Origin: Chelatococcus sambhunathii
GTDB lineage: Bacteria; Pseudomonadota; Alphaproteobacteria; Rhizobiales; Methylopilaceae
NCBI GenBank assembly: GCA_031316315.1
Contig: JADBEO010000006.1
Span: 1-64,000, forward strand
Length of the DNA stretch: 64,000 nt
Direction of reading: 5' to 3'
The notes under the pieces are model-generated. The model made no database searches, was not told the DNA's origin, and saw only the letters and a program-made list of their open reading frames with translations. Shown here in pieces: positions 1-64,000 of this stretch (its first letter is position 1; the number at the start of each line of letters is the position of its first letter). Both the position numbers and the translations under genes were made by a program.

Positions 1-241
1 CTGAACCGACCCCACCCGACCTCGGCTGCGCCTCGGCCACCCTCCCCTCTTCGAGGGAGGGATCAAGGGGCGCTCTTCCTGATCCCTGCCCCGCGGCAGC
101 GGGGAGGGTGGCCCGAGCGAAGCGAGGGTCGGGAGGGGACTTGAGACGTAGAGCGCGCCCGCGCCGTCCCGCTTCATCCTGAACCGACCCCACCCGACCT
201 CGGCTGCGCCTCGGCCACCCTCCCCTCTTCGAGGGAGGGAT
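1..241. repeat. Pair of identical 63-bp intergenic direct repeats
   Basis: Bases 1-63 and 179-241 are identical over all 63 positions. Each starts CTGAACCGACC and ends in a short inverted repeat, CCCTCC...GGAGGG. Between them, at about 100-138, lies a diverged copy of the same element in reverse orientation (GGGAGGGTGGCCC...). No coding potential is seen. This looks like the mosaic intergenic repeat families found in many Hyphomicrobiales genomes; related CCCTCTCC/GGGAGAGG elements recur near 4.8 and 10.5 kb. The copy nearest the decarboxylase gene lies just beyond its stop and could fold as a 3' hairpin. Confidence 0.7.
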
Positions 242-250
242 GAAGAAGCC

Positions 251-1483
251 CTACTCCGCCGCGTCGCCCATCGTCTCGATGCTCGCAAAGCCCTCTTCGC
301 CCTCCTCCATGTCGAAGGGCGTCGCGACCTCGACGAAGTCGTCCGGGTAGAAGCCGTTGAAGCGGGTCCGCAGCGCCAGGCTGTAGGCGCCGATATGGCC
401 GATCTCGATCCAGTCGCCGGTGTCGACCGTGTCGGGCAGCCAGAACGGCCGCGACAGGATGTCGACCGAGTCGCAGGTCGCGCCCATCACGCGGAACGGC
501 GCCAGCTTAGCCGCCGACGTCTTCGGCGCGCGCCGCCGGGCGGGGTCGGGGATCAGCCGCGCGGGCAGCGTCATCTTGCCGGTCCAGCTGTCGGAGAGCG
601 AGGACCAGATGCCGTCGTTGATGTAGAGCCGCTGCCCCTTCTTCAGCAGCACGCGCACGATCACCGACAGCGAGCGCGCCACGATCACCCGGCCGGGCTC
701 GGCGATCAGCGGCAGGTCGTCGAGCCCCCAGGCGTCGATCTCGCTCTGGATGCGGGCGACGAGGTCGCCGACCTGCGGCGTCGGCGGCCCGGGCCGCTTC
801 GGGTCGTGGCCGTACTGCGCCGGAAAGCCGCCGCCGATGTCGAGCGCGGCGAGCTCGACGCCGGAGCGCCCGCGCACCCAGTCCGCCGAGGCGAGCGCGC
901 GCTCGTAGGTGCCGAGATCCTCGACCTGGCTGCCGACATGGAAGGTGACGCCTGCCCGAAAGCCGATCCGGTCGATCCGCTGCAGCAGTTCGACGGCGTG
1001 CTTCGGCGCCGCCCCGAATTTTTTCGACAGCTCGTAGGCCGCATGGCCCTTGGTCGCGATCCGCACGAACAAAGTGACGTCGGAGGGCGCAAGATCCTGC
1101 GCCCGCACGATCCGCAGGATCTTCGCCACCTCGTCCTCATGGTCGAGCGCGAGCGCGCGGATGGAGAACCCTTCGAGCGCGAGGCGGATGTCGGACTGCG
1201 CCTTCACGGGGTGCATATAAAACTGCTTCGCGGCGGGCGCGGCGGCGAAGGCGGCGGCGAACTCCGCCGGGCTCGCGACGTCGAAGGCGCTCACCCCCGC
1301 CTCGGCGAGGCGCTTCAGCACGAAGGGCTCGCCGTTGGTCTTCACGGCGTAGGCGGTCTCGCCGCGGAAGGCGTCGAGGAAGGCGCGCGCGTCGGTCGCC
1401 AGCACGTCCGGCCGAAAACCGTAGACCGGCCGGTCGGGCCGAAGGCTCAGCGCGGTGTCGCGCCCGGTCTCGAATTTCTGCAT
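251..1483 (-). CDS. Type III PLP-dependent decarboxylase (ornithine decarboxylase-like)
   Basis: A 410-residue fold-type III PLP enzyme of the ornithine/lysine/diaminopimelate decarboxylase group. Members decarboxylate a basic amino acid, normally ornithine to putrescine, in the cytosol. The PLP lysine is in YAVKTN (Lys48), the phosphate-binding loop appears as DIGGGFP, and the C-terminal substrate/dimer motif GATCDSVDIL places the catalytic cysteine near residue 337. The ATG is preceded by a GGAG box 6 bases upstream, supporting this start. It is transcribed alone and ends next to the repeat at the left edge. The exact substrate (ornithine, lysine or a related diamine precursor) cannot be fixed by eye; ornithine is favoured by the CDSVD motif. 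Confidence 0.85.
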   Translation of the reverse strand: MQKFETGRDTALSLRPDRPVYGFRPDVLATDARAFLDAFRGETAYAVKTNGEPFVLKRLAEAGVSAFDVASPAEFAAAFAAAPAAKQFYMHPVKAQSDIRLALEGFSIRALALDHEDEVAKILRIVRAQDLAPSDVTLFVRIATKGHAAYELSKKFGAAPKHAVELLQRIDRIGFRAGVTFHVGSQVEDLGTYERALASADWVRGRSGVELAALDIGGGFPAQYGHDPKRPGPPTPQVGDLVARIQSEIDAWGLDDLPLIAEPGRVIVARSLSVIVRVLLKKGQRLYINDGIWSSLSDSWTGKMTLPARLIPDPARRRAPKTSAAKLAPFRVMGATCDSVDILSRPFWLPDTVDTGDWIEIGHIGAYSLALRTRFNGFYPDDFVEVATPFDMEEGEEGFASIETMGDAAE

Positions 1484-1783
1484 CCGCCGCTCCGGTTTCG
1501 CGAGGCTGCGGACGTTAACAGCGCGGATGCGGCGGCAGGAAGACGGGTGGCGCGGTTGGTTCTAAGGGCTTCCGCAAGGGTCAACATCGCCACCTCGTCT
1601 CACTAGACGATAGGCAAACGAAAGGGGGCTGGTAGGCCCCCTTTCGCCAGTCACTCCCTTACGGGAAACGGACACCCAATAGGGGCCGCGAGTGCACCCT
1701 ACATAGCGTCAGATTATGAAGGCTTCAATACCAACCTAAAGGCACCCTAAAGGCCATACAGAGTTCCGCACCTACCGAAGCCC
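1484..1783. other. Intergenic region at the edge of an AT-richer island
   Basis: No convincing gene is present. The first 80 bases hold the upstream region of the decarboxylase gene. From about 1600 on the composition becomes clearly more AT-rich than the flanking chromosome and stays so to about 3830. A strong hairpin (1619-1646) is annotated separately. No integrase, tRNA or clear attachment-site duplication was found at this boundary. Confidence 0.5.
1619..1646. terminator. Strong hairpin, probable terminator of the toxin transcript
   Basis: An 11-bp perfect stem (CGAAAGGGGGC pairing with GCCCCCTTTCG) with a 6-base loop, TGGTAG. It lies about 140 bp past the stop of the leftward MazF-like gene. 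Neither side has a long T run (only TTTG follows on the minus strand), so termination is plausible but not certain. Confidence 0.45.
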
Positions 1784-2227
1784 CTAGGCAACAGGTAGCG
1801 CGGGTAGCCACTTTCGCACCTTAGCTAGCACCTCATCGAACTCTTCAGCACTTATCCGAGGGATCACCCTAGCCGGTGCCAATCTAGAAGCGGATACCGT
1901 ACACAGGTGGTTACAGACCACCCATGACTGTCTGTGCCCATCCACCTTGATAGACAGCCTGTGCGCCCACTCGGCGCTTTGGCCTTCTTGCGGGTCGGTC
2001 GAGGTAGGCAGCACAAGACAGTGACCGTGCAGCGTGTTGCGTGGAGACACCACCAACACCGGCCGCTCTTTCCACATCTCCGGCAACATGGCGTCCTTCC
2101 AGAAGGAGCACCACAGGATCTGACGTATCTTCGGCGCAGCACCCAGCCGGGGCTTTACCCAAGGAGGCCGATCCACCGCCTCATTAGGCAGGACGTCAGG
2201 AGGCATCTGGGTTGCCGCCTTGGACAT
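1784..2227 (-). CDS. PemK/MazF-family toxin-like protein
   Basis: A 147-residue protein whose core matches the PemK/MazF fold. The strand/loop IRQILWCSFWKDAMLPE leads into RPVLVVSPRNTLHG, then HCLVLPTSTDPQ, and then a second half around VDGHRQSWVVCNHLCTVS. MazF-like proteins are mRNA interferases. Family members normally have about 110 residues; the extra length here is a basic, proline-rich N-terminal stretch of about 30 residues. The start is an ATG with a purine-rich AGGTGGG just upstream. No cognate antitoxin of the usual small AbrB or RHH type precedes it; the upstream neighbour is instead a 262-residue winged-helix protein. It lies in an AT-richer island, suggesting horizontal acquisition. 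The toxin call rests on motif recognition only. Confidence 0.7.
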   Translation of the reverse strand: MSKAATQMPPDVLPNEAVDRPPWVKPRLGAAPKIRQILWCSFWKDAMLPEMWKERPVLVVSPRNTLHGHCLVLPTSTDPQEGQSAEWAHRLSIKVDGHRQSWVVCNHLCTVSASRLAPARVIPRISAEEFDEVLAKVRKWLPALPVA

Positions 2228-2271
2228 AACCCACCTACGTATTTTGGCTCAGAACCTAGTTGTGATATGAA

Positions 2272-2289
2272 GGTGCCCGCCGGGGCACC
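2272..2289. terminator. Small hairpin between the winged-helix gene and the toxin gene
   Basis: GGTGCCC and GGGCACC form a 7-bp stem with a 4-base loop. It sits about 140 bp beyond the stop of the leftward winged-helix gene and 45 bp upstream of the toxin start. On the minus strand it is followed only by TTCAT, so it may be an attenuator-like hairpin or nothing. Confidence 0.25.
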
Positions 2290-2428
2290 GTTGCTAACGC
2301 AGCGTCATCCGGCGGGACTTAGTTAGTCCAATAAGGCCATAGGCTTCGTTGCGGTCCTTGCCGCCTCCTCGTCTCTGGTTCTGTGTTGCGACCATGCTTC
2401 CCGGCCGGTCCCGCAACACACTCGATCT

Positions 2429-3217
2429 TCAAGCAGCGGCACCCTCCGGGGTGTCGCTGTTTTCCTCCCTGCCTTCCGGCGGGAAATAGGTGGTCCCCTC
2501 TTTGCGAAGCTGTCCCCGCGAAACAAGGCGGGTGAGAATGTTGTACACATTCGTCGCGTTCCGCTCGACCACCGCTCGAAACTCCTCGATCCCCTTGATG
2601 TGCTCCACAACCGACTTGCTTACGGCTCCTTCGGGGTGATCGTAGATAAAGCGAAGCACAGCCTCACTCATTGGAGAGCGCCTAGATGGAAAGCCAGCGG
2701 CACCGCTCACTTCCTCAATCTCTCCTCGCGCGACCGCCGATCTATGCTCGGCGAAGGCCTCAGGAGTAAAAATGCACCCCTGATGGCGCACGATACGCTC
2801 AGCCGTTTCCAACTTCGCTAGAGCGCCATGAAAGCTCTTTTCGGTGCGCTCCAATATCGGCCCAAGATCCTCGTTCTCGCGGATGGCGTCCTTAGCATCC
2901 GCGTATGAAAGCTTCCCGCCCCGATCCCGGACAAGACGGTCAAGGAAGGCAGTCCAAGTCACACGATCAGAGCGCGTCTCTCTAAGAGTGGGCTTCACTT
3001 CGAGGATCTGGTTGAACCGTTCGCGCCCAATGACCTTCGCGACCATTGCCAACCACTCAGTGAGCCGCCTCTTTTCAGCTTCGATCTCCCCTATCCGACG
3101 ATCGGCCTCACGCAGATCCTCGTGAGCGCGCAAAACCTCCTCAACTGTCAGGAGAGGCAGGCCGTGTTGATGCTGGTCACTCATGACGATTAGGTCCAAC
3201 TCACTTGCTACCTCCAT
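2429..3217 (-). CDS. Unrecognised coiled-coil protein with two winged-helix-like domains
   Basis: About 262 residues from the ATG at 3217, chosen because GGAGG lies 9 bases upstream; a TTG at 3241 would add eight residues without a better ribosome site. Residues about 25-60 form a charged helix rich in E, R and K (HEDLREADRRIGEIEAEKRR), likely a short coiled coil. Two regions look like winged helices: about 85-150 (TWTAFLDRLVRDRGGKLSYADA ending in a wing-like GCIFTP) and about 185-250 (SEAVLRFIYDHPEGAVSKS ending in GTTYFPPEG). This suggests a DNA-binding regulator or replication/partition-type protein. I do not recognise the family. It lies between the RAMA-like gene and the MazF-like gene, all leftward, in an AT-richer segment. 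Confidence 0.65.
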   Translation of the reverse strand: MEVASELDLIVMSDQHQHGLPLLTVEEVLRAHEDLREADRRIGEIEAEKRRLTEWLAMVAKVIGRERFNQILEVKPTLRETRSDRVTWTAFLDRLVRDRGGKLSYADAKDAIRENEDLGPILERTEKSFHGALAKLETAERIVRHQGCIFTPEAFAEHRSAVARGEIEEVSGAAGFPSRRSPMSEAVLRFIYDHPEGAVSKSVVEHIKGIEEFRAVVERNATNVYNILTRLVSRGQLRKEGTTYFPPEGREENSDTPEGAAA

Positions 3218-3313
3218 AACACCCGCCCTCCGTTCGCGCAATGGGCGCCAAAACGCGCGTCCACAACCTCTGAACAGGCCGCAAGAAGGGTCTTCCGGAA
3301 GCGATCTGGCTCA

Positions 3314-3712
3314 TTACGGAAGCAGAAGATCCATCAACTTCCAGTCGGCATCCTCCGGCCGCTTCACCTGCCAGAAGCGCCAACCATTGACGTTGGTCTT
3401 CGTGATGTGCGTGGCGGCGTTAGAGGGACTCGTGCACTGAGTGCCGTCCTCCATAGTCCAGACGCCATCAACGATCGCCGCTCGGTACTCTTTACCCTTA
3501 TAGATGGCCCGAAACTGAGTGCCGTCGTTGAAGAAGACGCCCTTGTACGAGGCGGCCCCTACAAATTTTCCGATAAACTCCGAGGCTGTTGGTTCACGCT
3601 CGGGAGGAAGGTCTAGGATCTGACGCAGAACGTCGTTAGGCGTCATCGCCTCGGTTTCCCTCCGAAGCGTGATCGCCTTCCAAACTTCAAAATCAACGCT
3701 GATGTCAGGCAT
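3314..3712 (-). CDS. Small protein with SeqA-like N-terminus and RAMA-like C-terminus
   Basis: 132 residues from the ATG at 3712; a GTG at 3739 is the only upstream alternative and has no better ribosome site. The N-terminal 40 residues (ISVDFEVWKAITLRRETEA then TPNDVLRQILDLPP) resemble the oligomerisation/helix region of SeqA and related ribbon-helix-helix proteins. The C-terminal about 75 residues (FRAIYKGKEYRAAIVDG...TSPSNAATHI...NGWRFWQVK) fit the RAMA/DUF4357 pattern of Y-x-G-x-x-Y, an SPS-x-AA helix and an NGW-x-FW end. RAMA-type domains are known from restriction and DNA-modification systems and are thought to read DNA. No nuclease or methylase is adjacent. It is the first gene of a leftward group of three. 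Confidence 0.65.
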   Translation of the reverse strand: MPDISVDFEVWKAITLRRETEAMTPNDVLRQILDLPPEREPTASEFIGKFVGAASYKGVFFNDGTQFRAIYKGKEYRAAIVDGVWTMEDGTQCTSPSNAATHITKTNVNGWRFWQVKRPEDADWKLMDLLLP

Positions 3713-4348
3713 GCTCTCGTTCCCATTAGCGCTACGCACTATTAGTATCTATCGATAGTTAAAGGTCAAGCCTTAGATTTGTACGATACCATAATAGGTA
3801 TTTTTTCCTTGACATTCCGCCCGTCCTCCCACACCCTTCAGTCACCTCCTCCCGCCGGGAGGCGCGTCCGGACCGGCCGTTCGCGCGGGATGTGAGGGCG
3901 GCGCCTGCGCGGTTTTCAGCACCGGTCTGAAACCTCCCGGGACGTCGACCGAGGACGACTTCGGCGCGAAGCCGATGTTCGAGGTCTTGTGGCCGGGAGC
4001 GTCGGGGAAGCGGCGGAGGCGAAAGACGCCGCCCGCCCTGCATTACGACGGGGCCGCCCTTCAGTGGGCCGTAACGCGGCGGGACTCGTCCGGACCCTCA
4101 GGCGCAAATGCCGAGGCCCACGGGTGGCCCGTCGTCGGAGCGCGGTTTCTTCGGTCGCACGCGAAATCGCCGTGCGTGGGGCGCCGGGCGACCGGTTCCT
4201 GAATACACAGAGATGCGGCCGCCCGGCGTCCCGCGCCTCCCACATGCCGAAAACCCCGCGCGAAGAAGCGGCGGGAACGCCGGCGCTCGCCCATCCATCG
4301 GGGAAAGATCAGCCGCCAAGAGAGATCGGCCAGAAAGGGAGACAAGCG
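3713..4348. other. Long intergenic region without a supported gene
   Basis: The left part (to about 3830) is AT-rich and holds the promoter described above. The rest is GC-rich. Several overlapping open frames occur on both strands, but they have arginine-rich, low-complexity translations typical of non-coding high-GC DNA, and none has a ribosome site with family-like content. The AT-to-GC switch near 3830 marks the right edge of the island. Confidence 0.5.
3741..3769 (-). promoter_or_regulatory. Candidate promoter with a 10-bp palindrome, upstream of the SeqA/RAMA-like gene
   Basis: Read on the minus strand, TTGACC (3764-3769) is followed at 16-17 bp by TACTAAT (3741-3747), a reasonable sigma-70 promoter about 30 bp from the ATG at 3712. 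The perfect palindrome CTATCGATAG (3749-3758) fills the spacer, a classic position for a repressor. A second imperfect inverted repeat (ATACC...GGTAT, about 3786-3801) lies further upstream. The small gene itself, with its SeqA-like N-terminus, could be the repressor; this is inference. Confidence 0.45.
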
Positions 4349-4864
4349 ATGTCCTACAGCGACGCCCCGCTCGGCCTCGTCCCGTCATGGCTGCGGCCGG
4401 GACAGGCCCCGCGGCCAAGATCCGAGCAATCGAGACGGGAACACGCGGGGCCCGAGCGCCCTGCCCCGCCGCCGGCCGAGGCGGTTCCCGAGCCGGCGCC
4501 TGCGCCGGTCGCCGAGGTCGTTGCGCCCGCGCCCACCGCCGCCGAGCGGCGCGCGGAGCAGGCGCTCTGGGACCGGCGCTGGCGCGCCTGCGCGGCCTCC
4601 GCCTGCCGCCGCGAGCGCCGCTGCCGCTTCACGCTTGATCGCTGCCGTCGCGAGAGCGAGGCGCGCGGCGACCCGAACGCCATCCCCTGGCTGTTGCAGA
4701 CGATCAAGTGGAAGCTCGGCGAGGGCCCGAAGCCCCCGGACCGGCCGAGGCCGCCGGTCCCTACCCCGCCGCGACGGAAGAGGCGCGGGAAGCGGCGGCG
4801 CTCTTCCCTTCTCCCCTTGAGGGAGAAGGTGGGCTCGGCGGAGCCGAGGCCGAATGAGGGGTGA
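4349..4864 (+). CDS. Hypothetical protein with a Cys/Arg motif and Pro/Ala-rich linker
   Basis: 171 residues starting at an ATG preceded by AGGGAGAC at good spacing; longer in-frame starts give only low-complexity sequence. The first 70 residues are rich in Pro, Ala and Glu. Residues about 75-130 form a compact basic segment, RAEQALWDRRWRAC, followed by a patterned cysteine cluster (C-x4-C-x5-C-x6-C, around CAASACRRERRCRF) and PWLLQTIKWKLGEG. I do not recognise the family; the cysteine pattern could bind a metal. The last about 20 codons and the stop lie inside an intergenic repeat element (LLPLREKVGSAEPRP is a typical translation of such repeats), so the native C-terminus may have been altered by repeat insertion. 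Confidence 0.6.
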   Translation: MSYSDAPLGLVPSWLRPGQAPRPRSEQSRREHAGPERPAPPPAEAVPEPAPAPVAEVVAPAPTAAERRAEQALWDRRWRACAASACRRERRCRFTLDRCRRESEARGDPNAIPWLLQTIKWKLGEGPKPPDRPRPPVPTPPRRKRRGKRRRSSLLPLREKVGSAEPRPNEG

Positions 4865-4940
4865 GGGCGGCGCGCGGGCAGGAAAGGGCGCCGCCGTCAC
4901 CCCTCACCCTACCCTCTCCCTCAAGGGGAGAGGGGATCGG
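4803..4940. repeat. Inverted pair of intergenic repeat elements
   Basis: The left arm (about 4803-4872: CTTCTCCCCTTGAGGGAGAAGG...GAATGAGGGGTGAGGG) is matched in inverted orientation by the right arm (about 4895-4940: ACCCCTCACCCTACC...CTCAAGGGGAGAGGGGAT). Together they could form a long hairpin between the convergent hypothetical gene and the SleB gene. The left arm provides the last codons of the upstream gene. They belong to the same type of element as that near 10.5 kb. Confidence 0.65.
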
Positions 4941-4960
4941 AGACGTCGCGCCCGCCTCCC

Positions 4961-6340
4961 TTACGCGTTCACGTCGGGGATCGGGCCGCGCCAGCGGACG
5001 CGGTAGAAGATGTGGCGGCCGATCTTGTCTTCCTTGACCATGTCGCGGATCCAGTAGGGCCGCACATAGGTCGCGTGATAGTGCGTGGCGTCGCCGACGT
5101 CCGGCAGCCAGGCGCCGCCGAGCATCACGTCCTTGGCGATCGCGACCGCGACGTTCCAGGCGTGGCGGTTGGCGACGCGATCGGGGATGCGGTCGCAGGC
5201 GAAGGAGAACTGGCAGGCGTCGCGCCGGTGCTTGTTCTGGTAGACGACGCCGCACACGTCCGCCGGATAGTAGCCGGAGCGGGCGCGGTTCATCACCACC
5301 TGCGCGACCGCGTACTGGCCCTCGCGGGGCTCGCCGCGAGCCTCGAAATAGATCGCCTCCGCGAGGCATTGTTCGGAGCGGGCGAACTCGCGCTGCGGGA
5401 TCAGCAGGCGGTGGGTGAGACGCGTCTCGACCACGCCGTCGCCGAGCGAGGCGCGGATGGCGACGGTCTCGCCTTCCGCTTCGGCGCCGCTGGAGGGGGT
5501 GAGCGCCAGCCGGTCGCGCAGCCGCGGGGCGGGCGTCGTCAGCGCCCCGCCGCGCGGCAGCACCGGAAGCGCCGCGAGCGCGAGGCGGAGGTCGGTCGAG
5601 GGGGTCGCGGTCGCGGGGACCGCGCCGCCGTTCATCGCGGCGACGGAGGGGGTGGAGCCGTCATGATGCGGTCCCGCCTCGCGCGGCCGCATCGGAACGG
5701 CGGTGAGGCCGGCGTCGGCGAAGGCCGCGTCCTCGTCCGGCGTCTCGGCGGAGGCGACGGGCGTCTCCGGCTCGAGCTGCAGGACCGGCGGCGTCGCCGG
5801 CGCGATCAGGTCGGCGTCCATGCGCGGCAGGCTGTCGAGGCCGAGTTCGTCTCGCGCGAGCGCCGCGACTGCGGGCAGCGTCGCGAACGGGTCGTCGAGC
5901 TCCGCGACGCTGCGGCGGAGCGGATCGACCGCGTGCTCGGGGCGCACCGGCTGGCGGTCGGCCTTCAGCGTGCGGTCGACGAAAGGCGGCGGGTTGTCGG
6001 CCTTGGCGCGCGGCTCGGGCTCCGGCTCGGCCATGTCGATGACGACGAGCGCGCCGCCGTCGAGCACGTCCGGCGTCGCGATCGGGCCGCGGCCGCCCGC
6101 GAACAGGTCCGCCGCCTCGAGCGAGGCGAGCTCCAGCGGCTTGCGCGCGACCGAGGCGACGTAGCGGCCGGGCGTGCGGCCCTCGACGCCGTCCGTCAGC
6201 AAGGTGGAGGCGTCCTGGCGGGCGATCGAGGTGGTGGAGAACGGCGCGACGGTGAGCGCGATGGCGAGCCCGAGGAACTTCGCCCGCGAGAAGCGCCTGC
6301 GGCGATGCGGCCGCGTGTGGCTCCGTCCCCGTCCCCGCAT
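4961..6340 (-). CDS. Cell wall hydrolase, SleB family
   Basis: 459 residues. The C-terminal domain (about 325-455) is a clear SleB/hydrolase_2 domain: [14 protein letters not shown] carries the conserved catalytic glutamate, followed by [27 protein letters not shown] and CQFSFACD. SleB domains cleave peptidoglycan glycan strands. The N-terminus has a very basic leader ([12 protein letters not shown]) and one hydrophobic segment ([13 protein letters not shown]), so the protein is probably exported or anchored in the inner membrane with its catalytic part in the periplasm. The central about 250 residues are Pro/Ala/Asp-rich and probably disordered. In spore formers SleB works in germination; in alphaproteobacteria a role in cell-wall turnover is more likely. 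Its stop lies 20 bp from the inverted repeats. Confidence 0.88.
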
Positions 6341-6461
6341 GACGCCACCGACCCCGCTGCGGTCCTTGCGGGAGGCTTAACCCGACGCGACCGAACCGAT
6401 ACACGAGATCCGTTTTCGGGCGTTACGGTTGATGGCGGGTTAACGCAGCGGTTTCCGGAGC

Positions 6462-7457
6462 TTACGCGGCGCCGTTCAGGCGTTCGCGGAGCAGGCGCGC
6501 CACATGCGCCTCGCGAGCGAAGGGGCCTCCTGCCGCCTCGGCCAGCAGCGGCCGCCCGGCGCGCAGGCCTTCCGCACCAAAAAGGCCCCTCAGCGCCGCC
6601 TCGAGCCGCGCTTCCGACTGCGCCGTGCGGCGGCGTTCGCGCCGGCCGCCCTCGCGGACGAAGGCCGAGTGGGCCGAGAGGTGGCTCATAAGAACGTCGA
6701 GCCCCTCCCCGGTCTCGGACGACACGAGCGCGACCGGCGGCTCCCAGCCGGGCTCGCCGGCGCCGGTCAGCGAGAGCGCGCCCTCGAGGTCGTCGCGAGC
6801 GCGTTTCGCTGGCTGTCCGAGGTCGGCCTTGGTGACGGCGACGACGTCCGGCAGCTCCATGACGCCCGCCTTGATGAACTGCAGCGCGTCGCCCGAGGCC
6901 GGCTGCACCGCGAGCACGATGGTGTCGCCGACGAGCGCGACGTCCGCCTCCGACTGGCCGACCCCGACGGTCTCGACGATCACCCGGTCGTAGAGCGCGC
7001 GCATCAGCACAGTCGCGCCGAAGGCGAGGTCGGAGAGGCCGCCCAGCCGGTCGCGGGCGGCGTAGGAGCGGATGAAGATCCCGCGGTCCTCGGGGTCCGA
7101 CGGGATGCGCGCCCGGTCGCCGAGCAGCGCGCCGCCGGAGCGGCTCGACGACGGGTCGACCGCGATGACGCCGACGGTCGCGCCCTTGGCGCGGAAGGCG
7201 CGGACCAGGGCGCCGGTCAGGGTCGACTTGCCGACGCCGGGCGGGCCGGTGAGGCCGAGGACCTCGCCCTTCGGCGACGCGTCCGCCGCATCGAGCAGCG
7301 CCGCGGCCTCGTCCTGCCCGAAGCTGCGCTCCAGCCGCGCCAGGGCGCGGGCGAGCCCAGCCTTGCCGGCTTCGCGCAGCGCGTCGAGATCGGGAAAGGC
7401 CTGCGCGTTCAAGGACGGGTCCGGGAGCGGCGTGGGAGGAAAGCCCTCCCATGCCAC
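6462..7457 (-). CDS. meaB: MeaB/ArgK-type GTPase, chaperone of methylmalonyl-CoA mutase
   Basis: 331 residues with a GTG start. The G3E GTPase signature is complete: Walker A GPPGVGKST (about 70-78), the MeaB hallmark VDPSSSRSGGALLGDRARI, ETVGVGQSE as the switch/Walker B region, and TKAD as the base-recognition motif. MeaB protects and reactivates B12-dependent methylmalonyl-CoA mutase, part of propionyl-CoA assimilation or, in methylotrophs, the ethylmalonyl-CoA pathway. The mutase genes are not in this window. A short secreted-protein gene lies 35 bp upstream on the same strand and may be co-transcribed. The GTG start has only a weak ribosome site, so the N-terminal few residues are less sure. 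Confidence 0.9.
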   Translation of the reverse strand: MAWEGFPPTPLPDPSLNAQAFPDLDALREAGKAGLARALARLERSFGQDEAAALLDAADASPKGEVLGLTGPPGVGKSTLTGALVRAFRAKGATVGVIAVDPSSSRSGGALLGDRARIPSDPEDRGIFIRSYAARDRLGGLSDLAFGATVLMRALYDRVIVETVGVGQSEADVALVGDTIVLAVQPASGDALQFIKAGVMELPDVVAVTKADLGQPAKRARDDLEGALSLTGAGEPGWEPPVALVSSETGEGLDVLMSHLSAHSAFVREGGRRERRRTAQSEARLEAALRGLFGAEGLRAGRPLLAEAAGGPFAREAHVARLLRERLNGAA

Positions 7458-7492
7458 GTTCCGTCGCCGCGCGCGACGGCGCGGGCGTCAGA

Positions 7493-7930
7493 CTATTTGC
7501 CGGCCGGCCCGGCCGGGGCCTTCCCCTCGGGCGCCTCGGGCTCCTTGGGCTTCAGCTTGTCGCACCGGTCGCCGAGCATCACGTCGGCCTTCTGCAGCGC
7601 GATGTTGAAGCGCATGTTCTTCTCCGGCGCGAAGGCGGCGCGGGAGGCCTTGGCCTTGTCCACGTCGCCCATCATGAAATCGTAGAAGATCTGCCGCTCG
7701 GTCGGGTCGGCGATCTGGCTGTCGGCGACCGCGATCACGCAGGCGCACAGCTCGCGCGGCACCTTCGCCTCGCAGCGGCCGCGATAGCTCTCGTCGATGG
7801 CGCGCTGCTGGGCGGGGCTGGCGGTCGCGCCATCGTCAGCTTTGGCGGGATCCTGGGCCGGGCCCTGGGCGAAAGCGGGGGCCGCCGCCGCGACGAACGC
7901 CGCCGCGGCGAGGATACGAAGCGAACGCAT
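7493..7930 (-). CDS. Small secreted cysteine-containing protein, unknown function
   Basis: 145 residues from the ATG at 7930, preceded by GGAGGAG at 7 bases; a start nine codons upstream has no ribosome site. A signal peptide is evident (MRSLRILAAAAFVAAAAPAFA, cleavage after AFA). The mature part contains YRGRCEAKVPRELCACVIAVADSQI, a C-x8-C-x-C arrangement followed by about 40 residues (SRAAFAPEKNMRF) and a late cysteine in DRC, then a Pro/Ala/Lys-rich tail. Such four-cysteine periplasmic proteins are common hypothetical proteins in Hyphomicrobiales. It precedes meaB by 35 bp on the same strand. Confidence 0.75.
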   Translation of the reverse strand: MRSLRILAAAAFVAAAAPAFAQGPAQDPAKADDGATASPAQQRAIDESYRGRCEAKVPRELCACVIAVADSQIADPTERQIFYDFMMGDVDKAKASRAAFAPEKNMRFNIALQKADVMLGDRCDKLKPKEPEAPEGKAPAGPAGK

Positions 7931-8059
7931 GGGGAAACTCCTCCGGTCTTCTTTCACGCGCCGTCTTCGCGCGGCGCCGTCCGTTCTTATGGGCGGCTTA
8001 CGTTTGGCACGGGGGCGCCGGATGAGTCACCCCTGCCCGCCGCCCCGCGCCGATCGGCC

Positions 8060-9010
8060 TCAGGCGAGGCCGAGGACGGCGAACAGGCGGCCCGGATCGA
8101 TCCACGTCTCGGCGACGCGCCAGCCGGCCTTTTCCGCCAGCCGTGCGAAACCCGTCAGGTCGTACTTGCGGGAGTCCTCGGTGTGGATCGTCTCGCCCTC
8201 GGCGAAGGAAATCCGCCGCCCGCCGACAAAGACCGTCTGGTCGGCGAGGCTGACGAGATGCATCTCGATCGCAGACTTCGCCTCGCTCCAGCGCGCCTCA
8301 TGGGCGAAGCGCCCGAGGTCGAAATCGGCGTCGAGCTCGCGGTTGATCCGCGCGAGAAGGTTCAGGTTGAACGCCGCCGTCACTCCCGCCGCGTCGTCAT
8401 AGGCCGCGACCAGCGTGGCGATATCCTTCCTGAGGTCGACGCCGACGATGGCCTTGCCGTCCGCGCCGACATGACCGCGCATGCGCGCCAGCAGATCGAC
8501 CGCGTCCCGGGGAGCGAGATTGCCGATGGTCGAGCCGGGGAAGAAGGCGACGCGGGGCGGCAGCTTCGGGAGGTCCGCCGGTAGGTCGAAGTCGTCGGTG
8601 AAGTCGGCGACGACGGGACGGATCTCGATATAGGGGAAGCGCTGCTCGATGCGCTCGGCGGCGGTGACGAGAAAGTCGCCGGCGATGTCGACAGGCACAT
8701 AGAGCGCCGGGCTTTCGAGCGCCCCGAGTAGGATCTCGGTCTTCACGCCCGCCCCGGCGCCATATTCGATCAGCACCGCCCGCGCGCCGCAGAACCGCGC
8801 CATGTCGCCGGCGTGAGTCCTTAAAATGCTAGTCTCGGTGCGGGTCGGGTAGTATTCGGGGAGCTGCGTGATCTCCTCGAACAGCTCCGAGCCGCGGTCA
8901 TCGTAGAGCCAACGGCTCGGCAGCGTTTTTCTGGCCCCCGTCAACCCGGCGAGGACGTCGGCCCGCAGCGCCTCGCGCTGGGTCTCGCGAAAATCGACGC
9001 GTTCGAGCAT
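8060..9010 (-). CDS. egtD: L-histidine N(alpha)-methyltransferase EgtD
   Basis: 316 residues matching EgtD, which trimethylates histidine to hercynine with S-adenosylmethionine, the first step of ergothioneine synthesis. Diagnostic segments are SRWLYDDRGSELFEEITQLPEYYPTR in the N-terminal substrate domain, IEYGAGAGVKTEILL as the SAM-binding glycine loop, FFPGSTIGNL, and the C-terminal EMHLVSL...EGETIHTEDSRKY. The ATG directly abuts the stop of egtB (TGA then ATG), so the two are translationally coupled. No egtA, egtC or egtE is adjacent, which fits the short alphaproteobacterial version of the pathway. Confidence 0.93.
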   Translation of the reverse strand: MLERVDFRETQREALRADVLAGLTGARKTLPSRWLYDDRGSELFEEITQLPEYYPTRTETSILRTHAGDMARFCGARAVLIEYGAGAGVKTEILLGALESPALYVPVDIAGDFLVTAAERIEQRFPYIEIRPVVADFTDDFDLPADLPKLPPRVAFFPGSTIGNLAPRDAVDLLARMRGHVGADGKAIVGVDLRKDIATLVAAYDDAAGVTAAFNLNLLARINRELDADFDLGRFAHEARWSEAKSAIEMHLVSLADQTVFVGGRRISFAEGETIHTEDSRKYDLTGFARLAEKAGWRVAETWIDPGRLFAVLGLA

Positions 9011-10285
9011 TCAGGCGTCCTCGGCGAGGCGCAGGCCGGAGAACTGCCAGCGCTTGTCGGGCTGGAAGAAGTTCCGGTAGGTCGCGCGGATATGACCGGT
9101 CGGCGTTGCGCAGGAGCCGCCGCGCAGCACGTACTGGCCGTTCATGAACTTGCCGTTGTACTCGCCGACGGCTCCCTCGGCGGCCTTGAAGCCGGGATAG
9201 GGCGTGAACGGGCTGCGGGTCCATTCCCAAACGTCGCCGAACATCTGGCGCAGGCCCGGACGGCCGGGCTCCGCGGGCTTCGGCCTGAGCCGCCCTGCGC
9301 CGCCCTCGGCGAAGTTGCCTGCGAGCGGGAGCCCCTTGGAGGCATGCTCCCATTCCGCCTCGGTCGGCAGGCGCTTGCCCGCCCAGGAGGCGAAGGCGTC
9401 CGCCTCGAAGTAGCTGACATGGGTCACGGGGGCGTTGGGATCGACCGGCTGCATGCCGCGCAGCGTCATCGACCAGAATTCACCGTCGCACTCCTCCCAG
9501 TAGAACGGCGCCGACCAGCGATGTTCGAGAATTTGCGCCCAGCCGTCGGAGAGCCAGAGCAGCGGATCGCGGTAGCCGCCGTCGCGAATGAATTCGATCC
9601 ACTCGCCGTTGGTGACGCAACGGTCTGCGATGCGGAACGGCTGGATCAGCGCCTGGTGGCGCGGCCCTTCGCAGTCATAGGCGAAGCCGTCGCCGTCATG
9701 GCCAATTTCGATGATCCCGCCGTCGAAGTCGAGGAAGCGGGCCGTTCCCGGTCCCTGCGCCACCGGCAGCGGCGTCGGGTCCCGGTAGGCCGGCCTCAGC
9801 GGGCTCTGGGCGAAAAGGTGCAGGATGTCGGTGAGCAGGAGTTCCTGGTGCTGCTGCTCGTGGTGGAGTCCAAGCTCGACGAGGTCGAGAACGGACGGGG
9901 CCGGGTCGCCCGCCAGCAGCTCCGCCACCGCGGCGTCCACATGGGCCCGGTAGTCCAGGATCCGGTCGAGATGCGGGCGCGTGATCATGCCCCGGCGCGG
10001 CCGCGGCTGCCGCTCGCCGACGCTCTCGTAATAGGAGTTGAACAGGTAGTTGAAGCTGTCGTCGAACGCCCGGTAGCCGGGCACGTTCGGCTTCAGCACC
10101 ATGGTTTCGAAGAACCAGGTGACATGCGCCAGATGCCATTTCGCGGGGCTCGCGTCGGGCATCGACTGCACCGTGGCGTCCGCGTCGGACAGCGGCGCGG
10201 CGAGGGCGCGGCTGTCGCCCCGAACGCGGGCGTAGGCATCGGCGAGTTCGGGCGCGGGATTGGTCTTGCGTGCCGGATCGGCCAT
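9011..10285 (-). CDS. egtB: Ergothioneine biosynthesis sulfoxide synthase EgtB
   Basis: 424 residues from the ATG at 10285, which has AAGGAG six bases upstream. EgtB is a non-haem iron enzyme that joins hercynine and a thiol donor (gamma-glutamylcysteine or cysteine) with O2 to form the sulfoxide. The N-terminal DinB-like domain carries the iron motif H-x3-H-x-E in LGLHHEQQHQEL (His142, His146 region) plus an earlier histidine in KWHLAH. The C-terminal half is a formylglycine-generating/sulfatase-modifying fold with GKRLPTEAEWEHA, GDVWEWTRSPF and RGGSCATP...RATYRNFF. It is the first gene of a two-gene unit with egtD. Confidence 0.93.
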   Translation of the reverse strand: MADPARKTNPAPELADAYARVRGDSRALAAPLSDADATVQSMPDASPAKWHLAHVTWFFETMVLKPNVPGYRAFDDSFNYLFNSYYESVGERQPRPRRGMITRPHLDRILDYRAHVDAAVAELLAGDPAPSVLDLVELGLHHEQQHQELLLTDILHLFAQSPLRPAYRDPTPLPVAQGPGTARFLDFDGGIIEIGHDGDGFAYDCEGPRHQALIQPFRIADRCVTNGEWIEFIRDGGYRDPLLWLSDGWAQILEHRWSAPFYWEECDGEFWSMTLRGMQPVDPNAPVTHVSYFEADAFASWAGKRLPTEAEWEHASKGLPLAGNFAEGGAGRLRPKPAEPGRPGLRQMFGDVWEWTRSPFTPYPGFKAAEGAVGEYNGKFMNGQYVLRGGSCATPTGHIRATYRNFFQPDKRWQFSGLRLAEDA

Positions 10286-10642
10286 TCGACGCTCCTTACG
10301 GCCTGCGACCCCCCTACGCGCCGTCAAGGCGCGTCGTTACGCAGGCGGCAGCCCGGCGGCTGCTTTTTCGCACAACCGAGCTCCGCAGGACTAAGTTCCC
10401 CGTCGGCGCGGGCGGGCGCGCAAGGATCGAGTCTGCGAAAAGCAAGCCGGCGCGGTGATCCAGTCGGACGAGCGCGGCGCCATCTCGGAAATCCCTCCCC
10501 TGGGACAGGGGAGGGCAAGGGTGGGGCGGGCTCGCGGATGAAGCTCTACGCCGAGCGTCGAACGCTTCCTGAACGATCCCCACCCTACCTTCCCCTTTGA
10601 AAGGGGAGGGATTCTGAAGCGGCGGCGAGCTTTTGAGCCGAA
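10286..10642. other. Intergenic region with an inverted repeat element
   Basis: No gene is supported. Two arms in opposite orientation, about 10488-10535 (AATCCCTCCCCTGGGACAGG...GGGTGGGGCGGG) and 10576-10613 (CCCCACCCTACC...AAAGGGGAGGGATT), form the same kind of repeat pair as near 4.8 kb. They lie between the ppdK stop and the egtB promoter region; any transcript crossing them would fold strongly, so they may also serve as a terminator for ppdK. Confidence 0.55.
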
Positions 10643-13330
10643 CTACTTCCCGCGCGCCTTCAGCGTCGCCTGCGCGGCGGCCAGGCGCGCGATCGGCACG
10701 CGGAAGGGCGAACACGAGACGTAGTCCAGCCCGACCGCCTCGCAGAACTCGATCGAGGCCGGGTCGCCGCCGTGCTCGCCGCAGATGCCGAGCTTGATCT
10801 TCGGCCGCACCGCCCTGCCCCGCTCTGCCGCGATCTCGACGAGTTCGCCGACGCCCTCGCGGTCGATCGTAACGAAGGGATCGAACGGCAGCAGCTTCTT
10901 CTGGACGTAATGGCCGAGGAACGGCGCGGCGTCGTCGCGGCTGACGCCAAGGCCGGTCTGCGTCAGGTCATTGGTCCCGAAGGAGAAGAACTCGGCCGTC
11001 TCGGCGATGTCGCCCGCGCGCAGCGCGGCGCGCGGCAGCTCGATCATCGTGCCGACCTGATACTTGATCTTCGCGCCGGTCTCCTCCTCCACCGCCTTGG
11101 CCATGGCGTCGATGCGCGCCTTGACGAAGTCGAAGTCGGGACGCCCGACCACCAGCGGCACCATGACCTCGCAGGTGACGGCCTCGCCGGTCGTCCTCTC
11201 GGCCTCGACCGCCGCCTCGAAGATCGCGCGGGCCTGCATCTCCGCGATCTCGGGGAAGGCGATCGCGAGCCGGCAGCCGCGGAAGCCGAGCATCGGGTTG
11301 AACTCGGCGAGCTCCTGCGCCCGCCCGCGCAGCTTTTCGGAATCCGCGCCCATCGCGGCCGCGACCTCCGCAATGTCCTCGTCGCTGTGCGGCAGGAACT
11401 CGTGCAGCGGCGGGTCGAGCAGGCGGATCGTGACGGGCAGGCCCTTCATGATCTCGAACAGGTCGCGGAAGTCGGCCTTCTGGAACGGCAGCAGTTTGGC
11501 GAGCGCCTTGCGGCGGCCGGCCTCGTCGTCCGCGAGGATCATTTCGCGGACCGCGACGATGCGGGCCTCGTCGAAGAACATATGCTCGGTGCGCGCGAGG
11601 CCGATGCCCTCGGCGCCGAAATTGAGCGCGGCGCGGGCGTCGTCCGGCGTCTCGGCGTTGGCGCGGATCTTCATGCGGCGGATCTCGTCCGCCCAGCCGA
11701 TCAGCGTCGCGAAGTCGCCCGACAGCTCCGGCTCGATCATGGCGACGGCGCCGTCGATCACCTGGCCGGTCGAGCCGTCGATGGTGATGACGTCGCCGGC
11801 CCGGAACACCTTGCCGCCGACGGTCAGCGTGCCGGCCTTCTCGTCGATGCGCAGCGATCCCGCGCCGGAGACGCACGGCTTGCCCATGCCCCGCGCGACG
11901 ACGGCCGCGTGGCTCGTCATGCCGCCGCGGGTGGTGAGGATGCCGGCGGAGACGTGCATGCCCGAGATGTCCTCCGGCGAGGTCTCGGCGCGCACGAGGA
12001 TGACGGCCTTGCGCTTCTTGTCCTCGTCGAGCCGTCCGGCGACCTCCTCCGCCGCTTCGGACGAGAACACGATCTCGCCCTGCGCCGCCCCCGGCGAGGC
12101 CGGCAGTCCGGTCGCGATGATCTTGCGCTCCGCCTTCGGGTCGATCGTCGGATGGAGAAGCTGGTCGAGCGAGGCGGGCTCGATGCGGGCGACCGCCTCC
12201 TCCTTGGTGATGACGCCTTCCTTGACGAAGTCGACCGCGATCTTGATCGCGGCCTTGGTCGCGCGCTTGCCGGAGCGCGCCTGCAGCATCCAGAGCTTGC
12301 CGTTCTCGACCGTGAATTCGAGGTCCTGCATGTCGCGGTAATGCGCCTCGAGCTTGCGCGCAGTCTCGCGGAACTCCGCGAACACCTCCGGCATGCGCGC
12401 CTCGAGCGAGGGCGCGTCGACCTTGCCTTCCTCGCGCGCGGCTTCCGTGATCGGCTGCGGCGTGCGGATGCCGGCGACGACGTCCTCGCCCTGCGCATTC
12501 ACGAGGAACTCGCCGTAGAGGCGGTTCGCGCCGGTCGAGGGGTCGCGGGTGAAGGCGACGCCGGTCGCGGAGGTCTCGCCCATGTTGCCGAACACCATGG
12601 CCTGGACGTTGACCGCCGTGCCCCAGTCCTCGGGGATGTGGTTGAGCTTGCGATAGGTGATGGCGCGGGCGTTCATCCAGGAGGAGAACACCGCCCCGAT
12701 CGCGCCCCAGAGCTGGGCCTTCGGGTCCTGCGGGAAGGGCTCGCCGAGCTCCTCCTCGACCTTCGCCTTGTAGCTCGCGACAAGCGCGACGAGATCCTCG
12801 GCGTCGAGCTCGGTGTCCTCGGTGACGCCCTTCTCCTCCTTCAGCGCCTCGAGGATCTCCTCGAACACATAGTGGTCGACGCCGAGCACGACGTCGCCAT
12901 ACATCTGGATGAAGCGGCGATAGCTGTCATAGGCGAAGCGGCGGTTGTCGGCGCCGGCCGCGATCGCCTCCACCGTCCGGTCGTTGAGGCCGAGGTTGAG
13001 GATCGTGTCCATCATGCCCGGCATCGAGGCGCGCGAGCCCGACCGGACGGACACCAGAAGCGGGTTCTCGGCGTCGCCGAACTTCCGGCCGGTGATGGCC
13101 TCGATGTGCTCCAGCCCCTTGGCGACCTGCTGCTCGAGTTCGGCCGGATAGCTGCGGCCGTTGGCGTAGAAGTGCGTGCAGACCTCGGTGGTGATGGTGA
13201 AGCCGGGCGGCACGGGAAGGCCGATCGCCGCCATCTCGGCGAGATTCGCGCCCTTGCCGCCGAGCAGGTCGCGCATCGCCGCGCTCCCTTCCGCCTTGCC
13301 GCCGCCGAAGGTGAGCACCCACTTGGTCAT
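10643..13330 (-). CDS. ppdK: Pyruvate, phosphate dikinase
   Basis: 895 residues, the usual length for PPDK, which interconverts pyruvate, ATP and phosphate with phosphoenolpyruvate, AMP and pyrophosphate. The N-terminal nucleotide-binding domain starts TKWVLTFGGGKAEG and includes LGGKGANLAEMA. The central swivelling domain carries the phosphohistidine in GGMTSHAAVVARG (His474). The C-terminal PEP/pyruvate TIM barrel contains LGFRGCRL, FSFGTNDLTQ and GICGEHGGDP with the catalytic cysteine. The ATG at 13330 was chosen over longer frames because the family starts here and GGAG precedes it. It probably supports gluconeogenic growth or C1 assimilation. The 894-codon open frame on the opposite strand is a codon-bias shadow. 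Confidence 0.96.
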   Translation of the reverse strand: MTKWVLTFGGGKAEGSAAMRDLLGGKGANLAEMAAIGLPVPPGFTITTEVCTHFYANGRSYPAELEQQVAKGLEHIEAITGRKFGDAENPLLVSVRSGSRASMPGMMDTILNLGLNDRTVEAIAAGADNRRFAYDSYRRFIQMYGDVVLGVDHYVFEEILEALKEEKGVTEDTELDAEDLVALVASYKAKVEEELGEPFPQDPKAQLWGAIGAVFSSWMNARAITYRKLNHIPEDWGTAVNVQAMVFGNMGETSATGVAFTRDPSTGANRLYGEFLVNAQGEDVVAGIRTPQPITEAAREEGKVDAPSLEARMPEVFAEFRETARKLEAHYRDMQDLEFTVENGKLWMLQARSGKRATKAAIKIAVDFVKEGVITKEEAVARIEPASLDQLLHPTIDPKAERKIIATGLPASPGAAQGEIVFSSEAAEEVAGRLDEDKKRKAVILVRAETSPEDISGMHVSAGILTTRGGMTSHAAVVARGMGKPCVSGAGSLRIDEKAGTLTVGGKVFRAGDVITIDGSTGQVIDGAVAMIEPELSGDFATLIGWADEIRRMKIRANAETPDDARAALNFGAEGIGLARTEHMFFDEARIVAVREMILADDEAGRRKALAKLLPFQKADFRDLFEIMKGLPVTIRLLDPPLHEFLPHSDEDIAEVAAAMGADSEKLRGRAQELAEFNPMLGFRGCRLAIAFPEIAEMQARAIFEAAVEAERTTGEAVTCEVMVPLVVGRPDFDFVKARIDAMAKAVEEETGAKIKYQVGTMIELPRAALRAGDIAETAEFFSFGTNDLTQTGLGVSRDDAAPFLGHYVQKKLLPFDPFVTIDREGVGELVEIAAERGRAVRPKIKLGICGEHGGDPASIEFCEAVGLDYVSCSPFRVPIARLAAAQATLKARGK

Positions 13331-13517
13331 CGATTCCGCTCCGCAAGGGAATGGCTTCTTTTCGCAGGCGCCAGATGGACCTCGCAGCTCCGCTTGGCAA
13401 GCATTGCGAGCGGGCGCCAGCGACCGCAGCCGGACGGGTGCTTCCCGTCGCAATGATGTGCTAGGTAGCCCCTCCCGCGGGCGCGAAGTCGTCCGACGAT
13501 CGTGACCCGGCCGCTTC

Positions 13518-14315
13518 GTGACCCTCCCGACCAGCGTCAGCTCGACGCCGATCCTCGGCGCCTCCATCCCGCGCTCCGGGCATGGCCACCTGTCGCGGCT
13601 GATGCGGCGCTACTACGCCGACGACCTGCGCTACTGCGCGACCTACGTCATCGCCGACTGCTGCAAGCAAACGCCCTGCGCCAGGACGGAAGGGCGCCCG
13701 CTCGTCTTCCAGAAAAGCCACGACTTCGCCTTCCGCATGCCGACGGACGTCGAGGGCGCGCTCTACCTGATCCAGCACCGGCATCCCGTGCCGAACGCGA
13801 TGTCAGGCGCGGAGCTGCGCGGGAAGGAGCGCGGCATGAAGCCGGCCGCGGCCAGCCTCGCGGCGCGATGGAAGTTCTACGACTTCCTCGCCGAGCGCCT
13901 CGCCTACTACCGGCGCTTCCACGACAAGTGGATCGTGACGCCGCCGGCGCGCTCCGTCGCGATCGACCATGCGCGCCTCGAGGCCCATCCGGCCGGGGTG
14001 CTGCGGGACATCGACGCCGCGCTCGGACGCGCGTCGGACGAGGCGCGGATCGAAGAGACCTGCGAGACGCTGGCAGGGCGCGGCGGGCGCAAGGCCGTCG
14101 TCTACAAGCCGCGCGACCCGCAGGAGAGCGCCTTCTTCGACCGGCCGGCGCTCGCGGCCTTCGAGGCGGCGGTGATCGAGGAATGCCCCGGCTTCGGATA
14201 CGCCGCGACGCTCGGCGGCGCGGACTGGCGAACGCATCCGCTGTGGACGCTCGCGCGGCTCCGGCATGAATATGGCCGCCCCCTACCCCGCAGGCGCACG
14301 GCCGAATTCGACTGA
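13518..14315 (+). CDS. Sulfotransferase-like protein
   Basis: 265 residues with a GTG start. The N-terminus has a P-loop-like PAPS-binding sequence, ASIPRSGHGHLSRLM, followed by a conserved central segment FQKSHDF (the KxHDF type found in sulfotransferase_1/3 proteins) and IQHRHPVPNAMSG, which resembles the 3'-phosphate-binding strand-loop (R-x-P). Such enzymes transfer sulfate from PAPS to carbohydrates or small molecules. The acceptor is unknown. It converges with a second sulfotransferase-like gene whose stop is only 4 bp away, suggesting a shared surface-polysaccharide role, although no glycosyltransferase is adjacent. Confidence 0.7.
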   Translation: MTLPTSVSSTPILGASIPRSGHGHLSRLMRRYYADDLRYCATYVIADCCKQTPCARTEGRPLVFQKSHDFAFRMPTDVEGALYLIQHRHPVPNAMSGAELRGKERGMKPAAASLAARWKFYDFLAERLAYYRRFHDKWIVTPPARSVAIDHARLEAHPAGVLRDIDAALGRASDEARIEETCETLAGRGGRKAVVYKPRDPQESAFFDRPALAAFEAAVIEECPGFGYAATLGGADWRTHPLWTLARLRHEYGRPLPRRRTAEFD

Positions 14316-14319
14316 GCCT

Positions 14320-15279
14320 TCAGGCCGCCGGGCGCGCGTTCTCGGGGCCTGACGTCTCCTCGGCCGGCTCCTCGTCGGCGTCGACAGTGCGCCGCTCGGT
14401 CCTGATCACCTTGCAGCCGAGCGCAGAGATGGAGTCGAGATCGGACCGGTAGCGCGCGTCGAGGGCGTCGAGCTCGTCCGGCGTGAACAGCGAGAACTTC
14501 TCGTCCGGCTTGTCGAACTGGAAACGGGCGATCGCGCGGGCGAGGCCGGCGTGCTCGCTCTCGCTCAGCATGTCGGAGACGCGGTCGAGAACGGCGAGGC
14601 CCTTGCGGCTCAGCGACGGCAGGCTGGCGCGGTCGGTCTTGGCGAAGATCCGCGGCGCCCCCTCGCCGAGCAGCGCCGCGTTGATCCGAGCAGGGCGTTT
14701 GGCGAACTCGTCATAGGTCCAGACGACGACCCGATCGGCGCCCGCCGCGGCGCAGAGGTCGGAGACGACCTCCGCCCAACCGCGCTTCAGCTCGAGCGCG
14801 CTCCTGCGGAAGGTCTCGACCTCCCGCGCCTCGCGCTTCTCCCGGCGATAGACGTAGATCGAGCTGTAATAGGCCGCGTAGCTCCTGACCGCGAAGAACA
14901 GGGTCCGGTCACAGGCCTTCGGCAGCGCGTCCAACGCCGCGCCGACGCGGCGGCGCGCCTCCGGATAAAGCCCGTCCGGGCCGATCGCGCCGATCATCGA
15001 CCCGGCGAGATTCTCGTCCGACATGATCACCCGCTCCCGGGCGGCGTGGAACTCGACCATCTTGGCGAGCGGCCGCTTCAGCGATGTCTTGGCGATCGCG
15101 TAGCCGACGCCGCCGAGACCTCCGGCCGCGTCCAGCCGGTCCGACACCTGGCGGCGGAAGAAGCCATGCGCGACGACGCCGATGCCCGCGCCGGCGAGCC
15201 TGTCGCGCTCTTCCATCAGGCGCGACTGGACGTAGGTGCTCGCCGTCTTGTGGGCGCCGGCATGCAGACAGATCAGCAA
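14320..15279 (-). CDS. Sulfotransferase-like protein (second copy, unrelated subfamily)
   Basis: About 319 residues from a TTG at 15279. GGAGGA lies six bases upstream, giving the N-terminus LLICLHAGAHKTASTYVQ, which begins right at the strand before the P-loop as expected; the longer TTG start at 15390 has no ribosome site. The GAHKTAS-type loop is the 5'-phosphosulfate-binding motif of many bacterial sulfotransferases, and RTLFFAVRSYAAYYSSIY carries the second binding segment (RSYxxYYxS). The tail is acidic and probably disordered. It converges on the other sulfotransferase-like gene and diverges from mntH. Confidence 0.72.
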   Translation of the reverse strand: MLICLHAGAHKTASTYVQSRLMEERDRLAGAGIGVVAHGFFRRQVSDRLDAAGGLGGVGYAIAKTSLKRPLAKMVEFHAARERVIMSDENLAGSMIGAIGPDGLYPEARRRVGAALDALPKACDRTLFFAVRSYAAYYSSIYVYRREKREAREVETFRRSALELKRGWAEVVSDLCAAAGADRVVVWTYDEFAKRPARINAALLGEGAPRIFAKTDRASLPSLSRKGLAVLDRVSDMLSESEHAGLARAIARFQFDKPDEKFSLFTPDELDALDARYRSDLDSISALGCKVIRTERRTVDADEEPAEETSGPENARPAA

Positions 15280-15360
15280 GCTTGGTCCTCCGCGACGCCC
15301 CGCGCGGAGGGTATCGGAGCGCAGGGAGCGCGTCACCTGCGCGACGGCTTCTTTCGCATC

Positions 15361-15421
15361 TGCAAAAATGCTTCTGAGAACCACTTGCAAAAAATAATGT
15401 TGCGAACGATTATCAGAAGCA
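15361..15421. promoter_or_regulatory. AT-rich mntH upstream region with inverted repeats
   Basis: This stretch is strikingly AT-rich and directly precedes mntH. It contains a perfect 9-bp inverted repeat TGCTTCTGA (15369-15377) / TCAGAAGCA (15413-15421), an inner ATAAT...ATTAT pair around TTGCGAACG, and several TTGCAA/TGCAAA elements. Manganese transporter genes of alphaproteobacteria are usually repressed by Mur (Fur-type) or MntR at operators of this sort. Which regulator binds here cannot be told from sequence alone. Confidence 0.45.
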
Positions 15422-15437
15422 GTCGATTACCGATCAG

Positions 15438-16808
15438 ATGCGAGCTTCTCCCCGCATGACCGACATCGCAGAGTCTCAACCTCGGTCGCCCTTCAGCGGT
15501 TGGCGCGGGCGGCCGGGCGAGGCCTCGCTCGCCGAGGTCAATTCGTCGGTTAAGGTCGGCGGCCGCACGCCGTTGCGTCGCCTGCTCGCCTTCGTCGGGC
15601 CCGGCTACCTGGTCGCCGTCGGGTATATGGACCCGGGCAACTGGGCGACGTCGCTCGCCGGCGGCTCGCAGTTCGGCTACGCGCTCATGGCGGTGGTCGC
15701 GACATCGAGCCTGATGGCCATCCTGCTGCAGGCGCTCTGCGCGCGGCTCGGGGTCGCGACCGGGCGCGACCTCGCCCAGGCCTGCCGCGACGCCTTCCCG
15801 AAACCGATCGCTTTTCCGCTGTGGGTGCTGGCGGAGGCCGCGATCTGCGCGACCGACCTCGCAGAAGTCATTGGCACCGCGATCGGCCTCAACCTGCTGT
15901 TCGGAATCCCGCTCGAGATCGGCGTGGTGATCACGGCGCTCGACGTGTTCCTGGTGCTGATGCTCCAGCGCGTCGGCTTCCGCTGGATCGAGGCCTTCGT
16001 GATCGGCCTGCTGCTGGTGATCGCGTCCTGCTTCGCGGTCCAGCTCGCGATGGCGCGGCCGGACTTCGCGGCGATCATCAAGGGCCTCGCCCCTACCACG
16101 GAGCTCGTGCAGAACCGCGAGATGCTCTACATCGCGCTCGGCATCGTCGGCGCGACGGTGATGCCTCACAACCTCTATCTGCACTCCTCGGTGGTGCAGA
16201 CCCGCGCCTACGGCCGTGACGACGCCGGCAAGCGCGAGGCGATCAAGTGGGCGGTCACCGACTCCACGATCGCGCTGTCCTTCGCTTTCCTGATCAACGC
16301 CTCGATCCTGATCCTCGCGGCCGCCGCCTTCCACGCCAACGGACGCACCGAGGTCGCCGAACTCGGCGAGGCGCATACGCTGCTCGGCCCGCTGCTCGGG
16401 GGCTCCGTCGCCGCCACCGCCTTCGGCGTCGCTTTGCTCTGCTGCGGCCTGAACTCCACGGTCACAGCCACCCTGGCGGGCCAGGTCGTGATGGAAGGCT
16501 TCCTGCGCATCCGGCTGTCGCCGTGGCTGAGACGGCTGATCACGCGCGCGATCGCCATCGTCCCCGCGATCGTGGTGACGATCATGTACGGCGAAAGCGG
16601 CACCGCGAAGCTGCTCGTGCTGAGCCAGGTGATCCTCAGCCTTCAGCTGCCCTTCGCGGTGATTCCGCTGGTGTGGTTCACCGCGAGCCGCTCCAAGATG
16701 GGAGACTTCGTCGCCCCGCGCTGGATGAGCGTCCTTGCGGCGCTGGTGGCCGCGGTGATCGTGGCGCTCAACGTCAAGCTGGTGCTGGACTTCGCCACGG
16801 GCGGCTGA
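15438..16808 (+). CDS. mntH: Nramp-family divalent metal (Mn/Fe) transporter MntH
   Basis: 456 residues with about 11 hydrophobic segments. The two metal-site motifs of the Nramp family are present: DPGNWATS in TM1 and [10 protein letters not shown] in TM6. The conserved GLNST...AGQVVMEGF transport signature lies near the C-terminal third. Nramp proteins import Mn2+ (and Fe2+) with protons through the inner membrane. Either the ATG at 15438 or that at 15456 could be used; the first about 40 residues are cytosolic and variable. The AT-rich upstream region with inverted repeats suggests metal-dependent repression. Confidence 0.93.
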
Positions 16809-16933
16809 GAACCGGGATCAACGCCGTGCCATCTGGCTTCGCGCGGCGCCGAAGCTTGGCCGCCGCGTCTTGAGGCATTAGCTTCGCGGCGAAGCGCCCC
16901 CCGAGCGGCGCGCCGCGAGGAGAACTGTTCAGG

Positions 16934-18175
16934 GTGCAGTCACGGCCGCGAGTTCTGAGCGCCGTCCTGGCGGCGGCCGTCGTGTTCGCCGCCGGAACCG
17001 CTGTGGCCGGCGACCGCCAGGAGGACTTCTGGTCCGTCGGACGGCCGAAGTCCGATCAGGGCTACCGGCTCGCGCCGATCTCCGCCTTCCCCGTGCCCAC
17101 ACCCGCAGACCAGCTTCCGACGGCGCGACTCAAGGCGCCTGACGGTTTCAAGGTCGAGACTTTCGCGAGCGACGTGCTCGACGCGCGCATGCTCGCGGAG
17201 GGAGACAAGGGGACGATCTTCGTCTCCTCGCTGTTCGTTGCGAACAAGGTCTACGCCCTCGTAGATCGGAGCGGGCGGCGGGAGGTCAAGGTCGTGCTCG
17301 ACGACACGCCGCTCGCCAACGGCGTCGCGTTCCGCGACGGCGCCCTCTATGTCGCGACCCCGAAGCAGATCCTGAGGCTCGACGGCATCGAGGACAGGCT
17401 GGACGACCCGCCCAAACCGACCGTCGTCTATGACGGCTTCCCGCCTTCCTCCCAGCATGGCTGGAAGTTCCTGCGCTTCGGGCCCGACGGCAAGCTCTAC
17501 GCGCCGGTCGGCGCGCCCTGCAACATCTGCATTCCCGACAAGGTCCACGCCCGAATCTACCGCATGAACCCGGACGGGAGCGATGTCGAACCGGTGGCGC
17601 TGGGCGTGCGCAACACGGTCGGCTTCGATTTCGATCCGCGGTCGGGAGACCTCTGGTTCACCGACAACCAGCGCGACTGGACCGCCGACGACATGCCGCT
17701 CGACGAGCTCAATCATGTCACGCGTCCCGGCCGGCAGAACTTCGGATTCCCCTATTGCCACTCCGGCATGATGGTCGATCCCGCCCTCGGCGGGGGCCGG
17801 TCCTGCTCGGAGTTCACGCCGCCCGCCGCATTGCTCGGCCCGCACGCCGCTCCGCTCGGCATGCGCTTCTACGACGGCGCGGCCTTTCCCGGGCAGTATC
17901 GCGGCGCGATCTTCATCGCCCGCCATGGTCCCTGGAATCGCGCCGCCAAGTACGCCGACGTCGCCGTCGCCTATCTCAACGATAAGCGCGAGGTGGTGAC
18001 GGTCGAGCCCTTTCTCACCGGCTTCGTTGAGGACGGCGACTATGTCGGACGGCCTGTGGACGTCCACGTGATGAAGGACGGCTCCCTGCTGGTCTCCGAC
18101 GACCACAACGGCGCGATCTATCGCGTCAGCTATGTCGGCCCGCCCTCCGCAACCGAGACGCACGCGCCGCGTTGA
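16934..18175 (+). CDS. Sorbosone dehydrogenase-like secreted beta-propeller protein
   Basis: 413 residues with a GTG start about 12 bases after GAGGAG. A signal peptide is clear (VLSAVLAAAVVFAAGTAVAG). The mature protein belongs to the PQQ-dependent glucose/sorbosone dehydrogenase beta-propeller family: FKVETFASDVLDARMLA, SSQHGWKFLRFGPDGKLY, ALGVRNTVGFDFDPRSGDLWFTDN, HGPWNRA and the C-terminal GRPVDVHVMKDGSLLVSDDHNGAIYRV. It acts in the periplasm and probably oxidises a sugar or polyol if PQQ is bound. There is no CxxCH haem site (APCNIC lacks the histidine), so it lacks its own cytochrome domain. The substrate is unknown. Confidence 0.82.
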   Translation: MQSRPRVLSAVLAAAVVFAAGTAVAGDRQEDFWSVGRPKSDQGYRLAPISAFPVPTPADQLPTARLKAPDGFKVETFASDVLDARMLAEGDKGTIFVSSLFVANKVYALVDRSGRREVKVVLDDTPLANGVAFRDGALYVATPKQILRLDGIEDRLDDPPKPTVVYDGFPPSSQHGWKFLRFGPDGKLYAPVGAPCNICIPDKVHARIYRMNPDGSDVEPVALGVRNTVGFDFDPRSGDLWFTDNQRDWTADDMPLDELNHVTRPGRQNFGFPYCHSGMMVDPALGGGRSCSEFTPPAALLGPHAAPLGMRFYDGAAFPGQYRGAIFIARHGPWNRAAKYADVAVAYLNDKREVVTVEPFLTGFVEDGDYVGRPVDVHVMKDGSLLVSDDHNGAIYRVSYVGPPSATETHAPR

Positions 18176-18221
18176 TCCTCAAAGGTCCGCGCTCCGCGAC
18201 CCGCCCCCGGAGGATCCTCCT

Positions 18222-18512
18222 ATGGCCCTGTTCCGTCGTTCCCTGTTCGGCGGCGGCTCGCTGTTCGGCCGCAGCCGCGTCTTTGATCGCGACTACGACC
18301 GAGCGCCCGTCGCGACCCGCGCCGGTTATTACGGCTTCCTGAGCGCGCCGTCCTTGCCGCTCTTCATCGTCTCGATCGTGATGGCGGCCGCCGTCGTGCT
18401 GTTCCGTTACGGCAAGGTCGACGTGCCGGTCGTGACCTCGGCCAACGCCTTCGAGATCCTCGCGATCGCCTATGCGATCCTGGTCGCGGGCGTGGTGCTG
18501 CGGCGCTTTTGA
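18222..18512 (+). CDS. Small two-TM membrane protein
   Basis: 96 residues from the ATG at 18222, preceded by GGAGGATCCTCCT. A basic, Gly/Arg-rich N-terminus (RRSLFGGGSLFGRSR) is followed by GYYGFLSAPSLP and two hydrophobic segments, about 48-66 (LFIVSIVMAAAVVLFRYG) and 77-93 (FEILAIAYAILVAGVVL). Function unknown; it is probably an inner-membrane protein common among Hyphomicrobiales. It follows the dehydrogenase-like gene by 46 bp and may share its transcript. Confidence 0.7.
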   Translation: MALFRRSLFGGGSLFGRSRVFDRDYDRAPVATRAGYYGFLSAPSLPLFIVSIVMAAAVVLFRYGKVDVPVVTSANAFEILAIAYAILVAGVVLRRF

Positions 18513-18566
18513 CCGGGCCGCGGCGGCGAGCCGGCGCGTCTGCGCGCCGACCGGCCGCCGCTCAGC

Positions 18567-18977
<411 letters not shown>

Positions 18978-19043
18978 GTCGGTCGCCTCCTGAACGGTTT
19001 CTCGCGCAATATGGTCGCGCGGCGGCCGTTTGGGCAGAGGCTA

Positions 19044-21047
19044 TCACGCCGGCAGCGCCTCGACCGGGCCGGCGGCGGCGTTCGCGGCGCGCGTCTTGGC
19101 CGCGCGGCAAACCTCGACGGTTTCTCTGAGCGAGCGGGTCACCGCGTTGGCCTGGACCGAAGGGTCGCGGTCGGCGCGGGTCGGCGCGGCGACCACCGCC
19201 GGCGCCGCCGCCGTGCGCCAGCGGGCGACGACGATCTCGGCCTTCGTGGCGCGCCGGCGGATGCGGCGCACCGCGAGCCGGATGTGAGCTTCGGTCGGCT
19301 CGAGGCATACCGCGCACCAGACCGACCCGGCGCCCGCTTCGTCACGCTCGAACAGGCGCGCCGCGACGCCGTTCTTTACCAGGATCTGGGCGACGATCAG
19401 GGCGGCCGCCTGGTCGATCGGGGTCCGTCCACCGACGCAAACGACCGCCGACGGATCGGTCGTCTCGATCGGCTTGTCGGCGCCCGGCGCGGCCAAGGCG
19501 GGGCCGGTCCCGGGCGACATGAAGCGGGGCCGCGGCAGGGTCCATCCCTTCTGGGCCTCGGCTTCCGATTTCTCTGCGCCGTCCAGCGCGACCTGCATCT
19601 CGGGATCGCCGGTCGGGCTCGGAACCGTCGGGTCGGCGTCGGCATAGGCTTCAAGATCGTCGACGAGCTCGGACACCGAGGCCTTGAGGGCGGCGAGACG
19701 GTCGCCCTTCAGCGCGCCGCGCTCCGCGTCGCGTTGCGCGAGCAGAAGCCCGGGAAGCGCGACCTCCTCGTAATAGGCTGAGAGCGATCTCTCTCTCAGG
19801 AACTCCTCGGCTTTTTCCGCCGCCTCGGCGGGGTCGCGCGCGAGCATGCGCTGGTAGAACAGCTCCGCCGGCGTCAGCGCCGGGCGGTCGCCGAACATGG
19901 TGTCGAGGAAGGCGAGGCTCTCGACGTGTCGGCCGAGCACGACCAGGCACACGGTCAGCGGGGTCGCCAGCACGAGGCCGACCGGACCCCACAGCGCCGT
20001 CCAGAACGTCGCCGACATGATCACGCCGACGGGCGAGAGGCCGGTCGAGCGGCCGTAGATCAGCGGCTCGATGACGTGGCCGACGATTGGCTCGACCACC
20101 GCGAACAAGGCGGCGGTCGCGATCAGCATGGTCCAGCCCGGATCGACGGCGGCGGCGAGCGCCAGCGGGAACACGGCGGCGATCACCGCGCCGATATAGG
20201 GCACGAAGCGCAGCACCGCGGCGACGACGCCCCAGAGCGCGGGGCTCGGGACGCCGATGATCCAGAGACCGACGCCGATGGTCAGGCCGAAGCCGGCGTT
20301 GAGCGCGAGTTGCGTGAGGAACAGCCGCGACAGCCGCCGCGCCGCGTCGTCGATCGCCGCCGTCGTCCGCTGGATGTCGCGCGCCCCGGCGAGACTCATC
20401 AGCCGGTTCCGCAGATCCTCCCGCTCCAGCAGGATGAAGATCACGAAGACGAGGATGATGCCGACCGTCGCCAGCGGATGCAGCAGCGGCCCCGCGATGT
20501 CGCTGAGATTCTGAAGCGCGCTGCGCGGCGGCTCGCGGACCTCGACGAGCGTCGGCGCGTCCGGCGGGCGCGCCTGGGAAGGCTCTCCCGGACGAACCGT
20601 CTTGCCGCCCGCAGGCGCGTCGAACTCCTTGCCGAGGCTCTGCAGCATGTCGGCCGCGCGTTCCAGCGTGCCGCTGCCGAAGGTCCAGCCGCGCAGAGAC
20701 TGGATCTTGTCGCGCATCGTCGACTGGTAGCGCGGCAGGTCGCCCGCGAGTTGCCCGACCTGCCCGGCGAGGATCGCCGTCAGTCCCGTGATGATCCCGA
20801 AGGCGAGCATGACCGCGACCGCGACCGCGAGCGGCCGCGGGACCCGCATGCGCTTAGCCAGGCTGATCAGCGGAGACAGAACGAAAGAGAGCAGCAGCGC
20901 CAGGGCGATCGGGATCAGGAGATCCGCGCCGACATAGAGCGTCGCCACCACCGCGAACGCGATGATGCACCAGGAGGCGACGACCATCGCGCCGCCGCCT
21001 TCGGCGCTCTCCCCCACGAGCCGAATATTTCTCGCCAAACGCGCCAC
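19044..21047 (-). CDS. AI-2E family transporter (PerM/YdiK-like) with long C-terminal extension
   Basis: Up to 667 residues from a GTG; an ATG at 20987 (647 residues) starts at the usual family position and is equally likely. The N-terminal about 390 residues form the AI-2E/PerM fold with eight hydrophobic segments, including LLIPIALALLLSFVLSPL, the LEREDLRNRL motif, and GLSPVGVIMSATFWTALWGPVGLVLATPL. Members export small molecules or peptides or act as Na+/H+ antiporters. The remaining about 270 residues are cytosolic: a helical part, a Pro-rich linker, and a domain with AALIVAQILVKNGVAARLFE plus a basic Ala/Arg-rich tail. The same C-terminal layout is seen in many alphaproteobacterial homologues. 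The substrate is unknown. Confidence 0.8.
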   Translation of the reverse strand: MARLARNIRLVGESAEGGGAMVVASWCIIAFAVVATLYVGADLLIPIALALLLSFVLSPLISLAKRMRVPRPLAVAVAVMLAFGIITGLTAILAGQVGQLAGDLPRYQSTMRDKIQSLRGWTFGSGTLERAADMLQSLGKEFDAPAGGKTVRPGEPSQARPPDAPTLVEVREPPRSALQNLSDIAGPLLHPLATVGIILVFVIFILLEREDLRNRLMSLAGARDIQRTTAAIDDAARRLSRLFLTQLALNAGFGLTIGVGLWIIGVPSPALWGVVAAVLRFVPYIGAVIAAVFPLALAAAVDPGWTMLIATAALFAVVEPIVGHVIEPLIYGRSTGLSPVGVIMSATFWTALWGPVGLVLATPLTVCLVVLGRHVESLAFLDTMFGDRPALTPAELFYQRMLARDPAEAAEKAEEFLRERSLSAYYEEVALPGLLLAQRDAERGALKGDRLAALKASVSELVDDLEAYADADPTVPSPTGDPEMQVALDGAEKSEAEAQKGWTLPRPRFMSPGTGPALAAPGADKPIETTDPSAVVCVGGRTPIDQAAALIVAQILVKNGVAARLFERDEAGAGSVWCAVCLEPTEAHIRLAVRRIRRRATKAEIVVARWRTAAAPAVVAAPTRADRDPSVQANAVTRSLRETVEVCRAAKTRAANAAAGPVEALPA

Positions 21048-21165
21048 CGGTCACGACGCGGCGGACCGCGTCCTTCGCCCACACGCAATAACGATCTGGC
21101 GTTCCAGCTGTTCCCAAGCGGCTCCGCCGCGTCAGTCCAGCGGCCGGCTCCGGCATAAAAATATA

Positions 21166-21194
21166 TTGACACAATTTATAGATTGACTTGATTA
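21166..21194 (+). promoter_or_regulatory. Candidate promoter of the ssu-like operon
   Basis: TTGACA at 21166-21171 is followed after 17 bp by TGATTA (21189-21194), in an AT-rich stretch (about 21156-21200) that stands out against GC-rich surroundings. It lies 31 bp before the ATG of the substrate-binding protein. The -10 match is weak; a second TTGACT overlaps. A LysR-type sulfur regulator would be expected, but no site is obvious. Confidence 0.4.
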
Positions 21195-21224
21195 AGGCTG
21201 ATCATCGTTCCTCGGAGACGCCAG

Positions 21225-22193
21225 ATGTCGTTCCTCTCCCGGCGCGCCGCGCTGCTCGCGCCGCTCCTCGCCGCCATGCTGTGCGGCGCGGCCGCGGCCG
21301 CGCCGTCTGAGATCAGGCTCGACTGGGCGACCTACAGCCCTGTGAGCATCGCGTTGAAGGAGAACGGCTTCCTCGAAAAGGCGCTCGAAGCCGACGGGAT
21401 CAAGGTGCGCTGGGTCCAGTCTCTCGGCTCGAACAAGGCGCTCGAATTCCTCAACGCCGGCTCCCTGGACTTCGGCTCCTCCGCCTCCGCCGCGGCGCTC
21501 ATCGCCCGCCTCAACGGCAATCCGGTGAAGTCCGTCTACGTCTACTCCCGCGCGGAATGGACGGCGCTCGTCACGAAGCCCGACAGCGGGATCAACGGGA
21601 TCGCGGACCTCAAGGGGAAGCGCGTCGCCGTCACTCGCGGCACCGATCCCCACATCTTCCTGATCCGGGCTTTCGCGCATGAGAAGCTGTCGGACAAGGA
21701 CGTCAAGCTGGTGCTGCTGCAGCACGCCGACGGCCGCCTCGCGCTCCAGCGCGGCGACGTCGACGCGTGGATGGGGCTCGATCCGATGATGGCCTCGGCC
21801 GAACTGCAGGACGGCGCAAAGCTGGCGTTCCGTGATCCGTCCCTCAACAGCTGGGGCTCGCTGAACGTGCGCGAGGCCTTCGCGGCCGAGAACCCGGCGC
21901 TCGTGGACAAAGTGCTCAAGGCCTACGACCAGGCGCGGACATGGTCGCTCGAGCACCCGAAGGAGCTCAGCGCGCTTCTCGCCAAAGCCGCCAAGCTTCC
22001 GGAGGACGTGGTCGCCCGCCAGCTCGAGCGAACGACCATCAAGTACACCCCGATCTCGGACGCCGACGTCGAGGCCGTCGCGGCGGCCGGCGAGGCGCTG
22101 GCGCAGGCCGGCGTGCTGCCGGCCGAAACCGACGTGAAGAAGGTCACGGGCGAGCTGATCGACAGGTCCTTCGACGCCAAGCTGACCAACTGA
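21225..22193 (+). CDS. ssuA: Aliphatic sulfonate ABC transporter, periplasmic substrate-binding protein
   Basis: 322 residues. The signal peptide is RRAALLAPLLAAMLCGAAAAA. The mature part is an SsuA/NMT1-type binding protein: IRLDWATYSPVSIALKENGFLEKAL, VRWVQSLGSNKALEFLNAGSLDFGSSASAAAL, and LKGKRVAVTRGTDPHIFLIRA. It captures alkanesulfonates or similar sulfonates in the periplasm and hands them to the adjacent permease and ATPase. First gene of a three-gene operon. No monooxygenase (ssuD) follows, so desulfonation must be encoded elsewhere. A taurine- or nitrate-type ligand cannot be excluded by eye. Confidence 0.85.
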   Translation: MSFLSRRAALLAPLLAAMLCGAAAAAPSEIRLDWATYSPVSIALKENGFLEKALEADGIKVRWVQSLGSNKALEFLNAGSLDFGSSASAAALIARLNGNPVKSVYVYSRAEWTALVTKPDSGINGIADLKGKRVAVTRGTDPHIFLIRAFAHEKLSDKDVKLVLLQHADGRLALQRGDVDAWMGLDPMMASAELQDGAKLAFRDPSLNSWGSLNVREAFAAENPALVDKVLKAYDQARTWSLEHPKELSALLAKAAKLPEDVVARQLERTTIKYTPISDADVEAVAAAGEALAQAGVLPAETDVKKVTGELIDRSFDAKLTN

Positions 22194-22209
22194 CCGGCGG
22201 TCCATCTCG

Positions 22210-23052
22210 ATGACCGCCCTGGAGCTTCCGTCAGCCCACGCCGCCGAGACCGGACCGCGGGCCCGCGGGTCCGGCGCGGCCGGCCGCCTGGCCGGTCCGC
22301 TTCTCGGCCTCGCGCTGCCGGTCGGCCTCGCGCTGGCCTGGGAGGCCGCGGTCCGCCTCGGCCTGTCCGACGGCCGGCTGGTGGCGCCGCCAAGCCGCAT
22401 CGCCTCGACCCTTGTCGAGCTCGCGCGATCGGGCGACCTCGCGAGCCACCTCGCCGCGACCGCATGGCGCGTCGGAGCGGGCTTTGCGCTCGGCGTGTTT
22501 TCGGGCACGGCGCTCGGCGCGATGGCGGGCGCCTCGACCGTCGTCCGGCGAATCGTCGATCCGACGCTGCAGGGGCTTCGGGCGGTTCCGTCGATCGCCT
22601 GGGTGCCGCTCTTCATCCTGTGGCTCGGCATCTTCGAGCCGTCCAAGGTCGCGCTGATCGCGGTCGGCGTGTTCTTTCCGGTCTATCTCGGCGTGCTCGG
22701 CGCGATCGCCTCGGTCGACCGCAAGATCGTCGAGGTCGGGCGCATCTTCCGCCTGTCGCGCATCGCCTTGGTGCGGCGCATCCTGCTGCCGGCGATCCTT
22801 CCGTCCTACGTGGTCGCGCTGCGGGCCGGGCTCGGGCTCGGCTGGATGTTCGTGGTCGCGGCAGAATTCATGGGCGCGTCGGAGGGGCTCGGCTATCTGC
22901 TGGTTGACGGCCAGCAGCTCGGCAAGCCCGACCAGATCGTCGCCGTGATCCTGATCTTCGCGCTCTGCGGAAAGCTGACCGACACCGTCCTCGTCGCCGC
23001 GACGGCGCCTGCGCTCAGGTGGCAGGACGTGACGGGGACGGAGGATCGATGA
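22210..23052 (+). CDS. ssuC: Sulfonate ABC transporter permease
   Basis: 280 residues with about six membrane segments in the BPD_transp_1 fold. The first 30 residues are cytosolic and rich in Gly/Ala. The EAA-type cytoplasmic loop is visible as VGRIFRLSRIALVRRILLPAILPSYVVALRAGLGLGWMFVVAAEF, which contacts the ATPase. It sits 16 bp after ssuA and overlaps the next start codon by 4 bases (ATGA), so the three genes are co-translated. Confidence 0.88.
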   Translation: MTALELPSAHAAETGPRARGSGAAGRLAGPLLGLALPVGLALAWEAAVRLGLSDGRLVAPPSRIASTLVELARSGDLASHLAATAWRVGAGFALGVFSGTALGAMAGASTVVRRIVDPTLQGLRAVPSIAWVPLFILWLGIFEPSKVALIAVGVFFPVYLGVLGAIASVDRKIVEVGRIFRLSRIALVRRILLPAILPSYVVALRAGLGLGWMFVVAAEFMGASEGLGYLLVDGQQLGKPDQIVAVILIFALCGKLTDTVLVAATAPALRWQDVTGTEDR

Positions 23053-23804
23053 CGCTTTCGGTCCGGAACGTCTCGAAGATCCTCGGCGGCGCGCCCGTGT
23101 TGTCGCGCCTGTCGCTGGACGTCGAGCAAGGCCGCATCCTCGCGATCGTGGGCGGCTCCGGCTGCGGCAAGAGCACCCTGCTCCGCCTGATCTCCGGTCT
23201 CGACCGGCCGAGCGCCGGCGAGATCGCGCTCGACGGCTCCCCTGTCGTCGGACCCCGCGCGGAGATCGGCCTCGTCTTCCAGGAGCCGCGCCTGCTGCCT
23301 TGGCTGACGGTCCGGCAGAACGTCGGCTTCGGCCTCGACGACCGCGAGACCCGCGAGCGCGAGGCGCTCGTCGATCAGGCGCTGGAACGCGTCGGACTGA
23401 CCGAGCGCGCCGACGCTTGGCCCCGGCAGCTGTCAGGCGGCCAGGCGCAGCGCGCGGCGCTGGCGCGCGCCATCGTGCTGAGGCCGAGGGCCCTATTGCT
23501 CGACGAGCCGTTCTCCGCGCTCGACGCCATCACCCGCGCCGACCTGCAGGACCATCTGATCGAGCTCTGGGACGCCTTCCGCCCGACCATCGTGCTGGTG
23601 ACGCACGACGTCGAGGAGGCTGTCTATCTCGCCGACGAGGTCGCGGTGATGGCCGCCCGGCCCGGGCGGATCGCCGAGAGCGTCGTCGTGGACGTGCCCC
23701 GCCCGCGCGAGCGGCGGTCCGAACGGCTCGACGCGGTCGCCCGCCGCGTCGCCGGGGCGCTCGACGCGGCGATCCAGAAACGGCCGGCGCGCGAGGCGGG
23801 CTGA
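23049..23804 (+). CDS. ssuB: Sulfonate ABC transporter ATP-binding protein
   Basis: 251 residues starting at the ATG that overlaps the permease stop. All ABC motifs are present: Walker A GGSGCGKST, Q-loop FQEPRLLPW, signature LSGGQAQRAALARAI, Walker B ALLLDEPF, and the switch histidine in VTHDVEEAV. The FQEPRLLPWLTV and EPFSALDAITR segments are typical of SsuB/TauB/NrtD importers. It powers uptake by the SsuAC pair. Confidence 0.9.
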   Translation: MTLSVRNVSKILGGAPVLSRLSLDVEQGRILAIVGGSGCGKSTLLRLISGLDRPSAGEIALDGSPVVGPRAEIGLVFQEPRLLPWLTVRQNVGFGLDDRETREREALVDQALERVGLTERADAWPRQLSGGQAQRAALARAIVLRPRALLLDEPFSALDAITRADLQDHLIELWDAFRPTIVLVTHDVEEAVYLADEVAVMAARPGRIAESVVVDVPRPRERRSERLDAVARRVAGALDAAIQKRPAREAG

Positions 23805-23808
23805 AGCG

Positions 23809-24705
23809 TCAGATCTCGACGCGCCACTCGAACTCCATGACCTCGCCCGCCGGTAGCCGGACGACGCCGGGCTTGTCCCTGAACTCGCCGTCCCAGCCGA
23901 TGAAGCTCGCCATGCCGCGCCAGGGCTCGATGCACAGGAACGGCGCGCCCTTGGGCGCCGACCAGACGCCGAGATCCTCGTAGCCGCGCCACGACACGGT
24001 CATGGAGCGCAGAGGCTCGCCGCTTTCCGAAAGCGCGGAGTAGCGCACGGACTTGCTGCGCGGGCCGGGCATCACGAGCGCGTCGTTCGAGAACAGGGCC
24101 GGATCGAGCGGCAGCCTCTCGCCGTCGAACGGCAGCGGGGCCTCGGGCCCGAGCAGCCCGCCCTCGACGGTGCGGCGCTTGCCGGTCTCACGCGCCTCGA
24201 ACTCGAGCACGTGACGGTCCTTCGGAACGCCGTCGACCAGCGGCCAGCGAAATCCCGGATGCGCTCCGATCGAGAACGGCAGCTCGCCGTCCCCCGGATT
24301 GAAGACGCGTGAGACGACGGACAGCGCGCCCTCCTCGACGGAGAAATCCATTTCGAGCCGGAACGCGAAGGGATAAAGCGCGCGCGTCGCCTCGCTGTCC
24401 GCCAGCGCGAGGACAGCGCGCGCCGCGGATCGTTCGATCCAGGCGAACTGCATGCCGCGTGCGAAGCCGTGCTGGGTGACCCGGTAGCTTTTATCCTCGT
24501 GGCGCAACGTGTCGCCGGCGAGCCGCCCGACGATGGGGAATAGAACCGGCGCATGGCGCGGCCACTCCGGGCCGGCCTGCCAGAGCAGTTCGCCGCCGGC
24601 GTCGTCCTTCAGGCTGACGAGTTCCGCGCCCTTGCGCGCGACGACGGCCGACAGCCGATCCGAGACGATCCTGAAACGGTCTTCCATCGCATCAGAATCC
24701 GCCAC
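23809..24705 (-). CDS. Aldose 1-epimerase family protein
   Basis: 298 residues from a GTG at 24705 with GGAGG six bases upstream; an internal ATG at 24687 has no ribosome site. The sequence follows the galactose-mutarotase-like family: GAELVSLKDDAGGELLWQAGPEWPRHAPVLFPIVGRLAGD, FARGMQFAW, and IGAHPGFRWPL with the conserved histidine, then LCIEPWRGMASFIG. Enzymes of this group interconvert alpha and beta anomers of hexoses or hexose phosphates in the cytosol. The sugar is unknown. It converges on ssuB with 4 bp between stops. Confidence 0.82.
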   Translation of the reverse strand: MADSDAMEDRFRIVSDRLSAVVARKGAELVSLKDDAGGELLWQAGPEWPRHAPVLFPIVGRLAGDTLRHEDKSYRVTQHGFARGMQFAWIERSAARAVLALADSEATRALYPFAFRLEMDFSVEEGALSVVSRVFNPGDGELPFSIGAHPGFRWPLVDGVPKDRHVLEFEARETGKRRTVEGGLLGPEAPLPFDGERLPLDPALFSNDALVMPGPRSKSVRYSALSESGEPLRSMTVSWRGYEDLGVWSAPKGAPFLCIEPWRGMASFIGWDGEFRDKPGVVRLPAGEVMEFEWRVEI

Positions 24706-24937
24706 TCGTCGCCTCCGGTTTCGCGTGCATCGCGGAATAGCGGGCCGCGCCGGGAGGCCCGACCACGGCGGTTGCTCGCCTCCGCCCTCCTCCACCCTTA
24801 ACGCCGGAGCCGCGAGGCGCAATCCCGCCTCCATCCGAAAGTCCAAGCGGCGCGATCGCGCGCAGATTTTTTCGCGAGCGACGTCGGCGCCGGGCATAGT
24901 CGCGCGTCCTTCGAAGCAAGACGGGAGACCCGGCGCG

Positions 24938-25315
24938 ATGCTCTACGCCATTCTCTGCTACCACTCAGAGGCCGTCGTCGGCGGCTGGTCCAAGGAGCAT
25001 GACGAGGCCGTCATGGCGAAGCTCCAGGACGTCAAGGCGAAGCTCGGCCCGAAGATGGGCCCGAACGCGCGCCTGTTGCCAACCCACGCGGCGACCACGC
25101 TCAACAAGAACGTGGAGCCGGCGATGGTGATCGACGGTCCGTTCGCCGAGACCAAGGAGCAGTTGCTCGGCTTCTACGTCGTCGACCTCGACTCGCTGGA
25201 GGATGCGCTCGAATTCGCGCGCGAGCTCGGCAAGGTCAATCCGGGAGGGTCCTACGAGATCCGTCCCGTCGCCTATTTCGACCCCGCCAACACGCCGCAA
25301 GGAACGCATGCATGA
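24938..25315 (+). CDS. YCII-related protein (DGPF domain)
   Basis: 125 residues starting at ATG after ACGGGAGACC. It has the YCII fold with the hallmark DGPFAETKEQLLGFYVVD and the start MLYAILCYHSEAV. Proteins of this group are nearly always encoded beside an ECF-type sigma factor of the ECF42 group, as here: the stop codon overlaps the sigma start (ATGA). Their role is unknown; they have been suggested to act in signalling or as small enzymes linked to stress. Confidence 0.88.
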   Translation: MLYAILCYHSEAVVGGWSKEHDEAVMAKLQDVKAKLGPKMGPNARLLPTHAATTLNKNVEPAMVIDGPFAETKEQLLGFYVVDLDSLEDALEFARELGKVNPGGSYEIRPVAYFDPANTPQGTHA

Positions 25316-26574
25316 CCGACATCGCCTGGGTCGACAAGGCGCTGACCGCCGCGCGTCCCCAGGCGGTCGCGGCGCTGCTGCGCTATTTCCGCGATCTCGA
25401 CACGGCGGAGGAGGCGTTCCAGGAGGCGTGCCTGCGCGCGCTGAAGACGTGGCCGGACAAGGGCCCGCCGCGCGATCCCGCCGCCTGGCTCATCTTCGTC
25501 GGCCGCAACGTCGCGCTGGACGGCCTCCGCCGGCGGTCCCGGCAGACGGAGCTGCCCGACGAGGACCAGCTGTCCGACCTCGGCGACGCCGAGGCCGACA
25601 TCGCCGAGCGGCTCGACCGGTCGGACTATCGCGACGACATCCTGCGGCTGCTCTTCGTCTGCGCCCATCCCGGCCTTCCCTCCACGCAGCAGATCGCGCT
25701 CGCGCTGCGCATCGTCTCGGGGCTCACGGTGAAGCAGATCGCCCGCGCCTTCCTGGTCGGCGAGGCGGCGATGGAGCAGCGCATCACGCGCGCCAAGGCC
25801 AAGGTCGCCGCGGCGGGCGTGCCGTTCGAGACGCCGGGCGCCGCCGAGCGCGCGGAACGGCTGAGAACGGTCGCGGCGATGGTCTATCTGGTTTTCAACG
25901 AGGGCTATTCGGCCTCGGGCGAAGAGATCGAGACGCGCGCGGCGCTCTGCGACGAGGCGATCCGGCTGGCGCGCCTTCTCCTGCGGCTGTTTCCGTCGGA
26001 ACCCGAGATCATGGGCCTCGCGGCGCTGATGCTGCTGCAGCATTCCCGCAGCGGCGCACGCCACGACGCCGGCGGCCAGATCGTGCTGCTGGAAGATCAG
26101 GACCGCGCCCTATGGAGCCGTCCGATGATCACGGAGGGCCTCGCTTTGATGGACAAGGCGATCCGCCATCGCCGACCCGGCCCGTACCAGATCCAGGCGG
26201 CGATCGCCGCGATGCACGCCCGCGCGGCCCGCTACGAGGACACCGATTGGGCCGCCATCGATGCGTTGTATCAGGCCCTCGAGCGCATCCAGCCCTCGCC
26301 GGTGGTGACGCTGAACCGCGCAGTGGCGCTGTCGAAACTTTCAGGTCCAGAGGCCGGGCTCACGCTGATTGCGCCGCTCGCCGAACGCCTGGACGGCTAT
26401 TTCTATTTCCACGGCGTCACCGGCGCCCTGCTGATGGAGCTTGGGCGGAACGCCGAGGCCCGCGTCGCCTTCGATCACGCGATCGCCCTCGCCAACAGCG
26501 CGGCGGAGGCGGCGCATATTCGGTCGCATCTCGACAGGCTGCAGAGCGACGCGGCGGTCGCGCCAGACCATTGA
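25312..26574 (+). CDS. ECF42-type RNA polymerase sigma factor
   Basis: 420 residues, much longer than a normal ECF sigma factor. Region sigma2 spans about 10-80 (VAALLRYFRDLDTAEEAFQEACLRALKTWP) and sigma4 about 100-165 (LLFVCAHPGLPSTQQIALALR...VKQIARAFLVGEAAMEQRITRAK). The remaining about 250 residues form the TPR-like C-terminal extension typical of ECF42 proteins, including YLVFNEGYSAS and VVTLNRAVALS. This extension is needed for activity in studied members, which have no anti-sigma factor. The upstream YCII gene overlaps by 4 bases. The target promoters are not known. Confidence 0.9.
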   Translation: MTDIAWVDKALTAARPQAVAALLRYFRDLDTAEEAFQEACLRALKTWPDKGPPRDPAAWLIFVGRNVALDGLRRRSRQTELPDEDQLSDLGDAEADIAERLDRSDYRDDILRLLFVCAHPGLPSTQQIALALRIVSGLTVKQIARAFLVGEAAMEQRITRAKAKVAAAGVPFETPGAAERAERLRTVAAMVYLVFNEGYSASGEEIETRAALCDEAIRLARLLLRLFPSEPEIMGLAALMLLQHSRSGARHDAGGQIVLLEDQDRALWSRPMITEGLALMDKAIRHRRPGPYQIQAAIAAMHARAARYEDTDWAAIDALYQALERIQPSPVVTLNRAVALSKLSGPEAGLTLIAPLAERLDGYFYFHGVTGALLMELGRNAEARVAFDHAIALANSAAEAAHIRSHLDRLQSDAAVAPDH

Positions 26575-26628
26575 TCCCCGCGGCAGCGGCGCACAGGCTG
26601 AGCTAGGCGCGCCGCCCGGGGACGGCTC

Positions 26629-26937
26629 TCATCGGCTCCGGTCGCGGGCCGTCTTCAGCTCGTCGATGAGCACCGACGCCTCGGCCTTGGTGAGGTCGTC
26701 GCGGTAGGCGGCGGTCCCGGTCTCCTCCGACAGGGTCTTGAGGTACGAGGCCTGGGCGCCGGTCATCGGATCGTCGCCCGAAAGCCAATCGGCCGGATCC
26801 TTCTCGCCGTTGCTTTCGGGATCCGGGGCCGTCTTGGGGTTCGGCTCGACATGACGCGCTTCGCGGCTCGAAGCCGGCGCGTCAGAAGTGTGCGCAAGAC
26901 GTCCGGCGGTCTGGTCCATGTGCGGGTCTTCATGCAT
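26629..26937 (-). CDS. DUF3072 domain protein
   Basis: 102 residues from the ATG at 26937, with TAAGG eight bases upstream. Residues 1-50 are polar and probably disordered; the C-terminal about 50 residues (DPADWLSGDDPMTGAQASYLKTLSEETG...LTKAEASVLIDELK) match the small DUF3072 family, predicted to be a helical hairpin of unknown function. A perfect hairpin (GTTCCTGT...ACAGGAAC, 26951-26977) lies just upstream. Single gene, leftward. Confidence 0.75.
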   Translation of the reverse strand: MHEDPHMDQTAGRLAHTSDAPASSREARHVEPNPKTAPDPESNGEKDPADWLSGDDPMTGAQASYLKTLSEETGTAAYRDDLTKAEASVLIDELKTARDRSR

Positions 26938-26979
26938 AGGCTGAGCCTTAGTTCCTGTTTCGTTCCAACACAGGAACGT

Positions 26980-27009
26980 CGCGGCCGCGGGAGGGTTCCC
27001 ACGGCCGCG
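26980..27009. terminator. GC-rich hairpin after the BA14K-like gene
   Basis: CGCGGCCG and CGGCCGCG pair over 8 bp around a 14-base loop, 7 bp beyond the stop of the leftward BA14K-like gene. No T run follows on the minus strand, so efficiency is uncertain. Confidence 0.4.
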
Positions 27010-27016
27010 TTCGCTC

Positions 27017-27454
27017 TTACGGACAGGCGTGCCTGTTGCCGTCATAGCCGAGGTAAGTGCCGGAGCGCCAATCGTAGGAACGATACCGGTTCGCGCACCA
27101 GCGCTTGCTCGGCCCGCTCCGATGGGCCCGCGCCGCGCTCCCTGCGATGATCGCGCCTGCGGCGAGACCGGCGACGCCCGCGGCGACTGCGGCGCCGCCG
27201 CGACCGCGTCGATAGTGCCGGCGACCGTGCCAGCGGCCATGACGCCAACGGTGGCCGCCGCGCCAGCCTCGCTTACCGCGCCAGCGCACCTCCTGGAGCT
27301 CGCCGCTGTTCATCGCCGCAAGCGCGTTTTGGCGGACGGCGTCGACCGTTCTGGGTGAGGAGGCCGCTTCCGCCGCTTGGGCGCGCGGCGCGGTCTCGGC
27401 GAGGCCTGCGACGGCGGTCGCGCCGGCGACCGCGATGACGAACATACGCTTCAT
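27017..27454 (-). CDS. BA14K-family secreted protein
   Basis: 145 residues from the ATG at 27454, with AAGGAG six bases upstream. The signal peptide MKRMFVIAVAGATAVAGLAETAPRAQA ends in AQA. The mature part starts with a segment shared with the two following genes (SSPRTVDAVRQNALAAMNSGELQEV), then an Arg/Gly/His/Trp-rich stretch, a short hydrophobic helix (AAVAAGVAGLAAGAIIAG) and the BA14K motif WCANRYRSYDWRSGTYLGYDGNRHACP with its two cysteines. BA14K proteins were described in Brucella as immunoreactive and lectin-like. It is probably envelope-located. Transcriptionally it appears separate from the other two family members. Confidence 0.85.
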   Translation of the reverse strand: MKRMFVIAVAGATAVAGLAETAPRAQAAEAASSPRTVDAVRQNALAAMNSGELQEVRWRGKRGWRGGHRWRHGRWHGRRHYRRGRGGAAVAAGVAGLAAGAIIAGSAARAHRSGPSKRWCANRYRSYDWRSGTYLGYDGNRHACP

Positions 27455-27589
27455 TTCATTCTCCTTGCTCGGCCCGCCATGAGCTGGCGGGTTACGCGCC
27501 TCGTTTGGACAACGGGTCGAGATACGGACCGTTGCCTCCCGCGCGTTCACGCCGGTTCAAGCCCGCGAGAGCGGGACGTGAGGGACGGA

Positions 27590-27620
27590 AAAGAAAAACC
27601 CCGGCGCTGAGCGCCGGGGT
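27590..27620 (-). terminator. Intrinsic terminator of the 27644-27991 gene
   Basis: On the minus strand a 10-bp stem (ACCCCGGCGC / GCGCCGGGGT, 3-base loop) is followed by TTTTTCTTTT, a textbook rho-independent terminator. It starts 23 bp after the stop. Confidence 0.85.
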
Positions 27621-27643
27621 CAAGGATCGTGGGTGAAGACGCG

Positions 27644-27991
27644 TCAGCGCTGACGCAGAGGCCGCAGCATTCTAGGCGTGTAATTGCATCGACGGCCATA
27701 CCACTTGCCGCGGCTGCACCAGTGGCCGCGCCGGTGGATGTAACGGAGCGAATAGCGGCGCGGGACCCAGCGCCGCTTCACGGAGCGCCGACGATGCCAG
27801 CGACGATGAGCGACGCTCTGGAGATCGCCGGCCTGCATCGCGGCGAGGCCGTCCGCACGCACGTTCTCGCGGAGCTGTTCGAGGGTCCGCGGCGACGCGG
27901 AGGCTGGACCAGCCTGGGCCTGCGGCGCGGTTTCGATCACGCCCGATACGGCGAACACGCCGGCCAGCGCGTAGAGCAGGGTCTTCTTCAT
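27644..27991 (-). CDS. Secreted Arg/Trp-rich small protein (tandem paralogue)
   Basis: 115 residues. Signal peptide MKKTLLYALAGVFAVSGVIETAPQAQA, then ASPRTLEQLRENVRADGLAAMQAGDLQSV, closely similar to both neighbouring family members. The rest is extremely basic (HRRWHRRRSVKRRWVPRRYS, then RRGHWCSRGKWYGRRCNYTPRM) with two cysteines that could form a disulfide. No BA14K end motif is present. Function unknown; high charge suggests binding to polyanions such as LPS or nucleic acid, which is inference. It has its own strong terminator. Confidence 0.75.
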   Translation of the reverse strand: MKKTLLYALAGVFAVSGVIETAPQAQAGPASASPRTLEQLRENVRADGLAAMQAGDLQSVAHRRWHRRRSVKRRWVPRRYSLRYIHRRGHWCSRGKWYGRRCNYTPRMLRPLRQR

Positions 27992-28087
27992 CTCAATTTC
28001 TCCCGTGGTCCCGCCACTCCGTCGCCTGCGGACGCCGCCTCGCTACGGGGCGGCCCACCACATCGTGCGGATCCGATTGATCTGATG

Positions 28088-28114
28088 AAAAACCCCGGCG
28101 CGATCGCGCCGGGG
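28088..28114 (-). terminator. Intrinsic terminator of the 28133-28561 gene
   Basis: A 22-base perfect palindrome (CCCCGGCGCG centred on AT) lies 19 bp after the stop and is followed on the minus strand by TTTTTC. Strong rho-independent terminator. Confidence 0.85.
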
Positions 28115-28132
28115 GCTGATTGAATTATAGCG

Positions 28133-28561
28133 TCAGAGCCTGATCCGGACGCCGAAGCCGGGCCCGCGCCGATAGCAGCGACGGCCGTGCCAGCGACGAC
28201 CGCCACACCAGCGCCGACCACCGTAGTAATAGCGGGGACCCCAGTAGCGACGACCGCCATACCAGCGGCGCCCGCCCCAGCGACGGCCGCCGTAGAACCG
28301 CCGTCCGCGCCATCCGCGATGCCCGCGCCAACCCCGATGACCGCGCCAGCCGCGATGGCCGCCGCGCCAGCCGCGTCGGCCGACCGTCTGGAGATCGCCG
28401 GCGGCCATCTCGTTCATGGCCTCGCTGCGGACCTTCGCGCGAAGCTGGTCGAGAGAGCGCACGCTCGGCTGGGCCTCGCCGGCCTGAGCCTGTGGGGCGG
28501 TCTCAGCCACGCCCGCGACTGCGAACACCGTCGCCAAGGTGTAGATGAGCGTTTTCTTCAT
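28133..28561 (-). CDS. Secreted Gly/Arg/Trp/Tyr-rich repeat protein (tandem paralogue)
   Basis: 142 residues. Signal peptide MKKTLIYTLATVFAVAGVAETAPQAQA, then SVRSLDQLRAKVRSEAMNEMAAGDLQTV as in the adjacent genes. The mature region is a tandem array of GWRGHR units (about four copies near residues 65-88) followed by GGRRW/GGRRY units and a cysteine pair in WCGGRRWHGRRC. It is exported and very basic. The repeats resemble Gly/Arg/Trp-rich cell-surface or moulting-type low-complexity proteins, but I know no function. The unusually regular repeat makes it prone to length variation. Confidence 0.75.
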   Translation of the reverse strand: MKKTLIYTLATVFAVAGVAETAPQAQAGEAQPSVRSLDQLRAKVRSEAMNEMAAGDLQTVGRRGWRGGHRGWRGHRGWRGHRGWRGRRFYGGRRWGGRRWYGGRRYWGPRYYYGGRRWCGGRRWHGRRCYRRGPGFGVRIRL

Positions 28562-28757
28562 CAGGTTTCTCCGTTTCTGGGGCGCGCGTCGCCGCGCGCC
28601 TTGAAGGCGTCACCCCACCGCTTCAAAAACTCCGCAATCCGACATGCGGTTGCGTCGGCGGCGCACGACCACGTAACGTTCCTGTGATCGAAATGGTTGC
28701 GGCTTGGTCTCGGCCGTCGCGCGCGCTTTCTCTACCCAAGGCTAAAGAGGGACGCCC

Positions 28758-29828
28758 ATGAGGATCGCAGCCGCCCTGGCCGCAGCTTGCCTGTTCTGCG
28801 CGCCGGCGTGGGCGTCGGAGACCCGCCACGAGTCATGGACGGTCGCCTGTGCGGACGGTCCGGCGCGCCTCGACTGCCGGATTTCGACCGAGGAGGCCGC
28901 GGCGGGCGCCCGGATCGTCCGCCTCGTGGTTTCGCGCGAGGCGACCAAGGCCGCGCCGACCCGGCTGAACCTGACGCTCCTGGAGCCGGCGCTCGCGCCG
29001 CCGCGTCCGCGCCTCGCGCTGGCGGTCGACGGCGGGCCGCCGGTCCGCTTCGCGTCGGGGTCCGACCTGACGACGTCGCCGGGCCCTGAGCCCGGCTCGG
29101 TCACGCTCGGCATGTCGGACGCGGCGGCGAAGCGGCTGCTGCCGTTCCTGCGCCGGGGCAAATCTGTCGAGGTCACCGTGACGGGGGACGGCGGCCAGCC
29201 GATTTCCGCGACGCTCGACCTGCCCGGCTTCGCGGCCGCCGCGGCCGAGGTCGACGGCCGCCAGAATCGGAAGGACCCGAAGGATACGATCGCCGAGCTG
29301 ATCGGCGGCGGCAGTCCCGCGGCGCTGGCGGGCCGGCTGCGCGACGTCGCCCGCGACGCGGTGCCTGAGACGCTCAAGAAGACCATGGTCGCGCGCGACT
29401 GTCCGGTCTGGGACCAGGCCGAGTCGAGCCCGTCCTTCCTCGCCGACGAGTCCTTCGCCGCCGATCTCGGCGACGGGCGGACGCTCTGGGCGATCGTCTG
29501 CGCCGCAGGCTCCTACAACGCGGATTTCGCGCTGTTCGTCGAGGACCCCTCGAAGGCCGCGGACCGTTTCGAGTCGCTTCTGTTCGCCACCTTCGTCGAG
29601 GCGATCGGCTGGACAGGCGCGGATACCCTCGCCAACGTCACCTACGATCCGGAGAAGCGCGAGCTGAAGGCCTTCGACAAGGGCCGCGGCGCCGGCGACT
29701 GCGGACAGATGGGGCTGTGGGAATGGGTCGGCGCAGCGTTCCGGATGATCGAGTACCGCGCCAAGGACGAATGCGACGGCGTCGCCAAGCCGGAAAGCTT
29801 TCCCATCGTGTTCCGCGGCGAGAAGTAG
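28758..29828 (+). CDS. DUF1176 periplasmic protein
   Basis: 356 residues with a signal peptide (MRIAAALAAACLFCAPAWA). The N-terminal part, SWTVACADGPARLDCRIS, resembles the invasion-associated-locus-B type of fold. The C-terminal half carries the DUF1176 pattern: GRTLWAIVCAAGSYNADFALFV, then GRGAGDCGQMGLWEWVGAAFRMIEYRAKDECDG and a terminal FPIVFR. Six cysteines are spread through the mature part, consistent with disulfides in the periplasm. Function unknown. It stands alone between the small basic secreted proteins and ku. Confidence 0.8.
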   Translation: MRIAAALAAACLFCAPAWASETRHESWTVACADGPARLDCRISTEEAAAGARIVRLVVSREATKAAPTRLNLTLLEPALAPPRPRLALAVDGGPPVRFASGSDLTTSPGPEPGSVTLGMSDAAAKRLLPFLRRGKSVEVTVTGDGGQPISATLDLPGFAAAAAEVDGRQNRKDPKDTIAELIGGGSPAALAGRLRDVARDAVPETLKKTMVARDCPVWDQAESSPSFLADESFAADLGDGRTLWAIVCAAGSYNADFALFVEDPSKAADRFESLLFATFVEAIGWTGADTLANVTYDPEKRELKAFDKGRGAGDCGQMGLWEWVGAAFRMIEYRAKDECDGVAKPESFPIVFRGEK

Positions 29829-29919
29829 GCGCGGCGGGGGCGTCACCTGCCGGACGCCGCTGCGGAACCTATTCCGCGCGGCGCCGGTTGTGCTCGCGGA
29901 TCACGAGGAGCGTGAAGGC

Positions 29920-30729
29920 GTGGCCGGTCGACCGTTCTGGAAGGGCTATCTGAAACTCTCCCTCGTCACCTGCCCGGTGGCGATGACGCCTGCGACCTCC
30001 GAGAGCGAGCGGGTGCGCTTCCACGTGCTGAACGCCAGGACAGGCAACCGCGTCGTCAGTGAATATGTCGACAGCGTCACCGGCAAACCGGTCGAGCGCG
30101 AGGACGAGGTCAAAGGCTATCCGCGCGGCGAGGACGAGCATGTCATGCTCGAGGACGAGGAGCTCGACGCCGTCGCGCTCGAGACCACGCATACCATCGA
30201 CATCGAGATGTTCTGCCCGCGCGAGAGCGTCGGATGGATCTGGTACGACAAGCCGCACTACCTGACGCCGGACGACAAGGTCGGCGAGGAGGCCTTTTCG
30301 GTGATCCGCGAGGCGATGGCGGCGACCGACATGGTCGGGATTTCGCGCGTGGTGCTCTATCGCCGGGAACGCGCCGTGCTGCTGGAGCCGCGCGACAACG
30401 GCATTGTGCTCTGGACGCTGCGATACGGCGACGAGGTGCGCGACCCGCAGGACTATTTCGGCGGCCTCGCCGAGGCCAAGCCAGACGCGAAGCTGCTGTC
30501 GCTGGTCAAGACGCTGATCGACGAGCGGACCAAGCTGTGGTCGGCGGACATGGTCGACGATCCGGTGCAGCAGAGGTTGCTCGACCTGATCGCCTCGAAG
30601 AAGAAGGGCCGCAAGAAGGCCGCGAAGCGCAAGGCCGAGGCGGCGCCGGAGACGGGCAACGTCATCAACATCATGGACGCGCTGAAGAAGAGCCTCGCCG
30701 CCGAGGGCGGCAAGGGCAAGCGGGGGTAG
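29920..30729 (+). CDS. ku: Non-homologous end-joining protein Ku (first copy)
   Basis: 269 residues from a GTG at 29920, giving VAGRPFWKGYLKLSLVTCPVAM, the conserved Ku start; GAGGAG is about 9 bases upstream. The beta-barrel core follows (VRFHVLNARTGNRVVSEYVDSVTGKPVEREDEVKGYPRGEDEHVML). It forms a ring dimer on DNA ends and recruits LigD. The C-terminal tail is Lys-rich (SKKKGRKKAAKRKAE), as in other bacterial Ku proteins with DNA-binding tails, and ends in a helical NVINIMDALKKSLA segment. It is convergent with the ligD-ku operon, from which a repeat element separates it. Confidence 0.93.
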   Translation: MAGRPFWKGYLKLSLVTCPVAMTPATSESERVRFHVLNARTGNRVVSEYVDSVTGKPVEREDEVKGYPRGEDEHVMLEDEELDAVALETTHTIDIEMFCPRESVGWIWYDKPHYLTPDDKVGEEAFSVIREAMAATDMVGISRVVLYRRERAVLLEPRDNGIVLWTLRYGDEVRDPQDYFGGLAEAKPDAKLLSLVKTLIDERTKLWSADMVDDPVQQRLLDLIASKKKGRKKAAKRKAEAAPETGNVINIMDALKKSLAAEGGKGKRG

Positions 30730-30754
30730 CGCTGTCCGATCGGAATGGCACAGT

Positions 30755-30902
30755 CGTCATGCCCGGACTTTGATCCGGGCGTCCATCTATAAGGAACTCG
30801 AACATTCCGAGTTCCTCTCCAAAGAGGCGGAGTCGGAAACATCCGACTTCACTGGCGCGTCCGCGCCCCGATAGACCCCCGGGTCAAGCCCCGGGTGACG
30901 AA
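30755..30902. repeat. Intergenic repeat, left copy flanking ligD-ku
   Basis: About 148 bp beginning CGTCATGCCCGG and ending CCCCGGGTGACG, so its ends are inverted with respect to each other. Inside are two hairpin-like units sharing GGAAACATCCGACTTC. A homologous copy in the same orientation lies at 34395-34539. It also falls between the convergent stops of the first ku and ligD and may act as a terminator. Confidence 0.75.
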
Positions 30903-30920
30903 GCGTTTCGGGCGATACTC

Positions 30921-33416
30921 TCACGCCGCCTTCCGTCCCGCCTTTCCGCCGCTCGTCTTCGGGATGGGCGCCGCCGCCTTTCGGAAATCCTTCCACGGAT
31001 CGGACGAGAGAGCCGCCAGCCGGGTCGGCATGTTGTCGACCGTGAAGTAGGCCGGGCCGATCGCCGGCCCGAGTTCCTCCCAGGCGAGCGGGGCGGACAC
31101 CGCCGCGCCCGGACGGGCGCGCGTCGAATAGGGCGCGACCGCCGTCGCGCCGCGGCCGTTGCGCAGGTAGTCGACCAGGATTTTTCCCTTGCGCTTCGCC
31201 TTGGAGACCGTCGCGACATAGGCGTCGGGCTCGTCGGCGGCCATGGACTCGGCGATCGACTTCGTGAAGGCCTTGGTCTCCGTCCAGTCGGCGCGCGGCT
31301 TCAGCGGCGCGACGACATGCAGACCCTTGCCGCCGGAGGTCTTCACGAAGGCGACGAGACCAGCCTCCTCGAGCCGCCGCTTCACGTCCCGCGCCGCCTC
31401 GATCACCCGCTCCCAGGAGACGCCGTCGCCGGGATCGAGGTCCATGATGATCATGTCGGGCCGTTCGAGCTCGGTGATGGTTGAGCCCCAGGGATGGATC
31501 TCCAGCACCCCGCCCTGAACGAGGCCGAGCAGGCCCTCGCGGCCGTCGATCGTCAGCAGCGGCTGGTCGTCGGTCGGGTCCTTGTACTCGCCGATGTGCT
31601 TGTTCATGCCCTTCCAGGCGTGCTTCTGGAAAAAGCACTGCTCGGTCACGCCGCCCGGACACCGCAGCAGCGACAGCGGGCGACCGACCACGAAGGGCGC
31701 GATCTTGGGCCAGACCTCCATGTAATAGTCGGCGAGCCCCTGCTTGGTGACGCCGCTGTCCGGCCAATAGATCCGATCCGGATGGGTGAGCTTGACGCTC
31801 GGCGCGGCGACCTTGGGCGCCTGCCCGGCGTCGTCGGTCTCGCGCGAAACCTCCTCGGCGGGCTTGTCCTCGCGCAAGCCCCGAAAGGCTGCGTGGCGCA
31901 GATGATGGTCGCCCGTCCAGGCGCGGAACTCGATCTCAGCGACGAGTTCCGGCTTCACGTAATTGAGGCCGCGCGCCTCGTCGGAGGTGAGCTTCGCCGC
32001 AAACGGCGATGACTTCGTCTTGAGCGCGTCCAGCCGCTTGAACAGGTCGGCGGCGACGGCCGCCGTGAACCCCGTGCCCACCCGTCCGACGTGGACAAGC
32101 TTGCCGGCCTCATAGGCGCCAAGCGCGAGCGAGCCGATCGCCTTCGCCGACGTGCTCGACGGCGTGAAGCCGCCGATGACGAACTCCTGCCGATGCGAGC
32201 ACTTCGACTTCAGCCACGTCCGTCCCCGGCCCGAGGCGTAGGGCGCGTCGCGGTCCTTCGAGACGACGCCCTCGAGGCTCAGGCGACAAGCGTGCTGGAG
32301 CACCATCGAGCCGTTCTCCTCGAAGTGCTCGCTGAGCCTGAGAATGCCGTTCGGCTTCTCGATCAGGCCCGCCAGGGCCGCCTTACGGTCGACAAGCCTG
32401 CAGGGCGTCAGATCGAAACCGTCGAGGTACGGGAGATCGAAGACATAGAAGACGAAGCCGTTCGTGCGGCCCTCGCTCAGCGCCTGCTGGAGCGCGGAGA
32501 AATCCGAGGCGCCGGCGTCGTTCTCGACCACGAGTTCGCCGTCGATCACCGCCTGCTCGACCGGAAGCGCTTTCAGCGCCTCCACCAGCTGCTTGCCGAA
32601 GCGCTCGGTCCAGTCGAGGCCGCTGCGGGTCATCAGGCGCACCTCGCCGCGGTCGATGTGGGCGATCAGCCGGTAGCCGTCGAACTTGATCTCGTGCAGC
32701 CATTTGGCGCCCGACGGCGCCTTCGGAACCAGCGTCGCGAGCGCCGGCTGCACGAAATCAGGCAGGGCGGCCTTCTTCGCCCTCTTGAGCTTCGAAGGAT
32801 CGACGCGCGGGCCTTCGATCTTGCCGGTCTTGGACGACCAGCCCGGCGCCTCCTTCGCCACCTGGTCGAGGTTCCGGCCGGTCTTCACAGAGTCCGGCAT
32901 CTCCTCGAGGATATCGGGGTCGGCGGCGGTACGCGCCGCATCGTCCTCGCCCTTGATCAGCAGCCAGTTCTCGCGCTTCTCGCCCCGCCGCTGCGCCATG
33001 CGAACGAGGCGCCAGCGGCCGGAGAGCTTTTCTCCGTGCAGCTCGAATTCGAGATGGCCTTTCCTATAACCCTTCGCCGCGTCGCCGACCGGCGTCCAGC
33101 TGCCGCGGTCCCACAGGATCACCGTCCCGCCGCCATACTCGCCCTTCGGGATCGTCCCCTCGAACTCGCCATATTCGAGCGGATGGTCCTCGACATGAAC
33201 GGCGAGTCGCTTCTCGCCGGGCACCAGACTGGGGCCTTTGGTCACCGCCCAGCTCTTCAGCACGCCGTCCATCTCGAGCCTGAGATCGTAGTGCAGGCGC
33301 GTCGCGTCGTGCTTCTGGATGAGATAGGCGTCGCCTGAACTAGGCGATCCGTCCGCGCCGGCCGGCTCGCTGGTTTTCTTGAAGTCGCGCTTCTTGCGGT
33401 AGACGTCGAGAGCCAT
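30921..33416 (-). CDS. ligD: Multidomain ATP-dependent DNA ligase D
   Basis: 831 residues with all three LigD modules. The 3'-phosphoesterase is N-terminal (about 15-150: IQKHDATRLHYDLRLEMDGV, VEDHPLEYGEFEGTIPKGEYGGG). The ATP ligase is central, with the adenylated lysine in LHEIKFDGYR and motif ELVVEN, then EGVVSKDRDAPY. The primase-polymerase is C-terminal (about 560-820: IYWPDSGVTKQGLADYY, MIIMDLDPGDG). The module order PE-ligase-polymerase is the one usual in proteobacteria. With Ku it repairs double-strand breaks by end joining. The ATG lies 3 bp after the second ku stop, so they are co-transcribed. The tail is Lys/Ala-rich. Confidence 0.95.
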   Translation of the reverse strand: MALDVYRKKRDFKKTSEPAGADGSPSSGDAYLIQKHDATRLHYDLRLEMDGVLKSWAVTKGPSLVPGEKRLAVHVEDHPLEYGEFEGTIPKGEYGGGTVILWDRGSWTPVGDAAKGYRKGHLEFELHGEKLSGRWRLVRMAQRRGEKRENWLLIKGEDDAARTAADPDILEEMPDSVKTGRNLDQVAKEAPGWSSKTGKIEGPRVDPSKLKRAKKAALPDFVQPALATLVPKAPSGAKWLHEIKFDGYRLIAHIDRGEVRLMTRSGLDWTERFGKQLVEALKALPVEQAVIDGELVVENDAGASDFSALQQALSEGRTNGFVFYVFDLPYLDGFDLTPCRLVDRKAALAGLIEKPNGILRLSEHFEENGSMVLQHACRLSLEGVVSKDRDAPYASGRGRTWLKSKCSHRQEFVIGGFTPSSTSAKAIGSLALGAYEAGKLVHVGRVGTGFTAAVAADLFKRLDALKTKSSPFAAKLTSDEARGLNYVKPELVAEIEFRAWTGDHHLRHAAFRGLREDKPAEEVSRETDDAGQAPKVAAPSVKLTHPDRIYWPDSGVTKQGLADYYMEVWPKIAPFVVGRPLSLLRCPGGVTEQCFFQKHAWKGMNKHIGEYKDPTDDQPLLTIDGREGLLGLVQGGVLEIHPWGSTITELERPDMIIMDLDPGDGVSWERVIEAARDVKRRLEEAGLVAFVKTSGGKGLHVVAPLKPRADWTETKAFTKSIAESMAADEPDAYVATVSKAKRKGKILVDYLRNGRGATAVAPYSTRARPGAAVSAPLAWEELGPAIGPAYFTVDNMPTRLAALSSDPWKDFRKAAAPIPKTSGGKAGRKAA

Positions 33417-33419
33417 CGC

Positions 33420-34298
33420 TCAGCTCGCCTTCCGGCGCTCCGCCGGCGCCGCCGTTTTGCGCGCGCCGCCAGATTTGGCGCGCGCGGCCGGCTTCTTTGG
33501 AGCTGCTTCGGAGCTCTCCGAACCGCCGAGGCGAGCGCTGCTGCGCAGCGCCTCCATGAGGTCGGTGACCTTCGCCGGTGGCTTCGGCTTCTTCGCCTTG
33601 ATCGGCTTGCCCTCGATCTTCGCCTTGACGAGATCGGCGAGCGCCGCCTCGTAGCGGTCATCGAATTTGGACGGGTCGTACTCGCCGCGCTTGGTCGAGA
33701 TGATGTGCCTGGCGAGATCCAGCATCTCGGCGTCGATCTTCGTCTTCGGCACGCCCTCGAAAGCGTCCTTCGAGGAGCGCACCTCGTAGTCGAAATTGAG
33801 CGTGGTCGCGACGAGGCCGACGCCGTGCGGGCGGATCAGGAGCGTACGCTCGCGGCGGAACAGCACCGTGCGGGCGAGCGCCGCCACCTTCTTGGCGCGC
33901 ATGCCCTCCCGGATCAGCGCGAAGGCCTCCTCCGCCGCCTTGTCCGCCGGGGCGAGATAATAGGGCTTGTCGAAATAGACGTCGTCGACGGCGGAGCAGG
34001 CGAGGAAGGCGTCGACCGCTAAAGTCTTGTCGCTCTGCGGAATCGTCGCGGCGACTTCCTCCTTGTCGAGCATCAGATATTCGCCGGACGAGACCTCATA
34101 GCCCTTGACCTGATCCTCGCTGTCGACCGGCTTGCCCGTCTCGACGTCGATATACTGCCTGCGCACCCTGTTGCCGGTGTCGCGGTTCAACGTGTGGAAT
34201 GCGATGCGGTCCGAGGCCGATGCGGCGGTGTAGAGCGCGACCGGACAGGCGACCTCGCCGACCTTGAGAAAGCCCTTCCAGTTCGCCCTCGGCGCCAC
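33420..34298 (-). CDS. ku: Non-homologous end-joining protein Ku (second copy)
   Basis: 292 residues from a GTG with AAGGAG seven bases upstream. The core reads MAPRANWKGFLKVGEVACPVALYTAASASDRIAFHTLNRDTGNRVRRQYIDVETGKPVDSEDQVKGYEV, clearly Ku but only moderately similar to the first copy. The C-terminal about 60 residues are Lys/Ala/Pro-rich (AKKPKPPAKVTDLMEALRSS...ARKTAAPAERR), a likely DNA-binding tail. It leads the ku-ligD operon. Paralogous Ku proteins acting together are known from Sinorhizobium meliloti. Confidence 0.93.
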   Translation of the reverse strand: MAPRANWKGFLKVGEVACPVALYTAASASDRIAFHTLNRDTGNRVRRQYIDVETGKPVDSEDQVKGYEVSSGEYLMLDKEEVAATIPQSDKTLAVDAFLACSAVDDVYFDKPYYLAPADKAAEEAFALIREGMRAKKVAALARTVLFRRERTLLIRPHGVGLVATTLNFDYEVRSSKDAFEGVPKTKIDAEMLDLARHIISTKRGEYDPSKFDDRYEAALADLVKAKIEGKPIKAKKPKPPAKVTDLMEALRSSARLGGSESSEAAPKKPAARAKSGGARKTAAPAERRKAS

Positions 34299-34394
34299 GG
34301 CTTAACTCCTTGAAAAACGAGTCGGAACGCCGCCGGAAAGGACTCCGTTCCGCGCGCCCCGGAGCGAATGTCCGGCCCGCAGAAGCGCTCCCCT

Positions 34395-34539
34395 CGTCAT
34401 GCCCGGGCTTGACCCGGGCATCCATCGCGGGAAACTCGGATGTTTCCGAGTTTCCCATTGGGATGGCGAAGTCGGAAACATCCGACTTCGCTGGCGCGTC
34501 CGCGCCCGATGGACCCCCGGGTCAAGCCCGGGGGTGACG
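34395..34539. repeat. Intergenic repeat, right copy flanking ligD-ku
   Basis: About 145 bp beginning CGTCATGCCCGGGC and ending GGGGGTGACG, in the same orientation as the copy at 30755-30902. It includes GTCGGAAACATCCGACTTCG and GCGTCCGCGCCC segments shared nearly base for base. It separates the ku-ligD promoter from the nadE stop. The two copies bracket a 3.5-kb segment holding exactly ku and ligD. Confidence 0.75.
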
Positions 34540-34561
34540 CTGCGACGTTTCGGGACCCTAG

Positions 34562-36631
34562 CTACCCGACGGCGTCCGAAGGCAGCGCCTTCCGCAGCTC
34601 AGCGAGCCAGACGTCGGCGACGGAGTCCGAAGGCGCCCGCCAATCTCCGCGCGGCGAGAGCGCGCCGCCGGCCGACACCTTCGGCCCGTTCGGAATGGCG
34701 CTGCGCTTGAACTGGCTCGTCTCGAAGAAGCGCTTGAGAAAGGCCTCGAGCCAGCGCGCGATCGTCGCCAGGTCGTAGGCGTTCTTCGCCTCTTCCGGGA
34801 ATCCCGCAGGCCACAAGCCCGCCGAGGCGTCGCGCCAGGCGTGCCAGGCGAGGAAGGCGGTCTTCGAGGGCCTGAGGCCGTAGCGCAGCGTGTGGAACAG
34901 GAAGAAATCGTGCAGCTCGTAAGGACCGACCTTGCTTTGCGTGCTCTGGATGGCGCCGTGCTCGTCGGCCGGCACCAGTTCCGGCGAGATCTCGGTCGCG
35001 AGGATCGCGGTCAGGATCTCCGATGTCGAGTCGTCGAACTGGTGCGACGAGACGCTCCAGCGGATCAGGTACTGGATCAGCGTCTTCGGGACGCCGGCGT
35101 TGACGGCGTAATGGCTCATCTGGTCGCCGACGCCATAGGTGCACCAGCCGAGCGCGAGCTCCGACAGATCGCCCGTGCCGACGACGAAGCCCCGGCGCTG
35201 GTTCGCGAGACGGAACAGGTAGTCGGTGCGAAGGCCCGCCTGCACGTTCTCGAAGGCGATGTCGTAGACCTTCTCGCCGCGCGCGAAGGGATGGCTCATG
35301 TCGGCCAGCATCTGCCGGGCCGCCGGGCGGATGTCGATCTCCTCGGCCGTGACGCCGAGCGCGCGCATCAGCTTCCAGGCGTTCGCCTTGGTCTCGTCGC
35401 CGGTGGCGAAGCCCGGCATCGTGAAGGCCAGGATGTTTTCGCGCGGGAGGCCGAGCAGGTCGCAGACCTTGGCGGCGACGATCAGCGCCTGCGTCGAATC
35501 GAGCCCGCCGGAGACGCCGATCACCATGGTGTCGCCGGACGTCGCCTCGAACCGGCGCGCAAGGCCGTGGACCTGGATGTTGAAGCTCTCGTAGCAGTCC
35601 TGGTCGAGGCGCTCCGGCGCGCCGGGCACGTAGGGGAAGCGCCGGATCGCCCGCCTGAGCCCGATCTCGCCCGCCGACGGCTTGTGCTCGAACCGTACGC
35701 GCCGGAACCACGTCTCGGGGTGCCCGGCCGCCGCCGCCGCGTCGTTGAACGTGCCGAAGCGGGCGCGCTCCAGCCTCAGCCGCTCCACGTCGACGTCGGC
35801 CGCGATCAGCTGCGGCTCCCGCGAAAACCGCTCGGAGCGCGCGAGCAGCTCGCCCATCTCGTGGATCGAGCCCTGCCCGTCCCATGACAGGTCGGTCGTG
35901 CTCTCCCCCGTCCCGGCGGCCGAATAGGCGTAGGCCGCGACGCAGCGGCTCGACTGCGCCGCCGAGAGCAGCGAGCGGTCCTCCGCCTTGCCGACCGTGA
36001 TGTTGGAGGCCGAGAGATTGCAGAGGATCAGCGCGCCGGCGAGCGCGCCGGCGGTCGAGGGCGGCGTCGGCGCCCAGTAGTCCTCGCAGATCTCGACGTG
36101 GAAGACGAAGTCCGGAAGTTCGCTCGCGGCGAAGATCAGGTCCGGCCCGAACGGCGCCGTCGCGCCGGCGAGGTCGACCGAGCGCCCGCGCAGCCCGGCG
36201 CCCGAGGCGAACCAGCGTTTCTCGTAATATTCGCGATAGTTCGGCAGGAACGACTTCGGGACGACGCCCAGAATCTCGCCGCGCGACACGACGACGGCGC
36301 AGTTGTAGACGCGCCCGTTGCGCCTGACCGGCGCGCCGAGCAGCAGGACGCTCGCAAGATCGCGGCTGCGCTCGACGATCTCGCCGATAGCTGCCTCCAC
36401 GCCATCGAGCAGCGCGTCCTGCAGATGGAGGTCGTCGATGGCGTAGCCCGAGAGGTTGAGCTCGGGGAAGACGAGGAGGTCGACGTGTTCCGCCGAGGCG
36501 CGCTCGGCCAGCTCGATCGCCGCGGCCGCGTTGCGCGCCGGATCGGCGACGGCGACGCGCGGGGTCGCGACCCCGACGCGCACGAAGCCCTGGGAATGGA
36601 TCGAGAAGAAGGGATGGGACTGGACAGCCAT
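34562..36631 (-). CDS. nadE: Glutamine-dependent NAD+ synthase
   Basis: 689 residues from the ATG at 36631, the length of the large glutamine-using NadE (as in Mycobacterium). The N-terminal nitrilase-like glutaminase domain has the catalytic triad in FPELNLSGY (Glu57), [17 protein letters not shown] (Lys) and VEICEDYW (Cys). The C-terminal synthetase has the PP-loop [13 protein letters not shown] and [24 protein letters not shown]. It makes NAD+ from deamido-NAD+, ATP and glutamine in the cytosol, with ammonia channelled between domains. The ribosome site is weak; a TTG two codons upstream is possible. Confidence 0.95.
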
Positions 36632-36890
36632 TCGCAACGCTCGGCCGGGGGAGGAGGAAACACTTAGCCCATCGCGCCTTCGGCCCCGAATCTAAACCCG
36701 CGGAATGGTTTCACAACCTGCGAGCGTCGCTTTCCGCGAGCCGCCGCGGCGCCGGCAATTCGGCCGAAGGCGCGTCGAGCTTATGTAAAAACACGTATTT
36801 CATTACCAGGCGCTCTCATTAGACTGACGCAGCCGGTGTTGTCCGAGCAGCAGAAAGCATCTCGACACCATCAACTCTTGGGCTGCGAAG

Positions 36891-38777
36891 ATGCTTTTGT
36901 TTCTGGCCGCCGCTGCGACGACGCTGGTCGTCACGACCACCGAGGACGTCGTCGACGCCAAGGACGGCAAGCTCAGCCTGCGCGAGGCGATCATCGAGGC
37001 GAACGACAGCGGCAAGCCCGTCGTCATCGCCTTCGGCAAGACCGGCGTCGGGTTCCACGGTATGAAGTCGGCGCTCGACATCCATCCCAAGCAGCCGCTG
37101 ACGGTCAAGGGCGACGTCGATGACGACGGCCAGTCCGACGTCGTTCTGAACAACGGCTTCGACACAAAGGCCGTGATCGGCGCCGGGTCGGCGGTGACCT
37201 TCGTCGGCGTCGACTTCTTCTACGGCAGCGGGGCGGGCGAGCCCGGCCAGTCCGGCGCCACCGGGGCTGACGGCATGCAGGGGCTCGCCGGCAAGGACGG
37301 CACGAAGACCAACACGACCGTGACGACGCCGACCAATGGCGGGCCCGGCGGCGCCGGCAAGCCGGGCACGAACGGAACCGCCGGCGAAAACGCCGCCGGG
37401 ATCATCCGCAACTACGGCAAGCTCACCCTGGTCCGGCTCGGCCTGTCGAACGGCTACGCCATCGCCGGCTCCGGCGGGTCGGGCGGCGCCGGGGGATGGG
37501 GCGGCTTCGGAGGCTCGGGCGGCAAGGGGATCGGCGCCTCCCCGGGCGACGTCTATGTCGACAATCCGGTCGTGCAGGACGGCGCCAACGGCGCCGCCGC
37601 CGGCGACGGAGCCGACGGCGGCGATGGCGGCGACGGCGGGCACGCCGCCGGCGCGATCCTGAACGAGGCGAGCGGCGAGGTTCATCTTGTCGACGTCGCC
37701 TTCGGCGGGCGGCTCGGCGGCTATCTGGTCGGCCGCGGATCCACGGCGATCGCCGGCCGCGGCGCCCTGCGCGGACCGGGCGGCGACGGCCGCCGCGGGG
37801 GCCTGGGCGGCGTCGGCGGCTCGGCTCTCTACGAGGTCAGCATCGCCGCGACCTTCGTCTGGAAACCGAATCCGAGCTCCTCGGTCACCGATTACTGGTT
37901 CCGCTACACGCCGACCCGCACGGGCGCGGGCGGCGCAGGCGCGAACGGAGGGAGGCGGGGCGCGGACGGCAAGATCGGCGCGGGCGGCAGCGCGGCGTCG
38001 GCGCTGCTGAATCTCGGCGCCGCCGAGGGCCGCGCCGCGATCGGCGCTGTCGGAAAGGCGACGCCGGCCACGGCCACAACGATCGGCGTCACGCCCTACA
38101 CGAACGGACAGGGCGGGACCGGCGGATCCTACGGCGCGGGGCGCGTGAAGACGTTCTCCTTCTGCCCCGGCATCGAGGCCAGGAACGACCCGTCCTTCAC
38201 GGCGGAAGCCATGAAGCACAAGCCGGGCGACTACCGCCTCGACTTCCCGGCGAACAACGGCGTGACGCCGCCGACCCAGACCGGCCCATCAGGACTCGCC
38301 GGCGCCGACGGGGTTCGGACCACCGCCGGCGCCGCCGGCGTCGGCAAGGACGGGGTGCTGAACGCCGACGGCGGCGCAGGATCGGTCGAGACCGCCGGTT
38401 CGCTGGTCTTCGTCCACCCGCTCGGCGTGCAGAAGAGCAAGAAGGAGGACACGCTCGACTTCAACGTCATCCGCCTCGGCAAGGGAGACGGTCCGGTCAC
38501 CGTGGCCTGGAAGATCGAGGAGGCCAAGAAGGGCGCGTCGGTCGAGCCGCGCGTCTTCGGCAAGGCCAAGTTCCCCTCCGGCAAGGTGAAGTTCGCGAAG
38601 ATCCCGGCCGACGCCCAGACCGATATCGACAATTCGGTGAAGCGCGTGTCGCTGCCGGTGAACCTGTCGAAGATCGGCAAGAAGGCGGAAGGCTACCGCA
38701 TCGTCATCGCCGTAAAGTCCGGCGCCGACGTGATCGCCGGCACGGACGAGGTGGCGGGCAAGATCGAAGGAGACTGA
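36891..38777 (+). CDS. Gly-rich CSLREA-like surface or secreted protein
   Basis: 628 residues. Residues about 10-40 (TTLVVTTTEDVVDAKDGKLSLREAIIEAN) match the CSLREA motif that opens many right-handed beta-helix surface proteins. The next 450 residues are Gly/Ala/Asp-rich, with runs such as GGSGGAGGWGGFGGSGG and GADGGDGGDGGHAAG and interspersed beta-strand-like segments, reminiscent of PGRS or adhesin-like proteins. The last about 120 residues (DTLDFNVIRLGKGDGPVTVAWKIE...) resemble a Calx-beta-type or other Ig-like domain. The N-terminus MLLFLAAAA is hydrophobic but very short and lacks a basic n-region, so a classical signal peptide is doubtful. The ribosome site is poor. Probably a surface protein; function unknown. 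Confidence 0.65.
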   Translation: MLLFLAAAATTLVVTTTEDVVDAKDGKLSLREAIIEANDSGKPVVIAFGKTGVGFHGMKSALDIHPKQPLTVKGDVDDDGQSDVVLNNGFDTKAVIGAGSAVTFVGVDFFYGSGAGEPGQSGATGADGMQGLAGKDGTKTNTTVTTPTNGGPGGAGKPGTNGTAGENAAGIIRNYGKLTLVRLGLSNGYAIAGSGGSGGAGGWGGFGGSGGKGIGASPGDVYVDNPVVQDGANGAAAGDGADGGDGGDGGHAAGAILNEASGEVHLVDVAFGGRLGGYLVGRGSTAIAGRGALRGPGGDGRRGGLGGVGGSALYEVSIAATFVWKPNPSSSVTDYWFRYTPTRTGAGGAGANGGRRGADGKIGAGGSAASALLNLGAAEGRAAIGAVGKATPATATTIGVTPYTNGQGGTGGSYGAGRVKTFSFCPGIEARNDPSFTAEAMKHKPGDYRLDFPANNGVTPPTQTGPSGLAGADGVRTTAGAAGVGKDGVLNADGGAGSVETAGSLVFVHPLGVQKSKKEDTLDFNVIRLGKGDGPVTVAWKIEEAKKGASVEPRVFGKAKFPSGKVKFAKIPADAQTDIDNSVKRVSLPVNLSKIGKKAEGYRIVIAVKSGADVIAGTDEVAGKIEGD

Positions 38778-38798
38778 AAGGCGGGGCTACAGCGAGCC

Positions 38799-39440
38799 TC
38801 AGCCGGCCTTCCTGATGCGGACGATCTTGAAGAAGCCCGCGGGAAACACCGGCTGGACGTCGATCACCTTCATGTCGCCGGCCCGGTCAGCCCAGGCGCG
38901 CAGGCGCGAGACCTTGAAGTCGGACGACCAGCCCATCTTCGCGACGAGCGGCGCGACGGCCGTCTCGACCTTCATCGGGAGGCCGCCCTCGGCGCCCATC
39001 TTGGAGGCGACGACGATCTCGCCGCCCGGCCGCAGCACCCGGCGCATCTCATCGAGCGCGCCCTCCGGGTCGGGCACCAGCGTGATGACGAAAGGCACCG
39101 TGACCGCGTCGAAGCTCGCGTCGGGCAGACCGAGATTGCAAGCGTCCATCGCCGCGAGGCACTTCACCTGGCCGAGTCCGAGATCGCGCACCTTCTCGCG
39201 GGCCTTGGCGAGCATATGCACGGAGAGGTCGACTCCGACCACGCGGGCGTCGGCGGGATAGTAGCGGAGCACCAGGCCGGTGCCGACGCCGACTTCGAGG
39301 ATGTCGCGCCCGCAGGCGGCGGCGGCCTGCGCGGCCTTCCTCTGACCATCGGCGAGCAGCTTGATGTAGACCTTGTCATAGATCGGGGCCCACTTCGCGT
39401 AGGCGCGCTTCTGGCCGTCGAGATCGTACTGGACGCTCAC
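38799..39440 (-). CDS. Class I SAM-dependent methyltransferase (PmtA-like)
   Basis: 213 residues from a GTG whose last two bases begin the stop of mnmA (GTGA overlap). The methyltransferase_11 fold is clear: [17 protein letters not shown] is motif [18 protein letters not shown] the acidic loop, and [39 protein letters not shown] motifs II-III. The N-terminal [16 protein letters not shown] resembles Rhodobacter-type phosphatidylethanolamine N-methyltransferase, which makes phosphatidylcholine. That specific role is plausible but unproven; other small-molecule methyltransferases share this layout. Confidence 0.8.
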
Positions 39441-40609
39441 GCCGCGGCCTCGCTCGCCAGAACCTCGGCGCGCACGGCCTGGCGGATGATCCCGCCGCCG
39501 AGCACCCGCTCGCCGGCCTCGTCGTAGAGCGCGCAAGCCTGGCCCGGCGCCACGCCCGTCTCGCCGTCGATCAGCTCCACCTCGGCCTCGCGCGGGCCGG
39601 ACGGGCGCAGCAGCGCCGGCGCCGGCGGCCGGGTCGAGCGCACGCGCGCCAGCACGGGAAGGCCCTCGGGACCGATGTGCTCCAACGGCCCCTCCCCGAT
39701 CCAGTTGACGTCGCGCAGAACCACGCGCCGCACGCCGAGCGCCTCGCGCGGCCCGACGACGACGGTTCTCTTCGTTGCGTCGATCCGCACGACGTAGAGC
39801 GGCTCGCCGCCGCTAAGGCCGAGGCCCCTGCGCTGTCCTACCGTGTAGCGCACGACGCCGTCGTGACGTCCGACCTCGCGGCCCGAGAGGTCCACGATCG
39901 GACCGGGCTCGGCCGCGCCGGGCCTCAGCTTCTCGATGACGTGGGCATAGCCGCCGGACGGCACGAAGCAGATGTCCTGGCTGTCGGGCTTGTCGGCGAC
40001 CGACAGCCCGAGCGCGCGCGCGATCTCGCGCACCTGCGGCTTTTCGAGGCCGCCGAGCGGGAAGCGCAGCATCGAGAGCTGCTCGGCCGTCGTGCCGTAA
40101 AGAAAGTAGCTCTGGTCGCGCGCGGGGTCGGCCGCCCGGAAAAGGCCACGTCCGCCCTGCGGCAGCGCCCGTGAGGCGACATAATGGCCGGTGGCGAGCG
40201 CCGCCGCGCCAAGATCCTTCGCCATTTCGAGCAGGTCGAGGAACTTGACCGTCTGGTTGCAGGCGACGCAGGGGATCGGCGTCTCGCCGGCGAGATAGCT
40301 CGCGGCGAACGGCTCGATCACGGCCTCGCGGAAGCGCGCCTCGTAGTCCAGCACGTAGTGCGGAATTCCGAGCTTCGCCGCCGCGTCGCGCGCGTCGTGG
40401 ATGTCGCGGCCGGCGCAGCAGGCGCCCTTCCGCGCCGTAGCGGCGCCGCGGTCGTAGAGCTGCAGCGTAACGCCGACGACGTCGTAGCCCGCGCGCGCGA
40501 CGAGGCCGGCGACGACGGAGGAATCCACCCCGCCGGACATAGCGACGACCACGCGCTGGGAGGCGCGCGGTCCGGGCAGGTCGAGATCGATGTTCGGCAG
40601 GATCGTCAT
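39437..40609 (-). CDS. mnmA: tRNA-specific 2-thiouridylase MnmA
   Basis: 390 residues, typical length. MnmA adenylates and thiolates U34 of tRNA for Lys, Glu and Gln in the cytosol. Seen are the PP-loop SGGVDSS (about 25-31), the catalytic cysteine in [11 protein letters not shown] (about Cys117), the second cysteine in [13 protein letters not shown], and the [21 protein letters not shown] hinge followed by the C-terminal beta-barrel. It is translationally coupled to the methyltransferase gene downstream. Confidence 0.96.
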
Positions 40610-40668
40610 GGGCGGGCGGGTTCTACCGCGCCATGCGAGGGGATGGAAGCGATCCGCGGGGTCTCGGA

Positions 40669-41337
40669 TCAGGCCTTGAGCGCCTTGACCGACTTCAGCT
40701 GGCCGAGCGGCACGCGAATGTCGCCGATCAGCAGGATCGCCTCGCCGGTGGAGAGGTCGACGCCCTCGACCACGCCGGCGACCTCGGACGTCACCTCGAC
40801 GGCGTTGCCTGCGGCGTCCTTGGCGTCCACGGAGATCGTGTACAGCCCTTCCGGCGCCTTCGTGCCGTCGGTGCGCTTGCCGTCCCAGACGAAGTCCTGA
40901 TCGCCGGACTTCAGATCCTTCTTGCCCGTGTAGACGAGGGCGCCGGTGCTGTCGCGGATCGTGATGGTGGCGGTGACGCCGGCCTTGGGCGAGTCGAGGT
41001 TCCAGGTCGCCTTGCCGTCGCTGAGCTGTGAGGTCTGGCCGAAGGCGGTGACTTCGCGTCCGACGAGATTGAGGGCCGCTCCGGCCTGGGCGGTCTGCGA
41101 CGAGAGCAGCAGCGCGGACAGCGTGTCATTCGTCTTGAGCTGCTGCTCGACGCCCGCGAACTGCACCAGCTGCTGGGTGAACTGGTTGGTGTCGAGCGGA
41201 TCGAGCGGGCTCTGGTTCCTGAGCTGCGTCGTCAGCAGCGACAGGAACGTCTCGAAGTTCGACGCGAGCGTCGCGCCCGACGTGTTCGAGACCTGCGCGG
41301 CGTTCGAGCCCGGACCTGTAACGCTGTTCACAGCCAT
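40669..41337 (-). CDS. flgD: Flagellar hook assembly protein FlgD
   Basis: 222 residues. FlgD caps the growing hook and is exported by the flagellar type III system. The N-terminal signature [44 protein letters not shown] is complete. The C-terminal part has FlgD Ig-like and tudor-like domains ([36 protein letters not shown]). It follows fliK by 9 bp in a two-gene leftward unit and is expected to be a late, sigma-54-dependent gene. Confidence 0.95.
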
Positions 41338-41346
41338 GTTACGCCC

Positions 41347-42543
41347 TCACACCGTTCGGTCCACGCCGCTGACGCCGGGCGCCGCGCCGCGCGCATAGGC
41401 GGCGGCGACGGGAGCGACGTCCTCGATCTCTTCATTCGCTGGCGAGCCGCCGTGACCGGCGTCCTCGAAAGCCCATTGCTGCTGGCGGCCGTCCTTGAGC
41501 TGGAAGGCGAGACCGCCCTGCCCCAGCTGGAATCCTGCCTGCTCAAGCGTGCGCGACAGCTCGCGCGCGTCGTTTCGCAGCATGTCGAGCGTCTCGGGAC
41601 GTTCAACGATCAGCCGGGTGGCGACACGCCCGTCATGGCCGATGTCGAGCCGCACGTCGACGCGGCCGAGCTCCGACGGATCGAGCCGCACCTCGAATCG
41701 GGTGCGCCGGGAGCTGGCGTGATCGGCGATCTGGTTGGCCACCTGAACGGCGGCCGCCTGCGCGCCGGAAACCTGTCCGGACGCCGCGCCCGGCGCCGAG
41801 GGCGTCGCCGGCGCGGCCGAGGTCTGCAGCGTCTGGATCCGATCCGGCTGCTGGGACTGCCGCGTGACTTCCGAACCGCCGGCGTCGAGCTTCGGCGCGG
41901 GCTTCGTCTCGGTCTCCGGCTGTTCCTTCTCGAACGCACTGAACGCGGCGGTCTGCGCCGCCGCCTTGGCGGCGTCCGTCTTCTCCGCGCCCTTGCCGCC
42001 CTCCTTCTTGCCGGCCTTTCCGGCCTCGGCGCCCGCCGCCAGGGAGGCGGCGGGTCCGGACGGCGCTTGCGCTCCTGAGGCGCCGCCGATCTTGACGTCG
42101 ACGCTCTCGCTTTCGCCCTTCAGGCTGACGATTCCGGCTGCGGCGAGCGCTTGGGCCGTCGCGCCGGCCTGGCCGACCGCTCCGGGGCCGACCGCGAGAC
42201 CCTGCGCCTGCAACTGCAGAGCCGTGGCGAGATTCGCCACGTTCGACTTGCCGGCCGTGACGCCGCCTTCGGGCTTCTGGCCGGTCGAGGCGAGCTTGCT
42301 TCCCGATCCAGGCGGCGTCTCGCCGGCCGCGCCTGCGCCCTGGAGCGCGAAAGGCAGGCCGACGAGGCCCGCCGACACGGCGTCCGGCGCCGACTGTTCC
42401 GCCTGAGGCTTCGCGTCGTCCGCCTCTTCGGCCTGCGCGCCCACAAGCGTGTCGAAGCCCTCGCCGCGCGCGGACGACTTGCCGGCGTGCGACGGGGCGC
42501 GGTGAGGCGCGGGGGCGGGCGCGTTAACGGAGCTTGACGACAC
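41347..42543 (-). CDS. fliK: Flagellar hook-length control protein FliK
   Basis: 398 residues from a GTG. The N-terminal 280 residues are Ala/Gly/Pro/Gln-rich and disordered, as in all FliK rulers. The C-terminal about 90 residues form the Flg_hook domain: RTRFEVRLDPSELGRVDVRLDIGHDGRVATRLIVERPETLDMLRNDARELSRTLEQAGF. FliK sets hook length and switches export specificity through FlhB. A perfect sigma-54 promoter lies about 40 bp upstream of the start. flgD follows at 9 bp. Confidence 0.9.
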   Translation of the reverse strand: MSSSSVNAPAPAPHRAPSHAGKSSARGEGFDTLVGAQAEEADDAKPQAEQSAPDAVSAGLVGLPFALQGAGAAGETPPGSGSKLASTGQKPEGGVTAGKSNVANLATALQLQAQGLAVGPGAVGQAGATAQALAAAGIVSLKGESESVDVKIGGASGAQAPSGPAASLAAGAEAGKAGKKEGGKGAEKTDAAKAAAQTAAFSAFEKEQPETETKPAPKLDAGGSEVTRQSQQPDRIQTLQTSAAPATPSAPGAASGQVSGAQAAAVQVANQIADHASSRRTRFEVRLDPSELGRVDVRLDIGHDGRVATRLIVERPETLDMLRNDARELSRTLEQAGFQLGQGGLAFQLKDGRQQQWAFEDAGHGGSPANEEIEDVAPVAAAYARGAAPGVSGVDRTV

Positions 42544-42578
42544 GTTCGGTCCAGCAGGCGATGGTCTGCGCCTTCAAT

Positions 42579-42594
42579 TGCAACCGCCGTGCCA
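42579..42594 (-). promoter_or_regulatory. Sigma-54 promoter of fliK-flgD
   Basis: On the minus strand TGGCACGGCGGTTGCA matches the -24/-12 consensus at every key base, with the invariant GG and GC separated by exactly 10 bp. The predicted start, about 12 bp downstream, is about 25 bp before the fliK GTG. This is the class III flagellar promoter type that needs an activator such as FlbD. Confidence 0.85.
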
Positions 42595-42666
42595 GCGGTT
42601 CGGGGCCGAAATGCGTTGAAGTCTCAATGGGAGCGGCCGGTTCGCCGCCGGCCGATTCTGCCGCCG

Positions 42667-42685
42667 CCCGGCAGAAACTGCCGCG
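42667..42685. promoter_or_regulatory. FlbD (ftr-like) enhancer palindrome
   Basis: CCCGGCAGAAACTGCCGCG is a near-perfect inverted repeat. On the minus strand its core CGGCAGTTTCTGCCGGG is almost identical to the palindrome in the flhA upstream region. Its centre is about 95 bp upstream of the sigma-54 -12 element, where FlbD sites lie in Caulobacter late flagellar promoters. A weaker half-like copy occurs at about 42644-42666. Confidence 0.65.
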
Positions 42686-42697
42686 CCAAGTTGCTCC

Positions 42698-42798
42698 TTT
42701 AATAACCGTTAAGACGGCATTTTGTTAGTATTTGAATTACTGGTTTTTAACCTTTCAAATCCCTGCGAATTCAGCAGTCTCGCTTAGTCAAATGTTAA
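42698..42798 (+). promoter_or_regulatory. Three CtrA-like boxes upstream of sciP
   Basis: The CtrA consensus is TTAA-N7-TTAA(C). Three near matches with exact N7 spacing occur: TTTA-N7-TTAA (42698-42712), ATTA-N7-TTAACC (42736-42752) and TTAG-N7-TTAA (42784-42798). They lie within 155 bp of the sciP start. In Caulobacter sciP is transcribed from a CtrA-activated promoter, so this fits. Confidence 0.55.
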
Positions 42799-42850
42799 AT
42801 CACCGAACGTAATGTCTGCGATGACGGGTCAGTCGCGTGTGAGAGTATCT

Positions 42851-43126
42851 ATGACCGAAATGCCTCGCGGACGAACCAAATACGTGATCGGCCCGGACGG
42901 CAGTCCGCTGACGATCGCTGATTTGCCCCCGTCCGACACCAAGCGCTGGGTCATCCGCCGCAAGGCGGAGGTCGTGGCCGCCGTCCGAGGCGGGCTCTTG
43001 AGCCTTGAGGAGGCCTGCGCCCGCTACACCCTCACGGTCGAGGAGTTCCTGTCGTGGCAGGCTTCGATCGACCGTCACGGCCTTGCCGGCCTCAGGACCA
43101 CGCGGATCCAGCAGTATCGCGCCTGA
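42851..43126 (+). CDS. sciP: CtrA inhibitor SciP (DUF1153)
   Basis: 91 residues from the ATG at 42851; in-frame starts at 42812 and 42860 are alternatives. The family core is complete: KYVIGPDGSPLTIADLPP, KRWVIRRKAEVVAAVRGGLLSLEEACARYTLTVEEFLSWQ and the conserved end GLAGLRTTRIQQYR. The helix-turn-helix (SLEEACARYTLTVEEFLSW) binds DNA and CtrA, blocking CtrA-driven transcription in swarmer-phase cells. It lies between fliK-flgD and the fliF operon, with CtrA-like boxes upstream, suggesting feedback. Confidence 0.93.
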   Translation: MTEMPRGRTKYVIGPDGSPLTIADLPPSDTKRWVIRRKAEVVAAVRGGLLSLEEACARYTLTVEEFLSWQASIDRHGLAGLRTTRIQQYRA

Positions 43127-43204
43127 CGGGGCGGCCCGGACGTCCTTCCCGCGCGCCGGCCCTCGTGGCCGGCGTTGTCGTTTCCGGGGTCCGGCGCGGT
43201 CCGG

Positions 43205-43245
43205 TTAACGACCCGTTTACCATGCGCCGGGCAATTCTTGCCGGG
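43205..43245 (+). promoter_or_regulatory. CtrA box plus FlbD-type palindrome, fliF operon promoter
   Basis: TTAA-N7-TTTACC at 43205-43221 is a near-consensus CtrA site. It is followed directly by ATGCG and the palindrome CCGGGCAATTCTTGCCGGG (43227-43245). The fliF GTG is 40 bp further. In Caulobacter, CtrA activates fliF and FlbD represses it through an ftr site near the transcription start; the arrangement here is the same. Confidence 0.7.
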
Positions 43246-43284
43246 TGGGGCGGCCCCGAGGCCGAACCGCTTCGGGGAACGTCG

Positions 43285-45012
43285 GTGCAGGGCATCATCC
43301 AAGTCTTCCGGTCTTTCGGCGCCGGGCGCGTCGCGGCGATGGGCGTGGTTGCGCTCGCGCTGGTGGGTTTCTTCGCCTTCGTCATCATCCGCTTCACCCA
43401 GCCGGCGATGGCGCCGCTGTTCACCGACCTGTCGCCGCAGGACGCAGCCGCGGTCGTCAAGGAGCTCGACCAGCAGAACGTGCCCTACGAGCTGCGCACG
43501 GACGGCGCCGGGATCCTCGTCCCGAAGGAGCAGGTCGCGAAGCTCCGCATGAAGCTCGCCGAGCAGCGCCTTCCGACCGGCGGCTCGGTCGGCTGGGAGA
43601 TCTTCGACAAGGGCGACGGTTTCTCGGCGACGAGCTTCGTCCAGAACGTCAATCACCTGCGCGCGCTCGAGGGCGAGATCGCCCGCTCGATCAAGTCGCT
43701 CGACCGGGTGGCGTCGGCGCGGGTGCATCTCGTCACGCCGGAACGGCCGCTGTTCACGCGCGACGCGCCGCAGCCCTCGGCCTCGATCGTGATCCGCGCG
43801 CGCGGCGAGCTCAGCCAGGGCGAGGTCCGTGCGATCCGCCACCTCGTCGCCTCCGCCGTGCAGGGGCTGAAGCCCGAGAAGGTGTCGCTCGTCGACGAGG
43901 GCGGGCGCCTGCTCGCCGACGGCGCCGAGGGCGACGACGCCGCCGACGCGGCGAGCGACGAACGCGGCTTGGCGCTGGAGAAGCGTCTGCGCGAGCGCGT
44001 CGAATCGATCGTCGGCCGCATCGTCGGCGCGGACCGCGCCCGCGTGGAGGTCCGCGCCGAGATCGACCGGACCAAGTCCACGCAGACCTCCGACAAGTTC
44101 GATCCCGAAAGCCGCGTCGCCCGCTCGACCCAGACCCGGGAGGAGGCCTCCCAGTCGCAGGAGCAGGCCGAGCAGCAGGTCTCCGTCGCGAACCAGATCC
44201 CGAACCCGCAGGCCGGCCAGAACCCGCAGCAGGGTCCGAAGGAGCAGACGAACAAGAACGAGGAGGTCGTCAACTACGAGATCTCCCGCGTCACCCGGAC
44301 CGAGACCCAGGACGGCGGCCGGATGAAGCGCCTCTCGGTCGCGGTGCTCGTGGACGGGGTCTACACCCGCCAGCAGAACGGCGACATGACCTATGCGCCC
44401 CGCCCGCAGGAGGAGCTCGACCGGATCGGCGCGCTGGTCCGCGCCGGCGTCGGCTTCGATGCGAGCCGCGGCGACACCGTCGAGATCGTGAACCTGCGCT
44501 TCGCGGACATTCCCGGCCAGACCGCCGACGCCGGCGGCGAGCCCTGGTTCGACTTCACCAAGGCCGACATCATGCGCGCCGTCGAGCTCGGCGTGCTGGC
44601 CCTGCTGAGCGTGCTCGTGATGCTTCTGGTCGTCCGGCCGGTCCTGCGGAAGGCGCTCGAAGCCGCTCCGCCGCCCGCGCCCGCCGCCGCGCCGGCGCTG
44701 ACGGCCGCCGAGGCGGCGGCTCGTGGCGGCGTGATGGGCGCCGACGGCATGGTCACGATGCCGGACGGCGCGGTCTTCCAGGCGACGGACGAGAACGGCG
44801 CGCCGCTCCTGACCGCGCCGGGCGTGCGCGTCCTGCAGGCCGACGCCGGCCCGGTAGTGGTCGGTCCCGACGGCGCCGCCCGGCGGCTGGCGGCGGTCGA
44901 GGTCGCCGGCAAGGTGAAGGCCGAGTCGCTCGAGAAGATCGGCGAGATCGTCCGCGCCAATCCGTCCGAGAGCGCCAATCTGATCCGTCAGTGGATGCAG
45001 GAGCCCGCGTAG
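43285..45012 (+). CDS. fliF: Flagellar MS-ring protein FliF
   Basis: 575 residues from a GTG at 43285 with GGGGAA just upstream; the longer frame upstream would run through the promoter. FliF forms the inner-membrane MS ring. TM1 is about 17-37 (VAAMGVVALALVGFFAFVII). The periplasmic part has the YscJ-like modules (MAPLFTDLSPQDAAAVVKELDQQNVPYEL, VASARVHLVTPERPLFTRDAPQPSASIVI). A Gln/Asn-rich disordered loop is in the middle. TM2 is about 430-455 (ELGVLALLSVLVMLLVV). The cytoplasmic FliG-binding end is NLIRQWMQEPA. It opens the fliF-G-H-N-flbD operon. Confidence 0.95.
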   Translation: MQGIIQVFRSFGAGRVAAMGVVALALVGFFAFVIIRFTQPAMAPLFTDLSPQDAAAVVKELDQQNVPYELRTDGAGILVPKEQVAKLRMKLAEQRLPTGGSVGWEIFDKGDGFSATSFVQNVNHLRALEGEIARSIKSLDRVASARVHLVTPERPLFTRDAPQPSASIVIRARGELSQGEVRAIRHLVASAVQGLKPEKVSLVDEGGRLLADGAEGDDAADAASDERGLALEKRLRERVESIVGRIVGADRARVEVRAEIDRTKSTQTSDKFDPESRVARSTQTREEASQSQEQAEQQVSVANQIPNPQAGQNPQQGPKEQTNKNEEVVNYEISRVTRTETQDGGRMKRLSVAVLVDGVYTRQQNGDMTYAPRPQEELDRIGALVRAGVGFDASRGDTVEIVNLRFADIPGQTADAGGEPWFDFTKADIMRAVELGVLALLSVLVMLLVVRPVLRKALEAAPPPAPAAAPALTAAEAAARGGVMGADGMVTMPDGAVFQATDENGAPLLTAPGVRVLQADAGPVVVGPDGAARRLAAVEVAGKVKAESLEKIGEIVRANPSESANLIRQWMQEPA

Positions 45013-45016
45013 CGTC

Positions 45017-46057
45017 ATGGCGGCCCAAGCTCTCGCCACCTCCGGATCGACCCAACCCGCCCGCAAGCTTTCGGGCGTCGAGCGGGCCGCGATCGTCATG
45101 TTCGCGCTCGGCGACGAACACGGCGCGCAGGTCTGGGAGGAACTCGACGACGACGAGGTCCGCGACCTGTCGGCCGCGATGTCCAACCTCGGAGCGATCG
45201 ACGCGATCACCGTGGAAGGCCTGCTGGTCGACTTCGTCTCGAAGCTGTCGGCGGCCGGGTCGCTGGTCGGCAACGCCGAGTCGACCGAACGGCTGCTCTC
45301 GCAGTTCCTGCCGAGGGACCGCGTGGGCCAGATCATGGAGGAGATCCGGGGTCCGGCTGGGCGCAACATGTGGGAGAAGCTCTCCAACGTTCAGGAGACG
45401 GTGCTCGCGAATTACCTGAAGAATGAGTACCCGCAGACCGTCGCCGTGGTGCTCTCGCGCATCCGCGTCGAACAGGCCGCGCGCGTTCTGGCCATCCTCC
45501 CCGAGGAGTTCGCGGTGGACGTCGTGCGGCGCATGCTCGCGATGGATTCCGTCCAGAAGGACATCCTCGAGCGCATCGAGAAGACCTTGCGCGTCGAGTT
45601 CATGGCCGGCCTCTCTCAGGCCACCCGCCGGGACTCGCACGAGCAGATGGCGGAGATCTTCAACTCCTTCGACCGACAGACCGAGACGCGGTTCCTGACA
45701 AAGCTCGAGGAGGCGTCGAAGGAGTCCGCCGACCGCATCAGGCAGCTGATGTTCACCTTCGACGACCTCGGCAAGCTGGACAGCGCCGGCATCCAGTCGG
45801 TGCTGCGCGACGCGCCGCGCGAAAAGCTCGCGGTCGCGCTCAAGGGCGCGAGCCAGACGATGCGCGCCTTCATCATGGGCAACATGTCGAGCCGCGCCGC
45901 CAAGATGCTCGCAGACGACGTCGAGGCGATGGGCCCGGTGCGCCTGCGCGACGTCGACGAGGCGCAGATGATTATCGTGAACGTCGCCAAGGACCTGGCG
46001 TCGAACGGCCAGATCACGATCACGAAAAACAAGGGGGAGGAAGAGCTTGTCTACTGA
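45017..46057 (+). CDS. fliG: Flagellar motor switch protein FliG
   Basis: 346 residues, 4 bp after fliF. FliG couples torque generation to rotor switching. Recognisable are the N-terminal ERAAIVMFALGDEHGAQVWEELDDDEVRDLSAAMSNLG, the middle EYPQTVAVVLSRIRVEQAARVLAILPEEF (with the EHPQ-like motif as EYPQ), and the C-terminal charged torque helix FDDLGKLDSAGIQSVLRDAPREKLAVALKGAS...RAAKMLADDVEAMGPVRLRDVDEAQ. Binds FliF at its N-terminus and FliM/FliN through the middle. Confidence 0.96.
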   Translation: MAAQALATSGSTQPARKLSGVERAAIVMFALGDEHGAQVWEELDDDEVRDLSAAMSNLGAIDAITVEGLLVDFVSKLSAAGSLVGNAESTERLLSQFLPRDRVGQIMEEIRGPAGRNMWEKLSNVQETVLANYLKNEYPQTVAVVLSRIRVEQAARVLAILPEEFAVDVVRRMLAMDSVQKDILERIEKTLRVEFMAGLSQATRRDSHEQMAEIFNSFDRQTETRFLTKLEEASKESADRIRQLMFTFDDLGKLDSAGIQSVLRDAPREKLAVALKGASQTMRAFIMGNMSSRAAKMLADDVEAMGPVRLRDVDEAQMIIVNVAKDLASNGQITITKNKGEEELVY

Positions 46058-46090
46058 CGACGTTCCGGCCCCGCGGCCCGGGGTCGACGC

Positions 46091-46756
46091 ATGAGCGGCG
46101 CCCCCGTCCGTTTCCTGTTCGACACCGACTTCGGCGCGCCGAAGCCGACCAAGACCGGGCCCGGCGCGGTCGGGCTCGCCGACCACGAGGCGGCGCTGGC
46201 CGAAGCCGAGGCGTCCGGATACCGGCGCGGCGAGGCGGACGGCCGGCGCGCGGCCCGAGAGGCCGACGCCGCGCGCCTGACGGCCGCGATCGAATCTCTC
46301 GGCGGGCGGCTCGCGGTCGCGATCGCCGACGCCGACGGCCGCGTCGCCGAGATCGAGCGCGACGCGGCGGCCCTCGCCCTCGCCTTCGCGCGCAAGCTCG
46401 CCGGCGCGGCCGTGGCGCGCTTCCCGCTCGCCGAAATCGAGGCGGCGGCGAACGCCTGCTTCGGAGAATTGAAGTCCGCTCCGCATCTCGTCGCGCGCGT
46501 CGCGCCGGACTTCGTCGAAGCCGTGCGCGTGTCGCTTTCCGAAGCCGCCCACCAGCGCGGCTTCGCCGGCCGCCTGATCGTGCTCGGCGACCCGGAGGTC
46601 GCGGAGGGCGACGCGCGGCTCGAATGGGCCGACGGAGGCGTGATCCGCGACGCAGGAGCCGTCGAGCGCGCGATAGACCGCGCGCTGACCCTGAGATTTG
46701 GAGCGGTCGGCGCCCCGACAGCGCCGACGGACGCCACGGAAGGAACCGAGCCATGA
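46091..46756 (+). CDS. fliH: Flagellar assembly protein FliH
   Basis: 221 residues. FliH is the stator of the FliI ATPase in flagellar export. Sequence is poorly conserved, but the layout fits: N-terminal SGAPVRFLFDTDFGAP, a Gly-spaced helix (EAEASGYRRGEADGRRAA, the typical G-x3-G FliH pattern), a long Ala/Glu/Arg coiled coil (ALALAFARKLAGAAVARFPLAEIEAAANACF) and a C-terminal E/V-rich domain ending DARLEWADGGVIRDAGAVERAI. It is 33 bp after fliG, and its stop overlaps the fliN start. Confidence 0.88.
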   Translation: MSGAPVRFLFDTDFGAPKPTKTGPGAVGLADHEAALAEAEASGYRRGEADGRRAAREADAARLTAAIESLGGRLAVAIADADGRVAEIERDAAALALAFARKLAGAAVARFPLAEIEAAANACFGELKSAPHLVARVAPDFVEAVRVSLSEAAHQRGFAGRLIVLGDPEVAEGDARLEWADGGVIRDAGAVERAIDRALTLRFGAVGAPTAPTDATEGTEP

Positions 46757-47109
46757 GCGGTCGCAGCGGAGGAGATCGATCGGTTCCCCTGCCGGAACTC
46801 GATCACGCGGGGGACGTCGCGCTGGTGGACCAGGGCGGCGAGGCCGACGGGGAGTCGAAAGGCGCCGGCGACCTCGAGGCCGTCTTCGACGTGCCGGTCG
46901 CGGTCTCGGCGGTGCTCGGGCGCGCCAAGCTCGAGGTCCGAAATCTGATGAAGCTCAAGCCGGGCGCCGTCATCGAACTCGACCGGAAGATCGGCGAGGC
47001 GATCGACATCTACGTCAACGACCGGCTCGTCGCGCGCGGCGAGGTGGTGCTCGTCGAGGACCAGCTCGGCGTCACCATGACCGAAATCATCAAGCCCGAT
47101 CGGGCCTGA
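46753..47109 (+). CDS. fliN: Flagellar motor switch protein FliN
   Basis: 118 residues; the ATG overlaps the fliH stop (ATGA). The first 45 residues are acidic and variable, and the C-terminal about 75 are the SpoA/FliN domain: FDVPVAVSAVLGRAKLEVRNLMKLKPGAVIELDRKIGEAIDIYVNDRLVARGEVVLVEDQLGVTMTEI. FliN forms the C ring with FliM and FliG; fliM is not in this window. flbD follows 20 bp on. Confidence 0.95.
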   Translation: MSGRSGGDRSVPLPELDHAGDVALVDQGGEADGESKGAGDLEAVFDVPVAVSAVLGRAKLEVRNLMKLKPGAVIELDRKIGEAIDIYVNDRLVARGEVVLVEDQLGVTMTEIIKPDRA

Positions 47110-47129
47110 ACAAGGAGAGGAGAGCGGTT

Positions 47130-48488
47130 ATGCGCCTCACCATCGTCGGCCATCTCAAGGGCCAGCTCACCGCCGCGACCCGCATCGCGATGAACCGCGG
47201 CGCCGCGGTCACCCACGCCGAATCCGTCGAGCAGGCGCTTCGGACGCTACGGGCCGGCCGCGGCGCGGACCTCATCATGTGCGACGTCGCGCTCGACGTC
47301 CGCGAACTGGTCTCCAGCCTCTCCGCGGAGCGCTTCCATGTGCCGGTCGTCGCCTGCGGCGTCGACAACGACACGCGCGCGGCGGTCGACGCGATCCGGG
47401 CCGGCGCCAAGGAGTACATCCCGCTGCCCCCCGATCCCGAGCTGATCGGCGCGGTGCTCGCGGCGGTCGCCGACGACAGCCGGGACATGGTCTTCCAGGA
47501 CCCGTCGATGATCTCGCTGGTGCAGCTCGCGACCCAGATCGCCGCGTCGTCCGCAAGCGTGCTGATCACCGGCGAGAGCGGCTCGGGCAAGGAGATGCTG
47601 GCCCGCCTCGTTCACGAGAAGAGCCCGCGCGCCAAGGCGCCGTTCGTGTCGGTCAACTGCGCGGCCATTCCGGAACAGCTGCTCGAAAGCGAGCTGTTCG
47701 GCCATGAGAAAGGCGCCTTCACCGGCGCGTCGGCGCGGCGCATCGGCAAGTTCGAGGAGGCCTCCGGCGGCACGCTGCTGCTGGACGAAATCTCCGAGAT
47801 GGACGTGCGCCTGCAGGCGAAGCTTTTGCGCGCGCTGCAGGAGCGCGTAATCGACCGAGTCGGCGGCGGCAAGCCGGTGCCGGTCGACATACGGGTGATC
47901 GCGACCTCGAACCGAGCGCTCGCCGATGAGGTGCGCAAGGGGACGTTCCGCGAGGACCTGCTCTACCGCCTCAACGTCGTGAACCTGAAGATCCCGCCGC
48001 TGCGCGAGCGGCCGGCCGACGTGCTGGCGCTCGCGGCGCATTTCGCCAGCAAGTACGCCCGCATCAACGGCTTCCCGATCCGCCCGCTGTCCACGGAAGC
48101 GCGCGCCGAACTGGCCCGCCAGCGCTTTCCGGGCAACGTCCGCGAGCTCGAGAACACGATCCACCGCGCAGTGCTGCTCGCGGTCGGGAGCGAGATCGGC
48201 GCCGACGCGATCCGCACCCCGGACGGCGCTCCCGTCTCGACCGCGCGCGGCGCGGCCGCGCAGGCCGTCGAAACCGCGGAGCAGATCGCCCGCTCCTTCG
48301 TCGGCAAGACGCTCGCCGACGTCGAGCGTGACCTGATCTTCGACACGCTCGGTCATACCCGCGGCAACCGCACCCATGCCGCCAACATCCTCGGCATCTC
48401 GATCCGGACGCTGAGGAACAAGCTCAACCAGTATGACGACGAAGGCTTCGCCGTGCCCCCGCCCCAGGCGGGCGTAGCGGCGGCGTGA
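47130..48488 (+). CDS. flbD: Sigma-54-dependent flagellar transcriptional regulator FlbD
   Basis: 452 residues from an ATG preceded by AAGGAGAGGAG. An N-terminal receiver-like domain (1-120) keeps an aspartate at position 52 (LIMCDVALD) but has lost the N-terminal acidic pair (MRLTIVGHLKG) and the usual K-P near its end (EYIPLPP), so normal phosphorylation is doubtful, as for Caulobacter FlbD. The AAA+ domain has Walker A GESGSGKE (148-155), the sigma-54 contact GAFTGA (195-200) and Walker B TLLLDEISEM. A Fis-type HTH is C-terminal (RGNRTHAANILGISIRTLRNKLNQY). It should activate fliK-flgD. Confidence 0.93.
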   Translation: MRLTIVGHLKGQLTAATRIAMNRGAAVTHAESVEQALRTLRAGRGADLIMCDVALDVRELVSSLSAERFHVPVVACGVDNDTRAAVDAIRAGAKEYIPLPPDPELIGAVLAAVADDSRDMVFQDPSMISLVQLATQIAASSASVLITGESGSGKEMLARLVHEKSPRAKAPFVSVNCAAIPEQLLESELFGHEKGAFTGASARRIGKFEEASGGTLLLDEISEMDVRLQAKLLRALQERVIDRVGGGKPVPVDIRVIATSNRALADEVRKGTFREDLLYRLNVVNLKIPPLRERPADVLALAAHFASKYARINGFPIRPLSTEARAELARQRFPGNVRELENTIHRAVLLAVGSEIGADAIRTPDGAPVSTARGAAAQAVETAEQIARSFVGKTLADVERDLIFDTLGHTRGNRTHAANILGISIRTLRNKLNQYDDEGFAVPPPQAGVAAA

Positions 48489-48499
48489 GGGCGGCGGGA

Positions 48500-48673
48500 A
48501 TGGACGAAACCCGGATCGACTACGCGCGGGCGCTCGCCGAGGCGGCGGATCACTTGCGGACCTTCGCGGAGCTGGGCCGGCGCGACCGCGATCTGGCGGA
48601 GGCCTGTCCCGACCAGTTCGCGCTGATCGCCTCGGCCTGCTATCCGGTCGCCGCCCTCAATCCGGCGCGCTGA
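48500..48673 (+). CDS. Small hypothetical protein downstream of flbD
   Basis: 57 residues from the ATG at 48500, 11 bp after the flbD stop; a GTG overlapping that stop (48485) is also possible. The sequence MDETRIDYARALAEAADHLRTFAELGRRDRDLAEACPDQFALIASACYPVAALNPAR looks like a real acidic/helical mini-protein with two cysteines, not a shadow frame. No family recognised. Its position suggests it is the last gene of the fliF operon. Confidence 0.45.
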   Translation: MDETRIDYARALAEAADHLRTFAELGRRDRDLAEACPDQFALIASACYPVAALNPAR

Positions 48674-48683
48674 CCCGGCGCGC

Positions 48684-49928
48684 TCACGCCGGCGCGGTCT
48701 CTCCCACCACCCGGTTCCGGCCGAGGCGCTTGGCGTCGTAGAGGCGCTTGTCGGCCTTGTCGAGCAGCCCGCGCAAGTCGCCCGCGCCATAGGCTGAGCT
48801 TGCGACGCCGACGCTGACCGTCACGGGCCGGCCGTCGAGCGGCTGGACCTCGGTCGCGACGGCGACGCGCAGGCGGTCGGCGATCTCCAGCGCTTCCGGA
48901 TGGTCGAGACCGCGCAGCAGGATCGCGAACTCCTCGCCGCCGTAGCGAAACACCGTGTCGCCGTCACGGACGTGCCGGGCGAGCGTGAGGCCGACCGCGC
49001 GCAGCACCGCGTCGCCGGCGGCGTGGCCGTACTGATCATTGATCGCCTTGAAGCGGTCGACGTCGGCCATGGCGACCGTGATCGGGCGGCCGTCGGGCGA
49101 CTTGCGCTCCAGCCATTCCCGGCAGGTCTGCTCGAACGCCGCGCGGTTCTTGACGCCGGTCACCTCGTCGACGAGCGAGCGCGCCAGCAGGTCCTCGTAG
49201 CGGTTCCGATAGGTGAGCGCCTGGAAGATGTCGGCGAGCGAGCGCCGCTTCGACGGGGCCGGCTCGCCGAAGGACAGGTAGAGCGCGACAAGCGCGCTGT
49301 AGACGGCGGCGGCCCCCATCTTCGCGACCCAGCCGCCGAGCAGCGCCGAGAACGGCGTGCCCGTCACCCAGTTCAGCACCGGATAGAACATCAACTGGTC
49401 GAAGGTCAGCACGACCGCTGAGGCGACGAAGGCGGAGGCGAGCACGTTGCGCTTCAGCAGACGCGCCATCCGCTCGTAGAGCATGATCAGCGCGATGCAG
49501 TCGACGAACAGCAGCAGCGTGCCCCACACCATCAGGATGCCGATCTGGTCGAGGAAGGCCAGATCGGGCGCGTAGCCCGGCATTTTCACGGCGGTCTGGA
49601 AGCGCAGCACGAGCGCCAGCACGACGAGCAGGATGTTGCCGATCAGCAGGCCGTAGATCGGCTGCCGCACCACCTCCGCATCCTCGCGGATGTAGAGCAG
49701 CAGGAACATCATCAGCTTGCCGGAGAACAGCACGGTCGAGCCGGGCGACAGCAGGCCGAACGGAAGCTCGATGAAGAACACCGCGGCGAGGTAGGTCTCG
49801 AGGAAGTGCATCACGCCGAGCGCGCACACGAAGAGGCCGACGCCGTAGGACTTGCGCGCGGCGAGCAGCGCGGTCATCACGCCGAAATAGATCAGCGCCT
49901 GGATCGAGAGGAGGAGAACGCCGCTCAT
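48684..49928 (-). CDS. Membrane-bound diguanylate cyclase (GGDEF)
   Basis: 414 residues. The first about 225 contain six or seven hydrophobic segments forming an integral membrane sensor. The C-terminal about 170 residues are a GGDEF domain: DEVTGVKNRAAFEQ, DVDRFKAINDQYGHAAGDAVLRAV and the active site FRYGGEEFAI. An inhibitory I-site is present, RDGD, five residues before GGEEF, so product feedback is expected. It makes cyclic di-GMP, which controls motility and attachment. It converges on the flagellar operon end and may influence motility, but the ligand of the sensor is unknown. Confidence 0.92.
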   Translation of the reverse strand: MSGVLLLSIQALIYFGVMTALLAARKSYGVGLFVCALGVMHFLETYLAAVFFIELPFGLLSPGSTVLFSGKLMMFLLLYIREDAEVVRQPIYGLLIGNILLVVLALVLRFQTAVKMPGYAPDLAFLDQIGILMVWGTLLLFVDCIALIMLYERMARLLKRNVLASAFVASAVVLTFDQLMFYPVLNWVTGTPFSALLGGWVAKMGAAAVYSALVALYLSFGEPAPSKRRSLADIFQALTYRNRYEDLLARSLVDEVTGVKNRAAFEQTCREWLERKSPDGRPITVAMADVDRFKAINDQYGHAAGDAVLRAVGLTLARHVRDGDTVFRYGGEEFAILLRGLDHPEALEIADRLRVAVATEVQPLDGRPVTVSVGVASSAYGAGDLRGLLDKADKRLYDAKRLGRNRVVGETAPA

Positions 49929-50032
49929 GCCTGCCCGAAAGCCCTTTCGATCCCGCGCGTGGCGCCGCGAAGCGGCTGTTAAACCACCCGGTCCGTTGCG
50001 GTTTTAGACGATGGACCCCCTGGTGCGCCAGA

Positions 50033-50536
50033 TCAGCCGCGCGCGCGGCGCAACCGGCGGCCGATCAGGACCGCGAGCAGCGCGAGCGCCGTGAAGAAGA
50101 CGATGTTGAACCAGGGGATCACCGTGTCCGCCGGATCCCATCGCCGGACGCTGACGGCGTTCGGGAACCACGAGAAGATGTCGAAGCGCCAGCCATACTT
50201 CGTGATGAGCGCGACGCCCTTCTCGCCGCCGATCGACGAGGCGACGGCCTGGACGTCGGCGGAGTTGAACTTGAAATAGAACGGGAAGCCCCAGCGCGTG
50301 TCCTCGTTGCGATAGACGTGCGGTTTCCTGGTCTCGATGTCTTCGGCGTAGATGAAATAGACGTCGCGGTTCGCCGCCGGGTTGGAGCCGTCCACCGGCT
50401 TGCCGGAGAAGTCGACGCGCCGGACCTCCGTGTTGACGATCCTGACCACGTCGTGGCGCGGCAGCACGTAGTGCAGGAAGGCGCCGAGCGGCGCGAGGAT
50501 GACGAACGCGACGACGGCGAGGATGCGGATGGACAT
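50033..50536 (-). CDS. DUF1523 membrane protein
   Basis: 167 residues from the ATG at 50536. One N-terminal membrane segment (ILAVVAFVILAPLGAFLHYVLP) and one near the C-terminus (WFNIVFFTALALLAVLI) bracket a periplasmic domain with conserved HDVVRIVNTEVRRVDF, YFIYAEDIETRKPHVYRNEDTRWGFPFYFKFNSADVQA and KYGWRFDIFSWFPNAVSVR. This is the DUF1523 family, function unknown. Single leftward gene. Confidence 0.82.
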   Translation of the reverse strand: MSIRILAVVAFVILAPLGAFLHYVLPRHDVVRIVNTEVRRVDFSGKPVDGSNPAANRDVYFIYAEDIETRKPHVYRNEDTRWGFPFYFKFNSADVQAVASSIGGEKGVALITKYGWRFDIFSWFPNAVSVRRWDPADTVIPWFNIVFFTALALLAVLIGRRLRRARG

Positions 50537-50616
50537 GCGGGTGCTCGACGCCTCGATCGGACGCGCCGCTTCCCGGCGCTCACAACCGCATATAGCGTCG
50601 ACGACGTGATTCCGCG

Positions 50617-51678
50617 CTACGCCACCTTGGCGCGGCGCGCGGCTTTCGAGGCCTGCCTGAGCTGTTCGAACTTTTGGGCCGTCTCGCGCACCAGACGCTC
50701 GATCTTCCGGCGCTCCCACCACGACGCCTCGGAGGGATCGAACACCGACGCGCGGAACGGCTTCGGCGGGCACAGCTCGGCCCAGCTCATCGCGAAGAAC
50801 CTTTGGGCGAACGCCTCGTTGCTCTCGGCGTAGCGCGCGCGGATGCGCGCCACGTTCTCCTCGGTCAGCGCGACATGCGGCGTCGCCTCCCACCCCAAGC
50901 GGACGTATCGCCGCTTGAAGCCGTTGCAGACCGGCGCGAAGCCCGGAAGATCCTGCAGTCCCTCCCCGCCGATCCGGCGCATCACCTCCTGCGCGGCGAA
51001 CACGGATTTCACGCCAGCGTTGGGGTTCCTGAGGCTCGTCCTGACCAGCGGCGCGTCGGCCGGGATCCCGCAACGACGGATGAAGTCGTCCTCCAGCCCC
51101 GCCGCGGCCGCGCGCTCGAACGGGATCGCCTCGAGCTCCACCCGCGGCTCGTCGATATAGGTCTTGAGATAGCGCAGCGGCTCCCCCCGTCCCCGCCGGT
51201 CGGCCTCCTCGACAAACTCGTCGAAGGTCATGAGCCCGGCGAAGCGCCGCTGGCTGTGGACATACCAGCTGTTCAGCCAGGCGGGCTGGTCGCGCACATA
51301 GGCGAGGACGACCACGCGATAGCCGCGCAAGTCGAAGAAGGCGAGCACCCGGTCAAGCGCCTGAGGGTCTGCGAGCGAGCGCGAGAACATCTCGCTCGAC
51401 AGCAGGATGTTCTTCTCAGCCCTCTTGGCGACCTCGTCGATCTCCGGCCAGAGCTGCGCCTTCGCCTTGAGTTCGCCGTCCGGCCGGATCTCGTTGCAGG
51501 TCGCGAGCTCCATGTGGTTGCGCGCCGGCTTGCCGGTCTCGTCGCGCAGCATGGGAAAGAACAGCCCGCAGGCATCGAGCGTCGCGAGATTGCCGCGGAT
51601 GAAGTGCTTGAGAGAGCTGGAGCCGGTCTTGTACGGCCCGACATGAATATAGGCGGTCGGTCGGCGGCCTTCGGTCAT
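50617..51678 (-). CDS. Sulfotransferase-like protein (third copy)
   Basis: 353 residues from the ATG at 51678. The P-loop is YIHVGPYKTGSSSLKHFI, the PAPS 5'-phosphosulfate site of bacterial sulfotransferases; the second site is VVVLAYVRDQPAWLNSWYVHSQR. The rest is helical, with a basic C-terminus (RQASKAARRAKVA). It resembles the 14320-15279 protein in its KTxS loop and overall length. The acceptor is unknown; surface polysaccharide is likely. Confidence 0.75.
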   Translation of the reverse strand: MTEGRRPTAYIHVGPYKTGSSSLKHFIRGNLATLDACGLFFPMLRDETGKPARNHMELATCNEIRPDGELKAKAQLWPEIDEVAKRAEKNILLSSEMFSRSLADPQALDRVLAFFDLRGYRVVVLAYVRDQPAWLNSWYVHSQRRFAGLMTFDEFVEEADRRGRGEPLRYLKTYIDEPRVELEAIPFERAAAAGLEDDFIRRCGIPADAPLVRTSLRNPNAGVKSVFAAQEVMRRIGGEGLQDLPGFAPVCNGFKRRYVRLGWEATPHVALTEENVARIRARYAESNEAFAQRFFAMSWAELCPPKPFRASVFDPSEASWWERRKIERLVRETAQKFEQLRQASKAARRAKVA

Positions 51679-51776
51679 CGATCGTCCCGTGAAGCGGCGC
51701 GCAGGCGCGGATCGTCGCCGGCGCGGCAGGCCGGCGTCAGACAGCTGCGAGCCTCGCGCGGTATGGAGCGTATGCC

Positions 51777-52400
51777 ATGAGCAGCCTTGCAAGTCACGGA
51801 CTGCGGGTCGCGGCCAGCGCGGGCGTCGGGCTCGCGGCGGGCGCCGTGGCGCGGCTCGCAGCGGCGCCGGAGATCGCGACGGCGATCGGCTGGGACGCAG
51901 CCGCCCTCGCCTATGCCGGCCATGTCTGGGCGAGCCTGACGCCCGCGACGGCGGACGAGCTCCGCGCGCTGTCGAGACAGGAGGACGAAGGCCGCTGGGC
52001 GATCACGCTGATCCTGACGGCGGCGGTCGCGGCGAGCCTGTTCGCGATCTTCGACATGGTCACGGCGAAGTCGAGCGGCGCCGTCATGGCGCTCGCCGCG
52101 GCGACGATCCTGTGCTCCTGGACGCTGCTGCACACGGTGTTCGCGGTTCACTACGCCCATCGCTGCTTCGCCGGCGGCGGCGACAAGGCCGGCCTCGACT
52201 TTCCCGGCGAAGCGCCGCGCTTCGTCGACTTCGCCTATTACGCCTTCACCATCGGCATGACGTTCCAGACGTCAGACGTCGACACGCAAAGCAGCGAGAT
52301 GCGCACCCTCACCCTCGTTCACGGCGCGGCGTCTTTCGTGTTCAACACCGTGATCATCGCGATCAGCGTAGGGCTGGCGAGCGGATTGCTGTCGGGCTGA
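51777..52400 (+). CDS. DUF1345 membrane protein
   Basis: 207 residues with about five hydrophobic segments. The DUF1345 signature is visible: TLLHTVFAVHYAHRCF and then LDFPGEAPRFVDFAYYAFTIGMTFQTSDVDTQSSEMRTLTLVHGAASFVFNTVIIAISVGLASG. The family, of unknown function, looks like a small channel-type membrane protein (YYAFTIGMTFQTSD resembles a pore loop). The gene starts 98 bp from the divergent sulfotransferase gene. Confidence 0.85.
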   Translation: MSSLASHGLRVAASAGVGLAAGAVARLAAAPEIATAIGWDAAALAYAGHVWASLTPATADELRALSRQEDEGRWAITLILTAAVAASLFAIFDMVTAKSSGAVMALAAATILCSWTLLHTVFAVHYAHRCFAGGGDKAGLDFPGEAPRFVDFAYYAFTIGMTFQTSDVDTQSSEMRTLTLVHGAASFVFNTVIIAISVGLASGLLSG

Positions 52401-52462
52401 CGGCTCCTCGTCGCGCCCGGACGCACGAGGCGCAAGGCCGCTCCCGCGTCCGCCTGCCGGCC

Positions 52463-53047
52463 TTACACGCGAGCGAGCTTGCGCCTGACCTTGCCGAGAT
52501 ACGCGGCGCGGGACTTCGGAGTGGAGCGGTCCATGCCGTAGTGGGCGAGGAACAGGGTCTTGGCGCCCGGGGCGCAGATCGCGCGAATTCCGCTCAGGAT
52601 GGTGCGGCGGCCCGGATGGCCCACCAGATGCGACTCCCAAAGCGACGCGCCGCAGGTAGTGACCACCGCAAGCAGCCGGATGTTGGTCATCAAAGCGACG
52701 ATGCCGCCGCCGGCCGCCATCCTGAAGGCGACGTCGAGCGCCCAGACGCGATCGAACCAGCCTTTCAGAATGGCGGGCAGGCCGCACCACCACGTCGGAT
52801 AGACGAACACGACGCCCTCGGCCCAACGGACCGCCTCGATATGGGACCGAAGCTCCGGATCGGACGGCTCTCCGTCGTAATAGAGGCTGCGCTCGCCGGC
52901 GCGCATGACCGGGTCGAAACCGAGCGCGTAGAGATCAATCAGTCTAAGCTCGTGGCCCTTCGCGGAGAGCGTCGACATCACCTCGTCGCGCACCGCCCCG
53001 CCGAAGCTTTCCGGCACGGGATGGGCATGGACGACCAGGATGCGCAT
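52463..53047 (-). CDS. NAD(P)H:quinone oxidoreductase-like flavoprotein
   Basis: 194 residues from the ATG at 53047. The flavodoxin-like fold of the NQO1/MdaB group is clear: MRILVVHAHPVPESFGGAVRD, LRLIDLYALGFDPVM, and VVFVYPTWWCGLPAILKGWFDRVWALDVAF with the FMN/FAD-contacting YPTWW loop. It would reduce quinones or similar electrophiles with NAD(P)H in the cytosol. Divergent from flhA. Confidence 0.88.
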   Translation of the reverse strand: MRILVVHAHPVPESFGGAVRDEVMSTLSAKGHELRLIDLYALGFDPVMRAGERSLYYDGEPSDPELRSHIEAVRWAEGVVFVYPTWWCGLPAILKGWFDRVWALDVAFRMAAGGGIVALMTNIRLLAVVTTCGASLWESHLVGHPGRRTILSGIRAICAPGAKTLFLAHYGMDRSTPKSRAAYLGKVRRKLARV

Positions 53048-53182
53048 CAGAAGCGGTTTGTCACGCGCACGAGCTCGCCTTAGAGGGGCCGCTCGACAGT
53101 ATGACTCCGTCCTCGGTTGTACGCGACCGGTGACATGCGACAACGCCCTCAGACCGTGTCCGGCGTATGAGATAACGAACCT

Positions 53183-53223
53183 GTAACCCCCCGTTAACCA
53201 TGCGCCCGGCAATTTCTGCCGGG
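53183..53223 (+). promoter_or_regulatory. CtrA box plus FlbD-type palindrome, flhA promoter
   Basis: GTAA-N7-TTAACC (53183-53199) is a near-consensus CtrA box. The perfect palindrome CCCGGCAATTTCTGCCGGG (53205-53223; 7-bp arms) follows at the same spacing as before fliF. Over these 41 bp the two upstream regions align without gaps, with only about seven differences. The flhA ATG is 26 bp further. Confidence 0.7.
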
Positions 53224-53248
53224 TCGGGATGGAAAGCGCGGGCGTATC

Positions 53249-55414
53249 ATGTCGGACGTGACGGTGACGGGCGGAACGCCGCCGCTTCGACCGCTGAAGG
53301 CGTCCGCCGCCGACGGCCCGAAGGGCCTGACGCTGCCGCCATGGGCGGAATCCGCCTGGGGCGTGCTGCGCCGCGGCGAGATCGGGCTCGCGCTCGGCGT
53401 CCTCGTCATCCTGTGCGTGCTGATCGTCCCGCTGCCGGCGCTGCTGCTCGACCTCCTTCTCGCGGTCTCGATCATCCTGTCCGTCCTCATTCTCATGACG
53501 GCGCTGTTCATCGAGAAGCCGCTCGAATTCTCCGCCTTCCCGACCGTGCTGCTGGTCGCGACCATGCTGCGCCTGTCGCTCAACCTCGCCTCGACGCGCC
53601 TCATCCTCGCGCACGGCCACGAGGGCACCGACGCCGCCGGCCACGTCATCGAGGCCTTCGGCAACTTCGTGATGGGCGGCAACTTCGTGATCGGCGTGAT
53701 CGTGTTCGCAATCCTCGTGATCGTGAACTTCGTCGTCATCACCAAGGGTTCGGGCCGCATCGCGGAGGTCGCGGCGCGCTTCACCCTCGACGCCATGCCC
53801 GGCAAGCAGATGGCGATCGACGCCGATCTTTCGGCCGGCCTGATCGACGAGGCGACCGCCAAGACCCGCAGGAAGGAGCTCGAGGACGAATCGACCTTCT
53901 TCGGCGCCATGGACGGCGCCTCGAAGTTCGTCCGCGGCGACGCGATCGCGGGCCTTCTGATCGTGTTCGTCAACGTGCTCGGCGGCATGGTCATCGGCAT
54001 CGCCCAGAACGGCATGGGCTTCGCGGACGCGGCGCATTCCTACACCCTGCTGTCGATCGGCGACGGCCTCGTCAGCCAGATTCCGGCGCTGATCGTCTCG
54101 ACCGCCGCCGGCATGCTGGTTTCGAAGGCCGGCGTCTCGGGCTCGGCCGACCGCGCGCTCGTAAAACAGCTGTCGGGCTATCCGAAGGCGCTCGGCCTCG
54201 CCGCGGCCGTGATGAGCGTGATGGCGCTGCTGCCCGGCATCCCGCTGATCCCGTTCCTCGGCCTCGCCGCCGGCGCCGGCTGGCTCGCCTGGCGGGCCGA
54301 GAAGCAGCATCGGATCGCCGACGCCGAACGTGTGGCGCGGCTCGCGACCGAGGCCAAGGGCGAAGCGCCCGCCGCCGAGGAGCCGGTCACCGCCGCGCTC
54401 AAGATGGACGACGTCAAGATCGAGCTCGGCTACGCGTTGCTGCCCCTGGTCGACGCTTCCAAGGGCACCGACAAGCTCACCGAGCAGATCAAGGCGCTCC
54501 GCCGCACCATCGCCGGCGAGATGGGCTTCCTGATGCCGCAGGTGCGCCTCGTCGACAATCTGCAGCTCACCCCGAACGGCTATTCCGTGAAGGTGAAGGA
54601 GGTCGAATCCGGAACCGGCAGCGTCTATCCCGCGCAGTTCATGGTGATGGACCCGACCGGCGCCCAGGTGACGCTGCCGGGCGTCCACACCATCGAGCCG
54701 ACCTTCGGACTTCCCGCCACTTGGGTCGACGCGTCTCTCCGCGAGGAGGCCAACCTGCGCGGCTACACGGTGGTCGACGCCACCACGGTGCTCTCGACGC
54801 ATCTGTCGGAAATCGTGAAGGCCAATATGCCGGACCTGCTCACCTACGCCGAGGTGACGAAGCTCCTGAAGGAACTGCCGAAGGAGCAGCAGAAGCTGGT
54901 CGAGGACATCATCCCGAGCCAGATCTCGACCACCACCGTGCAGCGCGTCCTGCAGCTGCTGCTCGCGGAGCGCGTCTCGATCCGCGACCTTGGCGGCATC
55001 CTCGAAGGGATCGCCGAGGCCGTCGCCTGGACGCGCGCGCCGGGCCAGATCGTCGAGCACGTCCGCTCGCGGCTGTCGCGCCAGATCTGCGCGCAGAACC
55101 AGGCGATGGGCGGCTACGTGCCGCTGATCGCGCTGTCGCCGAAATGGGAGCAGGCCTTCGCGGAAGCGATCGTCGGGACCGGGGAGGAGAAGAGCCTCGC
55201 GATGGCTCCGTCGAAGCTGCACGAGTTCATCGCCGGCGTGCGCGACGCTTTCGAGGAGGCCGCGAAGATCGGCGAGGCGCCGGTGCTGCTGACCTCCGCG
55301 CAGGCGCGGCCCTTCGTGCGCTCCATCATCGAGCGCTTCCGCAACCAAACCGTGGTGATGTCGCAGAACGAGGTGCATCCTCGCGCGCGACTGAAGACGG
55401 TCGGGAGCGTGTGA
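53249..55414 (+). CDS. flhA: Flagellar biosynthesis protein FlhA
   Basis: 721 residues. FlhA is the core of the flagellar type III export gate. Eight membrane segments lie in residues about 45-345, and the FHIPEP-region signature appears as FPTVLLVATMLRLSLNLASTRLIL. The cytoplasmic FHIPEP region starts after about 350, with ELGYALLPLVD, GEMGFLMPQVRLVDNLQLTPNGYSVKVKEVE and LLAERVSIRDLGGILEGIAEAV. It is separated from the fliF operon by about 5 kb of unrelated genes but has the same promoter module. Confidence 0.96.
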   Translation: MSDVTVTGGTPPLRPLKASAADGPKGLTLPPWAESAWGVLRRGEIGLALGVLVILCVLIVPLPALLLDLLLAVSIILSVLILMTALFIEKPLEFSAFPTVLLVATMLRLSLNLASTRLILAHGHEGTDAAGHVIEAFGNFVMGGNFVIGVIVFAILVIVNFVVITKGSGRIAEVAARFTLDAMPGKQMAIDADLSAGLIDEATAKTRRKELEDESTFFGAMDGASKFVRGDAIAGLLIVFVNVLGGMVIGIAQNGMGFADAAHSYTLLSIGDGLVSQIPALIVSTAAGMLVSKAGVSGSADRALVKQLSGYPKALGLAAAVMSVMALLPGIPLIPFLGLAAGAGWLAWRAEKQHRIADAERVARLATEAKGEAPAAEEPVTAALKMDDVKIELGYALLPLVDASKGTDKLTEQIKALRRTIAGEMGFLMPQVRLVDNLQLTPNGYSVKVKEVESGTGSVYPAQFMVMDPTGAQVTLPGVHTIEPTFGLPATWVDASLREEANLRGYTVVDATTVLSTHLSEIVKANMPDLLTYAEVTKLLKELPKEQQKLVEDIIPSQISTTTVQRVLQLLLAERVSIRDLGGILEGIAEAVAWTRAPGQIVEHVRSRLSRQICAQNQAMGGYVPLIALSPKWEQAFAEAIVGTGEEKSLAMAPSKLHEFIAGVRDAFEEAAKIGEAPVLLTSAQARPFVRSIIERFRNQTVVMSQNEVHPRARLKTVGSV

Positions 55415-55418
55415 GGGG

Positions 55419-55712
55419 CTAAGGCTCCAAGAGCCGCATCGCGCTTCTGCGATGCGGCACGGCGACGATCAACACGCCTTCCAGGTCGATCTCGTAGAGC
55501 ACGACATGACTGCCGTGCTCGTGCCGGCGCATCGCTTCGCCGAGCTCAGGACACCTCCGGCCGAGTTCGGGATGCCGCGCGAGCATGTTGAAGCACGTCT
55601 CGAACGCCTCGCGATAGCCTGCCGCCCGCGCTAGGCCGAACGTCTCAATTCCGAAAAGGAATATCTCGAATAGATCGCGCTCGGCCCGGCGGGTGAGCCT
55701 GACGCGGCTCAT
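55419..55712 (-). CDS. parE: ParE-type toxin (RelE/ParE superfamily)
   Basis: 97 residues with the ParE pattern: VRLTRRAERDLFEIFLFGIETFGLARAAGYREAF, ARHPELGRRCPEL, and HVVLYEIDLEGVLIVAVPHRRSAM. ParE toxins usually poison DNA gyrase. It overlaps the stop of its upstream antitoxin gene by 4 bases (ATGA). Converges on flhA with 4 bp between stops. Confidence 0.9.
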   Translation of the reverse strand: MSRVRLTRRAERDLFEIFLFGIETFGLARAAGYREAFETCFNMLARHPELGRRCPELGEAMRRHEHGSHVVLYEIDLEGVLIVAVPHRRSAMRLLEP

Positions 55713-55963
55713 CCGTTAGAGCGCGCGACCCGTTCGGCTTCGGCGAAGATGTCATCGAGGCTTCTGGCGGACGTTCCGCTGGCCTTAGCTTCGCCGACCA
55801 GTTCGCGCAGTTCGTCGATCGTCAGGGCTCGATCGGCGCGCTCCCGATCGCGACGGATGAGCTCGCGGACATAGTCCCCCGGCTCTCGGAACCCGGCCGC
55901 CTGCGCCGTGTCGTCGAGCCACGCGCTCAGCGGGTCCGACAGAGAAACCATCAATGTCGCCAT
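55709..55963 (-). CDS. parD: ParD-type antitoxin (CopG/RHH)
   Basis: 84 residues from the ATG at 55963; a start twelve codons upstream has no support. The N-terminal ribbon-helix-helix is typical: MATLMVSLSDPLSAWLDDTAQAAGFREPGDYVRELIRRDRER. The C-terminal half (TIDELRELVGEAKASGTSARSLDDIFAEAERV) wraps the toxin. It represses its own operon in known systems. First gene of the parDE pair. Confidence 0.9.
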   Translation of the reverse strand: MATLMVSLSDPLSAWLDDTAQAAGFREPGDYVRELIRRDRERADRALTIDELRELVGEAKASGTSARSLDDIFAEAERVARSNG

Positions 55964-56027
55964 GGCCTTGTCCTCTCGTCGGGAACCATAGCATTCCACG
56001 GTCCGGATCGCGAAGTCCGCCGCATTC

Positions 56028-56702
56028 TCAAGGCTCCTTCCGCAACGCGTCCACCAGCATGGCCGCCAGCACCAGCGCGGGCGGGCCGGCGAAGCAGATC
56101 TCGTGGCCGTAGGTGAAGCCGACGGCGCCGGCCGCGCATCCGGCGGCGAAGGCGACGAGGCTGATCGACATCGGGCCGAGCCGCTTCTTCGCCGCGGCGC
56201 GCTTGTCGGCGCTGACGCCGCGCATCAGGTCGGCGAGGTCGATCATCACCTGCGTGGTCGTCCCGGTCATCACGGTCGATGGCGGCAGATTGGTCAGGCG
56301 GACGCGGTGGATGGCGTTCTGGATGGCCATGGCGCCGACCAGCAGCCCGCCCATGGCGAGCGCCGCGGGCGTGTCGCCGTCCAGGAAAGCGCCATGCCGG
56401 GCGGCGAGCGAGGCGGCGCCGGTCAGAAAGGCCGCTTCCATCACGAAGAAGATTCTGAGGGCCGGCCAGCCGAGCCGGTCGAAGGCGATGCCCGCGAAGC
56501 GCGCGATCAGGATGACGGCGCAGAACAGCGGGAGCGCCAGCAGCTTGGCGAGCACGCCGGACGTGCCGAGCGCGAAGGATGCGCCGAGCGTGACGAAGTT
56601 GCCGGTGACATGGGTGGTGAAGAGACCGTGCAGCGCGAGGAAGCCGGCGGCGTCGACATAGCCGGCGGTGATCGCGAGCAGCGCGAGCAGGAGCGTCGTC
56701 AT
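56028..56702 (-). CDS. DUF1275 (YoaK-like) membrane protein
   Basis: 224 residues with about six membrane segments. Family features are ITAGYVDAAGFLALHGLFTTHVTGNFVTLG at the N-terminus and AMAIQNAIHRVRLTNLPPSTVMTGTTTQVMIDLADL in the middle. DUF1275 proteins are widespread inner-membrane proteins of unknown function, sometimes annotated as YoaK. Confidence 0.9.
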   Translation of the reverse strand: MTTLLLALLAITAGYVDAAGFLALHGLFTTHVTGNFVTLGASFALGTSGVLAKLLALPLFCAVILIARFAGIAFDRLGWPALRIFFVMEAAFLTGAASLAARHGAFLDGDTPAALAMGGLLVGAMAIQNAIHRVRLTNLPPSTVMTGTTTQVMIDLADLMRGVSADKRAAAKKRLGPMSISLVAFAAGCAAGAVGFTYGHEICFAGPPALVLAAMLVDALRKEP

Positions 56703-56792
56703 GCGCGGATGAGGCGACGCGCCGCGCGCGCCGTCAATGCGAATGCGCCGCGCCGGTCTCCCGGCGCGGCGGTTCTTGTCGGTCGGCGGCCG

Positions 56793-57302
56793 TTACGAGC
56801 CCTGCGAGACCCAGCGGACGGCGCTCGCCGTGGCGCCGCCGCCCTGGCGGGAGGCGTCGCCCGCGCTGGTGGCGAGGCCCGCGGTCTCGCGGACCAGGGC
56901 GCCGACCGTGCCAAAGCCGTAGGCGGCGCCGACCGGGGCCTTGGGGCCGGAGGTCCAGCGGACGGTCGCGGCGGTCGCGGCCCCCGGCTGGAGCACGGCG
57001 GAGGGAGCGCTCACCGTGAGGTTCTTGGTCTCGTTGTAGAGCGCGCCGACAGCGCCGGCGCCGTAGGCCGAACCCGCCGGCGCCTCGGAGCCGCGGGTCC
57101 AGCGGGCGGTCGCGGCGGTCGCCGCGCCGAGGCTGGGCGCAGCCGCCGGAGCGCTGACGGCGAGGTTCTTGGTCTCGTGATAGAGCGCGCCGACGGTTCC
57201 GGCGCCGTAGACCGCGCCGGCCTCTTCGGCGTTCGCGGCGGCGGGGACGCCGGCGACGGCCAGAACGGCCGCGGCGGCGATTTGAGCGAAGCGGATCGAC
57301 AT
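56793..57302 (-). CDS. Secreted protein built of three internal repeats
   Basis: 169 residues. Signal peptide MSIRFAQIAAAAVLAVAGVPAAANA. The mature part is three tandem units of about 46-50 residues: VYGAGTVGALYHETKNLAVSAP...ATAATARWTRG, then AYGAGAVGALYNETKNLTVSAP...ATAATVRWTSG, then AYGFGTVGALVRETAGLATSA...ATASAVRWVSQG. No family is recognised. Units of this kind may form repeated beta-hairpins or bind a repeated surface ligand. It diverges from a LysR gene only 100 bp away, suggesting it is that regulator's target. Confidence 0.72.
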   Translation of the reverse strand: MSIRFAQIAAAAVLAVAGVPAAANAEEAGAVYGAGTVGALYHETKNLAVSAPAAAPSLGAATAATARWTRGSEAPAGSAYGAGAVGALYNETKNLTVSAPSAVLQPGAATAATVRWTSGPKAPVGAAYGFGTVGALVRETAGLATSAGDASRQGGGATASAVRWVSQGS

Positions 57303-57402
57303 GGTGATGTCCTCAAGTGCTTGGGCGGCGGACACAGGCCGTCGCGTCTTGAGAGCGAATGTGCTTATCCTTTCGTCATTAATCAAACCGATCATATCGA
57401 TA

Positions 57403-58353
57403 ATGGGCATCGACCATACTAATCTCTCGAAGATGGACCTCAACCTGCTCGTCGCGCTCGACGCGCTGCTGGCCGACCGCAGCGTGACGCGCGCCGCCGC
57501 GCGGATCGGGATCGGCCAGTCGGCGATGAGCCATGCGCTCGCGCGGCTGCGCACGACCTTCGCCGACGAGATCCTCACCCGCGGCCCCGACGGCATGCGC
57601 CCGACGCCGAAGGCGATGCGGCTCGCCGGACCGGTGCGTGAGGCGCTCGCGCGGATCGAGGAGATCGTGGCGCCGCCGCCCGCCTTCGACCCCGCGACCA
57701 CCGACCGCCTCTTCACGCTGGGCGTGCCGGACTCGACCGAGGTCATGATGATGCCGAAGCTGGTCGCCCATCTCAGGCAGGTCGCGCCGGGGGTGCGGCT
57801 GCTGCTGCGTACCGTCGACCGCATCCGCATCTTGCAGGATCTAGACGACGGGCGCGTCGACCTCGGCATCGGCGTGTTCGAGGAGGGCCAGACCCACCAC
57901 AAGCGGCGCCTGCTGAACCGCGAGAACTATCTGTGCATCTTCAATTCGAAGCTGATCGGCCTCGAACCTCCGATCTCGCTCGAGGATTATCTTCGTTTCC
58001 CGCACGTGCTCACGAGCCTCGTCGAGAGCGCGCACGGCGTGGTCGACGTCGCCCTCGCCAAGCGCGGGCTGAAGCGGACGATCGCGCTCACCTCGCCGCG
58101 CTTCACCATCATGCCCTTCGTGGTGCGCGAGGCGCCGGTGATCGCCACCATGCATTCGCGACTCGCGCAGTTCTTCGCCGGATCGATGGGTCTGGCGGTG
58201 AGCCCGACGCCGATCGAACTCCCGGACGTCGCCCTCTCCATGCTGTGGCACGCCTCCAACGACGCCGATCCCGGCCATCGCTGGATGCGCGAGACCATCC
58301 TGAAGCTGCGCGCCGATATGCCCACGGCGTCGACGATTTCCGGCTCGACGTGA
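57403..58353 (+). CDS. LysR-family transcriptional regulator
   Basis: 316 residues from the ATG at 57403; a start at 57433 (MDLNLL) is possible. The winged helix-turn-helix is clear: DLNLLVALDALLADRSVTRAAARIGIGQSAMSHALARLRTTFADEILTRGPDGMRPTPKA. The effector domain follows (LFTLGVPDSTEVMMMPKLVAHL, RVDLGIGVFEEGQ). It resembles the NodD/SyrM-like branch in its SHALARLR helix. The divergent triple-repeat protein gene is the natural target; the 100-bp gap is AT-rich and contains CCGATCATATCGATAA with LysR-like dyad character. Effector unknown. Confidence 0.9.
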   Translation: MGIDHTNLSKMDLNLLVALDALLADRSVTRAAARIGIGQSAMSHALARLRTTFADEILTRGPDGMRPTPKAMRLAGPVREALARIEEIVAPPPAFDPATTDRLFTLGVPDSTEVMMMPKLVAHLRQVAPGVRLLLRTVDRIRILQDLDDGRVDLGIGVFEEGQTHHKRRLLNRENYLCIFNSKLIGLEPPISLEDYLRFPHVLTSLVESAHGVVDVALAKRGLKRTIALTSPRFTIMPFVVREAPVIATMHSRLAQFFAGSMGLAVSPTPIELPDVALSMLWHASNDADPGHRWMRETILKLRADMPTASTISGST

Positions 58354-58442
58354 GGTCCGAACTCGTGCTTGTTTGCCGCTTCGCCGGTTCGCGGCGACGC
58401 GACGGGCCGGTTTCCGCTTCCCCCCAGACGGAAGCCGGTCCA

Positions 58443-58477
58443 GGAACGGCCGTCCCGCCCTGCGGGACGACCGTTCC
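58443..58477. terminator. Long hairpin after the LysR gene
   Basis: A 16-bp stem with one mismatch (GGAACGGCCGTCCCGC / GCGGGACGACCGTTCC, loop CCT) lies 90 bp after the LysR stop. Only a short pyrimidine stretch follows, so termination is likely but not classical. Confidence 0.5.
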
Positions 58478-58602
58478 GCCTCTTTCCCGCAGACAAGGGA
58501 AAAACGCCTCGAAAAGGCATCGTGTCCCAATTGGGGCAGGCCACGCTTCAGCCTCATTTGCGCGCAATCTGGGTCACTTCGCATCGGCTCGGGGACGGGG
58601 AT

Positions 58603-59700
58603 TTGAAATCTTTCGGTATCGGGCTCGCGCTCGCGGCCGTGTGCGCGGGCGCCGGGCTCTGCGCTGAATCCGGCGACGGCCCCGCCCAGTACGACGCCAT
58701 GATCGCCCGCCACGCGCAGGCGAACGGCGTGCCCGAGGCGCTGGTGCGCCGCGTCATCGTCCGCGAGAGCAAGTACAATCCGCGCGCCCGCAACGGGGCG
58801 TATTGGGGCATGATGCAGCTCAGCATGGCGACCGCCCGCGGCGCCGGCTTCCGCGGCTCTCCGAGCGAACTTCTCGACGCCGAAACGAACCTCCGCTACG
58901 GGGTCCGCTATCTCGCCGGCGCCTACAAAACGGCGCGCGGGAACCACGACCGCGCGGTCGGCTTCTTCGCCCGCGGCTACTATTACGCCGCCAAGCGGCA
59001 GGGCATGCTCGCGTCGATCGGCATGGGCCGCGACGGCAAGTTCTCGTCCCCGCCGCCGGCGACCGCGCCCGTGCAGGTCGCGAGCGCCCAGCCGACGCCT
59101 GCCGCAGCGCCCGCCAAGCCGGAGCTCGCCTCGATCGTGGCCGGCTCCCGCCCGGCGACGGGGCCGGTCGCGGCGCAGGCGCCGGTTCAGACCGCCGCCG
59201 CGCCGCTGCCGCCAGTTCGGGGGGTTCCGCCCGCGCCGACGGCCACGGCGAGCGCCACGGCGATGGCCGTCCCGCTTCCACCCACACGTGGGCCGGTTCT
59301 GGCCGCCGCCGAGAAGCCGGCTCCGGTTCTTGCGAGCGCGACGCCGCTGCCGCCGAGCCGCGGCCCCGTCGAGCAGGTCGCGGACGCCGGCAAACCCGCC
59401 GCGCCGCGCACGATCAATCCTTCCGCGGCCCCCGTCATGGCGTCGATCGCGCCGGTTCCTCGGCCGCGCGCCGAGCCCGCGACCACCGGCAGCCTGCCCG
59501 CGCGCGCAGCTTCGTCGGCTTCGTCGCCCGCCACCGCCACGCAGCCGCCGGCCGCACAGGCCGCGGGCGGCGCTCCCGCCATTCCAGTTCCCGTAACGCG
59601 CGCCGCTCCCGCGCCGACAAGGTCTGTCCCGCCTGCGCTCGCCTACGCCGAGCCGGCCAACCCCACGCCCGGCCCGATCCCGCTTCCGCCAAAGCGCTGA
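58603..59700 (+). CDS. Lytic transglycosylase (SLT domain) with Pro-rich tail
   Basis: 365 residues from a TTG at 58603 with GGGGACGGGG just upstream; the start gives a plausible signal peptide (LKSFGIGLALAAVCAGAGLCAES), while longer frames run through hairpins. The SLT domain (about 30-155) has the catalytic glutamate in VRRVIVRESKYNPRARNGAYWGMMQLSMATARGAGF, then LDAETNLRYGVRYLAGAYKTARG. It cleaves peptidoglycan in the periplasm. The C-terminal about 220 residues are Ala/Pro-rich, with repeated PLPPxRG units (four or five copies), a spacer that may span the cell wall. Gap-forming enzymes of this type can aid flagellar or secretion assembly. Confidence 0.8.
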   Translation: MKSFGIGLALAAVCAGAGLCAESGDGPAQYDAMIARHAQANGVPEALVRRVIVRESKYNPRARNGAYWGMMQLSMATARGAGFRGSPSELLDAETNLRYGVRYLAGAYKTARGNHDRAVGFFARGYYYAAKRQGMLASIGMGRDGKFSSPPPATAPVQVASAQPTPAAAPAKPELASIVAGSRPATGPVAAQAPVQTAAAPLPPVRGVPPAPTATASATAMAVPLPPTRGPVLAAAEKPAPVLASATPLPPSRGPVEQVADAGKPAAPRTINPSAAPVMASIAPVPRPRAEPATTGSLPARAASSASSPATATQPPAAQAAGGAPAIPVPVTRAAPAPTRSVPPALAYAEPANPTPGPIPLPPKR

Positions 59701-59719
59701 TCGCGCTGGATGCAGAATG

Positions 59720-59753
59720 AAAAAAAGCCCGGGCTGAGCCCGGGCTTTTTTTT
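59720..59753. terminator. Bidirectional terminator between lytic transglycosylase and fliJ
   Basis: A 9-bp stem (AGCCCGGGC / GCCCGGGCT, loop TGA) is flanked by an A run on the left and eight T on the right, so it works as a rho-independent terminator for both convergent genes. Confidence 0.92.
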
Positions 59754-59772
59754 CGTCACGCAGCTTCGCGCG

Positions 59773-60192
59773 TCAGTAGACGTGCATCTCGCTGCGGCCT
59801 GACAGACCGATGCGGTCCATCTCCCCCTGGTCGCGGACACCTTCGGCGACGCGCTCCTTGGCGTGGTCGCGCTCCTCGAGCAGTTCGACCTTCTTGAGCT
59901 CCTCGAACGCTTCCCCGAGAGCGGCCTGCGCGTCCGAGAGCTGACCGGCGAGCTCGTCGGCGGAGCGCTTGAGGTTGTCGCGACGGGTCATCGCCGCCTT
60001 GGCGTAAGTCGGATAGGCGAAGTGCGAGATGTCGTGGATCCCCGCCTTGTCCTGTTCGTGCTGGATTTCGCGGTCGAGATCGGAAGCCATGCGCTCGAAC
60101 TCGGCGATCATGGTTTCGATCTGGACGACCTGGCGGCGCTTTTCGTCGACCTGGAAGCGCTTGAGCCGGATGAGTGTGTCTCTGGACTTCAT
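59773..60192 (-). CDS. fliJ: Flagellar export chaperone FliJ
   Basis: 139 residues, almost entirely helical coiled coil: RDTLIRLKRFQVDEKRRQVVQIETMIAEFERMASDLDREIQHEQDK at the N-terminus and DNLKRSADELAGQLSDAQAALGEAFEELKKVELLEERDHAKERV near the end. FliJ is the central stalk of the FliI ATPase. It follows fliI by 24 bp on the same strand. Sequence conservation is low, but length, coiled-coil content and position fit. Confidence 0.9.
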   Translation of the reverse strand: MKSRDTLIRLKRFQVDEKRRQVVQIETMIAEFERMASDLDREIQHEQDKAGIHDISHFAYPTYAKAAMTRRDNLKRSADELAGQLSDAQAALGEAFEELKKVELLEERDHAKERVAEGVRDQGEMDRIGLSGRSEMHVY

Positions 60193-60216
60193 GACGCCAT
60201 TGCACCACGGAACCGG

Positions 60217-61551
60217 TTAGCGTCCGGTATCCGGAACGCCCAGAATTGATCTCAACTGCTGATAAGCGTCGCCGAGACGGGTTGCTTCTTCCTTACCTTG
60301 GCCGAGGAAGCGTTCGAGCGGCTCGTGAAGCTCGATCGCCTCGTCGACCTCGGCGCTCGAGCCGGCGCGATAGGCGCCTAGCCGGATCAACTCCTCCATG
60401 TCAGAATAGGTCGCCATGATGCGGCGCGCGCGCGCGAGATGGGGCCTTTCCTCCTCGGGCGCGGCCTTCGGCATTGTGCGCGACACGGACTTCAGCACGT
60501 TGATCGCGGGATAGCGGCCGCGCTCGGCGATGGCGCGCTCCATCACGATGTGGCCGTCGAGGATGCCGCGCACCGCGTCGGCGACCGGCTCGTTGTGGTC
60601 GTCGCCGTCGACCAGCACGGTGAAGAGACCGGTCGCGGTTCCCTCCCCCGCTCCGGGGCCGGCGCGCTCCAGCAGGCGCGGCAGCTCGGCGAAGACGGTC
60701 GGCGTGTAGCCCTTGGCGGTCGGCGGCTCGCCGCAGGCGAGGCCGATCTCGCGCTGCGCCATGGCGAAGCGGGTGACCGAGTCCATCATGCACAGCACGT
60801 CGGCGCCCTGGTCGCGAAAGAATTCGGCGAGCGCAAGCGTCAGATAGGCGGCTTGGCGCCGCTTGAGCGCCGGCTCGTCGGAGGTCGCGACCACGACGAT
60901 GGAGCGCGCCAGCCCCGCTTCGCCGAGGTCGTCCTGCAGGAATTCCTGCACCTCACGGCCGCGCTCGCCAATCAGGCCGATGATCGCGACATCGCACTGG
61001 GTATTGCGCGCGAGCATGGCGAGCAGCACCGACTTGCCGACGCCCGAGCCGGCGAACACGCCCATGCGCTGGCCCCGGCAGCAGGTGAGGAAGGTGTTGA
61101 TCGACCGAACCCCGAGGTCGAGCGGACCGCCGACGCGGCGGCGCGAATGCGCCGGGGGCGGCGAGTTGCGATACGGATAGATCAACGGGCCCTGCTCGAG
61201 CGGGCCCTTGCCGTCGATGGCCGAGCCCATGGCGTCGACGACGCGGCCGAGCCACGCGCCGCTCGGCCTCACCCCGGGCTCGGCGGAGCCCACGATCGCC
61301 CGGCAGCCGCGGCGCACCCCCTCGAGCGGCGCAAACGGCATCAGGAGGGCGCGCTCGCCCTGGAACCCGAGCACCTCGCAGGGCGTCTCACGTCCGTCGG
61401 CGCCCTCGATCGAGACCCGCCCGCCGATCGCCATCGCGCTCAGCGGCCCCGCGACCTCGACCAGCAGGCCGCGAACGCCGACGACGCGCCCATACACCTC
61501 GCGGTCCGGGACCGCTTCGACCGACTGGAGAAGACCGTGCATGGCGCCCAT
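60217..61551 (-). CDS. fliI: Flagellum-specific ATPase FliI
   Basis: 444 residues, F1-beta-like. Seen are the N-terminal barrel ([25 protein letters not shown]), Walker A GSGVGKS in [50 protein letters not shown] and [19 protein letters not shown]. FliI energises export through the flagellar type III gate. The ATG at 61551 is followed by another at 61542. A CtrA-like box lies about 45 bp upstream. Operon with fliJ; divergent from ctrA. Confidence 0.96.
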
Positions 61552-61595
61552 TCGCCCGCTCCCTGCGAATCACCGCCGAGACTTTAGGCAGCAGG

Positions 61596-61612
61596 GTAAC
61601 CCTTCGTTTACC
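61596..61612. promoter_or_regulatory. CtrA-like box between fliI and ctrA
   Basis: GTAA-N7-TTTACC on the plus strand (equally GGTAAA-N7-TTAC on the minus strand). It lies 45 bp before the fliI ATG and 306 bp before ctrA. On the plus strand it is followed by GAGGCGCCCAATTA, which resembles the sequence after the fliF and flhA boxes, so it might also drive rightward transcription. Confidence 0.5.
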
Positions 61613-61675
61613 GAGGCGCCCAATTATGGTCGCGAAGCTTAACCGCCCGGAAACCGTAACTGCGCCTGAAACGTT

Positions 61676-61841
61676 GAGTCGTTAGAGTCAGTTAGCTCAA
61701 TTCCTTAACGATTGAGTCGAAGCTGATGTCTCGGATAAAATCGTTTTAGACCAACAAGTTACGATTATTTTGGACCGGTCCGACTTCGAGCTTGCGACGG
61801 CGAATCACATTCTGTTAACCTTTTCCCGTTAAGCTTGAATC
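61676..61841. promoter_or_regulatory. GANTC (CcrM) site cluster upstream of ctrA
   Basis: Five GANTC sites: 61676, 61685, 61714 (all GAGTC), 61802 and 61837 (GAATC), plus a sixth at 61567. With the GC-rich composition of this chromosome far fewer would be expected by chance. In Caulobacter a ctrA promoter is silenced by full CcrM methylation at a GANTC and opened when replication passes. Confidence 0.55.
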
Positions 61842-61917
61842 GGACTGGAAACGATCGGTTCGCCGCACTGTCCCGTAGCAACACGGGAGGGTTCGCGGGC
61901 ATCGATGGGAGATTCGC

Positions 61918-62616
61918 ATGCGCGTTCTTCTTATTGAAGACGACAAGTCGACGGCGATGAGCATCGAGCTCATGCTGAAGTCCGAGAGCTTTTACGTCGA
62001 TACGACGGAGCTTGGCGAAGAAGGCATCGACCTCGGCAAGCTCTACGACTACGACATCATCATGCTGGATCTGAACCTCCCCGACATGTCGGGTTACGAG
62101 GTTCTCCGCACCCTCCGCGTCGCGAAAATCAAGACGCCGATCATGATCCTGTCCGGCCTCGCCGGCATCGAGGACAAGGTCCGCGGCCTCGGCGTCGGCG
62201 CCGACGACTACATGACCAAGCCGTTCCACAAGGACGAGCTGGTCGCGCGCATCCACGCCATCGTCCGCCGCTCGAAGGGCCACGCCCAGTCGGTGATCTC
62301 GACCGGCGACCTGATCGTGAACCTCGACACCAAGACGGTCGAGGTCGGCGGCGCCCGCGTGCACCTCACCGGCAAGGAATATCAGATGCTCGAGCTTCTG
62401 AGCCTGCGGAAGGGCTCGACGCTCACCAAGGAGATGTTCCTCAACCATCTCTACGGCGGCATGGACGAGCCGGAGCTCAAGATCATCGACGTCTTCATCT
62501 GCAAGCTGCGCAAGAAGCTCGCCAACGCCACCAACGGCAAGAACTACATCGAGACCGTCTGGGGCCGCGGCTACGTGCTGCGCGAGCCGAGCGAGGACAT
62601 GCGCGCCGCCGGCTGA
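61918..62616 (+). CDS. ctrA: Cell cycle response regulator CtrA
   Basis: 232 residues, OmpR family. The receiver has IEDDKST, the phospho-acceptor Asp51 in [18 protein letters not shown], and [24 protein letters not shown]. The C-terminal winged helix ([37 protein letters not shown], then [18 protein letters not shown] and [10 protein letters not shown]) is nearly the same as in all alphaproteobacterial CtrA proteins. It ends MRAAG, so the hydrophobic ClpXP-type tail is Ala-rich but short. CtrA controls flagella, division and replication initiation genes. Confidence 0.97.
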
Positions 62617-62641
62617 TCCTGCGCGAAACCCGGATCGAGAA

Positions 62642-62666
62642 AGCCCCGCTCAGGCGGGGCTTTTTT
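62642..62666 (+). terminator. Intrinsic terminator of ctrA
   Basis: An 8-bp stem (AGCCCCGC / GCGGGGCT, loop TCAG) followed by six T, 26 bp after the ctrA stop. Confidence 0.92.
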
Positions 62667-62706
62667 GTCGCCGGCGAACCGGTCCACCGCCTTGCGGCGG
62701 CGATCT

Positions 62707-64000
62707 TCAGGGCGCGATCCGGAAGATCGTATCGGCCGTCGTCCCGTAAACCGCGCCTGCCGCGTCCACCGTCAGGCCGCCGGTGGGCTGTGAGCCGTCC
62801 TCGGCCGCCTGAAAGCGGTGTAGGATCGTCCGCTTCCAGCGTTTTCCGGGCGCCTTCGGCGGAACCAGCTTGAAGATCGCGCCGCATCCGTCGGCGCGGG
62901 CGGCGCAGCCGCCGCCGTAGAGGGTCGCGCCGTAGAGCGCGCCCTTTCCGTCGATCACGAGACGGCCGACCGGGACCGCCCCGTCGTCGCCGCCCCGGAA
63001 ATGCGTGAGCACCGAATAGCTCCACTTGTCCTCGCGGGTCCGCGGCGGCCGCAGCTGGAAGACCACGCCGCAGCCGTGGAACCGGGCGAGCGCGCAAGCG
63101 CCGCCGCCTTCGCGCGTCACGCCATAGATGGAGTCGTCCGGGCCGAGGATCACGCCGGCCGCAGGAAACGCGCCGTCCTCCCCGCCGAGGAAGCTATGGA
63201 GATTCCAGATATCCTCGGGCGGAACGGCCCCGGGCGGCGCCAGAACGAACACCGTCCCGCAGCCGCCGCTGGTGATCACGCAGTCGTCATCGCCGCCGAG
63301 CTGCGCGGTTCCGATATCGCGGAGCCGGAGCGCGGCTTTGGCCTCCGTCTGACGCTCTCCGGCCTCAGGGGTGGAGCCGGGCTTCATGAAGTAGAACGAG
63401 CGGGTCATGATCTCCCAGAAGTTCAGGGGCCATCCGCCGTTCAAGCTGTTGATGAACGCCTTGTACCGGTCCACGCCGGTGAATCTCATCCAGGGCTTGT
63501 CGTCATCGCCTTTGGCCGAGGTGACGGCGGCGTCAGCGTCGGCGCGCTCGAACTTGACCTCGAAAGCCATGCCGGCGTCGCCGCCCCGAGCTTGGTGGTT
63601 CCGTGCACGCGCGTCTCGTTGGCCATGCTCAGCAGATTGTCCGGAAAGCGGCCGTCCTGATCGCCGGAAAAGGCATGCAGCATGAAGAGCTTGCCCTTCG
63701 GGAAGCCGCGCCGCGGAAGACCGAAGGCGAAGATCGTCCCGCAGCCCCAACCGCGCGTCTCGAACCTGCAGTCGGCGTCGCCGCCGTAGTACGTCGTTCC
63801 GAGCAGCATGCCGGTCGAATTCAGAAGCAGTCCCGCCCGAGGCGTCGCGCCTTTCTCGCCTCCGGTGAAGCTGTGGAGCGTGTTCAGCTTCCACGACTTG
63901 CCCTTCGGGCTAAGCCGGAAGATCGTCCCGCCGCAAGAGTACTGCCCGCCTGGACAGGCCTCCCCGCCTTCCTGGGTCGTGCCGTAGATCGACCCGTCCG
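62707..64000 (-). pseudogene. GloVer-repeat (choice-of-anchor) protein, partial and frameshifted
   Basis: Runs off the right edge, so the N-terminus is missing. The translation consists of tandem GloVer-type units: SIYGTTQEGG...GGTIFRLSPKGKSWKLNTLHSFTGG, LLGTTYYGG...CGTIFAFGL, GCGTVFVLAPP, SIYGVTREGG...GCGVVFQLRPP, ALYGATLYGGG...GCGAIFKLVPP, AVYGTTADTIFRIAP. Each pairs an xYGTTxxGG with a GTVF strand. The frame breaks at a run of four C (63584-63587, GGGG on the minus strand). Upstream of it VHGTTKLG reads in one frame and downstream GGDAGMAFEVKFE in another; one more G would restore one open frame. This may be a sequencing error, a phase-variable tract or a decayed gene. The protein is probably extracellular or periplasmic; function unknown. 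Confidence 0.65.

Follow-up and report, generated by a model that had tools for sequence, protein, structure and literature searches.

A recurring CtrA-box and FlbD-type palindrome element before early flagellar operons of Chelatococcus sambhunathii points to a two-input promoter

Introduction

How are the early flagellar genes turned on, and how are they shut off again once their products are in place? This question is raised by two similar promoters lying 10 kb apart before fliF and flhA in Chelatococcus sambhunathii (Methylopilaceae), in the window analysed here, a stretch of 64,000 nucleotides. For the fliF promoter of Caulobacter crescentus and its repression by FlbD at ftr4, the references are reportedly Benson 1994, Mullin 1994 and Wingrove and Gober 1994. 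As far as the available text of two reports goes, repression of Caulobacter fliF by FlbD via ftr4 is established (PMC3930126), the early genes are turned on by CtrA, FliX is the partner of FlbD, and FlbD represses class II but activates class III genes (PMC3096577), the middle genes being activated from ftr sites together with sigma-54 (PMC3930126, PMC3096577). This dual role of FlbD is therefore already known, and what we describe is a probable new member with a set spacing.

Results and Discussion

Aligning positions 43205–43245 with 53183–53223 gave 34 identities over 41 bp without a gap, which bears out the likeness with about seven differences described in a first-pass annotation of this DNA. 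The flanks of both sites show no comparable similarity, and elsewhere in the whole window no 41-bp stretch shares more than 24 identities with either site. At fliF a CtrA box (TTAA-N7-TTTACC, 43205–43221, plus strand), which is kept across the family, precedes a palindrome at 43229–43243 (core GGCAATTCTTGCC, 43230–43242) lying over the presumed core promoter. At flhA the box reads GTAA-N7-TTAACC (53183–53199, plus strand) and is followed by the palindrome CGGCAATTTCTGCCG (53207–53221; core GGCAATTTCTGCC, 53208–53220). The distance from box to palindrome core is 8 bp in both promoters, so the common spacing noted earlier holds as well. Each box is one base off TTAA-N7-TTAA and ctrA itself is encoded in the window; the boxes are present as the first-pass annotation had them, and its statement that they are a CtrA target would hold here by analogy. 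The boxes can be assigned to the −35 region only provisionally. Another CtrA-type box, GTAA-N7-TTTACC (61596–61612, plus strand), lies between fliI (minus strand) and ctrA and has no palindrome.

The genes following the first element, all on the plus strand, are fliF (43285–45012, with a presumed GTG start; TIGR00206, 309 bits, cut-off 129.75; Pfam YscJ_FliF), fliG (45017–46057; TIGR00207, 236.3 bits, cut-off 226.7), a fliH-like gene for flagellar assembly protein H (46091–46756; NF004690, 149.4 bits, under the curated cut-off of 201, and no Pfam match), fliN (46624–47109, its true start probably downstream of the ORF start; TIGR02480, 97.7 bits, cut-off 84.05) and flbD (47130–48488). The latter encodes a sigma-54 activator with a GAFTGA motif (NCBIfam NF050807, 805.8 bits, cut-off 750) and, within the probable limits of the fliF operon, is its fifth and last gene, in agreement with the place given to FlbD before. 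The second element precedes flhA (53249–55414, plus strand; TIGR01398, 908.6 bits, cut-off 772.1). Directly upstream of fliF lies sciP, the gene of the CtrA inhibitor (42812–43126, plus strand; NF051866, 143.8 bits, cut-off 100), so that together with ctrA (61918–62616, plus strand; NF045991, 418 bits, cut-off 350) CtrA, SciP and FlbD are all encoded within the window.

A scan of the 4.1-Mb genome with the composite pattern, allowing up to three mismatches, found three places and none with the reversed control. They precede fliF, flhA and the flgB-flgC-fliE-fliQ-fliR-flhB genes, the third site, which the first-pass annotation did not have, being located outside the window before flgB (C67:104436-104472, minus strand). 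The motif is hence enriched before other early flagellar genes, the point for which the first-pass annotation had called for such a scan. The palindrome alone was rejected as evidence: with up to one mismatch CGGCAN5TGCCG occurs at 489 places in this GC-rich genome against 1307 for the control, and we therefore used exact sites, position and co-occurrence. Among the 20 exact copies in the genome six were judged intergenic, all of them before flagellar or min genes, and on contig C67 six of the seven copies of GGCAN5TGCC are in flagellar promoter regions and one is in a coding region.

Copies of the palindrome that lack a CtrA box also occur next to sigma-54-like sites. Before a fliK-like hook-length control gene (41347–42543, minus strand; Pfam Flg_hook, 58.1 bits) we found the sigma-54-type promoter TGGCACGGCGGTTGCA (42579–42594, minus strand), the only site in the 130-kb contig that fits the consensus perfectly, and the same palindrome as at fliF and flhA (42669–42683) 96 bp upstream of its −12 element, an enhancer position. 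The sigma-54-like sites of fliK, flgF and flgE (0, 1 and 4 mismatches, the last being weak) each have a palindrome 95–111 bp upstream, and of the six sigma-54-like sites with up to two mismatches in the contig two have palindromes 96 and 97/111 bp upstream of them. Scanning 80 named loci, of which 76 extend far enough upstream, gave a like pair at the matching fliK place in six (L065-L068, L070 and L099; a plus-strand pair in L123 was left out of this count). On the flgI strand a sigma-54-like site with 2–3 mismatches lies 106–119 bp from the palindrome in all 16 fliX/flgI loci. An enhancer role of the palindrome at the fliK, flgF, flgE and flgI-strand promoters would fit, by position only. 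A sigma-54 −24/−12 element within the palindrome was rejected by eye due to its misfitting spacing.

Composite sites are present in 18/18 family genomes scanned (control 0/18), and 27 of 29 such loci fetched from other family genomes are located at fliF (8), flhA (9) or flgB/fliO (10). Together with the third site at flgB-flhB this supports the earlier reading of CtrA turning early flagellar genes on and FlbD turning them off, the direction being taken by analogy. Across 297 genomes of the order the pattern matched in 139 of 162 FlbD-bearing genomes versus 38 of 135 without FlbD (Fisher p 6e-25), with the control pattern at 20/162 and 9/135 (p 0.12). All 80 named fliF loci carry the exact palindrome within 130 bp upstream, and none of 21 fliF genes from genomes without detected FlbD carries it within 300 bp (L254 and L255, partial matches of the secretion-ring type, were excluded); these fliF genes are distant (29–35% identity), so that descent confounds this control. 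The flhA composite is retained in two fragmented genomes, G151 and G258 (100% and 97% complete), in which no FlbD was detected; the gene may be split in them, or FlbD may be dispensable. In genomes outside the order, matches to the exact pattern come close to chance (53/289, control 26/289, table count). From the combination of co-occurrence with FlbD in the 297 genomes and the activator position at sigma-54-like sites we conclude that the palindrome is very probably the FlbD site, which would serve repression where it lies over the CtrA promoter core and activation at sigma-54 enhancer distance.

A CtrA box with up to one mismatch within 330 bp was found at just 21 of the 80 named fliF loci, making the palindrome firmer than the box in the Bradyrhizobium-like majority, and in 72 of the 80 the nearest TTWACC is 18–19 bp from the palindrome, one helical turn more than 8 bp. 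Among 30 FlbD-bearing genomes of the class the palindrome lies upstream of the box in 12, where blocking of the −10 region is no explanation, and the box-palindrome gap is 7–8 bp in nine (class totals 12, 9 and 9; L279, palindrome-then-box, and L285, box-then-palindrome, were assigned by eye, and L273 with a misplaced start and L277 at a contig end were excluded). Around 30 FlbD loci of the class (L175-L204) the exact palindrome was present in the flanks of 6, with no pattern. Both the placement of the palindrome upstream of the box and the tight distances of 8, 7–8 and 18–19 bp would suit FlbD if it worked together with CtrA to activate or time the promoter instead of repressing it. We consider this unlikely, as the palindrome described here spans the region between the presumed −35 and about +1, and in Caulobacter, according to the text available of PMC3096577, fliF-lacZ is up without FliX, consistent with class II genes being repressed by FlbD.

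Less likely still is that a regulator other than FlbD, such as NtrC, NtrX, SciP or MucR, binds the palindrome. NtrC, a relative of FlbD, works at sigma-70 promoters in Caulobacter as far as described in PMC12421884, sciP directly adjoins fliF, and the distant lineage of the 21 FlbD-lacking fliF genes prevents a clean control; against this, the site tracks FlbD over 297 genomes, is spaced like an enhancer from the sigma-54-like sites of flagellar genes, and differs from the SciP motif GCGNC-N5-GNCGC given in the part of PMC4287350 at hand. Finally, a recent local promoter duplication or a leader-RNA hairpin without FlbD might be suggested by the high 41-bp identity and the short stem that both palindromes could form, but it is hardly credible given the dissimilar flanks, the fact that in the family each of the fliF, flhA and flgB sites recurs at its own gene, the third copy 51 kb away, and the same palindrome beside sigma-54-like sites lacking a CtrA box.

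We therefore prefer, with good confidence on sequence grounds, to read the 41-bp element as a promoter through which early flagellar operons receive two inputs, CtrA as on-switch and FlbD as off-switch. CtrA~P would bind TTAA-N7-TTWACC at the −35 region and turn on fliF-fliG-fliH-fliN-flbD, flhA and flgB-flgC-fliE-fliQ-fliR-flhB. FlbD, itself a product of the fliF operon, would then bind GGCA-N5-TGCC, which starts 8 bp past the CtrA box, over the −10/start region and shut the promoter off after a basal-structure signal, in Caulobacter relayed via FliX. At palindromes about 95–111 bp upstream of sigma-54 promoters FlbD would turn on the next class, namely fliK, flgF, flgE and probably flgI. By position and logic the palindrome may correspond to the Caulobacter ftr sites; in contrast to Caulobacter, box and palindrome are common to three early operons at an 8-bp gap and are met again across the family and in some genomes of the order. 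In the CtrA-dependent fla2 promoters of Rhodobacter sphaeroides, too, CtrA sites are found close to the start of fliF2 and of further early flagellar genes, but the available text of PMC6180460 shows flbD to be absent in the Rhodobacteraceae it covers and no RpoN to serve fla2 genes, so that a second site is missing there.

In the reverse order, palindrome then CtrA box, the pair was also found before minC in 13 of 18 family genomes (exact match, gap 5–7 bp) and between flgI and fliX in 16 of 18. The FlbD partner FliX is present, its ORF in L029 (2073-2486) scoring 108.1 bits with Pfam FliX (cut-off 25); the NCBIfam FliX models match but stay under their cut-offs. No sigma-54-like site was found near minC, and the pair was not seen at minC of four FlbD-bearing genomes from other families. 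A serB terminator as explanation of the minC site was rejected, as a serB match adjoins 3 of the 13 minC loci and none was found in the other 10. Caulobacter couples flagella and cytokinesis, yet its Z-ring is not placed by Min. In Sinorhizobium meliloti minCD is repressed by CtrA, which acts directly on minC and minD, but the part of PMC4433202 at hand describes no FlbD-type palindrome. The minC pair is a candidate link between flagellar assembly and the Min system, which would be new. That FlbD also controls cell division in Methylopila-like bacteria, with the state of flagellar assembly setting the level of the Min inhibitor via FliX and FlbD, has in our view an even chance of being true.

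Conclusion

In summary, in Methylopilaceae and in part of the order Hyphomicrobiales the on-then-off logic known for early flagellar genes of Caulobacter appears as a promoter module that can be searched for, and it offers a short DNA signature of the FlbD regulon for genomes that have no experiments behind them. Should the minC sites be functional, flagellar assembly would be tied to septum placement by a direct DNA link, and how flagella are coupled to cytokinesis through FlbD and FliX would become testable by mutating 13 bp.

Results and Discussion

The resemblance between the fliF and flhA promoters that the first-pass annotation had described (43205–43245 and 53183–53223) held in our alignment, which is gap-free with 34 of 41 bases identical and has flanks without a comparable match. 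Both carry a CtrA box (TTAA-N7-TTTACC at fliF, GTAA-N7-TTAACC at flhA) followed after 8 bp by a GGCA-N5-TGCC palindrome, so the proposed common spacing stands as well. We scanned the genome with the pattern TAAN7TTNACCNTGCNNCNGGCAN5TGCC (≤3 mismatches) and obtained three sites, against none with the reversed control. The third (C67:104436–104472, minus strand) lies 56 bp upstream of the flgB ORF and heads flgB-flgC-fliE-fliQ-fliR-flhB with a fliO-like ORF divergent, and the module thus also occurs before other early flagellar genes, as had been anticipated. For the FlgB fragment, which misses its last two residues, the top NCBIfam match was FlgB (117.7 bits, under the cut-off of 142) and a Pfam search gave no match.

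The window (69% GC) belongs to contig C67 (130,587 bp) of the 4.1-Mb genome and encodes SciP (42812–43126), fliF-fliG-fliH-fliN-flbD (43285–48488), flhA (53249–55414), ctrA (61918–62616) and fliI, so that it supplies CtrA together with SciP, the CtrA antagonist, and FlbD. A CtrA-type box without palindrome is found at 61596–61612 between fliI and ctrA, and ORFs at 29860–34298 resemble two Ku genes on either side of a LigD gene. FliF shares 94% identity with the FliF of an uncultured Methylopila MAG; among named relatives Hansschlegelia and Methylopila come next, at 64–66%. Methylopila is placed in Methylopilaceae, Hyphomicrobiales, and these were taken as family and order of the compared genomes.

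The composite pattern was matched in all 18 family genomes (control 0/18), and 29 loci fetched from the other family genomes lie at fliF (8), flhA (9), flgB/fliO (10) or none of these (2). Within the order 177 of 297 genomes showed a match versus 29 with the control; here 30 fetched loci fell to flhA (13), flgB/fliO (5), fliF (1) and none of these (11). With FlbD called at E ≤ 1e-150, matches were present in 139 of 162 FlbD-bearing genomes and 38 of 135 others. Twelve FlbD-negative genomes have at least two matches, several of them being incomplete and one (G066) a repeat; G151 and G258 are FlbD-negative and appear complete, yet the flhA site is retained.

In a biased sample, the best 80 of 223 relatives, every named locus has an exact palindrome within 130 bp upstream of fliF, while a CtrA box (≤1 mismatch) is found within 330 bp in only 21. 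The nearest TTWACC is separated from GGCA by 19 bp in 65 loci, 18 in seven, 8 in five and 7 in one, with TTWACC missing in two, one of them cut short by a contig end; the 18–19 bp and 7–8 bp classes are about one helical turn apart. Among 39 order genomes chosen for the absence of FlbD we obtained 23 FliF matches, 21 of them true FliF, and none of these 21 showed an exact palindrome within 300 bp upstream, two having one-mismatch look-alikes and one a CtrA-type box.

Before a fliK-like gene the palindrome is followed, 96 bp downstream, by the -12 element of the sole perfect sigma-54 consensus in contig C67. A weak site with 4 mismatches lies 95 bp downstream of the palindrome before flgE, and before flgF a one-mismatch site is preceded by palindromes at 97 and 111 bp, the nearer of which has one mismatch itself. 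Sigma-54-like matches in the window (≤1 mismatch) are by themselves not significant (2 found, 1.26 expected), and it is their pairing with the palindrome that carries the weight: two sites are paired at 80–115 bp versus about 0.01 pairs expected by chance, by our own arithmetic from 7 palindromes and 6 sigma-54-like sites (≤2 mismatches). A like pair (84–115 bp) was found at the corresponding place upstream of fliF in six of the 80 loci scanned (L065–L068, L070, L099), beside a gene presumed by position to be fliK. Because of its co-occurrence with FlbD and its position upstream of sigma-54-like sites, the palindrome probably belongs to FlbD.

Exact CGGCAN5TGCCG occurs 20 times in the genome, and a rough ORF test places 14 of these within probable genes. 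The remaining six, five without a covering ORF and the flhA site covered by antisense ORFs only, precede flhA, flgB/fliO, fliK/sciP, flgE (also a divergent Glucose/Sorbosone-dehydrogenase gene), fliX/flgI and minC; the fliF palindrome is a GGGCA variant. Three copies inside ORFs (C2:36405, C5:76879, C52:14682; loci L016, L020, L027) were rejected as chance look-alikes, as they translate as GN(V/I/L)CRC, presumably the iron-sulphur motif of molybdenum hydroxylases.

The order of the two elements is not constant. At fliF of 30 FlbD-bearing genomes outside the order, one changed base being permitted per palindrome arm, the box precedes the palindrome in nine (gap 7–8 bp), follows it in twelve (2–6 bp, mostly 5) and neither arrangement is seen in nine, two of them untestable; therefore the module is not one fixed arrangement across Alphaproteobacteria. 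Loci L281, L284 and L285 have the elements swapped relative to L257, L263–L264, L268–L272, L274, L276 and L279–L280, and each order has its own narrow gap range.

A reverse order (palindrome, 3–8 bp, TTAA-N7-TTAA, no mismatch) was matched in 18/18 family genomes (31 matches; control 0/18). Apart from one match (G008:C16), all were fetched: 16 occupy the interval between flgI and fliX, which encodes the partner of FlbD (16 genomes; gap 4–6 bp; for example L029 1993–2027, C62:5092–5126), 13 directly before minC (13 genomes; gap 5–7 bp; L017 2057–2071, C3:80456–80470; also L300) and one elsewhere (L286). The fliX/flgI palindrome may serve flgI, since in 16/16 loci the flgI strand carries a sigma-54-like site 106–119 bp away from it. 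At minC no such site (≤3 mismatches) was found 60–140 bp away on either strand in 13/13 loci, and a second box CAACGCTTCGTTAACC (≤2 changes) follows downstream in 12 of them. The palindrome arms at minC were set by the search, and their conservation is that of 13 of 18 family genomes solely. In 32 genomes of other families MinC was detected in eight, four with and four without FlbD; a CtrA-type box (≤1 mismatch) occurs at seven of nine minC loci, and no exact palindrome was found within 400 bp upstream, the one-mismatch look-alikes in G027 (-134) and G131 (-220) both being in FlbD-bearing genomes. For this reason minC appears to have gained its FlbD-type site within this family.

FliX and FlbD reportedly link flagella to cytokinesis in Caulobacter, as the title of a cited study puts it. 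A filamentous phenotype bearing on this link appears in an excerpt of PMC3096577, which also gives fliF-lacZ as up and fliK-lacZ as down without FliX. According to PMC4433202, CtrA directly represses minCD in Sinorhizobium meliloti, and Caulobacter does not place its Z-ring by Min. Neither the module nor the minC site was described in the titles and abstract openings returned by our searches of a mostly open-access literature collection.

Conclusion

Full CtrA boxes of Caulobacter have their 5' position mostly at the -35 region of promoters they activate (PMC4287350, in part), and FlbD there acts through ftr sites both to repress fliF (at ftr4) and to activate middle genes (PMC3930126, in part). 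With the box set at -35 by this pattern, the palindrome would cover about -22 to +4, over the -10 and the start, and a protein bound on it should block the polymerase. Our best reading, by analogy, is the prediction that the Caulobacter logic, with FlbD repressing early and activating middle genes, also applies here. In the family genome G010, listed as 100% complete, flbD was not detected and the fliF-type site has no FliF match; that site is retained, as are those at flgB/fliO (where FlgB matches over just 22 residues) and at minC (L045, L062, L295). G010 has perhaps recently lost its flagellum, which would make it a natural experiment on decay of the minC site.
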